A stretch of 64,000 nucleotides of DNA, taken from Liolophura sinensis (taxonomy: Eukaryota; Mollusca; Polyplacophora; Chitonida; Chitonidae). Within the stretch, counting starts at the first letter, position 1; each line of letters starts with the position of its first letter. The position numbers and the translations under genes were made by a program. The stretch is from NCBI RefSeq assembly GCF_032854445.1, contig NC_088295.1:3352501-3416500 (forward strand), in the 5' to 3' direction. The notes under the pieces were generated by a model that ran no database searches, was not told where the DNA came from, and worked only from the letters and a program-made list of their open reading frames with translations. This document shows positions 1-64,000 of the stretch, one piece after another.

Positions 1-155
1 CGCCTTTTTAGTGGTATTTCTGTGACAGTGCTGAATGACGGAACGATTCTCTATTTTCGCCTTTTTAGTGGTATTTCTGTGCTGAATGACGGAATGATTC
101 TCTATTGACGCCTGTTTAGTGGTATTTCTGTGACAGTGCTGAATGACGGAATGAT
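1..155. repeat. Short tandem repeat, about 56-bp unit, 3 copies
   Basis: Three consecutive copies begin with cgcctttttagtgg or a close variant and run through ctgaatgacggaa. They differ by a small internal deletion in copy 2. The array is cut by the left edge of the window, so its true length is unknown. Confidence 0.85.
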
Positions 156-1184
156 TGGATTTAAGGGGCTCTCACACGAAGCCGAGTTTAGTCGATTTTT
201 ATTGCCGAGTACGTCACGTGTTAAATTCGTGAAATGTCGGGGAACCCCGGGCGTTGTCGGCGAAAGGTCGCAGAATGGTCGTGACTTTGTCCTGGCAAGG
301 TTGTGCTGATCTATACCAGTCCTAGTGAGCCGTGTCGTATTGTCGAAATCGTTTCTCGATCGGGGGAAGCTCCTGTTAGACTCGTACGTTAAGACTAGAA
401 CGACGTTGTCGTAGTAAAGTCGCACCACTCTTGTATACTCGTTGAACACTCGTGAATTAGTCCTCATGCCCTACTGTTGTCTTACAATACTCGTGTGTCT
501 GTCGTAGAATCTCATTATCAGGTGATCAGACATTTTCAATGCCTAATTTCAAATATCGTTGAGAAGTCATACTACTCGTGGAGACGTCGTACAGCTCGTG
601 CCTCTGTTCTACTACACTCTTACTTCACTCTGTCGTAGAAAGGTCGGGGTTAGTCGGGAACAAGTCTTGGCTGTATCTTCCTGTAGTCGTACAACAGTCG
701 TACTACAGTCACGATTTTTCCTCTTTCATTCCCGACCAACCAAGACTAATCCTCGATTAAACAGGACTGCTGTAGGACTATACACAACAATAACAGGAGT
801 TATCCCCACTTTTTTCACGACTAAGTCGACCTCTAGTCCGAACATAAATCGGCCCTCGTGGGGAGCTACTTTATGTCTTTTCAGTACCGGTAGTATTTCT
901 GGACACATACACAACCATTATAGTGTCTCAACAGTCAAACCGCTTATAATTCTGCATCATCCGCAACAAGCCTCAGGTTAGTTTGCTGTATAATTGGTAC
1001 ATTACAATTGGTATATATGCTATTGCGAGGTTTTTTGTTTTGTTTTGTTTTGTTTTGTTGTTTTCTTTATTTTGTTTTGTTGTTTTTTGGCCAAATTCTT
1101 GACCACATTTTATTTGCATTAACTTACTTATTTTCACTGTTATCCTTGCTGCTTTGTTTACATGATTGATGCTGCAGTATTTTG
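156..1184. other. Intergenic stretch, no gene seen
   Basis: No open frame here has a recognisable family or convincing splice sites. The first 700 bases are unusually rich in CpG-containing words such as gtcgta and ctcgt compared with the AT-rich surroundings. Around 1030-1090 there is a low-complexity run built from repeats of gtttt. Confidence 0.6.
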
Positions 1185-1668
1185 TATTGTACATCGTCAT
1201 AAACCAGCATTCTGCCAGTGGATTGCCAGTCCCCGAGTTCATTTGTATTGTACATCGTCATAAACCAGCATTCTGCCAGTGGATTGCCAGTCCCCGAGTT
1301 AATTTGTATCGTATACCGGCATAAACCAGCATTCTGCCAGTGGATTACCAGTCTCCGAGTTAATTTGTATCGTATACTGGCATAAACCAGCATTCTGCTA
1401 GTGGATTACCAGTCCCCGAGTACATTTGTATTGTACACCGGCATAAACCAGCATTCTGCTAGTGGATTGCCAGTCCCCGAGTTCATTTGTATTGTACACC
1501 GGCATAAACCAGCATTCTGTCAGTGGATTACCAGTCTCCGAGTTAATTTGTATCGTATACTGGCATCAACCAGCATTCTGCCAGTGGATTACCAGTCCTC
1601 CGAGTTAATTTGTATTGTATACCGACATAAACCAGCATTCTGCTAGTGGATTACCAGTCCCCGAAATA
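1185..1668. repeat. 61-bp minisatellite, about 8 copies
   Basis: A unit containing aaaccagcattctgcc and ggattaccagtccccgag recurs every 61 bp. Copies differ by single substitutions (gccagt/gctagt, catcgtcat/caccggcat). Open frames through it on both strands are products of the repeat. Confidence 0.93.
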
Positions 1669-2639
1669 AGTTTTACTGTTTCCATGTAAATTTCCAGGAC
1701 ACAGCATTTAATTGACTAATTCCATGGCAGTGACGTCTAATAAATAAAATTATGGTGCAGCATCACCCCATTATTTTTCTTATATTATTGCCATGATGCT
1801 GGGTTATATTGTATACTGAGAAAGAGGTATACAAAGCCTTTAACATGGGAACTGTTAACAACCTGGGAATGCCAAGCTCTAGCACCTACCCAAGGATCAA
1901 TTACAAACGTTAATCCAGTTTTAATCATCTTATTGTCCTTCAACAACACGGAACAAACCGGTAATGGCGTGTAAAACCAGCCTCCAGTCACCCACAATGC
2001 ATTTCAAGCGCAATAAATCGCCTTGCTACTTGAAACCGAAGCACTGAAGTGGAATTTCCAGTCCAGTAAAATGCAACTGATTGAAAGCCAGAGTTCTTTA
2101 CTAGGTAGTGCAATAACATTTGTGCATAAAGTACAGGCCATTGCTTAAATATCGACAACAATAACTTAGTCGTATCTAGTCTTTACGCGTGAAGAAGTCG
2201 GCTCTACACAAAACGTGTGTCTGTAATGTGTTTAAATTTAAAAAGGAAAACTGTAAATTACCTGGAAGGGAGCACGTTTCATACAGAGGGCAAGGGTCAA
2301 ACCTAAACGAGTCCTCTATAACGATATTGATGACATTTACGTCTCCAGACACCGCTTCTGTCAAATTCACCCGCAATTATATACAACTCGCTAATGACGG
2401 AGTCACATTGATTAGATGAATACTGATGTCTCTTACATCTTCTGAAACTTAACTCGCATTTTAGTAACCGCAGATATTTATCCACATTTACGGCATTCTT
2501 CAGACATGAAAACATACATTCAGCCAGTTGCAAGACAAGAAAACCTACATCCTGAATATAAATGTAAATGTGTTTTATGGCCCTGTTTGGAATTTAGAAT
2601 TGAGATCTTAGCGTATCACTAACCATATGGATGTGACCG
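1669..2639. other. Intergenic, one candidate exon inside
   Basis: This is AT-rich unique sequence. The only coding-like signal is the possible minus-strand exon described at 2262-2357. Confidence 0.5.
2262..2357 (-). CDS. Possible isolated exon, unknown protein
   Basis: On the minus strand a 96-bp open segment is bounded by an acceptor ending ttgacag and a donor gtaatt. It would be a symmetrical phase 1-1 exon, a class common in extracellular modular proteins. The translation starts EAVSGDVNVINIVIEDSF and ends with a cysteine pair in PCPLYETC. I do not recognise the family, and no partner exon is visible within several kilobases. It could equally be chance. Confidence 0.25.
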
Positions 2640-4195
2640 AGCGGTAGTGACTTCGCACAGTATAATTTTGGACGCTAGAAACTTCACACCATTATGACTT
2701 TAGAGGGTAGATACTTCACACAAATATGACTTTGGACGATAGAGACTTCACACAAATATCACTTTGGACGGTAGAGACTTCACACCAGTATAATTTTGGA
2801 CGCTAGGGACTTCACACCATTATGACTTTAGAGGGTAGAAGCTTCACACCAGTATTATTCTGGACGGTGGACTTCACACACCAGAATGACTTTGGACAGT
2901 AGAAGCTTCACACAAGTATGACTTTGGACGATAGAGACTTCACACGAGTATCATTCTGGGCAGCACAGACTTCAAACAATTATGACTTTAGACGGAAGAG
3001 ACTTCACACAAGTATGCCATTGGACGGTAAAGACTTCATAAACGGATGATTTTGGACGGTAGTATGTCTTTGGACGGCACAGGCTTCACACAAGTATGAC
3101 TTTCGACGGTAGAGACTTAACACGAGTATCATTCTGGGCAGCACAGACTTCAAACAATTATGACTTTAGACGGAAGAGACTTCACACAAGTATGTCATTG
3201 GACGGTAAAGACTTTACAAACGGATGATTTTGGACGGTAGTATGTCTTTGGACGGTACAGGCTTCACACAAGTATGACTTTCGACGGTAGAGACTTAACA
3301 CGAGTATAACTTTGGACGGAAGAGACTTCACAAGTGTATGCCATTGGACGGTAGAGACTTCACACATGTATAACTGTGGACGTTAGAGGCTTCACACACG
3401 TAGGACTTTGGACATTAGAGACTTCACAAAAGTATGACATTGGACAGTACAGACTTAACACACGTAGGGCTTTGGACATTAGAGACTTCACACAAGTAGG
3501 ATTTTGGACGGTAGAGTCTTCACACATGTATAACTGTGGACGTTAGAGGCTTCACACCAGTATGAATTTGGGCGGTAGAGACTTCACAAAAGTATGACAT
3601 TGGACAGTACAGACTTCTCACACGTAGGGCTTTGGACATTAGAGACTTCACACACGTCTAACTCTGGACAGTAGAGGATCCACACATGTATAACTGTGGA
3701 CGTTAGAGGCTTCACACCTGTATAACTTTGGGCGGTAGAGACTTCACGCGAGTATCATTTTGAACAGTACAGACTTCAAACAAGTTTGACCTTGGGCGGT
3801 GTCACAAAAGTATGACATTGGACAGTACAGACTTCACACCAGCATGACTTTGGACAGTAGAGACTTCATACGAGTATGACTTTGGACAGTAGAGACTTCA
3901 CACCAGTATGACTTTGGACAGTAGAGACTTCACAAAAGAATGCCATTGGACAGTACAGACTTCACACCAGCATGACTTTGGACAGTAGAGACTTCACACA
4001 AGTAGAATTTTGGACAGTAGAGACTTCACACATGTATTACTGTGGACGGTAGAGGCTTCACACCAGTATGACTTTGGGTGGTAGAGACTTCACAAAAGTA
4101 TGACATTGGACGGTAGAGACTGTACACCAGTATGACATTGGAAGATAGGCACTTCATACCAGTATGAATTTGGACAGTAGAGACAAAAGCACGAT
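2640..4195. repeat. About 32-bp degenerate minisatellite, some 45 copies
   Basis: The words gacttcacacaagtatgac and tttggacggtagaga alternate throughout, with a unit near 32 bp. Substitutions, small indels and local segment duplications are frequent; for example the block around 2940-3110 is repeated around 3120-3290. This looks older and more diverged than the arrays on the right of the window. Confidence 0.92.
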
Positions 4196-4204
4196 ATTCT
4201 TCTC

Positions 4205-4585
4205 CCAAATATGAAAGACTGGCTTCAAATTTGTGTGTTTGTGACATATCTCATTAAATTGGTGTGTTTGTGACATATCTCATTAAATTGGTGTGTTTGT
4301 GATATATCTCATTCAAAGTTGTGTGTTTGTGATATATCTCATTAAATTGGTGTGTTTGTGATATATCTCATTCAAAGTTGTGTGTTTGTGATATATCTCA
4401 TTAAATTGGTGTGTTTGTGATATATCTCATTAAATTGGTGTGTTTGTGATATATCTCATTCAAAGTTGTGTGTTTGTGATATATCTCATTTAAAGTTGTG
4501 TGTTTGTGATATATCTCATTCAAATTTGTGTGTTTGTGATCATTCAAATTGACCTGTTTGTCATATATCTCATTCAAATTTGATT
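4205..4585. repeat. 29-bp minisatellite, about 12 copies
   Basis: The unit is gtgtgtttgtgatatatctc plus an attaaattg or attcaaagtt spacer. It abuts the 32-bp array directly, so two unrelated arrays lie back to back. Confidence 0.92.
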
Positions 4586-4839
4586 ACATTTAGCGAATGT
4601 ACACACACGAAGACGTTAACAGCGCAATTACCGATGTATTCTAAAGTTCTAGTATTCTCCCGTGTGAAATGAAAAGGCAATAATGTGGAAATCTGCGAAT
4701 TAGAATATATGACTGCTGATTAATAGGAATAGCTTCCAAGAAAATTATCTTTCAAGATTTGGTCCACCATCCACTGAAATGGCTATTTTTGAGTTTCATT
4801 GTTTACATATAAACCGATTGATTACTGCCGATCAGTCAT

Positions 4840-5150
4840 GTAATGTCTCATCATGACATGCCTGCCATACAGCCCAAAGGGTGTTCAGTCATGATCATTC
4901 ACCCATAGCATTTATCTCATCATGACATGCTTGCAACAGGCCTTCAGCCTAAAGGGCGTTCAGCCATGATCATTCACTCATATTATTATCTCAGCATGAC
5001 ATGCCTGCTACAGGCCTACAGCCGAAAGGGCGTTAATCCATGACACTTATAGCACTCCATTCACTTATAACATTATCATACCACGATATGCCTGCTACAG
5101 GCCTACAGCCGAAAGGGCGTTCAGCCATGATCGTTCTCTTATAGCATTAT
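4840..5150. repeat. Irregular 65-95 bp repeat, 4 copies
   Basis: Four diverged copies share catgacatgcctgc, then ctacagccgaaagggcgtt and ccatgatcattcac. Spacing is irregular because of internal indels. Confidence 0.8.
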
Positions 5151-6499
5151 GTCCCAAAATATGCTGGTGATGCTTTCAACCCTGACGTTGTCGCCATGTA
5201 GTCACCACAGCACAGAGCCTTTAAAAGTAACAATCTACTTTAAATAGAATGTTGCCACAGATGTACAAGGCAATAATCAAATAAACAAACCTCTGGGCAG
5301 CTTGTTTCACAACAAGTGAGAGCGGCTGTTGATTCGATGATGAGAAGTCCTTTTCGCCATTCTCCATAATTGAATAGCTAAGCTCAATAAACTGATCCAG
5401 TTCACAATAGCAATGGTTGACCAGATGTGGAGCTATCGAGGAATCACTCTAGGAGCAAACATATGAAGACGCTGAGTAGAGCGCATCCACAACCCTGCTC
5501 CGAGCATTGTGAGTCGTACATTTACCTCTTGTAGGGCTTCTCAGCTAACTTCTTGACCAGCATCCGACCATTCTGTCTTTAGCTACACTACCCAGGATAA
5601 TATGTTGTATATACACCTGATCATTTCAAGATAATTTGTAAGTTATCTTTCCGAATTGGTCACTATGGAAATATAAATCATAACTCAAGGTAAAAGTCTT
5701 CGATCTAAATAACTCCACAAGACGCCAGAACAACCATAATGCTTCTATACAGAAAACATTGATTGCAGGATCTCACTTACAGCCTCAGTTTAACGGTGAT
5801 AGTTTAAAAAGTAGTGTACTGTCTGTTATCCACAACAGATCTTTCAAAAGGAATAAGTATCTGCAGTAAAATGGAATGGGAATGGAATTCAAACTCTTGA
5901 CCTCTATACACAAGGCTGAGCCCCGGTAAGATGCGGTGACAAAGGAAAGCTTTCTAGTCTTGGTGGGAGGGTAGGCCTCAATGTTGTCAGAAAGTAATTA
6001 CTCTTGCTGTTTTGTGCTGTCTTTGGTAGAAATAAGTCAATGTTATAGGGTCATTACCTGTACAGATTTTTGTATACTGTTGCCAATCGCTTTAAGAGGA
6101 TTAAGTCACCTCTTATTTTCCATCTGTTTTTTACACGAAGTGTAGTTTTTATAATTAACATGTCGTGTAAGGGAAAGTTAAAAACGGATACGACAAATCC
6201 TAAAAGACTGACACATAATCACACCCATTCTTTGGGGATTTCCCCAAAGGTTGACACCACCCACCACTCCTCCTCCACACACACACATATTACCCCCACC
6301 CACCCACACTTTTCAGCTTAATGATCAGGCTACATGCCAACTATTTGTCCCTAAAAGGTGGCAATTTCCCGACTCGCACTTTGAAGAATTGGAATCTGTC
6401 GAATTGATATTTGTGCGAATTGAAGACATGGCTTAGACCAACCATCACAAAACCACACCTCTGTCAAAGGAACTCCTCACTTGTCTCAGGGCGCTATAG
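5151..6499. other. Intergenic, no gene seen
   Basis: Unique AT-rich sequence with only short open frames that match nothing I know. A CA/CCA-rich low-complexity segment lies near 6250-6310. Confidence 0.55.
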
Positions 6500-7300
6500 C
6501 TCAGATATATTGTCAGGTGTGATCGGATATATTGTAGGTGTGTGATCAGATATATAGACAGGTGTGTAATCAGATATATATACAGGTGTGTGATCATTTA
6601 TTGTCAGTGTGTGTTCAGATATATAGATAGGTGTATAATCAGATATTTTCAGGTGTGTGGTCGTATATTGTCAGGTGTGTACTCAGATAGTGTCAGGTGT
6701 GTGATCAGATATATTGTCAGATGTGTGACCAGATATATTGTTAGGTGTGTGGCCAGATATTGTCACGTGTGTGATCAGATATATTGTCACGGGTGTGATC
6801 AAATAGTGCCAGGTGTGTGACCAAATACATTGTCAGGTGTGTGATCAGATTTATTGTCAGGTGTGTGATCAGATTTATTGTCAGGTGTGTGATTAGATGT
6901 GCTGTCAGGTGTGTAATCAGATATATTGTCAGGTGTGTGATCAGATATTGTCGGGTGTGTGATCAGATGTGCTGTCAGTTGTGTAATCAGATATATTGTC
7001 AGGTGTGTGATCAGATATTGTCGGGTGTGTGATCAGATGTGCTGGCAGTTGTGTCTGATCAGATGTGCTGGCAGGTGTGTGATCATACTGTCAGGTGTGT
7101 GTGGTTAGATATATTGCTAGGTTTGTGATCAGATATATTTGTCGGGTGTGTGATCAGATATATTGTCATTTGTGTGGTCACACTGTTAGGTGTGTGATCA
7201 GATGTATTGCTAGGTTTGTGATCAAATATATTTGTCAGCTGCGTGATCAGATATATTGATCAGCTGTGTGATCAGATAATTGTCAGGTGTGAAATCAGGT
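6500..7300. repeat. 22-27 bp minisatellite, about 30 copies
   Basis: The unit is close to gtgtgatcagatatattgtcag, with variable loss of the atat step. Many copies contain the palindrome TGATCA. The array breaks up gradually at both ends. Confidence 0.92.
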
Positions 7301-7384
7301 TTTTTAGCAATACTTTAAAAGAACAAAATAAATCAATTGCACTGACAAACAGGCTGAGTCTATATAAATGTCTCTCCACGTAGG

Positions 7385-7915
7385 ATATAGTCCACAGCAA
7401 AGGTATTGTATCAAGCCAGTATACCAGGCCCAGGTTTGCAACGCAGTGAAGGGGGCTAGAGTCAGATATTGTAGTAAACAAGTATACCAGGTCCAGGTTT
7501 GCAAAGCAATGAAGGGGGTTAAGCTAAGATATTGTAGTACACAAGTATACCAGATCCAGGTTTGCAACGTCATGGAGGGGGCTAGGCTAAGATATTGTAG
7601 TACACCAGTATATCATGACCAGGTTTGCAAGGCAATGGAGGGGGCTAGGTTAAGATATTGTAGTACACCAGTATACTAGGTCCAGGTCTGCAACGCAATG
7701 AAGGGGGCTAGGCTAAGATATTGTAGTAATCAACTATACCAATTCCAGGTTTGCTAGGCAATGAAGGGGGATAGGTTAAGATATTGTAGTACACCAGTAT
7801 ACCAGGTCCAGGTTTGCTAGGCAATGAAGGGGGATAGGTTAAGATATTGTAGTACACCAGTATACCAGGTCCAGGTTTGCAAGGCAATGGAGGGGACTAG
7901 GCTACAATAAGAAGC
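7385..7915. repeat. 63-bp minisatellite, about 8 copies
   Basis: The unit contains gtataccaggtccaggtttg, then caatgaagggggctagg and aagatattgtagtac, with a 63-bp period. The period is a multiple of three, which keeps reading frames open for about 100 codons on both strands; I do not regard these as genes. Confidence 0.93.
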
Positions 7916-10900
7916 AATCGTTATTTTTTTGTCAGGTGTGTGGTCTGATATATAGTCTCGTTAGCCACTGGCCTATTCAGTACAGGAGAGTACCCAGGGC
8001 GAGTGAAATCAGCGCGAAGCCTGTTTACAGTCACATCGGATCCTGAGTGGAAAGAGTTTCCGAGACATTATGGGGAAAACGACTTCTTTTTCTTCCTATA
8101 TTCACCCTTGACAGATATTTATGGTACAGATTCCAGGCGTTTATTACACACACCTGGAGCTCCCTGATGACATGGACTTTCACAGTGACCCCATTAAATG
8201 CGCTCAACATACTAGAACCTTATCAGTACCGACCAAAATCGCGCGATCTAGATGAGAGTAAAAACGATCTTTTAAGCCCAGACCCTGGCAGACTGTTCGC
8301 TTTTGCCATATTCACAGAGAAAAAACCAGAAATGTGCTAGGCCAGAAAGTCGTTATGCCCAACATTTAATATATGCGTTAAATTAAGTACAAATAATCAC
8401 TGGTGTCCTATTTCTTTTGTTTTATTCATTTATTAATGATTTGCTGTTTTAGTCAAGACAGCAGCCAACAGATGCTATCGTAACAAGCAATTTCCAATTT
8501 TGTCTCATTTTTGCCATTTATGTAGTGTTAGAGCTAAGCTGCGTTGATGCGCCTCTTCTTTGCTGTCGTGCTCCACAAAATCAAATTGTTGGTGTCCAGT
8601 GATTGGTTGCGGTCACTTTCTCTATCGACTCAAGGGCTGCTGACTACTCCCACGTTATTGCTACCAATGTTTAATGTCATCCGAAGAAGTCTATTATGTT
8701 TAAACATATTACAGAAATACCTGACAAAAATAAAATGTATAATGTGAACATTTTATGTGCACTGAATGTATTCATAAACTTTTGGCGCTTCGCACACTTC
8801 TGTCACAGAATTATTTTAAATTTATTGTCAAATACAACAGCGCCTAATTTTAAAACATGAGATGTCCGTAGGCCTAGACTCGATAATACTTTTAGAATAC
8901 TGTTGTACTAAATAAAATTTTAATATTTGCTCTGGTTAAGAGTTTTTATTTCTGTTGACTGATTGACAGAACGCGACAATATGAGAGCTGGACAGTATAA
9001 TTAATCACACATGTAATACACCATCCAGGACTGCTGATAAAGTTTCACAACTATGATTCACAGCGACATATTTCTGTAGGATGTGGATATTATTAAACGA
9101 TGAATGTTGAAAGAAAATAATATTTTTCATGACATGTTTCGTGCCTACTCAGAAAAGACAAATCTGAGCGGGGCTGCACTGAAACCACAAATTCACATCA
9201 TCAAAAAGAACTGATAACATATAAAGCTGTTGAAGCAAGTGTTCTCCAACACTATGTAAACCTATCCTTTGTTATTGAGAATGGAGGGTTAAAGATGAAA
9301 CTGAGAAACCATAGATAACACATCATAAAAGTCCAAAAGTTCACCTAATTGAACGCAAATATCTGAATGCATTTAATTCTTTTCATTAAAGTTTAATAAA
9401 CAATACATAAATGTAGATTTAAATCTAAATGTAGGTTTATTGCCTGAAGGCAATGATCTATTTTTGTGGCTTTTTCCTTGAATATCAAAAAGATCTGATT
9501 CGGTTTTATACCCATTCCGTTAAAATGGAAATCAGTGAAGGACCAAGTTCTGCTTTAACAAAAAAAACGCTTTTGTGGCCGTTTGAAGAGAGAATCTAAA
9601 TGTTTGAACTCAATTTCTTCAACACTTGTAAAGCTTAGGTTTGTGTCACACCGGCGCAAAAAAGTTAATGTGAAAGGAGCAAGACTCGTTTGCCTGGAGT
9701 TCCCATGTAGCCGTGGCCTTTGAAGATAAAGCCCGACATTGTGACACATTTGGCAGCTAAAGGCGATCCCGAGGGCCAGTCTGGGAATTATAGGTACCAA
9801 CAAAAGCTACCCTAGGCTAACTGTGTTGAGATGTGCCTGTGGGAGCCGTCGGTGAGAGATCTCTCTCAAATAGGGGTTTATTAATGGCTCTGTTGGTATG
9901 CAGCCTAAAGTCGACAGCGCTTCTTAACCAAAAGCCTTTAATACATAAGCCTTAGAATTTTTCTGTGTCGTGATTTCAAAGAGCTGTTTATTATAAGAAC
10001 GGTTGGTAAGCCGGTGGCACATCCACCATTTAAACTATACACCAAGCCCTGCTGAATTCGGTACGGAAAATATTAAAGGATGTGCTTTGATACTTAAGAG
10101 GAAATTAAGTAGAGTGATCGTTAAGATCACGAAAGAATCCTCATTAATTTAGTCATTCTGGAGCAGACGTTCGGACTTTAAGACTGCTTATCTCCATCAA
10201 GTCTTTGAGGGCAAATGTGAAAGCTCCTCCTTACTCCATTAGAACATTTTATTCCATATTTCAAACAACTAAACATTACTGTAAACAAATTTCAATATGA
10301 GCGTTAATGCATTAGCTTAGAATCAAGAATCTCGTTCACTGTCTTTTCCTTCTAGCATTAACAGGAAACTTTATTTCATTATTATAATAATATGTACAAC
10401 TAGGGAAGAGAAAATGGGAGAGACTATGGCAAAGTGAGCGCGTTCTGCTGTCCATTCTGATCACTAGTCCTTCAGAACGCTTTACGCCACACTTAACAAG
10501 TAAACAGCACGATAAAAAAATTCCAATGCCATTCTCTTTTATCCTTTTAGCCTCGTTTTTGAAACTTTTTTCCCAAAGAAGAAACGCTCCGGAATTTGTC
10601 GGATAGAAATCTTTATTATTTTGTACTTTTCCCTGTCTTGTCTTTACGTTATTTGACATACATGCGTTTTACTACGCTGTATTCTTCATAGAGTGGGCCT
10701 TTGTCTACGTTTGTCTATGTAACTCTATAGTAAAAATGTAATGTATGAAAACGTACAAAACTAATTGTACGAAATTTACTGGTCACAGAAACGCCAATAA
10801 AGCAAGGATATAAACTGTTTCGATTGAATAATGTGTGTTTTAGGGCTTAAAATGCACACAAATAATATTTCAACAAGGTTATCCAAACTGTGGGGTATCA

Positions 10901-12075
10901 CAAGTGTTTCGTTGCTCTGACATGTAGGTTTCAGTAATAGAAAAGAATCACGGCGTAAAACACCAATCAAATAAATCCAAGAAGAGATCCAGTATTACAT
11001 AACTTCACAAAACAGAGATCAGGCTAAAACAGGAAGTGACTTTTAAAATCAAAGGTAGTATGTGTTCATATGTCATAGCACATCGCGAAAGCTGAGAGAT
11101 ATAAAATTTGGAGAATGAGATAGACAGATGTACTAAGTAATAAGTAAGGAAAATCAATGCGGTTATGTGACCTATAGTATTAACTGTTATTCACCATTGT
11201 ACCGAACCAGACGCATGGAATGCTGGGTAATCTGTTCGCCTAGGCTAAGGTGGGATTAGTGTCACGGACGTGTGTTCGCAGAAACGTTCGCTAAAGCCGA
11301 TCGTGGAATTTGGACATCAGCCGATGAGCCGAAAACCACTCCAGTGGTTATTTTGATGTTTCATCCAGCTTATAAAATTAGCCTAATTCTGAGTGTTGGC
11401 ATATTTTGTTCCATATATTTGAATGTTGTTTCATGTCGTTCTCATGAGTATTTCACTTCTCTGTTATCAGGAATATGTCGGCCTGGAGAAATTGGACTGA
11501 GTCTATGTGTTAACAACCGCGCCTTGCCAGGTATCTGACAAAACTCCTGTCTTAAGCTAGTCCCAATCTGGAAGACGTCAGGCAGATGTAGTGTGTTTAG
11601 GCGGCCATACCGGATGTTCTTTGTTCTGTTGCTTTATCAGACACCGCACCCTTAATGAAGGGAGATAATTACAAAAGTGAATAAAACATTCAGCCACCTG
11701 ATTTCATTCTTTGTGCTACTATAGTTTCGCTCTTCCGTCAGAAGGGTTATTCCGTACTAACCATTGCAGCCAGTATCAATTTAAAATGATGGGTTATTGG
11801 AAATGACAGAAAAACATAGGCCACATTTTTCCCTCCACAATTACCGCAATCGACAGCTGCCAGATGTAAAATGAAGAAGGGGTTTAGTCTGATATGTTCT
11901 CAGGGAACAGAGAAATAATTCTGATGTTTTCCTGACACCTGCTGGGTCCACATCACTAGTGCATCAGTGATTTTGATGACGAGATTTGCATCTCAATTTA
12001 ACATTGTTTTAGCTTAAGTCATATTTTCTGCGATCAGGGTTTTCTGTTTTGTGCGGTAATTAAAATTTTTTACAA
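7916..12075. other. 4.2-kb unique intergenic stretch
   Basis: Both strands carry open frames of 60-107 codons (for example + 8047-8340, + 11272-11538, - 10336-10659). None shows a domain, a biased composition or convincing splice sites that I can tie to a family. This is the longest repeat-free block in the left half of the window. Confidence 0.5.
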
Positions 12076-12345
12076 TCATGGTAGGTTCAGTTTGTAGTCT
12101 GTTGGCCACAGTCATGGTAGTTTCAGTTTGTAGTTTACTGGCCACAGTCGTTTTAGGTTCAACTTGTAGTCTGTTGGCCACAGTCATGGTACGTTCAGTT
12201 TACAGTCTATTGGATACAGTCGTTTTAGGTTCAATCTGTAGTCTGTTGGCCACAGTCGTGGTAGGTTTAGTTTGTAGTCTATTGGCCAGAGTTGTTTTAG
12301 GTTCAATCTGTAATCTGTTGGCCACAGTCGTTTCAAGTTGGATCT
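12076..12345. repeat. 36-bp minisatellite, about 7-8 copies
   Basis: The unit combines ggttcagtttgtagtctg and ttggccacagtcatggta, alternating catggta and cgtttta variants, which hints at a 72-bp dimeric organisation. The period is divisible by three, so open frames cross the array on both strands. Confidence 0.92.
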
Positions 12346-14583
12346 ATGGTAACAGAGTTTAAATATTACCACCTAGTAAACAGATAATACCGTGACGCAT
12401 TATCAGCTGGGACACGGTAACTCTCCAGTCAGAGATACTCTCACAAATCTTAACGAATCTGAACAGTTTTCTACTTCTCGCTCTTTTTAGGGCCCAAATC
12501 GCACCTTTAACAGTTGGCAGGACAAGTTATCAGTTACTATGACTTCAGAGAAGACATATAATGCTCGCAGGCGATAAGCAAAGAGAGAGAGAGTTTCTCT
12601 GGGTTAATTCAGTGCACAGTGAGTAAGATATCTTAGCGTGACTTGTGGCTCTAAGAGACAGTGGCTGATTGTGGGGATTAATGAACTCCCATTCTGATCA
12701 GGCCATGGTAATCTCTTGGAATATGATCGTGCACATTTCAGAATAATGCAGAGCATCAGTTCTGCCTGAATATATAAAATTATTGTTTTATCACAATTGT
12801 CCTAAAAAAAACAAAAAAACTTAGTTTGGTCGGGATTACATAACAAATTCCATGTAAAGATTATTTTTTCTTGAATACTTGATTACTTGGCGTCAGCAAA
12901 GCGATAAAACAAGTAAACACCTGTTTTATGAGGCCATGTTGCTTCAGCCATGTTTTGTGGCACAAAGAAGGTTAGAATATCAATACCTGCTGTCATATTG
13001 CTGGGAAGAGGACCGTGGTCAAGTGATTACCTGTCAGTTGCAAGGACGGCACCCTGATTTTTCTCCAAACATCCATAAAACTTTTTGAAGGCTTTTTTTT
13101 TTCTTTACGTCTCCTTTGTGGTTTCCAACTGAAGCCATATATGTATTTAACTTGAGAAATCAGTGCATATGTACAATAAGCACGGCTCACCTTCATCACA
13201 TGTGCTGCATGGGTAAAGCATTTTGGGTACATTTGCTCTGCATAGATGATATTTATTGTTTTATTTGATTGGAGTTTTACGTCAGGGAAACCCTCGACCT
13301 TCCGCATGTTGCTGGCAGACCTTCCCACTTACTGCTGGAGAGGAAGCCATCTTAATCTTGTGCCAAACTGTGTATAACAACCACAACGCTGAGGATGCAT
13401 ATCCTACCTTTTTTCCCCCATAAGACTCGTTTAATAAGCTATACGTAATGTCCCAGAGCTTCCAGGGCCTTGGCAGCCCCTTGGCCCTCTGCTCATTGTC
13501 TAAAATGTCCCGCCTTCTCACTTTTCATTTGCTTCCTGGGTTTAAGTACAGTACTAGACAGTCACTAAAACTATACCATATTTAAAAGTCACCAGTAGTC
13601 GTACCTTACTTGACTGCCAGCAGCCGTAAATAGAGTTGGATAAACTTCCCGTGACGTCAGAGCTCCTAGCATCTGATAGTATTGTAAATAAACCAACCTT
13701 AGATGTCAAATGTTTGAGCGCCCTTAACTCTTTCCATAAGAATGTAAAAAAACAAATGAAAGTATATTTATGCATGGTTTTAAGTGGTCAATTTAGTCAT
13801 GCCTAATTCCCTTTTTAGAGAGCTTTGCCTTTAATTGTGTGTCCAACTTATGTACAACATTCAGCACGGTCTGGGAATTCGACCATGGAAAGAAACTCTC
13901 AAAGGAATAAAAAGTAAAGACACTCAGTCAATGTTAGATACTGTTTCGATAAAATGGAAAGGCTTAGTTTGACCTTGACATTTGAAAGCAGTTTCCACCA
14001 GAACAGGACCCGACCTTGTTAGACCAATCTTGTTTATTTAGGTCTTTATAGTTCAACAAAATATATATGCCTTCATTTCTAAATCGCTTTGTTATATTCT
14101 GATAGGTATTGCAAGTTGGATATTGCCCGTTTGGGACCCCGATGGAACCTATATATCAACCCTGGGCCAGCTTCTGTGAGAGAGACAGTGACAATTGTAG
14201 ACACGCTTAAATCGGCCTGCATCAAGACAGCAAACTCGTGCAGGCGTAATGACTCCAAGACTTCACACGACTCTCCAGTTAAGAAACCTGGATCGTGCTG
14301 GATAGTGGTCACGCCAAGACTGGCTAGATTTTCAATGAAGCCCAAATGATCTGCATGTTAATTAACTGTCCATGATTAGATCACATGATAATAGGCTTTG
14401 AAAGGGACGATGGTCAACAAGGGGAAAATGGTTGCTAATTATATGCTGACAAAGCTCGATTTTGCATTCAGCTTTTAAGCCAGTAGTTTAACAGTGACCA
14501 TTTATTACTTGTAAGCTTCCCTGTTTTCTTTAGTTCTAGCTCAAGGAATGCTGTGAATTAAACATTACGATGTAGGCCTACTC
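12346..14583. other. Intergenic, degraded SINE piece inside
   Basis: No supported gene. A degraded SINE fragment lies at 13,255-13,352. At 14,080-14,350 both strands stay open for about 87 codons with fairly balanced composition, but I recognise no family and see no clear exon borders. Confidence 0.5.
13255..13352 (-). mobile_element. Degraded SINE fragment
   Basis: It shares ttgattgg.gttttacg at one end, then gaaaccc.cgacc, gcagaccttcccactta and ggagaggaagcca with the full-length SINEs at 48.5 and 56.4 kb. The central part and the tRNA-like head are missing. Confidence 0.75.
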
Positions 14584-15652
14584 TAGTTACCCAAGAATTG
14601 CCGACTTGTACTTATCGTTTGTGTCACATTTACCAGGGAGGGTCCGAAACTCTAGTTACCCAAGAATTGCCGACTTGTACTTATCGTTTGTGTCACATTT
14701 ACCAGGGAGGGTCCGAAACTCTAGTTACCCAAGAATTGCCGACTTGTACTTATCGTTTGTGTCACATTTACCAGGGAGGGCCAAGTCGACAACTCTAGTT
14801 ACCCAAGAATTGCCGACTTGTACCTACCGTTTGTGTCACATTCACCAGCGTGGGTCGAGTCGGCAACTTTACCTCCCCAAGACTTACTTAATTGTACCTA
14901 TCATTTGTGTCACATTTACCAGGGAGGGTCGAGTCCGAAACTCTAGTTACCCAAGAATTGCCTACTTGTACTTACCGTTTGTGTCCCATTCACCAGCGTG
15001 GGTCGAGTCGGCAACTTTACCTCCCCAAGACTTACTTAATTGTACCTATCATTTGTGTCAAATTTACCAGGGAGGGCCGAGTGGACAACTCTAGTTACCC
15101 AAGAATTGCCGACTTGTACTTATCGTTTGTGTCCCATTCACCAGCGTGGGTCGAGTCGGCAACTTTACCTCCCCAAGACTTACTTAATTGTACCTATCAT
15201 TTGTGTCAAATTTACCAGGGAGGGCCAAGTCGACAACTCTAGTTACCCAAGAATTGCCTACTTGTACTTATCGTTTGTGTCACATTCACCAGCGTGGGTC
15301 GAGTCGGCAACTTTACCTCCCCAAGACTTACTTAATTGTACCTATCATTTGTGTCAAATTTACCAGGGAGGGTCGAGTCCGAAACTCTAGTTACCCAAGA
15401 ATTACCTACTTGTACTTATCATTTGTGTCACATTCATCAGCGTGGGTCGAGTCGGCAACTTTACCTCCCCAAGACTTACTTAATTGTACCTATCATTTGT
15501 GTCAAATTTACCAGGGAGGGCCGAGTGGACAACTCTAGTTACCCAAGAATTGCCGACTTGTACTTATCGTTTGTGTCACATTCACCAGCGTGGGTCGAGC
15601 CGGCAACTTTACCTCCCCAAAACTTACTTAACTTGTACTTATCATTTGTGTC
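14584..15652. repeat. Higher-order minisatellite, 148-bp dimeric unit
   Basis: The first three copies are simple monomers of about 65 bp (acccaagaattgccgact, tttgtgtcacatttaccag). From about 14,800 the array changes to a 148-bp unit made of two diverged monomers. One carries acccaagaattgcc with caccagcgtgggtcgag; the other carries ccccaagacttacttaat with ttaccagggagggcc. About five dimers follow with near-identical spacing (start words at 14,892, 15,040, 15,188, 15,336 and 15,484). This is the layout of higher-order satellite repeats. Open frames of 116-162 codons are by-products. Confidence 0.92.
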
Positions 15653-15680
15653 ATATTTTTACACAGCAACACATTTAATT

Positions 15681-16035
15681 TCTGTAATTGCCATGGGCAG
15701 TCTAGTTGAACTTAGCCTTTTCTGTAATTGCCATGGGCAGTCTAGTTGAACTTAGCTTTTTCTGTAATTGCCATGGGCAGTCTGCTTGAACTTGACCTTT
15801 TCTGTAATTGCCATGGGCAGTCTGCTTGAACTTGGCCTTTTCTGTAAAAGCAGTCTGCTTGAACTTGACCTTTTCTGTAAATGACATGGGTAGTATACTT
15901 GAACTTGGCCTTTTCTGTAATTGCCATGGGCAGTCTGCTTGAAATTGGCCTTTTCTGTAATTGCCATGGGTAGTATACTTGAACTTGGCCTTTTTCGAAT
16001 TGCCATTGGCAGCCTTCTTGAACTTGACCTTTAAT
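15681..16035. repeat. 40-bp minisatellite, about 9 copies
   Basis: The unit is tctgtaattgccatgggcag followed by tctgcttgaacttggccttt. One copy is truncated (near 15,845). It sits about 30 bp after the 148-bp array. Confidence 0.93.
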
Positions 16036-17668
16036 TGACTGGGTATGTTAGCTCACAAGAATCCAATAACAGGTTCCGGGTGCCTGTTACATGTAACTCC
16101 TCAGGGAATGTCCTCGAACAGAGTAATCAACCAACGGCTGAGGAATTAAGGAATTCTGTAATATTGTTATCAACAAACTGATGACGTAAACACCATCATT
16201 GTATTGGGTAGCTATCCACAACGCTGTGTGAAAATGTTCGCATCCAGAAGAAGTCTTTTAACTTGGAACTTGTACAAATTCGTGATGCCGATGACTGTAC
16301 TTGATCCAATCACATTGGATTCTTAGAAAAAGGAGAAAGATTTATCAGAAACTGGAAAGTGTGGAGAGAATCAGCCTAACAAAGAGAAAGTAATTCAGTT
16401 TGTCCTGGTGGAAGGCAACCCAAATGAACCGGACAACAGTTGATCAGAAGGCCTTAGTCTACAATTGTTAATACTGGGAGATAATTTAGACGTCGACTCT
16501 TCCGCAAACTGTACGTGTTTAACAAACAGTATACACCGTATAGGATTGGTTAATCCAAAAGATGCGTCAAGAGGTTTGCTGAATTCCAGTTCCTGACCAT
16601 TAATCACCATAAGTCACACAAACCAGGACGCCTCTTTATTAGGTCTCATAAAGAATCAGTGACCGATCTTTTAAATAAACATAACGGTATAATTTGTAAA
16701 TAACAAGACTAGCAGATCCGCGAAAGGTGGCAAAAAATTATACACACATCGGGTCTAGCTAGTGCGCAATTTCAACTTAATGATGACCCACAGACGGCTT
16801 AGCAGTGCAGATTAGGACTTTATGCTCCACCAAGACCCTAGCTGCTATTGCCATGTTTTTCTCTTTTCATGGTTAAAAAACCCTGATATAGAAAAATTAA
16901 CAGGTCTGCTTGGCAACTGCTGTCTGTTCAGACGAAGAGTGTTTTTAAACCCAGTATATCTCCAGTAATAAAGCATGGGATTTCTCATAAAACTCTCTGA
17001 CTTCCATGAGGCAGTGTTAGTGTAACAGAATTTTGAAAAACGGTTATTGTTGGATTAACGGGTGATATAAAAAATACAGCGGTCTGAGCCAACTGGAGAA
17101 GAGTTAGAGCACATCGTCGGCGTGACGAGGGGAGATAAGACCGCGTACAGCCGCACTCGATCCTTTATTAAACCTTGGATTGTTTCACATCATCCAGTCT
17201 GTACAGAATCACCTGGCCGTGGAGAGCTCCATATCTCCCTCGATACCGATCGGCCCACTTCTCATGTCGAGTACATCGATCACTATAATCTATTTTATAA
17301 TAACTGATTAAACCCCTTATCTGACACCCGTACCAGGACTTTATTCAGTGAAGCCAGGGATTCCAACTTACATTCAGTCATTCGGTGTGCAGCGGCTTAG
17401 CTATCGCTCCGGACGTCGTTTGGGAAAACTCTTCCCAGAAAAGCAGAGAGACTACCCACAAGTCGTTACCGTCCCTAAGTCACCATTTTATAACATTAGC
17501 CTCAAAATGTCTACGAAGCAATATTCTGACGCGTCTGCAGACTACTTAGGCCGTACCGCCGGAAGTTGACAATATAGTACTTTCATGCACTCGGTCTAGA
17601 TATAAAGCATTAGTATTAAAACAGTCTCACGAGAAAAAAAAAGCATGAAACCATAACTAGGAAGAGTC
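16036..17668. other. Intergenic, no gene established
   Basis: Two short plus-strand open frames (17,122-17,307 and 17,348-17,569) lie in a locally GC-richer patch. They show no domain I can name and no strong splice signals. Nothing else stands out. Confidence 0.5.
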
Positions 17669-17875
17669 AAGCTGTTTGTCCATGATTGTCCGTTCTAAAA
17701 CAGGTGGCCAGTAATCGAGGCAGATGTCCATGATTGTCCGTTCTAAAACAGGTGGCCAGTAATCGAGGCAGATGTCCATGATTGTCCGTTCTAAAACAGG
17801 TGGCCAGTAATCCAGGCAGATGTCCATGATTGTCCGTTCTAAAACAGGTGGCCAGTAATCCAGGCAGATTTCTGC
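17669..17875. repeat. 48-bp minisatellite, 4+ copies
   Basis: Nearly perfect copies combine tgtccatgattgtccgttct and aaaacaggtggccagtaatc. Copies 1-2 read gaggcaga and copies 3-4 read caggcaga after it, so the array probably grew by duplicating pairs. Confidence 0.95.
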
Positions 17876-19949
17876 CACTCACAGCTTTGGTATCATGGCT
17901 ATTGCAGACTACAAGAATCCCTCGCAAAGTAACCCTATAAATTTAATCATGTCCAAAAAAATCGTGAAGAAAAAAGTCGAAAACAATGGATATTTTAAAA
18001 TACGTATAAACACATATATGCAGCGAATCATTTCTTCAGTATGGTGTAATGATTTACTTCTCAGTACTTGCAAATGTTATTAATAGTAGCCTGCACCTCG
18101 TTAAGCGTCTTTCTTTATATCCCTGATTTCGATTGTTACCGGTATATTTGTACTTCAAGCAATAATTCTTCACTTTTAAGACAGCGGTCAATCTGTATGC
18201 CATGGCAAAACCCCCGACCTTCCTCAAGTCAATGTCTAACTTTCCCACGTGTCGCCACATTGGACGGTAGAAGGCAAGTGGCCTTCATTTCGTCTGCACA
18301 AAACGCCCCATGATCACCGCCCACCTGTTAAAGTCGCGCAGGACAATGACAGCCAGGGAGTCCACAAATTCCCTGTTCATTGCCCAGATTTAACCAACAC
18401 CTTGTGTGCCTTCCGTTGAAAGTCGTATTATCAGCGCCATTGAGTGTCATGGTTTTATTCCCTGTCCACCTACATGAACCCAAACGCCCACGGTTGTAGC
18501 TGTGTTATAGACAAATGCATCTACCGCGCAGCACGAGTCTAAAGGAGAAGCCTTTATATATTCTATAGCCAGTAAATCTCATTTGTACAGGCTTGGTAAT
18601 ACACGGACTACCACCCTGGACTATTGTGGGAATTCCAACCTCCCAGTTGAAGTCCCGATAGGCCACACCAACACTGCTGTGATCTTTATTCAATTTTCTT
18701 CCGGGTCAGTACGTGACAGAGTGTAATCAACCATTTATTTCTCCCCAACGTTACATATTTCATCTTTATTTCCACTAAATTAACTCACAAAACCGGACAA
18801 ATTCATAGTTTCTTCAGGAAAACACCATTAATCGTATTGGCCGCTTGATGGTCAGTCCGATAGCAATCCCTCAAGTGCTGCCGTCAGTCATTGCCCCGTA
18901 TGAAGTCGACGCTCTATATTCTGGGCCAATAATTTCATCTGTTTCACTTGGCAAGAAGTGATGGCCCCTTTTGTCACCTTCCGGACGCTATGCCCATCAA
19001 CAACAGCGACCATCTGACACACAGTTTATTTCGGTCAGGTCTCACTGATAAATTGCAAAATACACACAAAATATGATATATTTTAAACAATACAAAATAT
19101 ATTAAAGGACAGAGATTAAAACCAGAACAGCGACAACAGTGTGATAGTTGGCAAATGATCACACGTAAGCAGTGAAATATGACATCTTGTCAATTGACTT
19201 CAGTTAGGGTTTTAATCTAACTGTTCGTGTAAATTCTTAAATACAAATAACTTACAGGAATCCAAGCACCATGGCTTAAGCAGAGTTAGGTTAAAAAATT
19301 ACAGACAGCGATATTAATTGTGATTTAATAGACGACCCTTGTGAGGAATTATTTAAGATGTCATGTTGTCATCATATTTAATAAACAGTCAAATTACAAC
19401 AATCGTTTTCATGTGAGTGAAACAACAAAGTGTACTATAGCAAACACCGATGGTGATACAAACCATACCGACATGAAGAATAGTGTCATTCGTTGATTTC
19501 CTCATAACTAACATTAACACATTTGCAGCCATTTATCAAGAACGTGAACAGACATGGTTCATATAAACCAGGCTTGCAAGTAATACGCCAGTGGTAACTA
19601 GATAAATACTGCTTTTCTTCTGGGAGGCATGCATGTAACAGGATTCTAAGGACTTCTTATCTAGAGGGAATGACCCACTAATTCTGCATTCGTTCGTTTT
19701 GAGTTTTTTTTTTTTTTTTTTGTCTTTACGTTGAGGTCAAGGTTTCTTTTCACCATTATGCTGGCCGCCGTCGCCTAAGTGAAACACCAATCAAGTAAAT
19801 AAATAAATAAATAAATAATGCTGAGGAAACCGATTAGTCCACCTCTGGTTTGTTCCATCGACAGAGACATGCGAAACCGACAATAATGAAACCCACGTTA
19901 CAGTCCAAGAAAACAAAACAAACGGCCAGATTTCGAGACATATCACAAG
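17876..19949. other. Intergenic, one SINE remnant
   Basis: No supported gene. A possible very diverged SINE remnant lies near 18,195-18,245 and a clearer one at 19,745-19,815. A T-run of about 17 is at 19,706-19,722. Confidence 0.5.
19745..19815 (+). mobile_element. SINE 3'-end fragment
   Basis: The complement of this segment matches the SINE tail: a tttattta run, gattggtgttt and gcggccagcataatgg. It is inverted relative to the 48.5- and 56.4-kb copies. Only the 3' region is present, as expected for a truncated insertion. Confidence 0.7.
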
Positions 19950-20985
19950 GAAGCCAGTACAGCGCTTCACTAATCCACATCTGGTCGATGCTTTTGTCAC
20001 ACACATTACAAAGAAGCCAGTACAGCGCTTCACTAATCCACATCTGGTCGATGGTTTTGTCACACACATCACAAGGAAGCCAGCAAAATGCTTCACAAAT
20101 CCACATCTGGTCGATGGTTTTGTCACACACATCACAAGGAAGCCAGCAAAACGCTTCACAAATCCACATCTGGTCGATGGTTTTGTCACACACATCACAA
20201 GGAAGCCAGCAAAACGCTTCACAAATCCACATCTGGTCGATGCTTTTGTCATACACATCATCAAGAAGCCAGCACAGAGCTTCACAAATCCACATCTGGC
20301 CGATGCTTTTGTCACACACATCACAAAGAAGCCAGTACAGCGCTTCACAAATCCACATCTGGCCGATGCTTTTGTCACACACATCATCAAGAAGCCAGCA
20401 CAGAGCTTCACAAATCCACATCTGGCCGATGCTTTTGTCACACACATCACAAAGAAGCCAGCACAGAGCTTCACAAATCCACATCTGGCCGATGCTTTTG
20501 TCACACACATCACAAAGAAGCCAGCAAAACGCTTCACAAATCCACATCTGGCCGATGCTTTTGTCACACACATTACAAAGAAGCCAGCAAAACGCTTCAC
20601 AAATCCACATCTGGCCAATGCTTTTGTCACACACATCATCAAGAAGCCAGCACAGAGCTTCACAAATCCACATCTGGTCGATGCTTTTGTCACACACATC
20701 ACCAAGAAGCCAGCACAGAGCTTCACAAATCCACATCTGGCCGATGCTTTTGTCATACACATCACAAAGAAGCCAGCACAGAGCTTCACAAATCCACATC
20801 TGGCCGATGCTTTTGTCACACACATCACAAAGAAGCCAGCAAAACGCTTCACAAATCCACATCTGGCCGATGCTTTTGTCACACACATCACAAAGAAGCC
20901 AGCAAAACGCTTCACAAATCCACATCTGGCCGATGCTATTGTCACACACATCACAAGAAAGCCAGTGCAGCGGTTCACAGGTGCA
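19950..20985. repeat. 63-bp minisatellite, about 16 copies, open on both strands
   Basis: The unit contains cttcacaaatccacatctgg, cgatgcttttgtcacacaca and aagaagccagcaaaacg. The period is 63 bp with no stop in several frames, giving nested open frames of 313-429 codons on both strands at once. The repeated peptides differ entirely between frames, and substitutions do not favour silent positions in any one frame. I therefore treat it as non-coding. A 429-codon minus-strand frame extends into flanking unique sequence up to 21,123. Confidence 0.93.
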
Positions 20986-22059
20986 TATTACCATTAACAC
21001 AAGGTCAATCACAACGAAAATCACTGTAAGATAATCACTGTAAGCTGACGGGAAAGTGAAATGGGGAGCCAACCGTACCAAAAAGCATAACATACAAACA
21101 TACCTGAACTTCCTCATTCTCAACGATGGAATTTAATCACCAAGCACCTCGATGTGTTCCCTTAATATGTAATGGGCGTATGGTGTGATTATGTCAAGTA
21201 CTGGCTTCCGTAGGATTAACTAAGTTACAGATGCTGCGAATGGACTCCATGGTTACATCTCCTACCTAGAGTTTCTGCTTTTTCGAAATCGCCAGTTTTT
21301 TCTGAGTATAGTATGTAGCTATTATTTACTTGTTATAAGTAATAGCGAACTGATGTTGAGCCTTGTTCCTGTGTTGCGCTGAAATGGTTGTAAAGATGCA
21401 TGATTGCCATGATGCTCCGAGGCTGTTGATTGTACGAGTTGTCATAGTGTTTTTCCTGTGAGTATTGCTCTTTAGATGTTGTGATTTCTACTAGAATCCG
21501 TTACTAATCATCAGTAGCAGTTTATTTTCGCGAAAAAAAAAATGGTATATTTTTTGCATATGTTCAGATTTCATGTAACGCGTTTGTGAGGCATTGTGGA
21601 TTCGTAAAGATATACTTTTACGTACTTTTGTATTTGTGTTGTTCACATCACTTGTAATGCGTTCATGTATGATGGACCTTACGCACCACCTCAAAACAGA
21701 TAGTTGAATTACGATAGTTGTAATGGGTGTAATATTGTTGTTGTTGTTTTGCTGATTAAATATGGGTAAACTAGTGATATGTTAAGTTCGAGCAATGGAA
21801 ATTTGTTCGTATTCCACAGTATATATATATTATTAATACATGTATTTGGAAAGTGTAAAAGAACATTTTGTTAGTTTTGCAAATTGTGTATGCATTAAGC
21901 ATTGGACCTGTACAATAATTGAGATCTCGTAGTACAGAAGGGGCAATTTACGTCTGTTAGGTGCAACACTTGCCGTTTCAAAGCTTTGAGTGGTGGTAGT
22001 TCCATTCCGAGTTTAGGGTAGGCAGTTTGTGCCATTACTGTGGGGTAAGAATCATGACT
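20986..22059. other. Intergenic, no gene seen
   Basis: AT-rich unique sequence without supported features. It contains a short tatatata run near 21,822. Confidence 0.55.
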
Positions 22060-22675
22060 TTGATATGTTGTTGTAGTCTAGAATACCGCCTAAGTACTGG
22101 CAAATTCATAGCTTTGATGTGTTGTAGTCTAGAATACCGTCCAAGTACAAACTCTTCACTTAGATGTATTGTAGTCTAGAATACCGTCCAAGTACTGACA
22201 AACTCTTCTCTTTGATGTGTTGTAGTCTAGAATACCACCCAAGTACTGACAAACTCTTCACTTTGATGTGTTGTAATCTAGAATACCGCCCAAGTACTGG
22301 CAAACTCTTCACTTTGATGTGTTGTAATCTAGAATACCGCCCAAGTACTGGCAACCTCGTGACTTTGATTTGTTGTAGTCTAGAATACCACCCAAGTACT
22401 GACAAACTCTTCACTTTGATGTGTTGTAGTCTAGAATACCGTCCAAGTACTGACAAACTCTTCACTTTGATGTGTTGTAGTCTAGAATACCGTCCAAGTA
22501 CTGACAAACTCTTCACTTTGACATGTTGTAGTCTAGAATACCGTCCAAGTACAGACAACCTCGTAACTCTGATATGTTGTTGTAGTCTAGAATATCGCCC
22601 AAGTACAGACAACCTCGTAACTGATATGTTGTTGTAGTCTAGAATACCGTCCAAGTACAGACAAACTCTTCACTT
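22060..22675. repeat. 51-bp minisatellite, about 12 copies
   Basis: The unit contains gatgtgttgtagtctagaat, accgtccaagtactgacaa and actcttcacttt, with a period of 51 bp (54 in copies with an extra ttg). Each copy has a TCTAGA site. Open frames on both strands result from the three-fold period. Confidence 0.94.
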
Positions 22676-23289
22676 TGTCTTGTTTCATCTATAGTTCATA
22701 GTTCACAATGTACTTCAAACTTTATAATCCTTCATGTTCATCGTTTGCTTACGTAACAAACTGAGGAATATCTTTCCTTGAGGTCAGCTTCTAAGAGCTG
22801 CGTTTGTAACTTTAAAGCCAAGTACATTTATTGTATGAATAGCTGTAAAGTGTGTTAGCCTTGTCTCTTGTCACCCAGACACATTTTTAATGATAACTAT
22901 AACAAACACGTGATACTTTCACTTTGTTGTATGTATTAGAAACATAATCTATGATGATATTGTGTATTTCACCGGATTTACGGGAAAACGAGTGTTCTCG
23001 TTGGTCACAACATAAAGGGCACATCTGCAGAACCTCAAAAATGGGCGTTCACCATTAGAACCTCTGCGCTCCTTACAATAAGAAGGACTTAATACGATAT
23101 TCCATTTTTAAAATAGAACAATGGATGTTGATTTATGTGTTGATATTGTAACGCAGAACACAGCGGAGCCCGCAAATGACCTCTGACCTTTGGTACATAT
23201 CTGACAAACATTCACACGAGTCATGTACAGAAAGAGAGACTGAAAAAGAACCTCAAGATGCGCTGCCGACCGCTATTGGTCCCACAAGC

Positions 23290-23297
23290 TATAAAAG
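23290..23297 (+). promoter_or_regulatory. Possible TATA box
   Basis: TATAAAAG is set in GC-richer flanks, with a candidate initiator (ctcattg) about 28 bp downstream. The spacing suits a Pol II core promoter. No recognisable product follows, so this may be chance or the start of a non-coding transcript. Confidence 0.3.
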
Positions 23298-23578
23298 CAG
23301 AGCAATGTACACGACTCATTGTCCCAGGCCAGAACTGAACCAACATTAGTGTGCCTCGCGGACAAGAACGCCCACAAATCGATATGTAAGCGCGACTCAG
23401 TTTCGAAGTCTTGATGAAAGACTATATACTTATGTGTATGAACTAGCACGGTGCACGTTTATGTGTCTAACACATTTTCTGCGTCTTTCCAGTAACTGCT
23501 GTGTACTATTAACTGTGTACTCCATCTATTGTAATTTTTTTCTATGTTTACTTTATTGTTTCCTTCGTGAAATACAAG

Positions 23579-23712
23579 TATTTATTTATTTATTTGATTG
23601 GTGTTTTACGCCGTACTCAAGAACATTTCACTTATACGACGGTGGCCAGCATTATGGTGGGAGGAAACCGTGCAGAGCCAGGGGGAAACCCACGACCATT
23701 CGCAGGCTGCTG
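23579..23712 (-). mobile_element. 5'-truncated SINE
   Basis: Matches the 3' half of the full SINE: a tttattta run, gattggtgttttacgccgta, tcaagaacatttcacttat, ggtggccagcattatggtgg and cacgaccattcgcaggctgc. The tRNA-like head is missing. Confidence 0.85.
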
Positions 23713-24589
23713 AAGAGAAATACCAGGCGTTTGTTAATCATAAACTCCTATCTTCTTAATATAAAGTTAGAATTTCATCTTTACACTTGTGATTAGATGA
23801 CTTTAAATACATCGTACAAGTAAACAACAATAAAGTTACATGCATGTCGTGATCCGAAATTGCCTTGAGCTACGGAAGGTGCTGTCAACAAACTGTAGTT
23901 ACCGGCAATGCCAACTAAATCCAGCAGGATTCCTAAATACGCTCATCCTTGACTTGGATATGGTGTGTGTAGTTTGATGTAGTTCCACGTCAGCTGTTTG
24001 AGCATGGTGTTTGAGCCCACTGTTTCACCAGATGCTTCGCATTTCCCGATGCTCCGGGCCTTGAGGTTTTTATTCTAAAGCAATAGCTTGTGTATAGGTG
24101 TTTCATCTCAGAAAATTAGAGCAAACTAGCTTGACTGCAGTATTAAGTAGTAAGGAGGCCAACAAAGGTACTAGGTAAGGTGGAATGTATTCCTCCAGAT
24201 TTAGCCACAACGCCTGACAGGTAATTTAACAAGGTTTGGTGTACTTCTATACTTCTACCGATGCTATCCCTTGTAGACAACAACATGTGATTGCAATGAA
24301 ATAAATCAGGGTTGGCCCCCCAAGGACTCAAAGAGAAAATCCTAATGGAGTTATTTCCCCTGAAATCTGAGGAAATCAAACAAACATCTAACGTAAGTAA
24401 AACATTTCCAGAGGAAGTTTTCAATGAAACAACATTTTTCATGTTGACAAAACCAATTTACTTCAGAAAGGGAGCAAGGAAAATAGTACTTGGATGAATG
24501 ATTCGAATGTAATTAAGCCCCTTAATGCCATTTCCATCAGATCACAAATTCTACTTCCACCCTTGTAAACTGTGACTTAGGCGAATGTC

Positions 24590-27500
24590 GGGTATTGTCT
24601 GTGGGTTCATGCTATAGGATGACAATGTGGCCGGTGTCGTCTGGGTACAGAATCTGATACCTGATATCTCTGTACAACCTGTTAGCTAAGGAGAATGTAG
24701 GACTGTGCTACTGTTGAGTAGTGTCTGTGGGTTCATGCTATAGGATGACAATGTGGCCGGTGTTGTCTGGGTACAGAATCTGATACCTGATATCTCTGTA
24801 CAACCTGTTAGCTGAGGAGAATGTAGGACTGTGCTACTGTTGAGTAGTGTCTGTGGGTTCATGCTATAGGATGACAATGTGGCCGGTGTCGTCTGGGTAC
24901 AGAATCTGATACCTGATATCTCTGTACAACCTGTTAGCTGAGGAGAATGTAGGACTGTGCTACTGTTGAGTAGTGTCTGTGGGTTCATGCTATAGGATGA
25001 CAATGTGGCCGGTGTCGTCTGGGTACAGAATTTGATACCTGATATCTCTGTACAACATGTTAGCTGAGGAGAGTGTAGGACTGTGCTACTGTTGAGTAGT
25101 GTCTGTGGGTTCATGCTATAGGATGACAATGTGGCCGGTGTCGTCTGGGTACAGAATCTGACACCTGATATCTCTGTACAACCTGTTAGCTAAGGAGAAT
25201 GTAGGACTGTGCTACTGTTGAGTAGTGTCTGTGGGTTCATGATTTAGGATAACAATGTGGCCGGTGTTGTCTGGGTACAGAATCTGATACCTGATATCTC
25301 TGTACAACCTGTTAGCTGAGGAGAATGTAGGACTGTGCTACTGTTGAGTAGTGTCTGTGGGTTCATGATTTAGGATAACAATGTGGCCGGTGTTGTCTGG
25401 GTACAGAATCTGATACCTGATATCTCTGTACAACATGTTAGCTGAGGAGAATGTAGGACTGTGCTACTGTTGAGTAGTGTCTGTGGGTTCATGCTATAGG
25501 ATGACAATGTGGCCGGTGTTGTCTGGGTACAGAATCTGATACCTGATATCTCTGTACAACCTGTTAGCTGAGGAGAATGTAGGACTGTGCTACTGTTGAG
25601 TAGTGTCTGTGGGTTCATGCTATAGGATGACAATGTGGCCGGTGTTGTCTGGGTACAGAATTTGATACCTGATATCTCTGTACAACCTGTTAGCTGAGAA
25701 GAATGTAGGACTGTGCTACTGTTGAGTAGTGTCTGTGGGTTCATGCTATAGGATGACAATGTGGCCGGTGTTGTCTGGGTACAGAATTTGATACCTGATA
25801 TCTCTGTACAACCTGTTAGCTGAGAAGAATGTAGGACTGTGCTACTGTTGAGTAGTGTCTGTGGGTTCATGCTATAGGATGACAATGTGGCCGGTGTCGT
25901 CTGGGTACAGAATTTGACACCTGATATCTCTGTACAACCTGTTAGCTGAGGAGAATGTAGGACTGTGCTACTGTTGAGTAGTGTCTGTGGGTTCATGCTA
26001 TAGGATGACAATGTGGCCGGTGTTGTCTGGATACAGAATCTGACACCTGATATCTCTGTACAACCTGTTAGCTGAGGAGAATGTAGGACTGTGCTACTGT
26101 TGAGTAGTGTCTGTGGGTTCATGCTATAGGATGACAATGTGGCCGGTGTTGTCTGGGTACAGAATCTGACACCTGATATCTCTGTACAACCTGTTAGCTG
26201 AGGAGAATGTAGGACTGTGCTACCGTTGAGTAGTGTCTGTGGGTTCATGCTATAGGATGACAATGTGGCCGGTGTTGCCTGGGTACAGAATCTGACACCT
26301 GATATCTCTGTACAACCTGTTAGCTAAGGAGAATGTAGGACTGTGCTACTGTTGAGTAGTGTCTGTGGGTTCATGCTATAGGATGACAATGTGGCCGGTG
26401 TCATCTGGGTACAGAATCTGACACCTGATATCTCTGTACAACCTGTTAGCTAAGGAGAATGTAGGACTGTGCTACTGTTGAGTAGTGTCTGTGGGTTCAT
26501 GCTATAGGATGACAATGTGGCCGGTGTTGTCTGGGTACAGAATCTGATACCTGATATCTCTGTACAACATGTTAGCTAAGGAGAATGTAGGACTGTGCTA
26601 CTGTTGAGTAGTGTCTGTGGGTTCATGCTATAGGATGACAATGTGGCCGGTGTTGTCTGGGTACAGAATCTGATACCTGATATCTCTGTACAACCTGTTA
26701 GCTGAGGAGAATGTAGGACTGTGCTACTGTTGAGTAGTGTCTGTGGGTTCATGCTATAGGATGACAATGTGGCCGGTGTCGTCTGGGTACAGAATCTGAT
26801 ACCTGATATCTCTGTACAACCTGTTAGCTAAGGAGAATGTAGGACTGTGCTACTGTTGAGTAGTGTCTGTGGGTTCATGCTATAGGATGACAATGTGGCC
26901 GGTGTCGTCTGGGTACAGAATCTGACACCTGATATCTCTGTACAACCTGTTAGCTAAGGAGAATGTAGGACTGTGCTACTGTTGAGTAGTGTCTGTGGGT
27001 TCATGCTATAGGATGACAATGTGGCCGGTGTTGTCTGGGTACAGAATCTGATACCTGATATCTCTGTACAACATGTTAGCTAAGGAGAATGTAGGACTGT
27101 GCTACTGTTGAGTAGTGTCTGTGGGTTCATGCTATAGGATGACAATGTGGCCGGTGTTGTCTGGGTACAGAATCTGATACCTGATATCTCTGTACAACCT
27201 GTTAGCTGAGGAGAATGTAGGACTGTGCTACTGTTGAGTAGTGTCTGTGGGTTCATGCTATAGGATGACAATGTGGCCGGTGTCGTCTGGGTACAGAATC
27301 TGATACCTGATATCTCTGTACAACCTGTTAGCTGAGGAGAATGTAGGACTGTGCTACTGTTGAGTAGTGTCTGTGGGTTCATGCTATAGGATGACAATGT
27401 GGCCGGTGTCGTCTGGGTACAGAATCTGATACCTGATATCTCTGTACAACCTGTTAGCTGAGGAGAATGTAGGACTGTGCTACTGTTGAGTAGTGTCTGT

Positions 27501-30500
27501 GGGTTCATGCTATAGGATGACAATGTGGCCGGTGTCGTCTGGGTACAGAATCTGATACCTGATATCTCTGTACAACCTGTTAGCTGAGGAGAATGTAGGA
27601 CTGTGCTACTGTTGAGTAGTGTCTGTGGTTTCATGCTATAGGATGACAATGTGGCCGGTGTTGTCTGGGTACAGAATCTGACACCTGATATCTCTGTACA
27701 ACCTGTTAGCTGAGGAGAATGTAGGACTGTACTACTGTTGAGTAGTGTCTGTGGGTTCATGCTATAGGATGACAATGTGGCCGGTGTCGTCTGGGTACAG
27801 AATCTGATACCTGATATCTCTGTACAACCTGTTAGCTAAGGAGAATGTAGGACTGTGCTACTGTTGAGTAGTGTCTGTGGGTTCATGCTATAGGATGACA
27901 ATGTGGCCGGTGTCGTCTGGGTACAGAATCTGATACCTGATATCTCTGTACAACCTGTTAGCTAAGGAGAATGTAGGACTGTGCTACTGTTGAGTACTGT
28001 CTGTGGGTTCATGATTTAGGATGACAATGTGGCCGGTGTTGTCTGGGTACAGAATCTGATACCTGATATCTCTGTACAACCTGTTAGCTGAGGAGAATGT
28101 AGGACTGTGCTACTGTTGAGTAGTGTCTGTGGGTTCATGCTATAGGATGACAATGTGGCCGGTGTTGTCTGGGTACAGAATTTGACACCTGATATCTCTG
28201 TACAACCTGTTAGCTGAGGAGAATGTAGGACTGTGCTACTGTTGAGTAGTGTCTGTGGGTTCATGCTATAGGATGACAATGTGGCCGGTGTCGTCTGGGT
28301 ACAGAATCTGATACCTGATATCTCTGTACAACATGTTAGCTGAGGAGAATGTAGGACTGTGCTACTCTTGAGTAGTGTCTGTGGGTTCATGCTATAGGAT
28401 GACAATGTGGCCGGTGTTGTTTGGGTACAGAATCTGATACCTGATATCTCTGTACAACCTGTTAGCTAAGGAGAATGTAGGACTGTGCTACTGTTGAGTA
28501 GTGTCTGTGGGTTCATGCTATAGGATGACAATGTGGCCGGTGTTGTCTGGGTACAGAATCTGATACCTGATATCTCTGTACAACCTGTTAGCTGAGGAGA
28601 ATGTAGGACTGTGCTACTGTTGAGTAGTGTCTGTGGGTTCATGCTATAGGATGACAATGTGGCCGGTGTTGTCTGGGTACAGAATCTGATACCTGATATC
28701 TCTGTACAACCTGTTAGCTGAGGAGAATGTAGGACTGTGCTACTGTTGAGTAGTGTCTGTGGGTTCATGCTATAGGATGACAATGTGGCCGGTGTCGTCT
28801 GGGTACAGAATCTGATACCTGATATCTCTGTACAACCTGTTAGCTAAGGAGAATGTAGGACTGTACTACTGCTGAGTAGTGTCTGTGGGTTCATGCTATA
28901 GGATGACAATGTGGCCGGTGTTGTCTGGATACAGAATCTGATACCTGATATCTCTGTACAACCTGTTAGCTGAGGAGAATGTAGGACTGTGCTACTGTTG
29001 AGTAGTGTCTGTGGGTTCATGCTATAGGATGACAATGTGGCCGGTGTTGTCTGGGTACAGAATCTGATACCTGATATCTCTGTACAACCTGTTAGCTGAG
29101 GAGAATGTAGGACTGTGCTACTGTTGAGTAGTGTCTGTGGGTTCATGCTATAGGATGACAATGTGGCCGGTGTTGTCTGGGTACAGAATTTGATACCTGA
29201 TATCTCTGTACAACCTGTTAGCTGAGAAGAATGTAGGACTGTGCTACTGTTGAGTACTGTAGTGTCTGCGGGTTCATGCTATAGGATGACAATGTGGCCG
29301 GTGTTGTCTGGGTACAGAATTTGACACCTGATATCTCTGTACAACCTGTTAGCTAAGGAGAATGTAGGACTGTGCTACTGTTGAGTAGTGTCTGTGGGTT
29401 CATGCTATAGGATGACAATGTGGCCGGTGTCGTCTGGGTACAGAATCTGATACCTGATATCTCTGTACAACCTGTTAGCTAAGGAGAATGTAGGACTGTG
29501 CTACTGTTGAGTACTGTAGTGTCTGCGGGTTCATGCTATAGGATGACAATGTGGCCGGTGTTGTCTGGGTACAGAATCTGATACCTGATATCTCTGTACA
29601 ACCTGTTAGCTGAGGAGAATGTAGGACTGTGCTACTGTTGAGTAGTGTCTGTGGGTTCATGCTATAGGATGACAATGTGGCCGGTGTCGTCTGGGTACAG
29701 AATCTGATACCTGATATCTCTGTACAACCTGTTAGCTAAGGAGAATGTAGGACTGTGCTACTGTTGAGTAGTGTCTGTGGGTTCATGCTATAGGATGACA
29801 ATGTGGCCGGTGTCGTCTGGGTACAGAATCTGATACCTGATATCTCTGTACAACCTGTTAGCTAAGGAGAATGTAGGACTGTGCTACTGTTGAGTAGTGT
29901 CTGTGGGTTCATGCTATAGGATAACAATGTGGCCGGTGTCGTCTGGGTACAGAATCTGATACCTGATATCTCTGTACAACCTGTTAGCTGAGGAGAATGT
30001 AGGACTGTGCTACTGTTGAGTAGTGTCTGTGGGTTCATGCTATAGGATGACAATGTGGCCGGTGTTGTCTGGGTACAGAATCTGATACCTGATATCTCTG
30101 TACAACCTGTTAGCTGAGGAGAATGTAGGACTGTGCTACTGTTGAGTAGTGTCTGTGGGTTCATGCTATAGGATGACAATGTGGCCGGTGTCGTCTGGGT
30201 ACAGAATCTGATACCTGATATCTCTGTACAACCTGTTAGCTGAGGAGAATGTAGGACTGTGCTACTGTTGAGTAGTGTCTGTGGGTTCATGCTATAGGAT
30301 GACAATGTGGCCGGTGTCATCTGGGTACAGAATCTGACACCTGATATCTCTGTACAACATGTTAGCTGAGGAGAATGTAGGACTGTGCTACCGTTGAGTA
30401 GTGTCTGTGGGTTCATGCTATAGGATGACAATGTGGCCGGTGTTGTCTGGGTACAGAATCTGATACCTGATATCTCTGTACAACCTGTTAGCTGAGGAGA

Positions 30501-30905
30501 ATGTAGGACTGTGCTACTGTTGAGTAGTGTCTGTGGGTTCATGCTATAGGATGACAATGTGGCCGGTGTCGTCTGGGTACAGAATCTGATACCTGATATC
30601 TCTGTACAACCTGTTAGCTAAGGAGAATGTAGGACTGTACTACTGTTGAGTAGTGTCTGTGGGTTCATGATTTAGGATAACAATGTGGCCGGTGTTGTCT
30701 GGGTACAGAATCTGACACCTGATATCTCTGTACAACCTGTTAGCTGAGGAGAATGTAGGACTGTGCTACTCTTGAGTAGTGTCTGTGGGTTCATGCTATA
30801 GGATGACAATGTGGCCGGTGTTGTCTGGGTACAGAATCTGACACCTGATATCTCTGTACAACCTGTTAGCTGAGGAGAATGTAGGACTGTGCTACTGTTG
30901 AGTAG
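24590..30905. repeat. 126-bp minisatellite, about 50 copies, derived from a coding exon
   Basis: An almost unbroken 6.3-kb head-to-tail array of a 126-bp unit (anchor words gtgtctgtgggttcatgct, atctgatacctgatatctct and ggactgtgctactgttgag). It runs into the last coding exon of the zinc-finger gene. The same words in that exon encode the end of the protein (ILYPDNAGHIVILNHEPTD) and its stop codon. The unit is thus a shortened, mutated copy of the exon end. Most copies read ctatagg where the exon reads gatttagg, but copies near 25,240, 25,366, 28,010 and 30,668 keep the exon form. Copies near 29,255 and 29,513 share a small tactg insertion. Minus-strand open frames of up to 297 codons here are in a different frame from the exon and are not considered genes. 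Confidence 0.95.
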
Positions 30906-31439
30906 TGTCTGTGGGTTCATGATTTAGGATAACAATGTGTCCAGCATTGTCTGGGTACAGAATCTGATACTTGATTTCTTTATCTCCCTGGCCTGGCTGT
31001 ACAACCTGCTCCGCTAGCTGCAAGAGCGAGGATTCCAGTTGACCCTGGCTGGTCAATACGGTGTCAGCATTGGTGTCCGTGCTGTGCGTAATGATGATGT
31101 CCTGATGCTGACCTGCTACAGTCTCCTGGATGTGGTACTGAGTGTCCAGCTCCATACCTTCAGGGATCTCTATCTTTATCTGTACCAGTCCTTCCTCAGT
31201 CTCCTCCCCCTCCTCCTGCTGCTCCACCACACCTGAGGTAGCAGCCATTGTCTCCTCTACTGTCACTCCCATACTCTGTTCCCCTGGGCCCACTCGCTCT
31301 AACTGCTGCCGCATCTCTAGACCAGCATGGTTGAGCACATGAGCCCGGTACTCTGACTGAGTCGAACACACTCGGTCACATATCTTACACACCAGTGCCT
31401 CTTTTGCAGTGCAGACCTGTTTATGCCTGTCCAGGGAGA
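30892..31439 (-). CDS. Zinc-finger gene, terminal exon
   Basis: The acceptor is ttttgtcag. The exon completes finger 4 (histidine and last cysteine), encodes finger 5 (CKIC...H-x3-H) and a tail rich in Glu, Gln and Thr. The stop TAG is at 30,894-30,892. Its last 130 bp are the apparent source of the neighbouring 126-bp array. Confidence 0.88.
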
Positions 31440-34400
31440 CTGACAAAATAAAACACGCCATTTACTACATTCCTGGTGGTTATTTCAATGTACATGTACA
31501 CCTCTTTTAAGTAAGTCTATCTACATTTGTCAAATTACATTATTTCTGAAAATTTATTTACTTATGTCTGGCCTTTATCATTATAAATGTTTTTATATTT
31601 TTACACAAACACATATTCACAAACCCAGCTGAAAATATAAGTGAATGTCATCAGAAAACCAGAGAAATATAGCTTAGCATTTGCCTGGCTAGTGATGTCA
31701 GCTAGATCACATGTTGTAGTGTTGTGGTGATCACAGACAGCTTGGTCAGGACAAATGTTTAACGTCCATCATTTAAATATTTCTCTGATTGGTGTTTGAA
31801 TGTTGTACATAAGAATTTGTTTTATGCTGGTCATGTTTATAGATTAAGGAAACCGAAGTGTCCAGCTGACTGCTGAAAGGCCACAGTCAGAACAAGTCAA
31901 TGTTTTGCCTGTCTGAATCAGCACAAGGTCTCCACCATGCAAACAAGCAGGATTAAAGTAAAAAGAATACAGCACAGAAACCCACCTTGACATGTAAAAA
32001 TCTTGTGACAGGAGGGGCAAGCGCAGGACTTCTTATGAGCAGTTTGTTTGTGGCTCCTCAGTCGTACTTTTGACTTGAAGTCCTTCCCACAAACATCACA
32101 CAAATATCTGACAACAGATAAGAACAATACAGGTACAACATTCACCATCAGCCTCTCTGGTGGAAAGGTTTGGGAACGGGGAGGGGGGGGGGGGGGGGGG
32201 GGGCAGAGGAGTTTCACTATGTAATTACAGAGCACAGGTTTTCAAATGGAAATAAACAGCTGGAGTTTTTCATCAGCCAAATATGACATAACACAACAGC
32301 TGAGCCAGGATTTCATTTCATTTGTGAGGGGTAAAGAGTCAAGCTTAATATTTCACTTCACACGATGCCAGTCAGTCAGGATTATGGGTGGAGGAAACTC
32401 TGCAGAACCTGGAGAAAACGAGTACCGCATATTGTGTTCAATGAGACACAACTAACTGATCAAGTTTGATGAAAAGTTATGTCAGATATTCAAGTTACAG
32501 TCATTAGTGGTAGGCATATTAGGTATGCGAGTGACGATGGGTGTACCATTGGGGAAGCCCTACAACTAACTGATCAAGTTTGATGAACAGTTATGTCAGA
32601 TATTAAAGTTATAGTCATCAGTGGCAGACATATTAGGTGTGCGAGTGACAATGGGTGTACCATTGGGGAAGCACTACAACTAACTGATCAAGTTTGATGA
32701 ACAGTTATGTCAGATATTAAAGTTACAGTCATCAGTGGTAGACATATTAGGTACGCGAGTGATGATGGATGTACCATTGGGGAAGCCCTACAACTAACTG
32801 ATCAAGTTTGATGAACAGTTATGTCAGATATTCAAGTTACAGTCATCAGTGGTAGACATATTAGGTGTGCGAGTGACGATGGGTGTACAATTGGGGAAGC
32901 ACTACAACTAACTGATCAAGTTTTATGAACAGTTATGTCAGATATTAAAGTTACAGTCATCAGTGGTAGAAATATTAGGTATGCGAGTGACGATGGGTGT
33001 ACCATTGGGGAAGCCCTACAACTAACTGATCAAGTTTGATGAACAGTTATGTCAGATATTAAAGTTACAGTCATCAGTGGTAGAAATATTAGGTATGCGA
33101 GTGACGATGGGTGTACCATTGGGGAAGCCCTACAACTAACTGATCAAGTTTGATGAACAGTTATGTCAGATATTAAAGTTACAGTCATCAGTGGTAGACA
33201 TATTAGGTACGCGAGTGATGATGGATGTACCATTGGGGAAGCACTACAACTAACTGATCAAGTTTGATGAACAGTTATGTCAGATATTCAAGTTACAGTC
33301 ATCAGTGGTAGACATATTAGGTACGCGAGTGATGATGGATGTACCATTGGGGAAGCACTACAACTAAATGATCAAGTTTGATGAACAGTTATGTCAGATA
33401 TTCAAGTTACAGTCATCAGTGGTAGAAATATTAGGTATGCGAGTGACAATGGGTGTACCACTGGGGAAGCCCTACAACTAAATGATCAAGTTTGATGAAC
33501 AGTTATGTCAGATATTAAAGTTATAGTCATCAGTGGTAGAAATATTAGGTATGCGAGTGACGATGGGTGTACCATTGGGGAAGCACTACAACTAACTGAT
33601 CAAGTTTGATGAACAGTTATGTCAGATATTCAAGTTACAGTCATCAGTGGTAGGCATATTAGGTATGCGAGTGACGATGGGTGTACCATTGGGGAAGCCC
33701 TACAACTAACTGATCAAGTTTGATGAACAGTTATGTCAGATATTAAAGTTACAGTCATCAGTGGTAGGCATATTAGGTACGCGAGTGACGATGGGCGTAC
33801 CATTGGGAAAGCACTACAACTAACTGATCAAGTTTGATGAACAGTTATGTCAGATATTCAAGTTACAGTCATCAGTGGTAGGCATATTAGGTATGCGAGT
33901 GACGATGGGCGTACCATTGGGGAAGCACTACAACTAACTGATCAAGTTTGAGGAAGAGTTATGTCAGATATTAAAGTTAGTCATCAGTGGTAGACATATT
34001 AATTATGCGAGTGACGATGGGTGTACCATTGGGGAAGCCCTACAACTAACTGATCAAGTTTGAGGAAGAGTTATGTCAGATATTCAAGTTACAGTCATCA
34101 GTGGTAGACATATTAATTATGCGAGTGACGATGGGTGTACCACTGGGGACGCACTACAACTAACTGATCAAGTTTGATGAACAGTTATGTCAGATATTAA
34201 AGTTATAGTCATCAGTGGTAGACATATTAGGTACGCGAGTGATGATGGATGTACCACTGGGGAAGCACTACAACTAACTGATCAAGTTTGATGAACAGTT
34301 ATGTCAGATATTAAAGTTACAGTCATCAGTGGCAGACATATTAGGTGTGCGAGTGACGATGGATGTACCATTGGGGAAGCACTACAACTAACTGATCAAG

Positions 34401-37400
34401 TTTTATGAAGAGTTATGTCAGATATTCAAGTTACAGTCATCAGTGGTAGACATATTAATTATGTGAGTGACGATGGGTGTACCATTGGGGAAGCACTACA
34501 ACTAACTGATCAAGTTTGATGAAGAGCTATGTCAGATATTCAAGTTACAGTCATCAGTGGTAGACATATTAGGTATGTGAGTGACGATGGGTGTACCATT
34601 GGGGAAGCACTACTCACAACAGGTGAATATCATGTCATATGCGCACAATATTTGTTCAAACAGTCAATGGGTCAACAGCCCAAAATATACATGCTTCACA
34701 TCAGTCAGGGTTTTTCATCTGGTGCCCACATGGTATTCCCATTCACACAATATAGTTTGAGGCTATAACTCACCGTCTGCCAGTGAGTTCCCCACGGTGA
34801 CGCTGCTCATGCTGCCGGATACTCTTGGTGGTGCGCACTTTAGCACCACAGACTTTACACGTGAACGGCTTTTCCCCGGTGTGAGAACTAAGGTGAACTG
34901 AAACAAAACCAGAGTAACACTTCTGATCTATTCAGACACAAGAGACATGTCCTGGATAACCTAAAAATACATGTTAGGGAGTCCATGTGAAACACACGAT
35001 AGGGAGTCCATGTGAAATACATAAGTCATGAACCATTATCACCAATTACACCTCACAACACATGTTAGATAGTCCATGTGAAATACATGCTAGGGAGTCC
35101 ATGTGAAATACATAAGTCATGAACCATTATCACCAATTACACCTCACAACACATGTTAGATAGTCCATGTGAAATACATGCTAGGGAGTCCATGTAAAAT
35201 ACATGCTAGCGAGTCCATTCAGACACAAGAGACATGTCCCAGGTAACCTAAAAATACATGTTAGGGAGTCCATGTGAAACACACGATAGGGAGTCCATGT
35301 GAAATACATAAGTCATGAACCATTATCACCAATTACACCTCACAACACATGTTAGATAGTCCATGTGAAACACATGATAGGGAGTCCATGTGAAACACAT
35401 GTTAGATAGTCCATGTGAAACACATGATAGGGAGTCCATGTGAAATACATGCTAGCGAGTCCATTCAGACACAAGAGACATGTCCCGGGTAACCTAAAAA
35501 TACATGTTAGGGAGTCCATGTGAAACACATGATAGGGAGTCCATGTGAAATACATAAGTCATGAACCATTATCACCAATTACACCTCACAACACATGTTA
35601 GATAGTCCATGTGAAATACATGCTAGGGAGTCCATGTAAAATACATGCTAGCGAGTCCATTCAGACACAAGAGACATGTCCTGGATAACCTAAAAATACA
35701 TGTTAGGGAGTCCATGTGAAACACACGATAGGGAGTCCATGTGAAATACATAAGTCATGAACCATTATCACCAATTACACCTCACAACACATGTTAGATA
35801 GTCCATGTGAAACACATGATAGGGAGTCCATGTGAAATACATAAGTCATGAACCATTATCACCAATTACACCTCACAACACATGTTAGATAGTCCATGTG
35901 AAATACATGCTAGGGAGTCCATGTAAAATACATGCTAGCGAGTCCATTCAGACACAAGAGACATGTCCCAGGTAACCTAAAAATACATGTTAGGGAGTCC
36001 ATGTGAAACACATGATAGGGAGTCCATGTGAAACACATGATAGGGAGTCCATGTGAAATACATGCTACAGAGTCCATTCAGACACAAGAGACATGTCCCA
36101 GGTAACCTAAAAATACATGTTAGGGAGTCCATGTGAAAACACATGATAGGGAGTCCATGTGAAACACATGATAGGGAGTCCATGTGAAATACATGCTACA
36201 GAGTCCATTCAGACACAAGAGACATGTCCCGGGTAACCTAAAAATACATGTTAGGGAGTCCATGTGAAACACATGATATGGAGTCCATGTGAAACACATG
36301 ACAGGGAGTCCATGTGAAACACACGATAGGGAGTCCATGTGAAATACATAAGTCATGAACCATTATCACCAATTACACCTCACAACACATATTAGATAGT
36401 CCATGTGAAATACATGCTAGGGATTCCATGTGAAACACATAAGTCATAAACAATTAGCACCAGTTACACCTCACAACACATGTTAGGGAGTCCATTTCTT
36501 CACACAATCAGGCTAGCGATGTCCAAACATCATCTACCCTGATTTACTCAGCCATATTTTCTCTTCAAAGCCTACACTTTCATTCATAAATATGCTTGCT
36601 GCACACCCCAATCAGGTTCTACTTTACAATGGTCGAAAGGCTTAGTTACTGATGCTGACAAGAGGTTAACACAATACAGAGTGGAAAGTGCCTGTAGTAA
36701 CAAGTCCATGTATATATGGGATAAATTTATTTCACAGTAGACGTAAAAAAAGTGCTATCCCAAACAATAACTACCAACAGATCGACTTGTTAAAGATTAT
36801 TGAGGGGGACGGTTATTTTGAGGCAAAATAGGCATCATAAAAATTAGTGGCGAAACAACAACATAAGCTACATAGGCTGTTTGACCTCTTTCGCTATCAC
36901 CTCTATTGTCAGATAGTTCAGTGACTTTCCGTTGCCTAGGCTGTTTGTTTCGATAAAAGCGTATCACTATCCATAGCACTGCTTATTGCCGTTGTATAAT
37001 GTTGTGTCAAGGAATGAATGGGATCCAAACATACATGTACATACACTTGCTTCAAAACAAAGAAATACACACTATATAAGGGGGACGATCGATATTTGGC
37101 TGATAATGCCCTGGCAGAGATACTCGGGCCGCAAAGCATTGCAAGTGAGGTACATAAGTCAGGAAACATTATCACAAGTTACACCTCACAACACGTTAGG
37201 GAGTCCATTTGAAACACACAAGTCATCAACCATCTTGAATAGTTTGAGATATACAGATAATATGACAACAGTTCAAAATACACTTCTAACTTTTTAAACA
37301 CTTAATATTGCCTCTGATAAACTGTGATGGATGAGTAGAGTAGTGGTAGTCAACCTCCTGTTGTGTACTGAAGACCATACTCACCCTGAAGTTTGATTGA

Positions 37401-37829
37401 CCCTCTAAACACCATGTCGCAGTGAGGACACTTGAACTTTCTGCAAACTTTTCCCTTTGTTTTGCCATCTGTTGTGGAATTCAGTGGCACCGAATCTGTC
37501 CCTGGGGTGTTTGTTTCACTCAGGGATGTGCACTGCTCACTGTTATTAGCACTGTCAGCAGCTTCAGCTACCTTCTCCCCAGCCAGTGCAAGCTCTACAG
37601 CAGCACTCAATGGCTCCAGTGAGGAAGACTTCAAGGGGAGTAACTCTCCCACCATATCTGACTGTTGGGCAGCTGCCACACCTGTTTGAATCTCCACTTC
37701 ATTACCAGCAATCTCACTCATGCTCTCTTGAATACCGTCATGGCTTGTGTCCATGGTGGTCTTGTGTGGTGACTGGATGCTGTATCTGTGATCTGACTGC
37801 ACATCTTCAATACTACCACTGGCAGCCAG
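30892..37829 (-). CDS. Five-zinc-finger protein, 4 exons (start unresolved)
   Basis: Exons on the minus strand are 37829-37385, 34897-34774, 32107-31986 and 31439-30892. All junctions are GT-AG and the phases (1, 2, 1) agree, giving 412 residues and a TAG stop. From the first visible codon, residues 1-133 are polar and acidic. Five fingers follow: C134-H154, C162-H182, C193-H214, a C2HC finger C220-C240, and C248-H268. A long acidic, Gln/Glu-rich tail resembles an activation region. The protein is probably a nuclear DNA-binding factor. The first exon begins in phase 0 without a start codon at its edge; an internal Met lies 26 residues in. Either an upstream exon exists, or these exons continue the integrase-derived gene (a weak donor gtcagt inside its last exon would fit in phase). 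No exact orthologue is recognised. Confidence 0.82.
31986..32107 (-). CDS. Zinc-finger gene, exon encoding finger 3 and start of finger 4
   Basis: Acceptor ttgtcag, donor gtgggt. It encodes YLCDVCGKDFKSKVRLRSHK, a canonical C2H2 finger with an H-x4-H end, then CPSC starting finger 4, which is interrupted by the intron. Confidence 0.88.
32183..32203. repeat. Run of about 21 G
   Basis: A homopolymer of G on the plus strand (C in the zinc-finger transcript) about 76 nt upstream of an exon acceptor. A run this long is prone to slippage and to assembly error. Confidence 0.9.
32447..34625. repeat. 114-bp minisatellite, about 19 copies
   Basis: The anchor ctacaactaactgatcaag recurs every 114 bp, with agttatgtcagatattaaag, cagtcatcagtggtagaca and gtgtaccattggggaagc between. 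It fills most of an intron of the zinc-finger gene. Copies vary at a few shared sites (gatgaacag/gaggaagag, aggtatgcg/aattatgcg), so variants have spread within the array. Confidence 0.95.
34774..34897 (-). CDS. Zinc-finger gene, exon with end of finger 1 and finger 2
   Basis: Acceptor gtttcag, donor gtgagt. It supplies the two histidines of finger 1, the classical linker HTGEKPF and a full finger 2 (CKVC, then H-x3-H). Confidence 0.9.
34945..36500. repeat. Composite minisatellite of 25-bp units
   Basis: The basic unit is about 25 bp (gggagtccatgtgaaacaca plus a tgata or tgtta spacer). Groups of these are separated by two longer recurring blocks: one contains cagacacaagagacatgtcc and taacctaaaaatacatgtt, the other aagtcatgaaccattatcac and caattacacctcacaacac. 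The array is therefore organised at two levels. It fills part of the intron between the first two zinc-finger exons. Confidence 0.92.
37385..37829 (-). CDS. Zinc-finger gene, first visible exon
   Basis: The acceptor reads attttgtag and the donor is an excellent gtgagt. It encodes a 133-residue acidic, Ser/Thr/Ala-rich region followed by the first half of finger 1 (FKCPHCDMVFRGSIKLQ). It starts in phase 0 at a Leu codon, so an upstream exon is required unless translation starts at the internal Met. Confidence 0.85.
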
Positions 37830-38299
37830 CTACAAAATACAGCATAACATTGTTTACAACACACAGTATAACATACAGCACATCATATACAACACAGAGT
37901 ATAACATATAGCTGTATGTTAACATACAACACACAGTATTACATATAGCTGTATGTTAACATACAACACACTATATGACTTGCAGTCATCACACAGCTGA
38001 GCTCTGAGATTGGCTGGCTATGTTTCTAGCTTAACTTCCACGTCAACCGCCCTGGATCTACTGTCACTAGCCTGGAACTATGTCCTACTGCCTGCTCTGT
38101 TCTCAAAGTCACAACGTTGCACACCACACAAAGAACTGTCCCGAAAGTAAAGTAATTCTGAATTCATATCACCACATTATGCTGGAATAATAAAGACCAT
38201 ATCAGTGCAAGTACAAGTGTAACCTATGCACCCACTCTGACAAATTCCAACCTTTGCCAATCGCTATCTTCCAATCACTTGACTCCATTGCTACGGTGG

Positions 38300-40404
38300 A
38301 CTCAGCTACTCATTCCAAAATTAGGATCATCTCCTTCTTTCACAATACAATTTTCTCTTTTCTCTTCATTATTAACTACTCATCCCAAAATTAGGATCAT
38401 CTCCTTCTTTCACAATACAATTTTCTCTTTTCTGTTCATTATTAACTACTCATCCCAAAATTAGGATCATCTCCTTCTTTCACAATACATTTTTCTCTTT
38501 TCTGTTCATTATTAACTACTCATCCCAAAATTAGGATCATCTCCTTCTTTCACAATACAATTTTCTCTTTTCTGTTCATTATTAACTACTCATACCAAAA
38601 TTAGGATCATCTCCTTCTTTCACAATACAATTTTCTCTTTTCTGTTCATATTAACTACTCATCCCAAAATTAGGATCATCTCCTTCTTTCACAATAAAAT
38701 TTTCTCTTTTCTGTTTATTATTAACTACTCATCCCAAAATTAGGATCATCTCCTTCTTTCACAATACAATTTTCTCTTTTCTGTTCATTATTAACTACTC
38801 ATACCAAAATTAGGATCATCTCCTTCTTTCACAATACAATTTTCTCTTTTCTGTTTATTATTAACTACTCATATCAAAATTAGGATCATCTCCTTCTTTC
38901 ACAATACAATTTTCTCTTTTCTGTTCATTATTAACTACTCATACCAAAATTAGGATCATCTCCTTCTTTCACAATACAATTTTCTCTTTTCTCTTCATTA
39001 TTAACTACTCATCCCAAAATTAGGATCATCTCCTTCTTTCACAATACAATTTTCTCTTTTCTGTTTATTATTAACTACTCATTCCAAAATTAGGATCATC
39101 TCCTTCTTTCACAATACAATTTTCTCTTTTCTCTTCATTATTAACTACTCATCCCAAAATTAGGATCATCTCCTTCTTTCACAATACAATTTTCTCTTTT
39201 CTGTTTATTATTAACTACTCATCCCAAAATTAGGATCATCTCCTTCTTTCACAATACAATTTTCTCTTTTCTGTTCATTATTAACTACTCATCCCAAAAT
39301 TAGGATCATCTCCTTCTTTCACAATACAATTTTCTCTTTTCTGTTTATTATTAACTACTCATCCCAAAATTAGGATCATCTCCTTCTTTCACAATACAAT
39401 TTTCTCTTTTCTGTTCATTATTAACTACTCGTACCAAAATTAGGATCATCTCCTTCTTTCACAATACAATTTTCTCTTTTCTGTTCATTATTAACTACTC
39501 GTACCAAAATTAGGATCATCTCCTTCTTTCACAATACAATTTTCTCTTTTCTGTTTATTATTAACTACTCATATCAAAATTAGGATCATCTCCTTCTTTC
39601 ACAATACAATTTTCTCTTTTCTGTTCATTATTAACTACTCATACCAAAATTAGGATCATCTCCTTCTTTCACAATACAATTTTCTCTTTTCTGTTCATTA
39701 TTAACTACTCATACCAAAATTAGGATCATCTCCTTCTTTCACAATACAATTTTCTCTTTTCTGTTCATTATTAACTACTCATCCCAAAATTAGGATCATC
39801 TCCTTCTTTCACAATACAATTTTCTCTTTTCTGTTCATTATTAACTACTCATCCCAAAATTAGGATCATCTCCTTCTTTCACAATACAATTTTCTCTTTT
39901 CTGTTCATTATTAACTACTCATACCAAAATTAGGATCATCTCCTTCTTTCACAATCCAATTTTCTCTTTTCTGTTTATTATTAACTACTCATACCAAAAT
40001 TAGGATCATCTCCTTCTTTCACAATGGAATTTTCTCTTTTCTGTTCATTATTAACTACTCATACCAAAATTAGGATCATCTCCTTCTTTCACAATAGATA
40101 TTTCTCTTTTCTGTTCATTATTAACTACTCATACCAAAATTAGGATCATCTCCTTCTTTCACAATACAATTTTTTCTTTTCTGTTAATTATTAACTACTC
40201 ATCCCAAAATTAGGATCATCTCCTTCTTTCACAATACAATTTTCTCTTTTCTGTTCATTATTAACTACTCATACCAAAATTAGGATCATCTCCTTCTTTC
40301 ACAATACATTTTTCTCTTTTCTGTTCATTATTAACTACTCATCCCAAAATTAGGATCATCTCCTTCTTTCACAACACAATTTTCTCTTTTCTGTTCATTA
40401 TTAA
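38300..40404. repeat. 70-bp minisatellite, about 30 very similar copies
   Basis: The unit runs ccaaaattaggatcatctcc, ttctttcacaatacaatttt, ctcttttctgttcatta, ttaactactcat. Copies differ mainly at three variable spots (atccc/atacc/atatc; gttc/gttt/cttc; the base after caata). Such uniformity suggests recent expansion. It lies between the integrase-derived exons and the zinc-finger exons. Confidence 0.96.
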
Positions 40405-40813
40405 CACCTAAATTAAGGTTAAGATTCCCAAAAAAATGTATCATTCGCCCTTTAGGTGGTGTACATCTCCTTGGTTCCAATCAAATCATTCCAGGAGTTA
40501 ATCCTTTTCTGGAGGATGCCGAATGCAACCAACTCAAATTGAAAATGATGGTTAGCAAAGTTTGGCTTGCTGCTGATGTAAGAGGTACATTTGTGTTAGG
40601 TTTACAGGAAACATGTTTTAGTAGCGTACAGCATTCATGTATGTTGAGGACAGCTCACACAAAACGGCTGAGTTCCAGCTTATTAAATGGAAGAGTACAG
40701 ATCTGTATTTGGAAGTACAAATATTCAGAGCAGCTGAAGTGGAAGAAAACTGGGAACATGGCCTATCGGTCCCATATTTAATCAGCTGTGTCTTTTACAA
40801 TAATTAACCTAAC

Positions 40814-40819
40814 TTTAAT
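40814..40819 (-). promoter_or_regulatory. Possible polyadenylation signal ATTAAA
   Basis: On the minus strand ATTAAA lies about 70 nt past the TAA stop of the integrase-derived gene. It supports the gene ending here, but such a hexamer is common in AT-rich DNA. Confidence 0.35.
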
Positions 40820-40890
40820 ATTCATGTAGAAGGTAATGTGACTTCTGAGAACATATCAGAGTATTTGTTTAACTGTAACCAAAAGTTCTA

Positions 40891-41258
40891 TTAATTCTCA
40901 GTGGTACTGAAATGTGTATTAAACAATGTACTGACATTTGCCTTGAATAGCCTGGCAAATCGTTCCTGCCTCTGTTCTTGGTCCACTCCTAACTTAATAC
41001 GCTTCTTTTGAGTAACTTCCTCTAGGGATGTGTCTGTCTCCAACTCTGCAGCAGAAATGGCTCGTGTTCGTGGACGCCCCTTTTTCACTGGTGTCACAGA
41101 AGCTCTTGTATGAGGGGCTGCTTCAGTTGTCTCCCCTGACGGAGGTGCAGTACAGATTTCACACCTCTGGATAAATCTGGCCACCTCATGCGCGATGTTA
41201 GGCCAGTAGTACTTCAGCGAGACACTGCTGTGGGTGTTACTTTTTGTTTTGTGTTCAC
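40891..41258 (-). CDS. Integrase-derived gene, exon 10 (H2C2 module 3 end, AT-hook)
   Basis: Acceptor ttgatcag. It encodes the second His, YYWPNIAHEV and C-x2-C of module 3, then a low-complexity Thr/Ala/Pro segment, the AT-hook core GRPR, a second basic patch (QKKRIK) and TAA. A weak internal donor (AAT/gtcagt) could instead join the zinc-finger exons in phase 0. Confidence 0.8.
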
Positions 41259-44200
41259 CTGATCAAAAAAATAGACTGCTTGGTGAAACTTTACTGGAAC
41301 ATACGCTTATCTTGAAAACAAACCTATACACTTTACTGCCACACATCTAAGTCAATATCCCAGCAGCTATGCTTTATCTTCAGCTACATATTACATTAAG
41401 ATTTCCTTACCATAAACAACATAATTACCATAATGATAAAAGGGCTACAACCATCTGCCACAATAACAGATGTAAACTTTCTATAAACAGCAGAACATGT
41501 TAGGTAACATTAACAGAACAATTTTGTGTTACATCACAGTGACTGGATTCTTGTAACATTTAGGAAATACTGATACAAACCCTAACCTGTAGTTTCAATT
41601 ATATGACACTCTCTGATGCACTTTTCTTTATCCTCAGGTGTAAAGATGACTTTTCGCATCAAGCGATTGCCAGATTTGTCCACATAATTAGTGTCTTTAT
41701 AATAAAGAATACCATCATCTCCCAAGGAATACATATTGCCTCTCGTCTTGAATGCAAGAGCCTTTTTGTTGGTGAGACCCTCAGGTAAGGTTTTGTTACA
41801 CAGGTACTCCATCAGTGACATGTAATCCTTAGTACAATCTGAATACCAGTCCTTAACACTACCACTCTCCTGAAAGAATACATGAAAAAATGGCCTGAGA
41901 GATTACCATTATAGTTTTACTTAAACTATACTTAACTACCTCAATATACACGTAATCTTCACAATTTATGATATCCCTCTCTTTACACCTGTGTGACCTA
42001 AACTATACTTAACTGCCTTACTATACATGTAATCTTCACAATTTGATATCCCTCTCTTTATACCTGTGTGACCTAAACTATACTTAACTGCCTTACTATA
42101 CACGTAATCTTCACAATTTGATATCCCTCTCTTTACACCTGTGTGACCTAAACTATACTTAACTGCCTTATTATACATGTAATCTTCACAATTTATGATA
42201 TCCTTCTCTTTACACCTGGGAGAGCTGTGCATGAACTTAGGTCAGTAGATCAGAGTAAAGGAACCTTGATATGATTGGGCTGAATTAGCTTGTTAACATA
42301 TTTAATATGCACAAAATCTGCTGAAGTTGCAATATCTCCCTTGTTGTTTGTCTGGCAATGTTGGTATACAGTGAGAGGTTAATTTCACCAGTAGGTCAAA
42401 ATAAAATGTCCTTAACACAATTTTAATTTAACTCCTTGTTAAAGTCAATAAAATATGTGTCAAATCTATACAATTTTACCTCCTTGGCTGCGTACTAAGT
42501 TTGACAATAATTGTGTGAGTGTCATGTTAACAGAAAAATCAATTGGTTATGAACACAAATTCTTGTCAAGGTTATTAATGTACATGTAAAATATGTTGAA
42601 TTTATAATGTTCCCTTCTCTGATGCTGTGTTGTCAAATGAGAACGACAATGATTTGTATAGTATATTGTAGTTAAGGCCTAATATAGCGAAACCTGAGCA
42701 CACCGCTGCAAGGAGGTATAGGAAAGGTGCCATATCCCCCTTAAACTACTAACATGTAAGAAGGTGTGTGTGGGATTGGAAGTGGGGGGGGGGAGAAATT
42801 GGGGAAGGGGGAGGATAAACCCTTTGTTTGTCTATAATTTCTGCCAGCTTGCATTTTATCACAAAATGAAGTGATGAAATATTGACAGCTTCTGGTGCGA
42901 CTAAGGGATTCACCGTAAACTAATAGCAGAGTAGAGGATTGCCACAAGTATCTCACCACACAAGAACTGTCCAAATAGGTTGTAGGGGTGCGCTTTTGTT
43001 TGGCTGCATTCTCTGCACATTGAGGGCAGGCACGAGCGAAGGCTTGAGTGTCCAGAGAGATGCCTTTCCAGTAGTAGTGTTCAGACACCTTGCTGTATGT
43101 GTCTCGTACATGTAAATGTCTGCCTGCAATTAGCAACAATCCCTCAGCAAAATTAAGATGAGCCCAGAGTAAATAGGGTGGATGAGACAAGAAGCAAACT
43201 GCTCGAGTCATGAAGCTGTGATAGTCAGACAAATAGTTACACCGCATCACAGATCCTAATTTACGACACGTTTAAATACAGAACAATCATATTGTAATTC
43301 ATTCATTTTCAATATATCTACCGGAACAAAGAAGGCAGGGCATGGTGGTGGAGAAAAAGACTCTCCCTTACCCTTTTATGTAACACATTCCCTACAGGAC
43401 ATTGAATACAATAACATATATCACAGATTCCAGCTTAGGCCTTGTGTAAAGTCTTATGGGTGAATACCTCGTAATTTTTACAACTGTCTTATTCTTGAGT
43501 ACAGCATAGAATACCACTTAAATATATAGATATAGTAACTGCAACCATCTAATGATCTGCATGAACTGTTGCCCACCTGAGCTGTCCACGTGACATTGCT
43601 GTAGCACCTTCCAGCGATCCTCATCATACAGGACAACCTCCTTCAGTATGCCTTTGCTGCCTTTGTAGTACAGCTTATCATCCAGAACCTGGAAGCAAGT
43701 TTTCACTTTGCGCATGCTCCTCTTCATACAGAGGCTGTAGTTTGGGGGATAGCCATGGCCTAGCAGATTGTTCTTCATCGCTTCATAAAAGTTGCCATAG
43801 TTGTTAACACTGCTGCCCGACTGACAATGGAATGACAGATAGTACACACATGATACAGATGTTAACATATACTGCTTTGTCATTATTATGGGGAAATAAC
43901 CCCCCCCCCCACCAAAAAAAAAAGAAAAAAAAAAAAAGATGCTAAAATTTGCAATATAAAAATAGAAATAAACCTCACATGATAAAACTACATTACAGCC
44001 ACAGGTCCACTTTTGGAAGACTTCACATATGAATGCCAACTATACAATAAAGTTTATGACATACTTTTCCCTACTGACAGTTTATACACAGAAGCTTGAT
44101 GCTGATGGGTTCCCGACGTACCTTTGTTCGCCTAAGTTTTCGGCCCTTGTCTGTGGCTGGGGTCAGAGGTGATGCAGGGGTCATGTCATCCTGCTTATCC

Positions 44201-47200
44201 TCCTGGGTGAGGGGGTCCCAGGTATTCTCCTCCCCATCCTCATCCACTGGCGAGGCCCCCTTACTGGCCTTCAGTGTGTTCAGGAAAATCTGTTTAATGT
44301 TCGCCATAGACTTGTTAATCTGGTTCTCTGTCAGGTGTAACTCCACATGATGCTGTGATGTCTGATGGTTGACACACACAGGCAGTCTCAGCTCCCTGTA
44401 CACACATAAAATATACCTTACACAAAAACACAACAACAGCCAAGAAACACACACCAGTGGTTAAACACATCACAACACAATGGACACACACATCACACCA
44501 CAATCGACACACACATAACACCACAATGGATACACACACCAGTGGTTAAACACATCACACCACAATGGACACACACATCACACCACAATGGCTATACACA
44601 TCACACCACACTAGACATACACATCACACACCAGTGATTAAACACATCACACTGCAATGGACACGCACATCACACTACAATGGACACGCACATCACACTA
44701 CAATGGACACACACATCACACCACAATGGACATGCACATCACACCACAATGGACACGCACATCACACCACAATGGACACACACATCACACCACAATGGAC
44801 ACACACATCACACCACAATGGGACACGCACATCACACCACAATGGACATGCACATCACACCACAATGGACACGCACATCACACTACAATGGACACCCACA
44901 TCACACTACAATGGACACACACATCACACTACAATGGACACCCACATCACACTACAATGGACACACACATCACACCACAATGGACACACACATCACACCA
45001 CAATGGACACACACATCACACTACAATGGACACACACATCACACCACAATGGACACACACATCACACCACAATGGACACACACATCACACTACAATGGAC
45101 ACACACATCACACCACAATGGACACACACATCACACTACAATGGACACACACATCACACCACAATGGACACACACATCACACAATACATCACACAACAAT
45201 AATCACATGCATCATACAACAGTGGACACATCACTTTCACCTTTTTGGGCACAAAGCTATTGCAGCAATCAGTGCAAAAGGTAGAATGTTACCAAGGTAG
45301 CCAAATTGCACCCCGCATTAGAAATTCTAAATCATGCTGAAACACATCAGACAGTCAACCATTGTAGCTCACCTAGTTAAGCACAAATAGGAAGGGGTGT
45401 AATCCAAGCCCTCTGCCCGTGATATTCTGTAAGGCAGCAGGCACAAGTCCATGTATCTGAACCATTCCGTGGGCATATTCACAACAAACTCCTCCACAGA
45501 CTTCCTCAGTTCTGTCCATCGGCTTTCTGAACAAGATGTCGGGTATATTAGAAAACAGTGGATGTACATTTCGTGTCACTAATATTTATAAAGCAAAATT
45601 TTGCACAGCATGTCACCATTTAGTGACTTTTTTTATACCTAGGCAGTGGCTTTTAAAGCATCTGCACACATAATATTTTTTTATAAACTTTCTGAAAGAA
45701 TAAATTTAAATCTTGATGCGAAATCTGTTGCACATTTGGTCACAAATGTTCACTGATAGAAAACAGGCCATCAAAAGCTACACATGTACAAACTTTCTTT
45801 GTTTCAGTATATGACACTATCATCTGCAATGTGTGCAATTGCCATGGAAGTAGCTCATCAGGTAAACGTTAGCACACATGGTAAACATTCCTGCTGCGTT
45901 CCCACACATGCTGGCATGCATGTTACCCTCCTGTTGTATTCTCACACATGCTGGCGTGCACGCTACCCTCCTGTTGTATTCTCACACATACTGGCATGCA
46001 CGCTACCCTCCTGTTGTATTCTCACACATGCTGGCATGCACGCTACCCTCCTGTTGTATTCCCACACATGCTGGCATGCATGCTACCTTCCTGTTGTATT
46101 GTCACACATGCTGGCATGCACGCTACCCTCCTGCTGTTGTATTCTCACACATGCTGGCGTGCACGCTACCCTCCTGTTGTATTGTCACACATGCTGGCAT
46201 GCACACTAGCCTCCTGTTGTACTGTCACACATGCTGGCGTGCACGCTACCCTCCTGTTGTATTCCCACACATGCTGGCATGCACGTTACCCTCCTGTTGC
46301 ATTCCCACATATGCTGGCATGCACGCTACCCTCCTGTTGTATTCTCACACATGCTGGTGTGCACGCTACCCTCCTGTTGTATTCTCACACATGCTGGCGT
46401 GCACGCTACCCTCCTGTTGTATTCTCACACATGCTGGCATGCACGCTACCCTCCTGTTGTATTCTCACACATGCTGGCATGCACGTTACCCTCCTGTTGC
46501 ATTCCCACACATGCTGGCATGCATGCTACCCTCCTGTTGTATTCTCACACATGCTGGCATGCACGCTACCCTCCTGTTGTATTCTCACACATGCTGGCAT
46601 GCACGCTACCCTCCTGTTGTATTCTCACACATGCTGGCATGCACGCTACCCTCCTGTTGTATTCTCACACATGCTGGCATGCACGCTACCCTCCTGTTGC
46701 ATTCCCACACATGCTGGCATGCACGCTACCCTCCTGTTGTATTCTCACACATGCTGGCGTGCACGCTACCCTCCTGTTGTATTCACACACATGCTGGCGT
46801 GCACGCTACCCTCCTGTTGTATTGTCACACATGCTGGCATGCACGCTAGCCTCCTGTTGTATTGTCACACATGCTGGCGTGCACGCTACCCCCCTTTGGT
46901 ATTCTCACATATGCTGGCTTGCACGCTACCCTCCTGTTGTATTCTCACACACGGTGGCATGCACGCTACCCTCCTGCTGCGTTCCCACACACGCTGGCGT
47001 GCACGCCACCCTCCTGTTGTATTCTCACACATGCTGGCATGCACACTACCCTCCTGTTGTATTCTCACACACGTTGGCATGCACGCTACCCTCCTGTTGT
47101 ATTCTCACACACGCTGGCATGCATGCTACCCTCCTGCTGCGTTCCCACACACGCTGGCGTACACGCTACCTTCCTGTTGTATTCCCACACACGCTGGCAT

Positions 47201-50200
47201 GCACGCTATCCTCTTGTTGTGTTCTCACACACGTTAACCTGTGTGCTACAAGTTCTTATCATCATGACTGATTTCCCCCACAACATGTAACTCACAGAGT
47301 CAAACATGTGCAGAAAATTGTTTTGAAACTTCCATCTGCTACACAGTTTTAATTAATTTTATCAACTGTCTGATTTCACATCCTTAAATTATTCCACATT
47401 TCTGCATGCACTTGTGTTAACAGACACACGATGAAATTATCTTGCTAATTGGAGGCATAATTCTGTAAGCTCCCTTTTTTTTTTTTTAATTTCCATTCAC
47501 TGGATAAACAGAATCTCCAACCCGTGACCCTGTGGTATCAAGTTTATTAAGCAAGAGTTAAAAACAGTTTAGTTTTTTTTTTAGCCTCCATCAACTCCAG
47601 CTTTTTAACTCATTTTTTTTTAACTAGTTGGAGATTCTCTATTTATTTATAAAATTTTCAGGTATTTTACTGAAACACTGAATCATGTATGGCCTTATGT
47701 CATTTGTTGGACTTGCCACAGTACCGTAAAGTTTATTAGGAGAAATGAAAGTACCGGTGCTCAGTTGCATGCTGACAGGGTACAAACTGTACACGGAGCC
47801 TAAACTAGACATTAAGAATTACCCAGGTACGACCACTCCCTAAACTTGACTTTGACAGGGCAGTCAACAGCCAGGAGCTCCCCAAACACACGCTTTAATC
47901 CTCGGCAGTATTTGCTTTGTTTGTACACAACTTCGGACATAACCCCAAACCTGAAAATGAAACACAGCAAGAATACAAAACATATGATGTTAACAACTTG
48001 CAAATGTTTTACAGTGTATTATATATGTATGACTATGAAGTCTTGGGATTGGCTTACGTATGATTTGTCAACATTCATGGAAAGGGGAGACAAGGGGGGG
48101 GGGGGGGGGGGGGATCATGGATTACTTTCAGTGCTATTATCAAAAATATGCTATATACACAATCTATACCTATTCAAACAAAAGAAATATAAAAGTCTGG
48201 AAGCTTGGGATATCACTGTTGTCAAATCACTTTGTTTTAACAGTAACAGTTATTGTGCTTAAAAAGCTTTGATCAAGATATGTGATAAAGATAAGCTTTA
48301 CTAACTTGGCTGACATGCCTTGACCTACAAAAATTGTTAAGGGGTTATAAGGTAGCTCTGTGGATTACAGCCTTGCTGGTAACACTGTTTTCCCCCTTTT
48401 TCAACTGTGGTATTTCCAACAAATTAACATTCATGAGCTCCTGAAAATCTCCTGAGGCAGCCCATACACATATGTGACAGCACAATGTTAATCTGTGTCA
48501 CTCAACCCCAACATGTTTTTTTTTTTTTTTTTGATTGGTGTTTTACGCCGTACTCAAGAATATTTCACTTATACGACGGCGGCCAGCATTATGGTGGGCG
48601 GAAACCGGGCAGAGCCCAGGGGAAACCCATGTCCATCCGCAGGTTGCTGACAGACCTTCCCACATACGGCCGGAGAGGAAGCCAGCATGAGCTGGACTTG
48701 AACTCACAGCGATCGCATTGGTGAGACTGCTGGGTCATTACGCTGTGCTAGCGCGCTAACCAACTGAGCCACGGAGGCCCCACCCCAACATGTAGAAGAT
48801 GCGTTAAAAGAAGACAAGGTTCCAGTGCTGACTCACCTGCAGATCAGTGTGAAGACAGCTGCGGTGAGAGTTGAGAGGTCTGTGTTCTCCACCACTACTG
48901 CTTCAGGCCAACCAGAGAATACATCCAGCAATAGAACCACATAGTTGTAGTGTTCAGAATCAGGGGATACAGGGAAAGGTCCAATGATCTCCAGTTCAAC
49001 CTGTCATGAAGAAAAGGATCATGTATAATCTTACAGGCAACGGCACCACTGATCTCCAGTTCAACCTGTCATGGAGAAAAGGATCATGTACAATTTTACA
49101 GGGAACAGCACCACTGATCTCCAGTTCAACCTGTCATGGAGAAAAGGATCATGTACAATTTTACAGGGAACAGCACCACTGATCTCCAGTTCAACCTGTC
49201 ATGGAGAAAAGGATCATGTACAATTTTACAGGGAACAGCACCAGTGATCTCCAGTTCAACCTGTCATGGAGAAAAGGATCATGTACAATTTTACAGGGAA
49301 CAGCACCAGTGATCTCCAGTTCAACCTGTCATGAAGAAAAGGATCATGTATAATCTTACAGGCAACGGCACCACTGATCTCCAGTTCAACCTGTCATGAA
49401 GAAAAGGATCATGTATAATCTGACAGGGAACAACCCATAGATCTTCAGTTCAACCTGTCATAGAGAAAAGGATCATGTACAATTTTACAGGGAACAACCC
49501 AAAGATCTTCAGTTCAACCCATCACAGAGAAAAGAATCATGTACAATCTTACAGGGAACTGCCCAATGATCTCCAGTTCAAAATGTCATGGAGAAAAGGA
49601 TCAAATACAATCCTACAGGGAACTGCCAAATGATCTCCAGTTCAAAATGTCATGAAGAAAAAGATCAAGTACAACCTTACACGGAATGGCCCTCAGATCT
49701 CCAGTTCAACATGTCATGAAGAAAAGGATCATGTACAATCTTACAGAAAACATTCCAAAGATCTCCAGTTCAACCCGCCACAGAGAAAAGGGTCAAGTAC
49801 AATCTTACAGGGAACAGCCTAAAGATCTTTAGTTCAATCCATGTGAGAGAAAAAGATCATGCACAACCTTACAAGGAACTGCCCACAGACCTCCAATTCA
49901 ACCTATCATGAAGAAAAGGATCATGTACAATCTTACAGGGAAGGGCCCAATGATCTCCAGTTCAAAATGTCATGGAGAAAAGGATCATGTATAATTTTCT
50001 TCAGTTCAATCTGTTATGAAGAAAAGGATCATGTACAATCTTACAGGGAACGGCCCAATGATCTCCAGTTCGACATGTCATGGAGAAAAGGATCAAGTAT
50101 AATTTTCTTCAGTTCAATCTGTTATGAAGAAAAGGATCATGTACAATCTGACAGGGAACGGCCCACAGATCTCTGTCCCATCTTGTACATGTGGACATAA

Positions 50201-52093
50201 TAATTTCAACAGGCATTCTGAATGTATTGCCAAATGTCCCCTACTGTTGGTGGTTTGGACCAGCAGAATAACAGCTACCATACATGTCAAAAATAAGACA
50301 AAACATTCATAATAGTTTTAATTATATGTGAGGAATCATTATGAAACAAATCTAGAAACCTGGACAGCTGGAGAAGTACAGGTACATGGATGGCATGTAA
50401 GATAATTAAAACTAAGAAAAAAGCGTCAGTAACATTCATACCACGTCCCAAAAGTGTTTTCCATCTGTATCCAAGTCGTTTTGCGTACAAAATATGTTCT
50501 CCATCATTTTATTCGAGTTCATGCGCTGTCCATTACCAACACTGCTCTGAGACCCCAAAAGAGCTGCATCTGTCGGGCTGGTGTTAACATCCTCATCACC
50601 AGAGTCCATGTTGTCGTCATCTCGCACCATCGCCCGTGTCATCGCACATGAATGACACATCTTCAGTATATTTCGGACATCACGGTGCATGCCTGTCCAA
50701 TAGTAGTCCTTGGATAGCTTCTTCAGTACCTTGACATATCCAAGGTGCACACCACCACCTGTAAACATTTTATCAGATCACAATTAGTAATCACACATCT
50801 GTTATAGTACATTATAATCAATTATTGTTTTCAGAACACCTTCAGTCGTGTGACGGCTTGCTTTTGGGACCAGGCAGCTGACAAACCTACCAAGACAAGA
50901 GCCAAATTTAAAATCAGTAACCTCATGTGCAATGGGCAAATGGATTTCTGTCTTACAGCAATACACTCCCATCCTAGTATCGCTACACGTAAACTGTACA
51001 CCAAACGCCTTGCTCAGCCCACAATAAAAATTTCACTTCAGATCTGTGTTCTTTCTGTTGAAAAGGGCAGAATATCTCTGCACTGTGAAGACCTTTTTTT
51101 TTTTTTTTTTTTGAATGTGGAAATTGCTTTCATGCGTAGGCCTAAGTGCATTGCGGCCATAGTCGAGTCGGCACATCAAATTCATCGTCGAATGGAAAAA
51201 AAGAACCTGTGCTGTTCATGTGATCTGTAGCAATCTACAAATAGCGTCTGAGAGTCGCTTATGAAACTTCCTATCTCTTTCCAACTGTCGAATTTGACGA
51301 GTCTATATGACAACAATAACATGTAAATGCGCCTTACGGGTAACAAGTGTTCGTATAATAGATCAGAGTGGACGCTTAAATGCCAGTACTTTTATTCTTG
51401 TTTCACTTTAGTCCTTTGAAAGATTTCGTCTCACAGCAGAGCAATATATATGGGTAAAATCTGCTGAATTGTACTGAAACAGAAAATCTCAATGATCATG
51501 GGCTTATGGTCTAAGGTCGATTGAGTATGCAGGCTACACAAGTCTTTTGAACCATGGTCATGTCTTCTAAGGTGAATGATATAATTTATAATTTAACTGT
51601 AACAAAAAATAACAAGAAAAAATGAAAAATAAATGTTATGGGAAGCAGCCTAATATGTTTCTATAAAATAATACACGTAACTTTCACATTACATTAGACG
51701 TAAATAAATGTTATGGTATTGATGTAGGCAATGTGCGAAACATCCCGGGTAAAATTAGACAAGGCCATTCAATCTTACGACCCATGTGAAAATTGTCCTA
51801 CATTATGTTCCTGGATACTCATTTAGTGATTGTTTAGCACCTGATTCGTTCATGTGAATGGTTGATACAATCTTGATCTTCCTTTCTTCTGATGGAATAG
51901 CTTCTCTTAACTTTGCGTTGCTTCTTTCCTCCTCCGACATTTGTTTCCAGCCCATACAATAATACAGGACGCCATCTTTAATGACAAAATTTTCTGTACG
52001 CTTTCGAAGCGTTCGCTTTTCAGATCCGTTAGTGTTCTTGGGATACTTCTGTTCATTGAGGTAGTCATACACCTGACTTAGGGTCGATGACAT
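40891..52093 (-). CDS. Domesticated integrase-derived protein (GIN1-like), 10 exons
   Basis: Exons: 52093-51841, 50758-50442, 49000-48837, 47950-47823, 45526-45373, 44395-44122, 43820-43577, 43123-42957, 41869-41587, 41258-40891. All introns are GT-AG and every phase agrees, giving 783 residues and TAA. The start ATG has A at -3. Integrase-type zinc-binding modules (H-H-C-C) are H80/H89/C119/C122, H507/H514/C544/C547 and H656/H664/C694/C697, each with the YYW signature. Residues 191-330 resemble an integrase core (GPFPVS, LLLDVFSGWPEA). Glu194 replaces the first catalytic Asp, and no TDNG-like second Asp is evident, so it is probably inactive. A basic cluster (RKLRRTK, 424-430) and an AT-hook (KKGRPRTR, 720-727) suggest a nuclear DNA-binding role. 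Vertebrate GIN1, from gypsy/Ginger-type integrases, has only one such module. No LTRs, gag or reverse transcriptase are present. Confidence 0.85.
41587..41869 (-). CDS. Integrase-derived gene, exon 9 (module 3 start)
   Basis: Acceptor ctttcag, donor gttagg. It encodes the leader of module 3 (GDDGILYYKD) and the first His in ECHIIETT. The donor splits the following Gly codon in phase 1, as in modules 1 and 2. Confidence 0.85.
41940..42220. repeat. 75-bp tandem repeat, nearly 4 copies
   Basis: The unit contains aactatacttaactgcctta, catgtaatcttcacaattt and tatccctctctttacacctg, inside intron 8 of the integrase-derived gene. Confidence 0.92.
42957..43123 (-). CDS. Integrase-derived gene, exon 8 (module 2 end)
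   Basis: Acceptor attgcag, donor gtgaga. It encodes RHLHVRDTYSKVSEHYYWKG and CPQC, completing the second H2C2 module. Confidence 0.86.
43577..43820 (-). CDS. Integrase-derived gene, exon 7 (module 2 start)
   Basis: Acceptor attgtcag, donor gtgggc. It encodes a leader with LDDKLYYKGSKG and the first His in QQCHVDSS, and ends in phase 1 inside a Gly codon. Confidence 0.86.
44122..44395 (-). CDS. Integrase-derived gene, exon 6 (linker)
   Basis: Acceptor gtgtacag, donor gtacgt. It encodes a linker without a recognised fold: a helical stretch (NKSMANIKQIFLNTLK), an acidic patch (VDEDGEENTWD), a Pro/Thr segment and the basic RKLRRTK. Confidence 0.82.
44460..45200. repeat. 23-bp CA-rich minisatellite, about 30 copies
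   Basis: The unit is acacatcacaccacaatgg plus acac, with gcac and cccac variants. It fills intron 5 of the integrase-derived gene. The plus strand stays open in several frames (up to 239 codons of His/Thr-rich peptide), which I consider an artefact. Confidence 0.95.
45373..45526 (-). CDS. Integrase-derived gene, exon 5 (core end)
   Basis: Acceptor cttgttcag, donor gtgagc. The residues match the C-terminal part of integrase cores: a helix (TELRKSVEEFV), then W-x5-LCLLPYRISR and YTPSYL, where the family has W..l..~yN..~h..tg.tPf. Confidence 0.82.
45890..47245. repeat. 40-bp minisatellite, about 34 copies
   Basis: The unit is ctcacacatgctggcatgca plus cgctaccctcctgttgtatt, in intron 4 of the integrase-derived gene. 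Copies vary at a CpG/TpG site (ggcatgca/ggcgtgca). Homogeneity falls off near 46,900, where cacacacg variants take over. Plus-strand open frames of 323-429 codons have no coding signature and oppose the host gene. Confidence 0.95.
47823..47950 (-). CDS. Integrase-derived gene, exon 4 (core middle, degenerate)
   Basis: Acceptor attttcag, donor gtaatt. It encodes FGVMSEVVYKQSKYCRGLKR and VFGELLAVDCPVKVKF. It aligns in position with the integrase segment that normally holds the second catalytic Asp (usually in a TDNGxxF motif), but here the sequence is YKQSKYC, without that Asp. Confidence 0.82.
48094..48113. repeat. Run of about 20 G in intron 3
   Basis: A homopolymeric G run on the plus strand about 145 nt upstream of exon 4 (C-run in the transcript). 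Similar shorter runs occur at 42,784 and, as C, at 43,901. Confidence 0.88.
48517..48781 (-). mobile_element. Full-length tRNA-derived SINE with target-site duplication
   Basis: Read on the minus strand it begins ggggcctccgtggctcagtt, with an A-box-like TGGCTCAGTTGG and a B-box-like GAGTTCAAGTCC, as in a tRNA head. A body of about 180 bp follows, ending at gtaaaacaccaatca and an A-run. The flanks carry the 12-bp duplication accccaacatgt (48,505-48,516 and 48,782-48,793). It lies in intron 3. The conserved body resembles mollusc SINEs of the kind grouped as MetaSINEs; that family name is from memory. Confidence 0.9.
48837..49000 (-). CDS. Integrase-derived gene, exon 3 (core start)
   Basis: Acceptor catgacag, donor gtgagt. 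It encodes VELEIIGPFPVS, then NYVVLLLDVFSGWPEAVVV, the two first strands of an integrase (rve) core. The residue at the first catalytic Asp position is Glu. The acceptor plus the first 35 or so bases are repeated in the upstream 65-bp array. Confidence 0.86.
49001..50175. repeat. 65-bp minisatellite, about 18 copies, carrying a splice-acceptor copy
   Basis: On the plus strand the unit runs gatctccagttcaacctgtc, atggagaaaaggatcatgta, caattttacagggaacagc. On the gene strand each unit reads ctccatgacag then gttgaactggagatca, which is exon 3's acceptor and first bases. Copies next to the exon are near-perfect; copies after about 49,430 are more diverged. Confidence 0.95.
50442..50758 (-). CDS. 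Integrase-derived gene, exon 2 (module 1 end)
   Basis: Acceptor tttacag, donor gtatga. It encodes GGVHLGYVKVLKKLSKDYYW and C-HS-C of the first H2C2 module, then an acidic, Asn/Ser-rich linker (DDDNMDSGDED) leading into the core (KHFWDV). Confidence 0.87.
51841..52093 (-). CDS. Integrase-derived gene, exon 1
   Basis: Starts with ATG in the context tcaagATGt and ends at donor gtgcta in phase 1. It encodes a short N-terminal helix, a basic stretch (SEKRTLRKRTENF), VIKDGVLYY as in GIN1 N-termini, and the first His of module 1 in TIHMNES. Confidence 0.84.
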
Positions 52094-54309
52094 CTTGAAG
52101 ATTACAATTTCAACTTGTGCTTAACATGGATATTTTCGAGTTACGAGTCAGCAAAATTTCACCCGCCAAAAGGATACCCAGCTAGAAAATGACCCCGGAA
52201 GTCAACGACCGCAATGAGTTGCACCAGTGAAGATCTTTCAAGGGGAAGTAACTCATATTCCAACAATCAGTAACTGTCGTTTCAGTCGGTTTTTATGCAG
52301 TCTTTAATATGACTACTGCCAGTTTTATGGCTGTATGAAACGGACAGAGCAAGTAGGAATTCATAGCACTTTACCTCACCAAATAGTCCAAGAACTGTCA
52401 TTCCAGTCCGCACCCATCTGGGCATTTATTTCGCCTCTGGCAGTGGTGACTAGACCTGTGGCCGACGCGAGTTCTAGTTACTATAATTATTTTCACAAGT
52501 TTTGATTTATTTATTTGATTGGTGTTTTACGTTGTACTCAAAAATGTTTACATACATACGACGACGGCTGGCATTATGGCGGGAGGACACAGGGCAGAGC
52601 CCGAGGGAAACCCACGACCATCTGAAGTTAAAGCAAGTTTTAAGAAACGATTTGACGAGAAGTCTTGGATGATATGGCTCTTACTAGCGATCTCGCCTCA
52701 GACCAAATTAATTTACCTGACATAAGTAGGCCTAAAATGGAGATCAATAAAGTAGGCGCAATTTTGTTGAATCAAAGCACAAGATATCCGCATGCTGGAT
52801 GCAAAAACCATAGTATTACAGTTCTAGGCAGGATGGTAGGAACCTGACACGCCTCACCATGACTGCACAGTGGGGCTGGCAGCGAGCTGGATGATAACAA
52901 AACTTCACTGAGGGCATTAAAATCCCTTAAATACTGGGGACTACATTCTTTACTCTGTCAAGTCATGCTGAACCACAGTTTTGGTTACAGAAAGCCATTA
53001 AATTTAATTTACAAGAAAGCAAGAAGAAATTCAACACACAGTTGCAAAGACAAAATTAGTTATCAGATAAAAAATTTATTGCACATTTGGAACAGTAACC
53101 GTATATGTGAGTGTATAAATAACTGTATTTACTATGAGCTATTTGCCATGTTATAGGTTTTGGCACCTTTGGCACACAACACAAAATCAAATAAATGATT
53201 ACACAGGATAACAAACCAATAGGCCTATGTATATATAACAATGCCACACTTGCCTCAAACATGTCAGAAGGACATGGAGGTTTCCTGTTCAGCAATGTAG
53301 GCCTACATGTACAAAATATGTTGTTTAAGCAGGCAGCTTTGGTGTTCAAGTGACATTTGGCGGATTCCAGTTAAAAATTGGTTGCCTCACTCATCCGGAT
53401 TTGAAATCGGATCTTTATGTCCATAGTCCAACTCTGCACCATCTGAGCTATTGGGTATTCCTCGTTTGTTACCGTTAGCATAAGCATCAGAAAACCAGTA
53501 CCGTTACCCCTTTCCATGGAAGCCAGGGAAGGCCATCATCATACCATCGTTCTGCCTTTTCATTTAAAACAAAGATAAACACGTTTCAATTTTCAGTATA
53601 GCGGATTAAAATTCATTACCCACTGGATTTATTTTTTCAAGCAAATTTGTTACTTGCAATGATTAGAAAATATCTATTAATGCTTTAAAGTTTCATATAT
53701 CTGCAGAAAATTTTTTAAAATCGGGACATAGTACATTGGTGGGGATTTTTTTTAGCCTGTGGTATTTGTTCAGAAAATTTGCCGTGTTGAAAAATATCAT
53801 TTTCCTTGAGTCCCTCAATAGATCAAGCTCTGCTGGTAATAAGTGTTTGAAGGCTATATAAACATAGGAATTTGTAGCTTTCTTTCAAGATAATGTAAAT
53901 TAACTTATTGGGTAGGTTTAAACTCATAAACCTCACATCATAAGAGCTTCATATAAGACCACATCAATAAAGCTAATATGCTAAAGAAATGCATAGTTTT
54001 ACAAGCCTGTACATGTGTGTCGCATACATACTAATTAAGGTAAATTGTAATAACCTTTATAAAAAATGTGTCCAACTTTATTCGCTAACACGGCCACTTC
54101 ATGAAACGAATGACTCTTGCCAAACAAGAGTGAAACCACTGTGTAAGTCAGTTACCACCTTTGGTTTCGGTGTCCAAGCTAGATGATCACCCAGTATTCG
54201 TCGTCTTTTGTTACCTCGCTCGCTTCACAACCTCTGTGACAAAGACCGCCTCGACTGGGTGAACATTTAGCTTGGACACTTCAACCTCTGGCGGTAAATG
54301 TAACATACA
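52094..54309. other. 5' flank of integrase-derived gene, then intergenic
   Basis: The first few hundred bases would contain the promoter and 5' UTR of the minus-strand gene; I see no clear TATA box. A truncated SINE lies at 52,503-52,622. The rest is AT-rich unique sequence without supported genes. Confidence 0.5.
52503..52622 (-). mobile_element. 5'-truncated SINE
   Basis: Matches the SINE 3' half: tttatttatttgattggtgt, ttacgttgtactcaaaaat, acgacggctggcattatgg and gaaacccacgaccatc. The tRNA-like head is absent. Confidence 0.83.
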
Positions 54310-55262
54310 GTTTTCCCTCTCAATAACTCCCTCCCAATTAAGGCCTGCTCTCATGCCAAACTCCCCCACAACCAGCTCTCAATAACACCCTCCCAATTCT
54401 GGCCCACTCTCATGCCACCCTCACACACAACCAGCTCTCAATAACACCCTCCCAATTCTGGCCCACTCTCATGCCACCCTCACTCACAACCAGCTCTCAA
54501 TAACACCCTCCCAATTCGGGCCCACTCTCATGCCACCCTCACTCACAACCAGCTCTCAATAACACCCTCCCAATTCTGGCCCACTGTCATGCCACCCTCA
54601 CACACAACCAGCTCTCAATAACACCCTCTCAATTCTGGCCCACTCTCATGCCACCCTCACTCACAACCAGCTCTCAATAACACTCTCCCAATTCTGGCCC
54701 ACTCTCATGCCACCCTCACTCACAACCAGCTCTCAATAACACCCTCCCAATTCTGGCCCACTGTCATGCCACCCTCACTCACAACCAGCTCTCAACAACA
54801 CTCTCCCAATTCTGGCCCACTCTCATGCCACCCTCACTCACAACCAGCTCTCAATAACACCCTCCCAATTCTGGCCCACTGTCATGCCACCCTCACTCAC
54901 AACCAGCTCTCAATAACACCCTCCCAATTCTGGCCCACTCTCATGCCACCCTCACACACAACCAGCTCTCAATAACATTCTCCCAATTCTGGCCACTCTC
55001 ATGCCACCCTCACTCACAACCAGCTCTCAATAACACTCTCCCAATTCTGGCCCACTCTCATGCCACCTTCACTCACAACCAGCTCTCAATAACACCCTCC
55101 CAATTCTGGCCCACTCTCATGCCCCCCTCACTCACAACCAGTTCTCAATAACACCCTCCCAATTCTGGCCCACTCTCATGCCACCCTCACTCACAACCAG
55201 CTCTCAATAACACCCTCCCAATTCTGGCCCACTCTCATGCCACCCTCACTCACAACCAGCTC
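54310..55262. repeat. 59-bp minisatellite, about 16 copies
   Basis: The unit is ctctcaataacaccctccca, attctggcccactctcatgc, caccctcactcacaaccag. It lies between the 5' flank of the integrase-derived gene and the 3' end of WDR13. Confidence 0.95.
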
Positions 55263-56049
55263 AATGTACTGAAATCTCCACTATTATACCTCATAGAGTG
55301 ATTTTTAATTTTCATTGGTCAGTACACTGTTACATGATATTCCGCAAAGCATGACATGACGATGATGCTCTCAAGCAAAGTAACATCAGCCTTCTAGAGT
55401 ACAATGGAATATCCCAAGTTCATTATGTAATATCCAACATTCTTGAGCTTTTACTCTACTGCAGTTATTTCCACTGTGTGCTCTTTGACATCTGCTTGTT
55501 TGTAAAGTAAACAACAGAATAGCTTGCTCCTCTGATAAGGCAATATTTTAGCAATTTAATGAACCAACTGAGCACGCACACTTATTTTTCAGTATTATAT
55601 AACATACAGTTCATGCTATCAGGAATTGTCAGCTCTCCACCAGTGATGTTGAACTCGGCCTTCACTGAACATCATGTCTCTCAAGTCGACAATCCCATCC
55701 CAAAGCATGCACTATAAGTATACTGACACATATTACATCACGATTCTTCTAGCAGCTTAAGTTAGGCTCTGTTATCAGCAACTCAGTGGCCTGACACTGA
55801 AATCCCTCAAGTTTTATCACGACTGTTCAGTTCAGCTATAATCGCTCATTATGAATTCACAAGAAGAAAGGTGGCGTTGTTCCCAAAGCTGGCATTATGA
55901 TGAGGGCAAAGTACTGACTTTCCTTTGCTTCCAGAAAGACGTTGCTGCCAGCAGCTCTCTGTACATGTACCTACATGCAGACATCTTTACACCGAGTATC
56001 ACAAAAGTGGAATGAAGTTCTCCTCCCACATATCTCGCTCCGCATCCTA
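55263..56049 (-). other. Probable 3' UTR and downstream flank of WDR13
   Basis: Unique sequence directly after the WDR13 stop. An ATTAAA on the minus strand near 55,553 could be its polyadenylation signal. No other gene is visible. Confidence 0.4.
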
Positions 56050-63400
<7,351 letters not shown>

Positions 63401-64000
63401 CTAAAAGATGGAAAAAATAGTCTCAAAGTAAACTTAATCTTAAAGTAAGGCTGCCAAAACAGATGTACACACCCACACACACTGTTCTTACATTTTGCTG
63501 TTGTCAATGTTCATGCATGTATATTTTCAATAATGACACACTTCAGGCTTGTCTGGACTGTGTTACAAGGCTATATCATAATGGTCACTGTAACTTCTGC
63601 TAAAAGTTGTACATCATATATACAAATACAGGTTGGTTTATGTAGACAAGAAAATACCAGACACACAGACAAGCTAGTAATTCCTTTCATACATACACTG
63701 TGCTGTAGATCAAAAAGGATTTACATTTTCTAAATGTACAACTGTCTCACAGCAATATTAGAAGTCTTAATATGACTTTTGTGCGAGACCCAGAAAATTC
63801 CTGATTTCTTGTTGAATTCTTACACCACAAATCTGACAGGGGCAGGGGAATTTTTAACTCATGCCTGATTCTATTCCATTTCAGAGTAGTATTTACTAGT
63901 CACTCAGTGAGTAAATACGACAGCAATGAAACTGTTTTAGAAAACGTTGTTCAATGTGACCATGCAGGGCTGCTGTAAATTAGCCTGTGAGGACTCACAG
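63401..64000. other. WDR13 5' intron
   Basis: No match to the expected first coding exon (MAAVWQQVLAVDARYN-like) is seen on the minus strand, so this is intron sequence up to the window edge. Confidence 0.6.

Follow-up and report, generated by a model that had tools for sequence, protein, structure and literature searches.

The locus considered here raises the question of whether a multi-exon chiton gene with several integrase-type zinc modules is a gene of the host and, if so, from what it was derived and how its modules were multiplied. We analyzed a 64,000-nucleotide stretch of contig NC_088295.1 from Liolophura sinensis (hereafter, the window), in which a gene is predicted on the minus strand (52093–40891) with ten exons and nine phase-compatible GT-AG introns. 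The joined exons form a single open frame of 2,352 nt (783 aa), from an ATG at position 52093 to a stop ending at position 40891. The first-pass annotation had described ten in-phase GT-AG exons at 40891–52093, and both the coordinates and the content, including one frame of 2,352 nt without a stop, proved correct. No strand had been given there; the strand is minus. The exons are as follows:

51841..52093, minus strand: exon 1, start ATG and N-terminal half of module 1, comprising the extension domain (YP...YY) and the first His
50442..50758, minus strand: exon 2, C-terminal half of module 1 (His89, Cys119, Cys122) and acidic linker 1
48837..49000, minus strand: exon 3, start of the integrase core, with Glu194 in place of the first catalytic Asp
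47823..47950, minus strand: exon 4, integrase core, with Lys255 in place of the second catalytic Asp
45373..45526, minus strand: exon 5, integrase core, with Glu288 retained at the third catalytic position
44122..44395, minus strand: exon 6, end of the core and acidic linker 2
43577..43820, minus strand: exon 7, N-terminal half of module 2
42957..43123, minus strand: exon 8, C-terminal half of module 2
41587..41869, minus strand: exon 9, N-terminal half of module 3
40891..41258, minus strand: exon 10, C-terminal half of module 3, followed by a basic tail (AT-hook-like string) and the stop

The coding frame contained no internal stop in any of the ten exons, and both alternative frames contained stops in nine of them, one alternative being also open in exon 8. 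When splice sites were ranked among the 964 GT and 727 AG in the gene span, using hand-set consensus weights, the nine donors fell within the 84th–100th percentiles and the nine acceptors within the 89th–99th. Two ATTAAA strings lie downstream of the stop, at 72 and 109 nt. Tandem repeats are present in several introns, and comparison of the introns with one another at the DNA level revealed no similarity at the settings used.

The loss of catalytic residues from the core, together with the intronic tandem repeats, would fit a decaying transposable element or a pseudogene that merely looks intact. We rejected this reading, which is scarcely credible, because the frame is intact over 2,352 nt without a stop or frameshift, nine good splice pairs are present, and such preservation is unlikely already at modest divergence: of 2,000 simulations of neutral drift without indels, none left the frame free of stops at 0.1 substitutions per site. 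The low identity of the other matches in the genome (at most 38%) and a confidently predicted module fold (pLDDT 86.2) also argue against decay.

The joins of exons 6–7 and 8–9 are based on splice signals alone. At the former, the frame of exon 7, read in the upstream direction, remains open over much of intron 6 and contains an ATG (ORF 43518–44039), as would be expected if two adjacent genes were present, one comprising exons 1–6 (one module and a dead core, GIN-like) and the other exons 7–10 (two modules, with a start ATG upstream of exon 7). However, the percentile rank is the 100th for the exon 6 donor (AAG|GTACGT) and the 96th for the exon 7 acceptor, the phases of the two exons match, and neither AATAAA nor ATTAAA occurs on the coding strand within the 301 nt that separate them; two genes are accordingly improbable.

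The predicted ten-exon gene encodes three modules of the same type:

50628..52093, minus strand: module 1 (aa 1–128), extension domain and HHCC zinc domain, phase-1 intron at Gly85
42999..43820, minus strand: module 2 (aa 431–553), extension domain and HHCC zinc domain, phase-1 intron at Gly512
41134..41869, minus strand: module 3 (aa 568–703), extension domain and HHCC zinc domain, phase-1 intron at Gly662

A Pfam search with the 783-aa protein matched PF17921 (Integrase_H2C2) three times (E = 1.3e-35), and each module searched alone exceeded the cut-off of 25.5 bits (50.6, 52.3 and 39.7 bits for modules 1, 2 and 3, respectively), which bears out the three H2C2 zinc modules initially read from the DNA. 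All four His/Cys ligands are present in each module, and when the protein was shuffled 2,000 times, no shuffle contained the motif H-x5-9-H-x20-32-CxxC three or more times. The ligand spacing is Hx8H in module 1, Hx6H in module 2 and Hx7H in module 3, followed in each case by x29-Cx2C; the canonical spacing is quoted as HX3-7H(X23-32)CX2C in the available part of one report (PMC5384227), and the His-His spacing of module 1 is thus one residue over the upper limit. A YPYY-type motif precedes the zinc domain, as YP...YY in modules 1 and 2 and as LP...YY (three of the four residues) in module 3. The modules aligned with one another at scores of 126 (1 versus 2), 92 (1 versus 3) and 119 (2 versus 3), all higher than the respective maxima of 56, 59 and 58 from 1,000 shuffles per pair.

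PFV and Ty3 integrases are active DDE enzymes in which each chain has a single module. In the predicted structure of module 2, taken from a model of the three modules alone (pLDDT 86), the fold superposed on residues 9–105 of PFV integrase (Z 9.9) and on Ty3 integrase (Z 9.4), and the best structural match outside integrases reached Z 4.6. These integrases likewise contain an extension domain and an HHCC domain, followed (in PFV, by sequence) by an integrase core in the same order. On this model, the repeated unit is the extension domain plus the HHCC domain; multiplication of a zinc-binding module, as proposed in the first-pass annotation, was therefore upheld, with a unit larger than the zinc finger alone. 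The sequence of module 2 alone yielded no match at E 1 against PDB sequences, and modeling of the entire protein from a single sequence gave an unusable structure (pLDDT 32.7).

Between modules 1 and 2 lies the integrase region:

44377..49000, minus strand: integrase (rve) core (aa 191–345), full length and catalytically degraded, split over exons 3–6

The alignment of aa 191–345 to an element of the same genome (L001) covered the full core length, and aa 189–345 aligned to PFV integrase chains with a best E of 8.6e-6 (query aa 1–385); the core searched alone against the PDB gave a best match of only E 0.022. The rve profile recognized the core below threshold (13.1 bits versus a cut-off of 32.6, E 0.12). 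What had been taken for a split integrase-core remnant is indeed split, but it is a full-length, much diverged core rather than a short remnant. According to alignments with L001 and integrase chains 2x78/2x6n, the catalytic DDE positions read E194, K255 and E288, so that two of the three catalytic acids are replaced (Asp by Glu194 and Asp by Lys255) and the Asp-Asp-Glu triad of active DDE integrases and transposases is absent. Because of this loss and because no second copy was found, we ruled out an active transposase.

Charged stretches were also read in the protein:

50589..50621, minus strand: acidic linker 1 (aa 131–141), from sequence
44182–44247, minus strand: acidic linker 2 (aa 389–410), from sequence, in exon 6
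41068..41085, minus strand: AT-hook-like motif KKGRPR (aa 720–725), string match only

One acidic linker had been noticed earlier, and two are present. The AT-hook noted with it corresponds to the KKGRPR string, a motif match for which Pfam listed no AT-hook; the C-terminal tail, as read from the protein, also contains the basic string KKRIKL.

A genome search with the protein gave at least 56 matches, ten at the gene and at least 46 elsewhere, the latter being 21–38% identical; no close paralogue or local donor was present among them. Since the search reports lower bounds and covers the genome except for some withheld stretches, the gene is described as single-copy only as found. Integrase matches are plentiful in this genome. 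With one copy as found, an intact frame and no mobility signals, the gene has the properties of a domesticated host gene. The proposed derivation from an integrase and the multiplication of the zinc module were sustained, and the genome search located the gene once. We consider it very probable that this is a chiton host gene, single-copy as found, that originated from the integrase or transposase of a Gypsy/Ginger1-type element; this confidence applies to identity and origin, not to mechanism. A YPYY motif preceding the zinc domain was defined for Ginger1 and also occurs in some Gypsy integrases (PMC2836005), and the present gene has it in full in modules 1 and 2. Regarding other Ginger1 features, these elements have terminal inverted repeats of 40–270 bp with CCGG-type target duplication, whereas 0 of 10 inverted-repeat pairs in 37500–55500 bracketed the gene, and Pfam listed PF17921, PF09337 and sub-threshold rve only, with no C-terminal OTU or Ulp1 protease domain. 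No GPY/F motif was recognized by eye between the core and module 2. When at least 6 Peptidase_C48 and at least 12 OTU matches were compared by eye with the 56 match places, the nearest on shared contigs were more than 1 Mb away. Pattern matches in a viral contig collection (0 of 212 confirmed) and a genome contig collection (0 of 11 confirmed) were uninformative for relatives because these collections comprise viruses, and bacteria and archaea, respectively.

Introns 1, 7 and 9 interrupt the homologous glycine of modules 1, 2 and 3 in phase 1, a pattern suggesting that a cassette of two exons was duplicated. In the likely course of events that we infer, an intron would have been gained, or inherited from an intron-bearing Ginger1 element, and a two-exon cassette (phase 0-1-0, extension domain plus HHCC) would then have been duplicated twice behind the core. 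Capture of the extra modules from separate element insertions by exon shuffling, instead of duplication within the gene, is unlikely: all three modules have a common intron position and phase, and the best tree places them together. However, this grouping is weakly supported (63/86, with long branches), and some elements score nearly as high as the modules do with one another: module 1 scores 124 with L001, compared with 126 for its pairing with module 2; the score of module 2 with L017 is 119; and module 3 scores 118 with L007 (114–118 for L005–L008 type elements), compared with 119 for its pairing with module 2. Moreover, the common intron might come from the elements, because Ginger1 elements can carry introns (PMC2836005). 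The tree contained the three modules and 13 element rows from 13 of 17 loci, which are themselves only part of the at least 46 other genome matches; L002, L003, L014 and L015 were dropped because none of their open frames of at least 100 aa contained a module.

The first-pass derivation of GIN1 from a gypsy/Ginger-type integrase is in print, where it is given as a Ginger1-derived gene (PMC2836005). Similar to the chiton gene, vertebrate GIN1 and GIN2 are host genes of several exons that descend from an integrase and encode both an HHCC domain and an integrase core. They are characterized by three introns conserved in position and phase with Ginger1-5_HM (PMC2836005) and by clustering with Ginger1 in a tree; they are described with a single HHCC finger, whereas the chiton gene has three modules. 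According to the accessible part of another report (PMC3424704), the DDE triad of GIN2 is not fully kept, and the gene has eight coding exons, compared with ten here. Imagin of malacostracan crustaceans is likewise integrase-derived and single-copy, with YPYY, H2C2 and a DDE-dead core, but the portion of its description that was available gives one H2C2, 585 aa and three exons (one UTR), in contrast to three modules, 783 aa and ten exons (PMC12863088). The x29-Cx2C spacing of the chiton modules is common to ZBTB11, GIN1 and NYNRIN; the integrase-like N-terminal HHCC finger of ZBTB11 shares it exactly, although BTB and C2H2 fingers replace the integrase core and, in the available text, a single HHCC is described (PMC5384227). 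No protein with several integrase HHCC modules appeared among the literature matches listed, judged from titles and the beginnings of abstracts, a coverage that leaves out most subscription papers and does not amount to proof of absence; to this extent, the earlier statement that no described protein is known to have this architecture agrees with our search. The gene can credibly be placed among the domesticated integrase genes, a known group, as a variant with a tripled module. As GIN1, GIN2, Imagin and ZBTB11 have one HHCC module each in the portions of the reports available, a gene that keeps and multiplies this module while its catalytic site decays would isolate the part valued by the host, namely a DNA- or partner-binding front end. 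A mollusc case would also join a record of integrase-derived host genes that is mostly vertebrate, and it opens a clear test of whether isolated HHCC modules of host proteins bind DNA and of the role of valency.

Regarding function, by analogy with these proteins, we give somewhat less than even credence to a catalytically dead, multivalent nucleic-acid-binding or oligomerizing protein. Such a scaffold would no longer cut or join DNA; the zinc modules would each adopt the fold known from foamy-virus or Ty3 integrase and contact DNA, chromatin or RNA, or associate with other subunits. The dead core would serve as a structural platform, the acidic linkers would act as spacers, and the basic KKGRPR tail would add a nucleic-acid contact. 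Published relatives disagree on function: the HHCC residues of ZBTB11 are required for transcriptional repression (available part of PMC5384227), and Imagin, also integrase-derived and DDE-dead, is cytosolic in oocytes (available part of PMC12863088). A role in cytoplasmic RNA or storage granules, like that suggested for Imagin, instead of one on chromatin, is possible but doubtful, as the tail strings KKGRPR and KKRIKL would fit a nuclear protein. More speculatively, and with little probability, the tripled unit may represent the DNA-end-gripping half of an intasome in a single polypeptide that does not cut, a decoy that would bind Gypsy-type element ends or integrase-like targets and block or silence them.

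GIN2 is located between OGFOD2 and ABCB9 in vertebrates, according to the available part of its description (PMC3424704), whereas the neighbors noted for the chiton gene within the window are a C2H2-like open frame (21.5 bits, below the cut-off of 25.2) and a WD40 gene; the Imagin gene sits inside an MMUT intron in P. japonicus (PMC12863088, available part).

The predicted ten-exon integrase-derived gene of the chiton belongs to an already known kind, the domesticated integrase genes. What is new is that three modules, each consisting of an extension domain and an HHCC zinc domain, occur on a single chain; no protein with three such modules in one chain was found in the open-access literature among the matches listed. 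The parts of the predicted protein are as follows:

aa 1–128, module 1
aa 191–345 (exons 3–6), integrase (rve) core
aa 431–553, module 2
aa 568–703, module 3

The first-pass annotation had proposed ten in-phase GT-AG exons, and these were borne out: on the minus strand, from 52093 to 40891, ten exons and nine GT-AG introns with matching phases yield a single coding frame of 2,352 nt (783 aa), without internal stops in the used frame of any exon (10/10); exon 8 has one further open frame. Splice sites were scored using a simple consensus, with weights set by hand, and compared with the 964 GT and 727 AG within the gene span. The nine donors ranked at the 84th–100th percentile and the nine acceptors at the 89th–99th. 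Intron 4 had the lowest-ranking donor (84th), followed by intron 1 (85th); among the acceptors, those of intron 7 (89th) and intron 1 (90th) ranked lowest. It is possible that two separate genes, split between exons 6 and 7, are present instead of one, given that an open frame extends upstream of exon 7 and contains an ATG; however, the donor and acceptor of this join ranked at the 100th and 96th percentiles, and the 301-nt intron 6 contains neither AATAAA nor ATTAAA. ATTAAA strings were located in intron 8 (two) and 3΄ of the stop (two), and AATAAA strings in introns 1 and 4.

Several introns of this single-gene model contain tandem repeats. In intron 2, a minisatellite (48968–50173) repeats the 3΄ splice site and the first ~16 nt of exon 3 in 16 near-copies, counting the real site, with up to 5 substitutions; several copies retain an identical CAG|GTTGAAC, and exon 3 therefore has an array of decoy acceptors. 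Intron 3 contains an interspersed repeat (48530–48780), presumably similar to the tRNA-derived SINEs of molluscs.

Pfam searches of the whole protein detected PF17921 (E = 1.3e-35) and PF09337 on three stretches each, and each module searched singly exceeded the PF17921 cut-off, in agreement with the three H-H-C-C modules originally read. The rve domain scored 13.1 bits, under the cut-off of 32.6. When aa 1–385 were searched against PDB sequences, foamy-virus integrase chains aligned over aa 189–345 and the zinc region (best E 8.6e-6); the core searched singly reached only 0.022. The supposed core remnant is full length, and its catalytic positions, aligned to a local integrase-bearing element and solved integrase chains, are Glu194, Lys255 and Glu288. 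The acidic linker was confirmed as two acidic stretches, and the AT-hook amounts to a string match, KKGRPR.

Each module begins with a YPYY-motif region, as defined in PMC2836005 (YP...YY complete in modules 1 and 2, LP...YY in module 3), and ends with HHCC. Against PDB sequences, module 2 searched singly had no match at E 1, and a three-module profile matched only prototype foamy virus (PFV) and Ty3 integrases up to E 10 (E about 3e-6). An AlphaFold model of module 2, built from an alignment of the three modules only, had a mean pLDDT of 86.2. For this model, the top eight Foldseek rows were all integrases of PFV or Ty3 (query TM 0.51–0.58, E 2.0e-4 to 5.7e-3), and VIA-align gave Z 9.9 for PFV (95 residues, 3.1 Å) and Z 9.4 for Ty3 (110 residues, 4.7 Å), compared with 4.6 for the top non-integrase row. 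Judging from this model, the repeat unit is an extension domain plus an HHCC domain; three copies are present as first proposed, but the unit is larger than the zinc-binding module. The ligand spacing is Hx6-8H-x29-Cx2C, of which x29-Cx2C is common to ZBTB11, GIN1 and NYNRIN, according to spacings printed in PMC5384227.

Introns 1, 7 and 9 each interrupt a glycine codon in phase 1 (Gly85, Gly512 and Gly662, respectively), and these glycines occupy equivalent positions between the first and second His ligands of their modules; module 1 is offset by one residue there in the multiple alignment, with no offset in the pairwise alignments 1–2 and 2–3. Module 2 is an exon pair bounded phase 0 to phase 0, and phase 0 also occurs at the end of exon 2 and the start of exon 9. 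Because of this shared phase-1 position and these phase-0 boundaries, we consider that the modules probably arose by duplication of a two-exon cassette. Sequence comparison is less clear than the intron positions: module–module alignment scores (126, 119, 92) were barely higher than module–local element scores (124, 119, 118), and a tree including local elements placed the three modules together with weak support (63/86) and long branches. Ginger1 genes can have introns, as described in PMC2836005, and the common intron was therefore possibly inherited from an intron-bearing Ginger1.

In the genome (609,464,459 bases, 632 contigs), the protein had at least 56 matches, 10 being the gene itself and at least 46 lying elsewhere at 21–38% identity, in a search from which parts of the genome were withheld. 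For PF17921, 150 of the 928 first-look candidates were scored and listed; the genome is therefore rich in integrase-bearing elements. Among inverted repeats in 37500–55500, none of 10 pairs had arms on opposite sides of the gene. In simulations of substitution without indels, 0.4% of 2,000 runs kept the frame free of stops at 0.05 substitutions per site, and 0/2,000 did so at 0.1; the intact frame is indirect evidence of selection.

For ZBTB11, PMC5384227 reports that all four HHCC residues were individually required for rescue in zebrafish, that TP53 repression requires Cys116, and that rescue persisted after deletion of the entire N terminus; Imagin is described in PMC12863088 as DDE-dead and cytosolic in oocytes. 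By analogy with these integrase-derived host proteins, we tentatively suggest that the chiton protein might be a catalytically dead, multivalent scaffold, either nucleic-acid-binding or oligomerising.

Tandem arrays detected by TRF, merged by hand, occupy about 25.5 kb of the 64-kb window, which spans C1:3352501-3416500. Neighbouring features are as follows:

24592–30979, 126-bp tandem array, about 50 copies, 97% matches
30892–31461, minus strand, open frame weakly matching C2H2 (21.5 bits, under cut-off)
58624–59759, minus strand, WD40 gene exons (38.4 bits), possibly WDR13

The array overlaps the final ~88 nt of the open frame, as if an exon end had been drawn into it. On another contig (C2:25876469-26011176), eight PF17921 matches, all of 84.6 bits and spaced about 11.4 kb within runs, comprise five on one strand and three on the opposite strand, the two groups being separated by 66 kb; this arrangement resembles a single integrase element repeated in an inverted tandem array.
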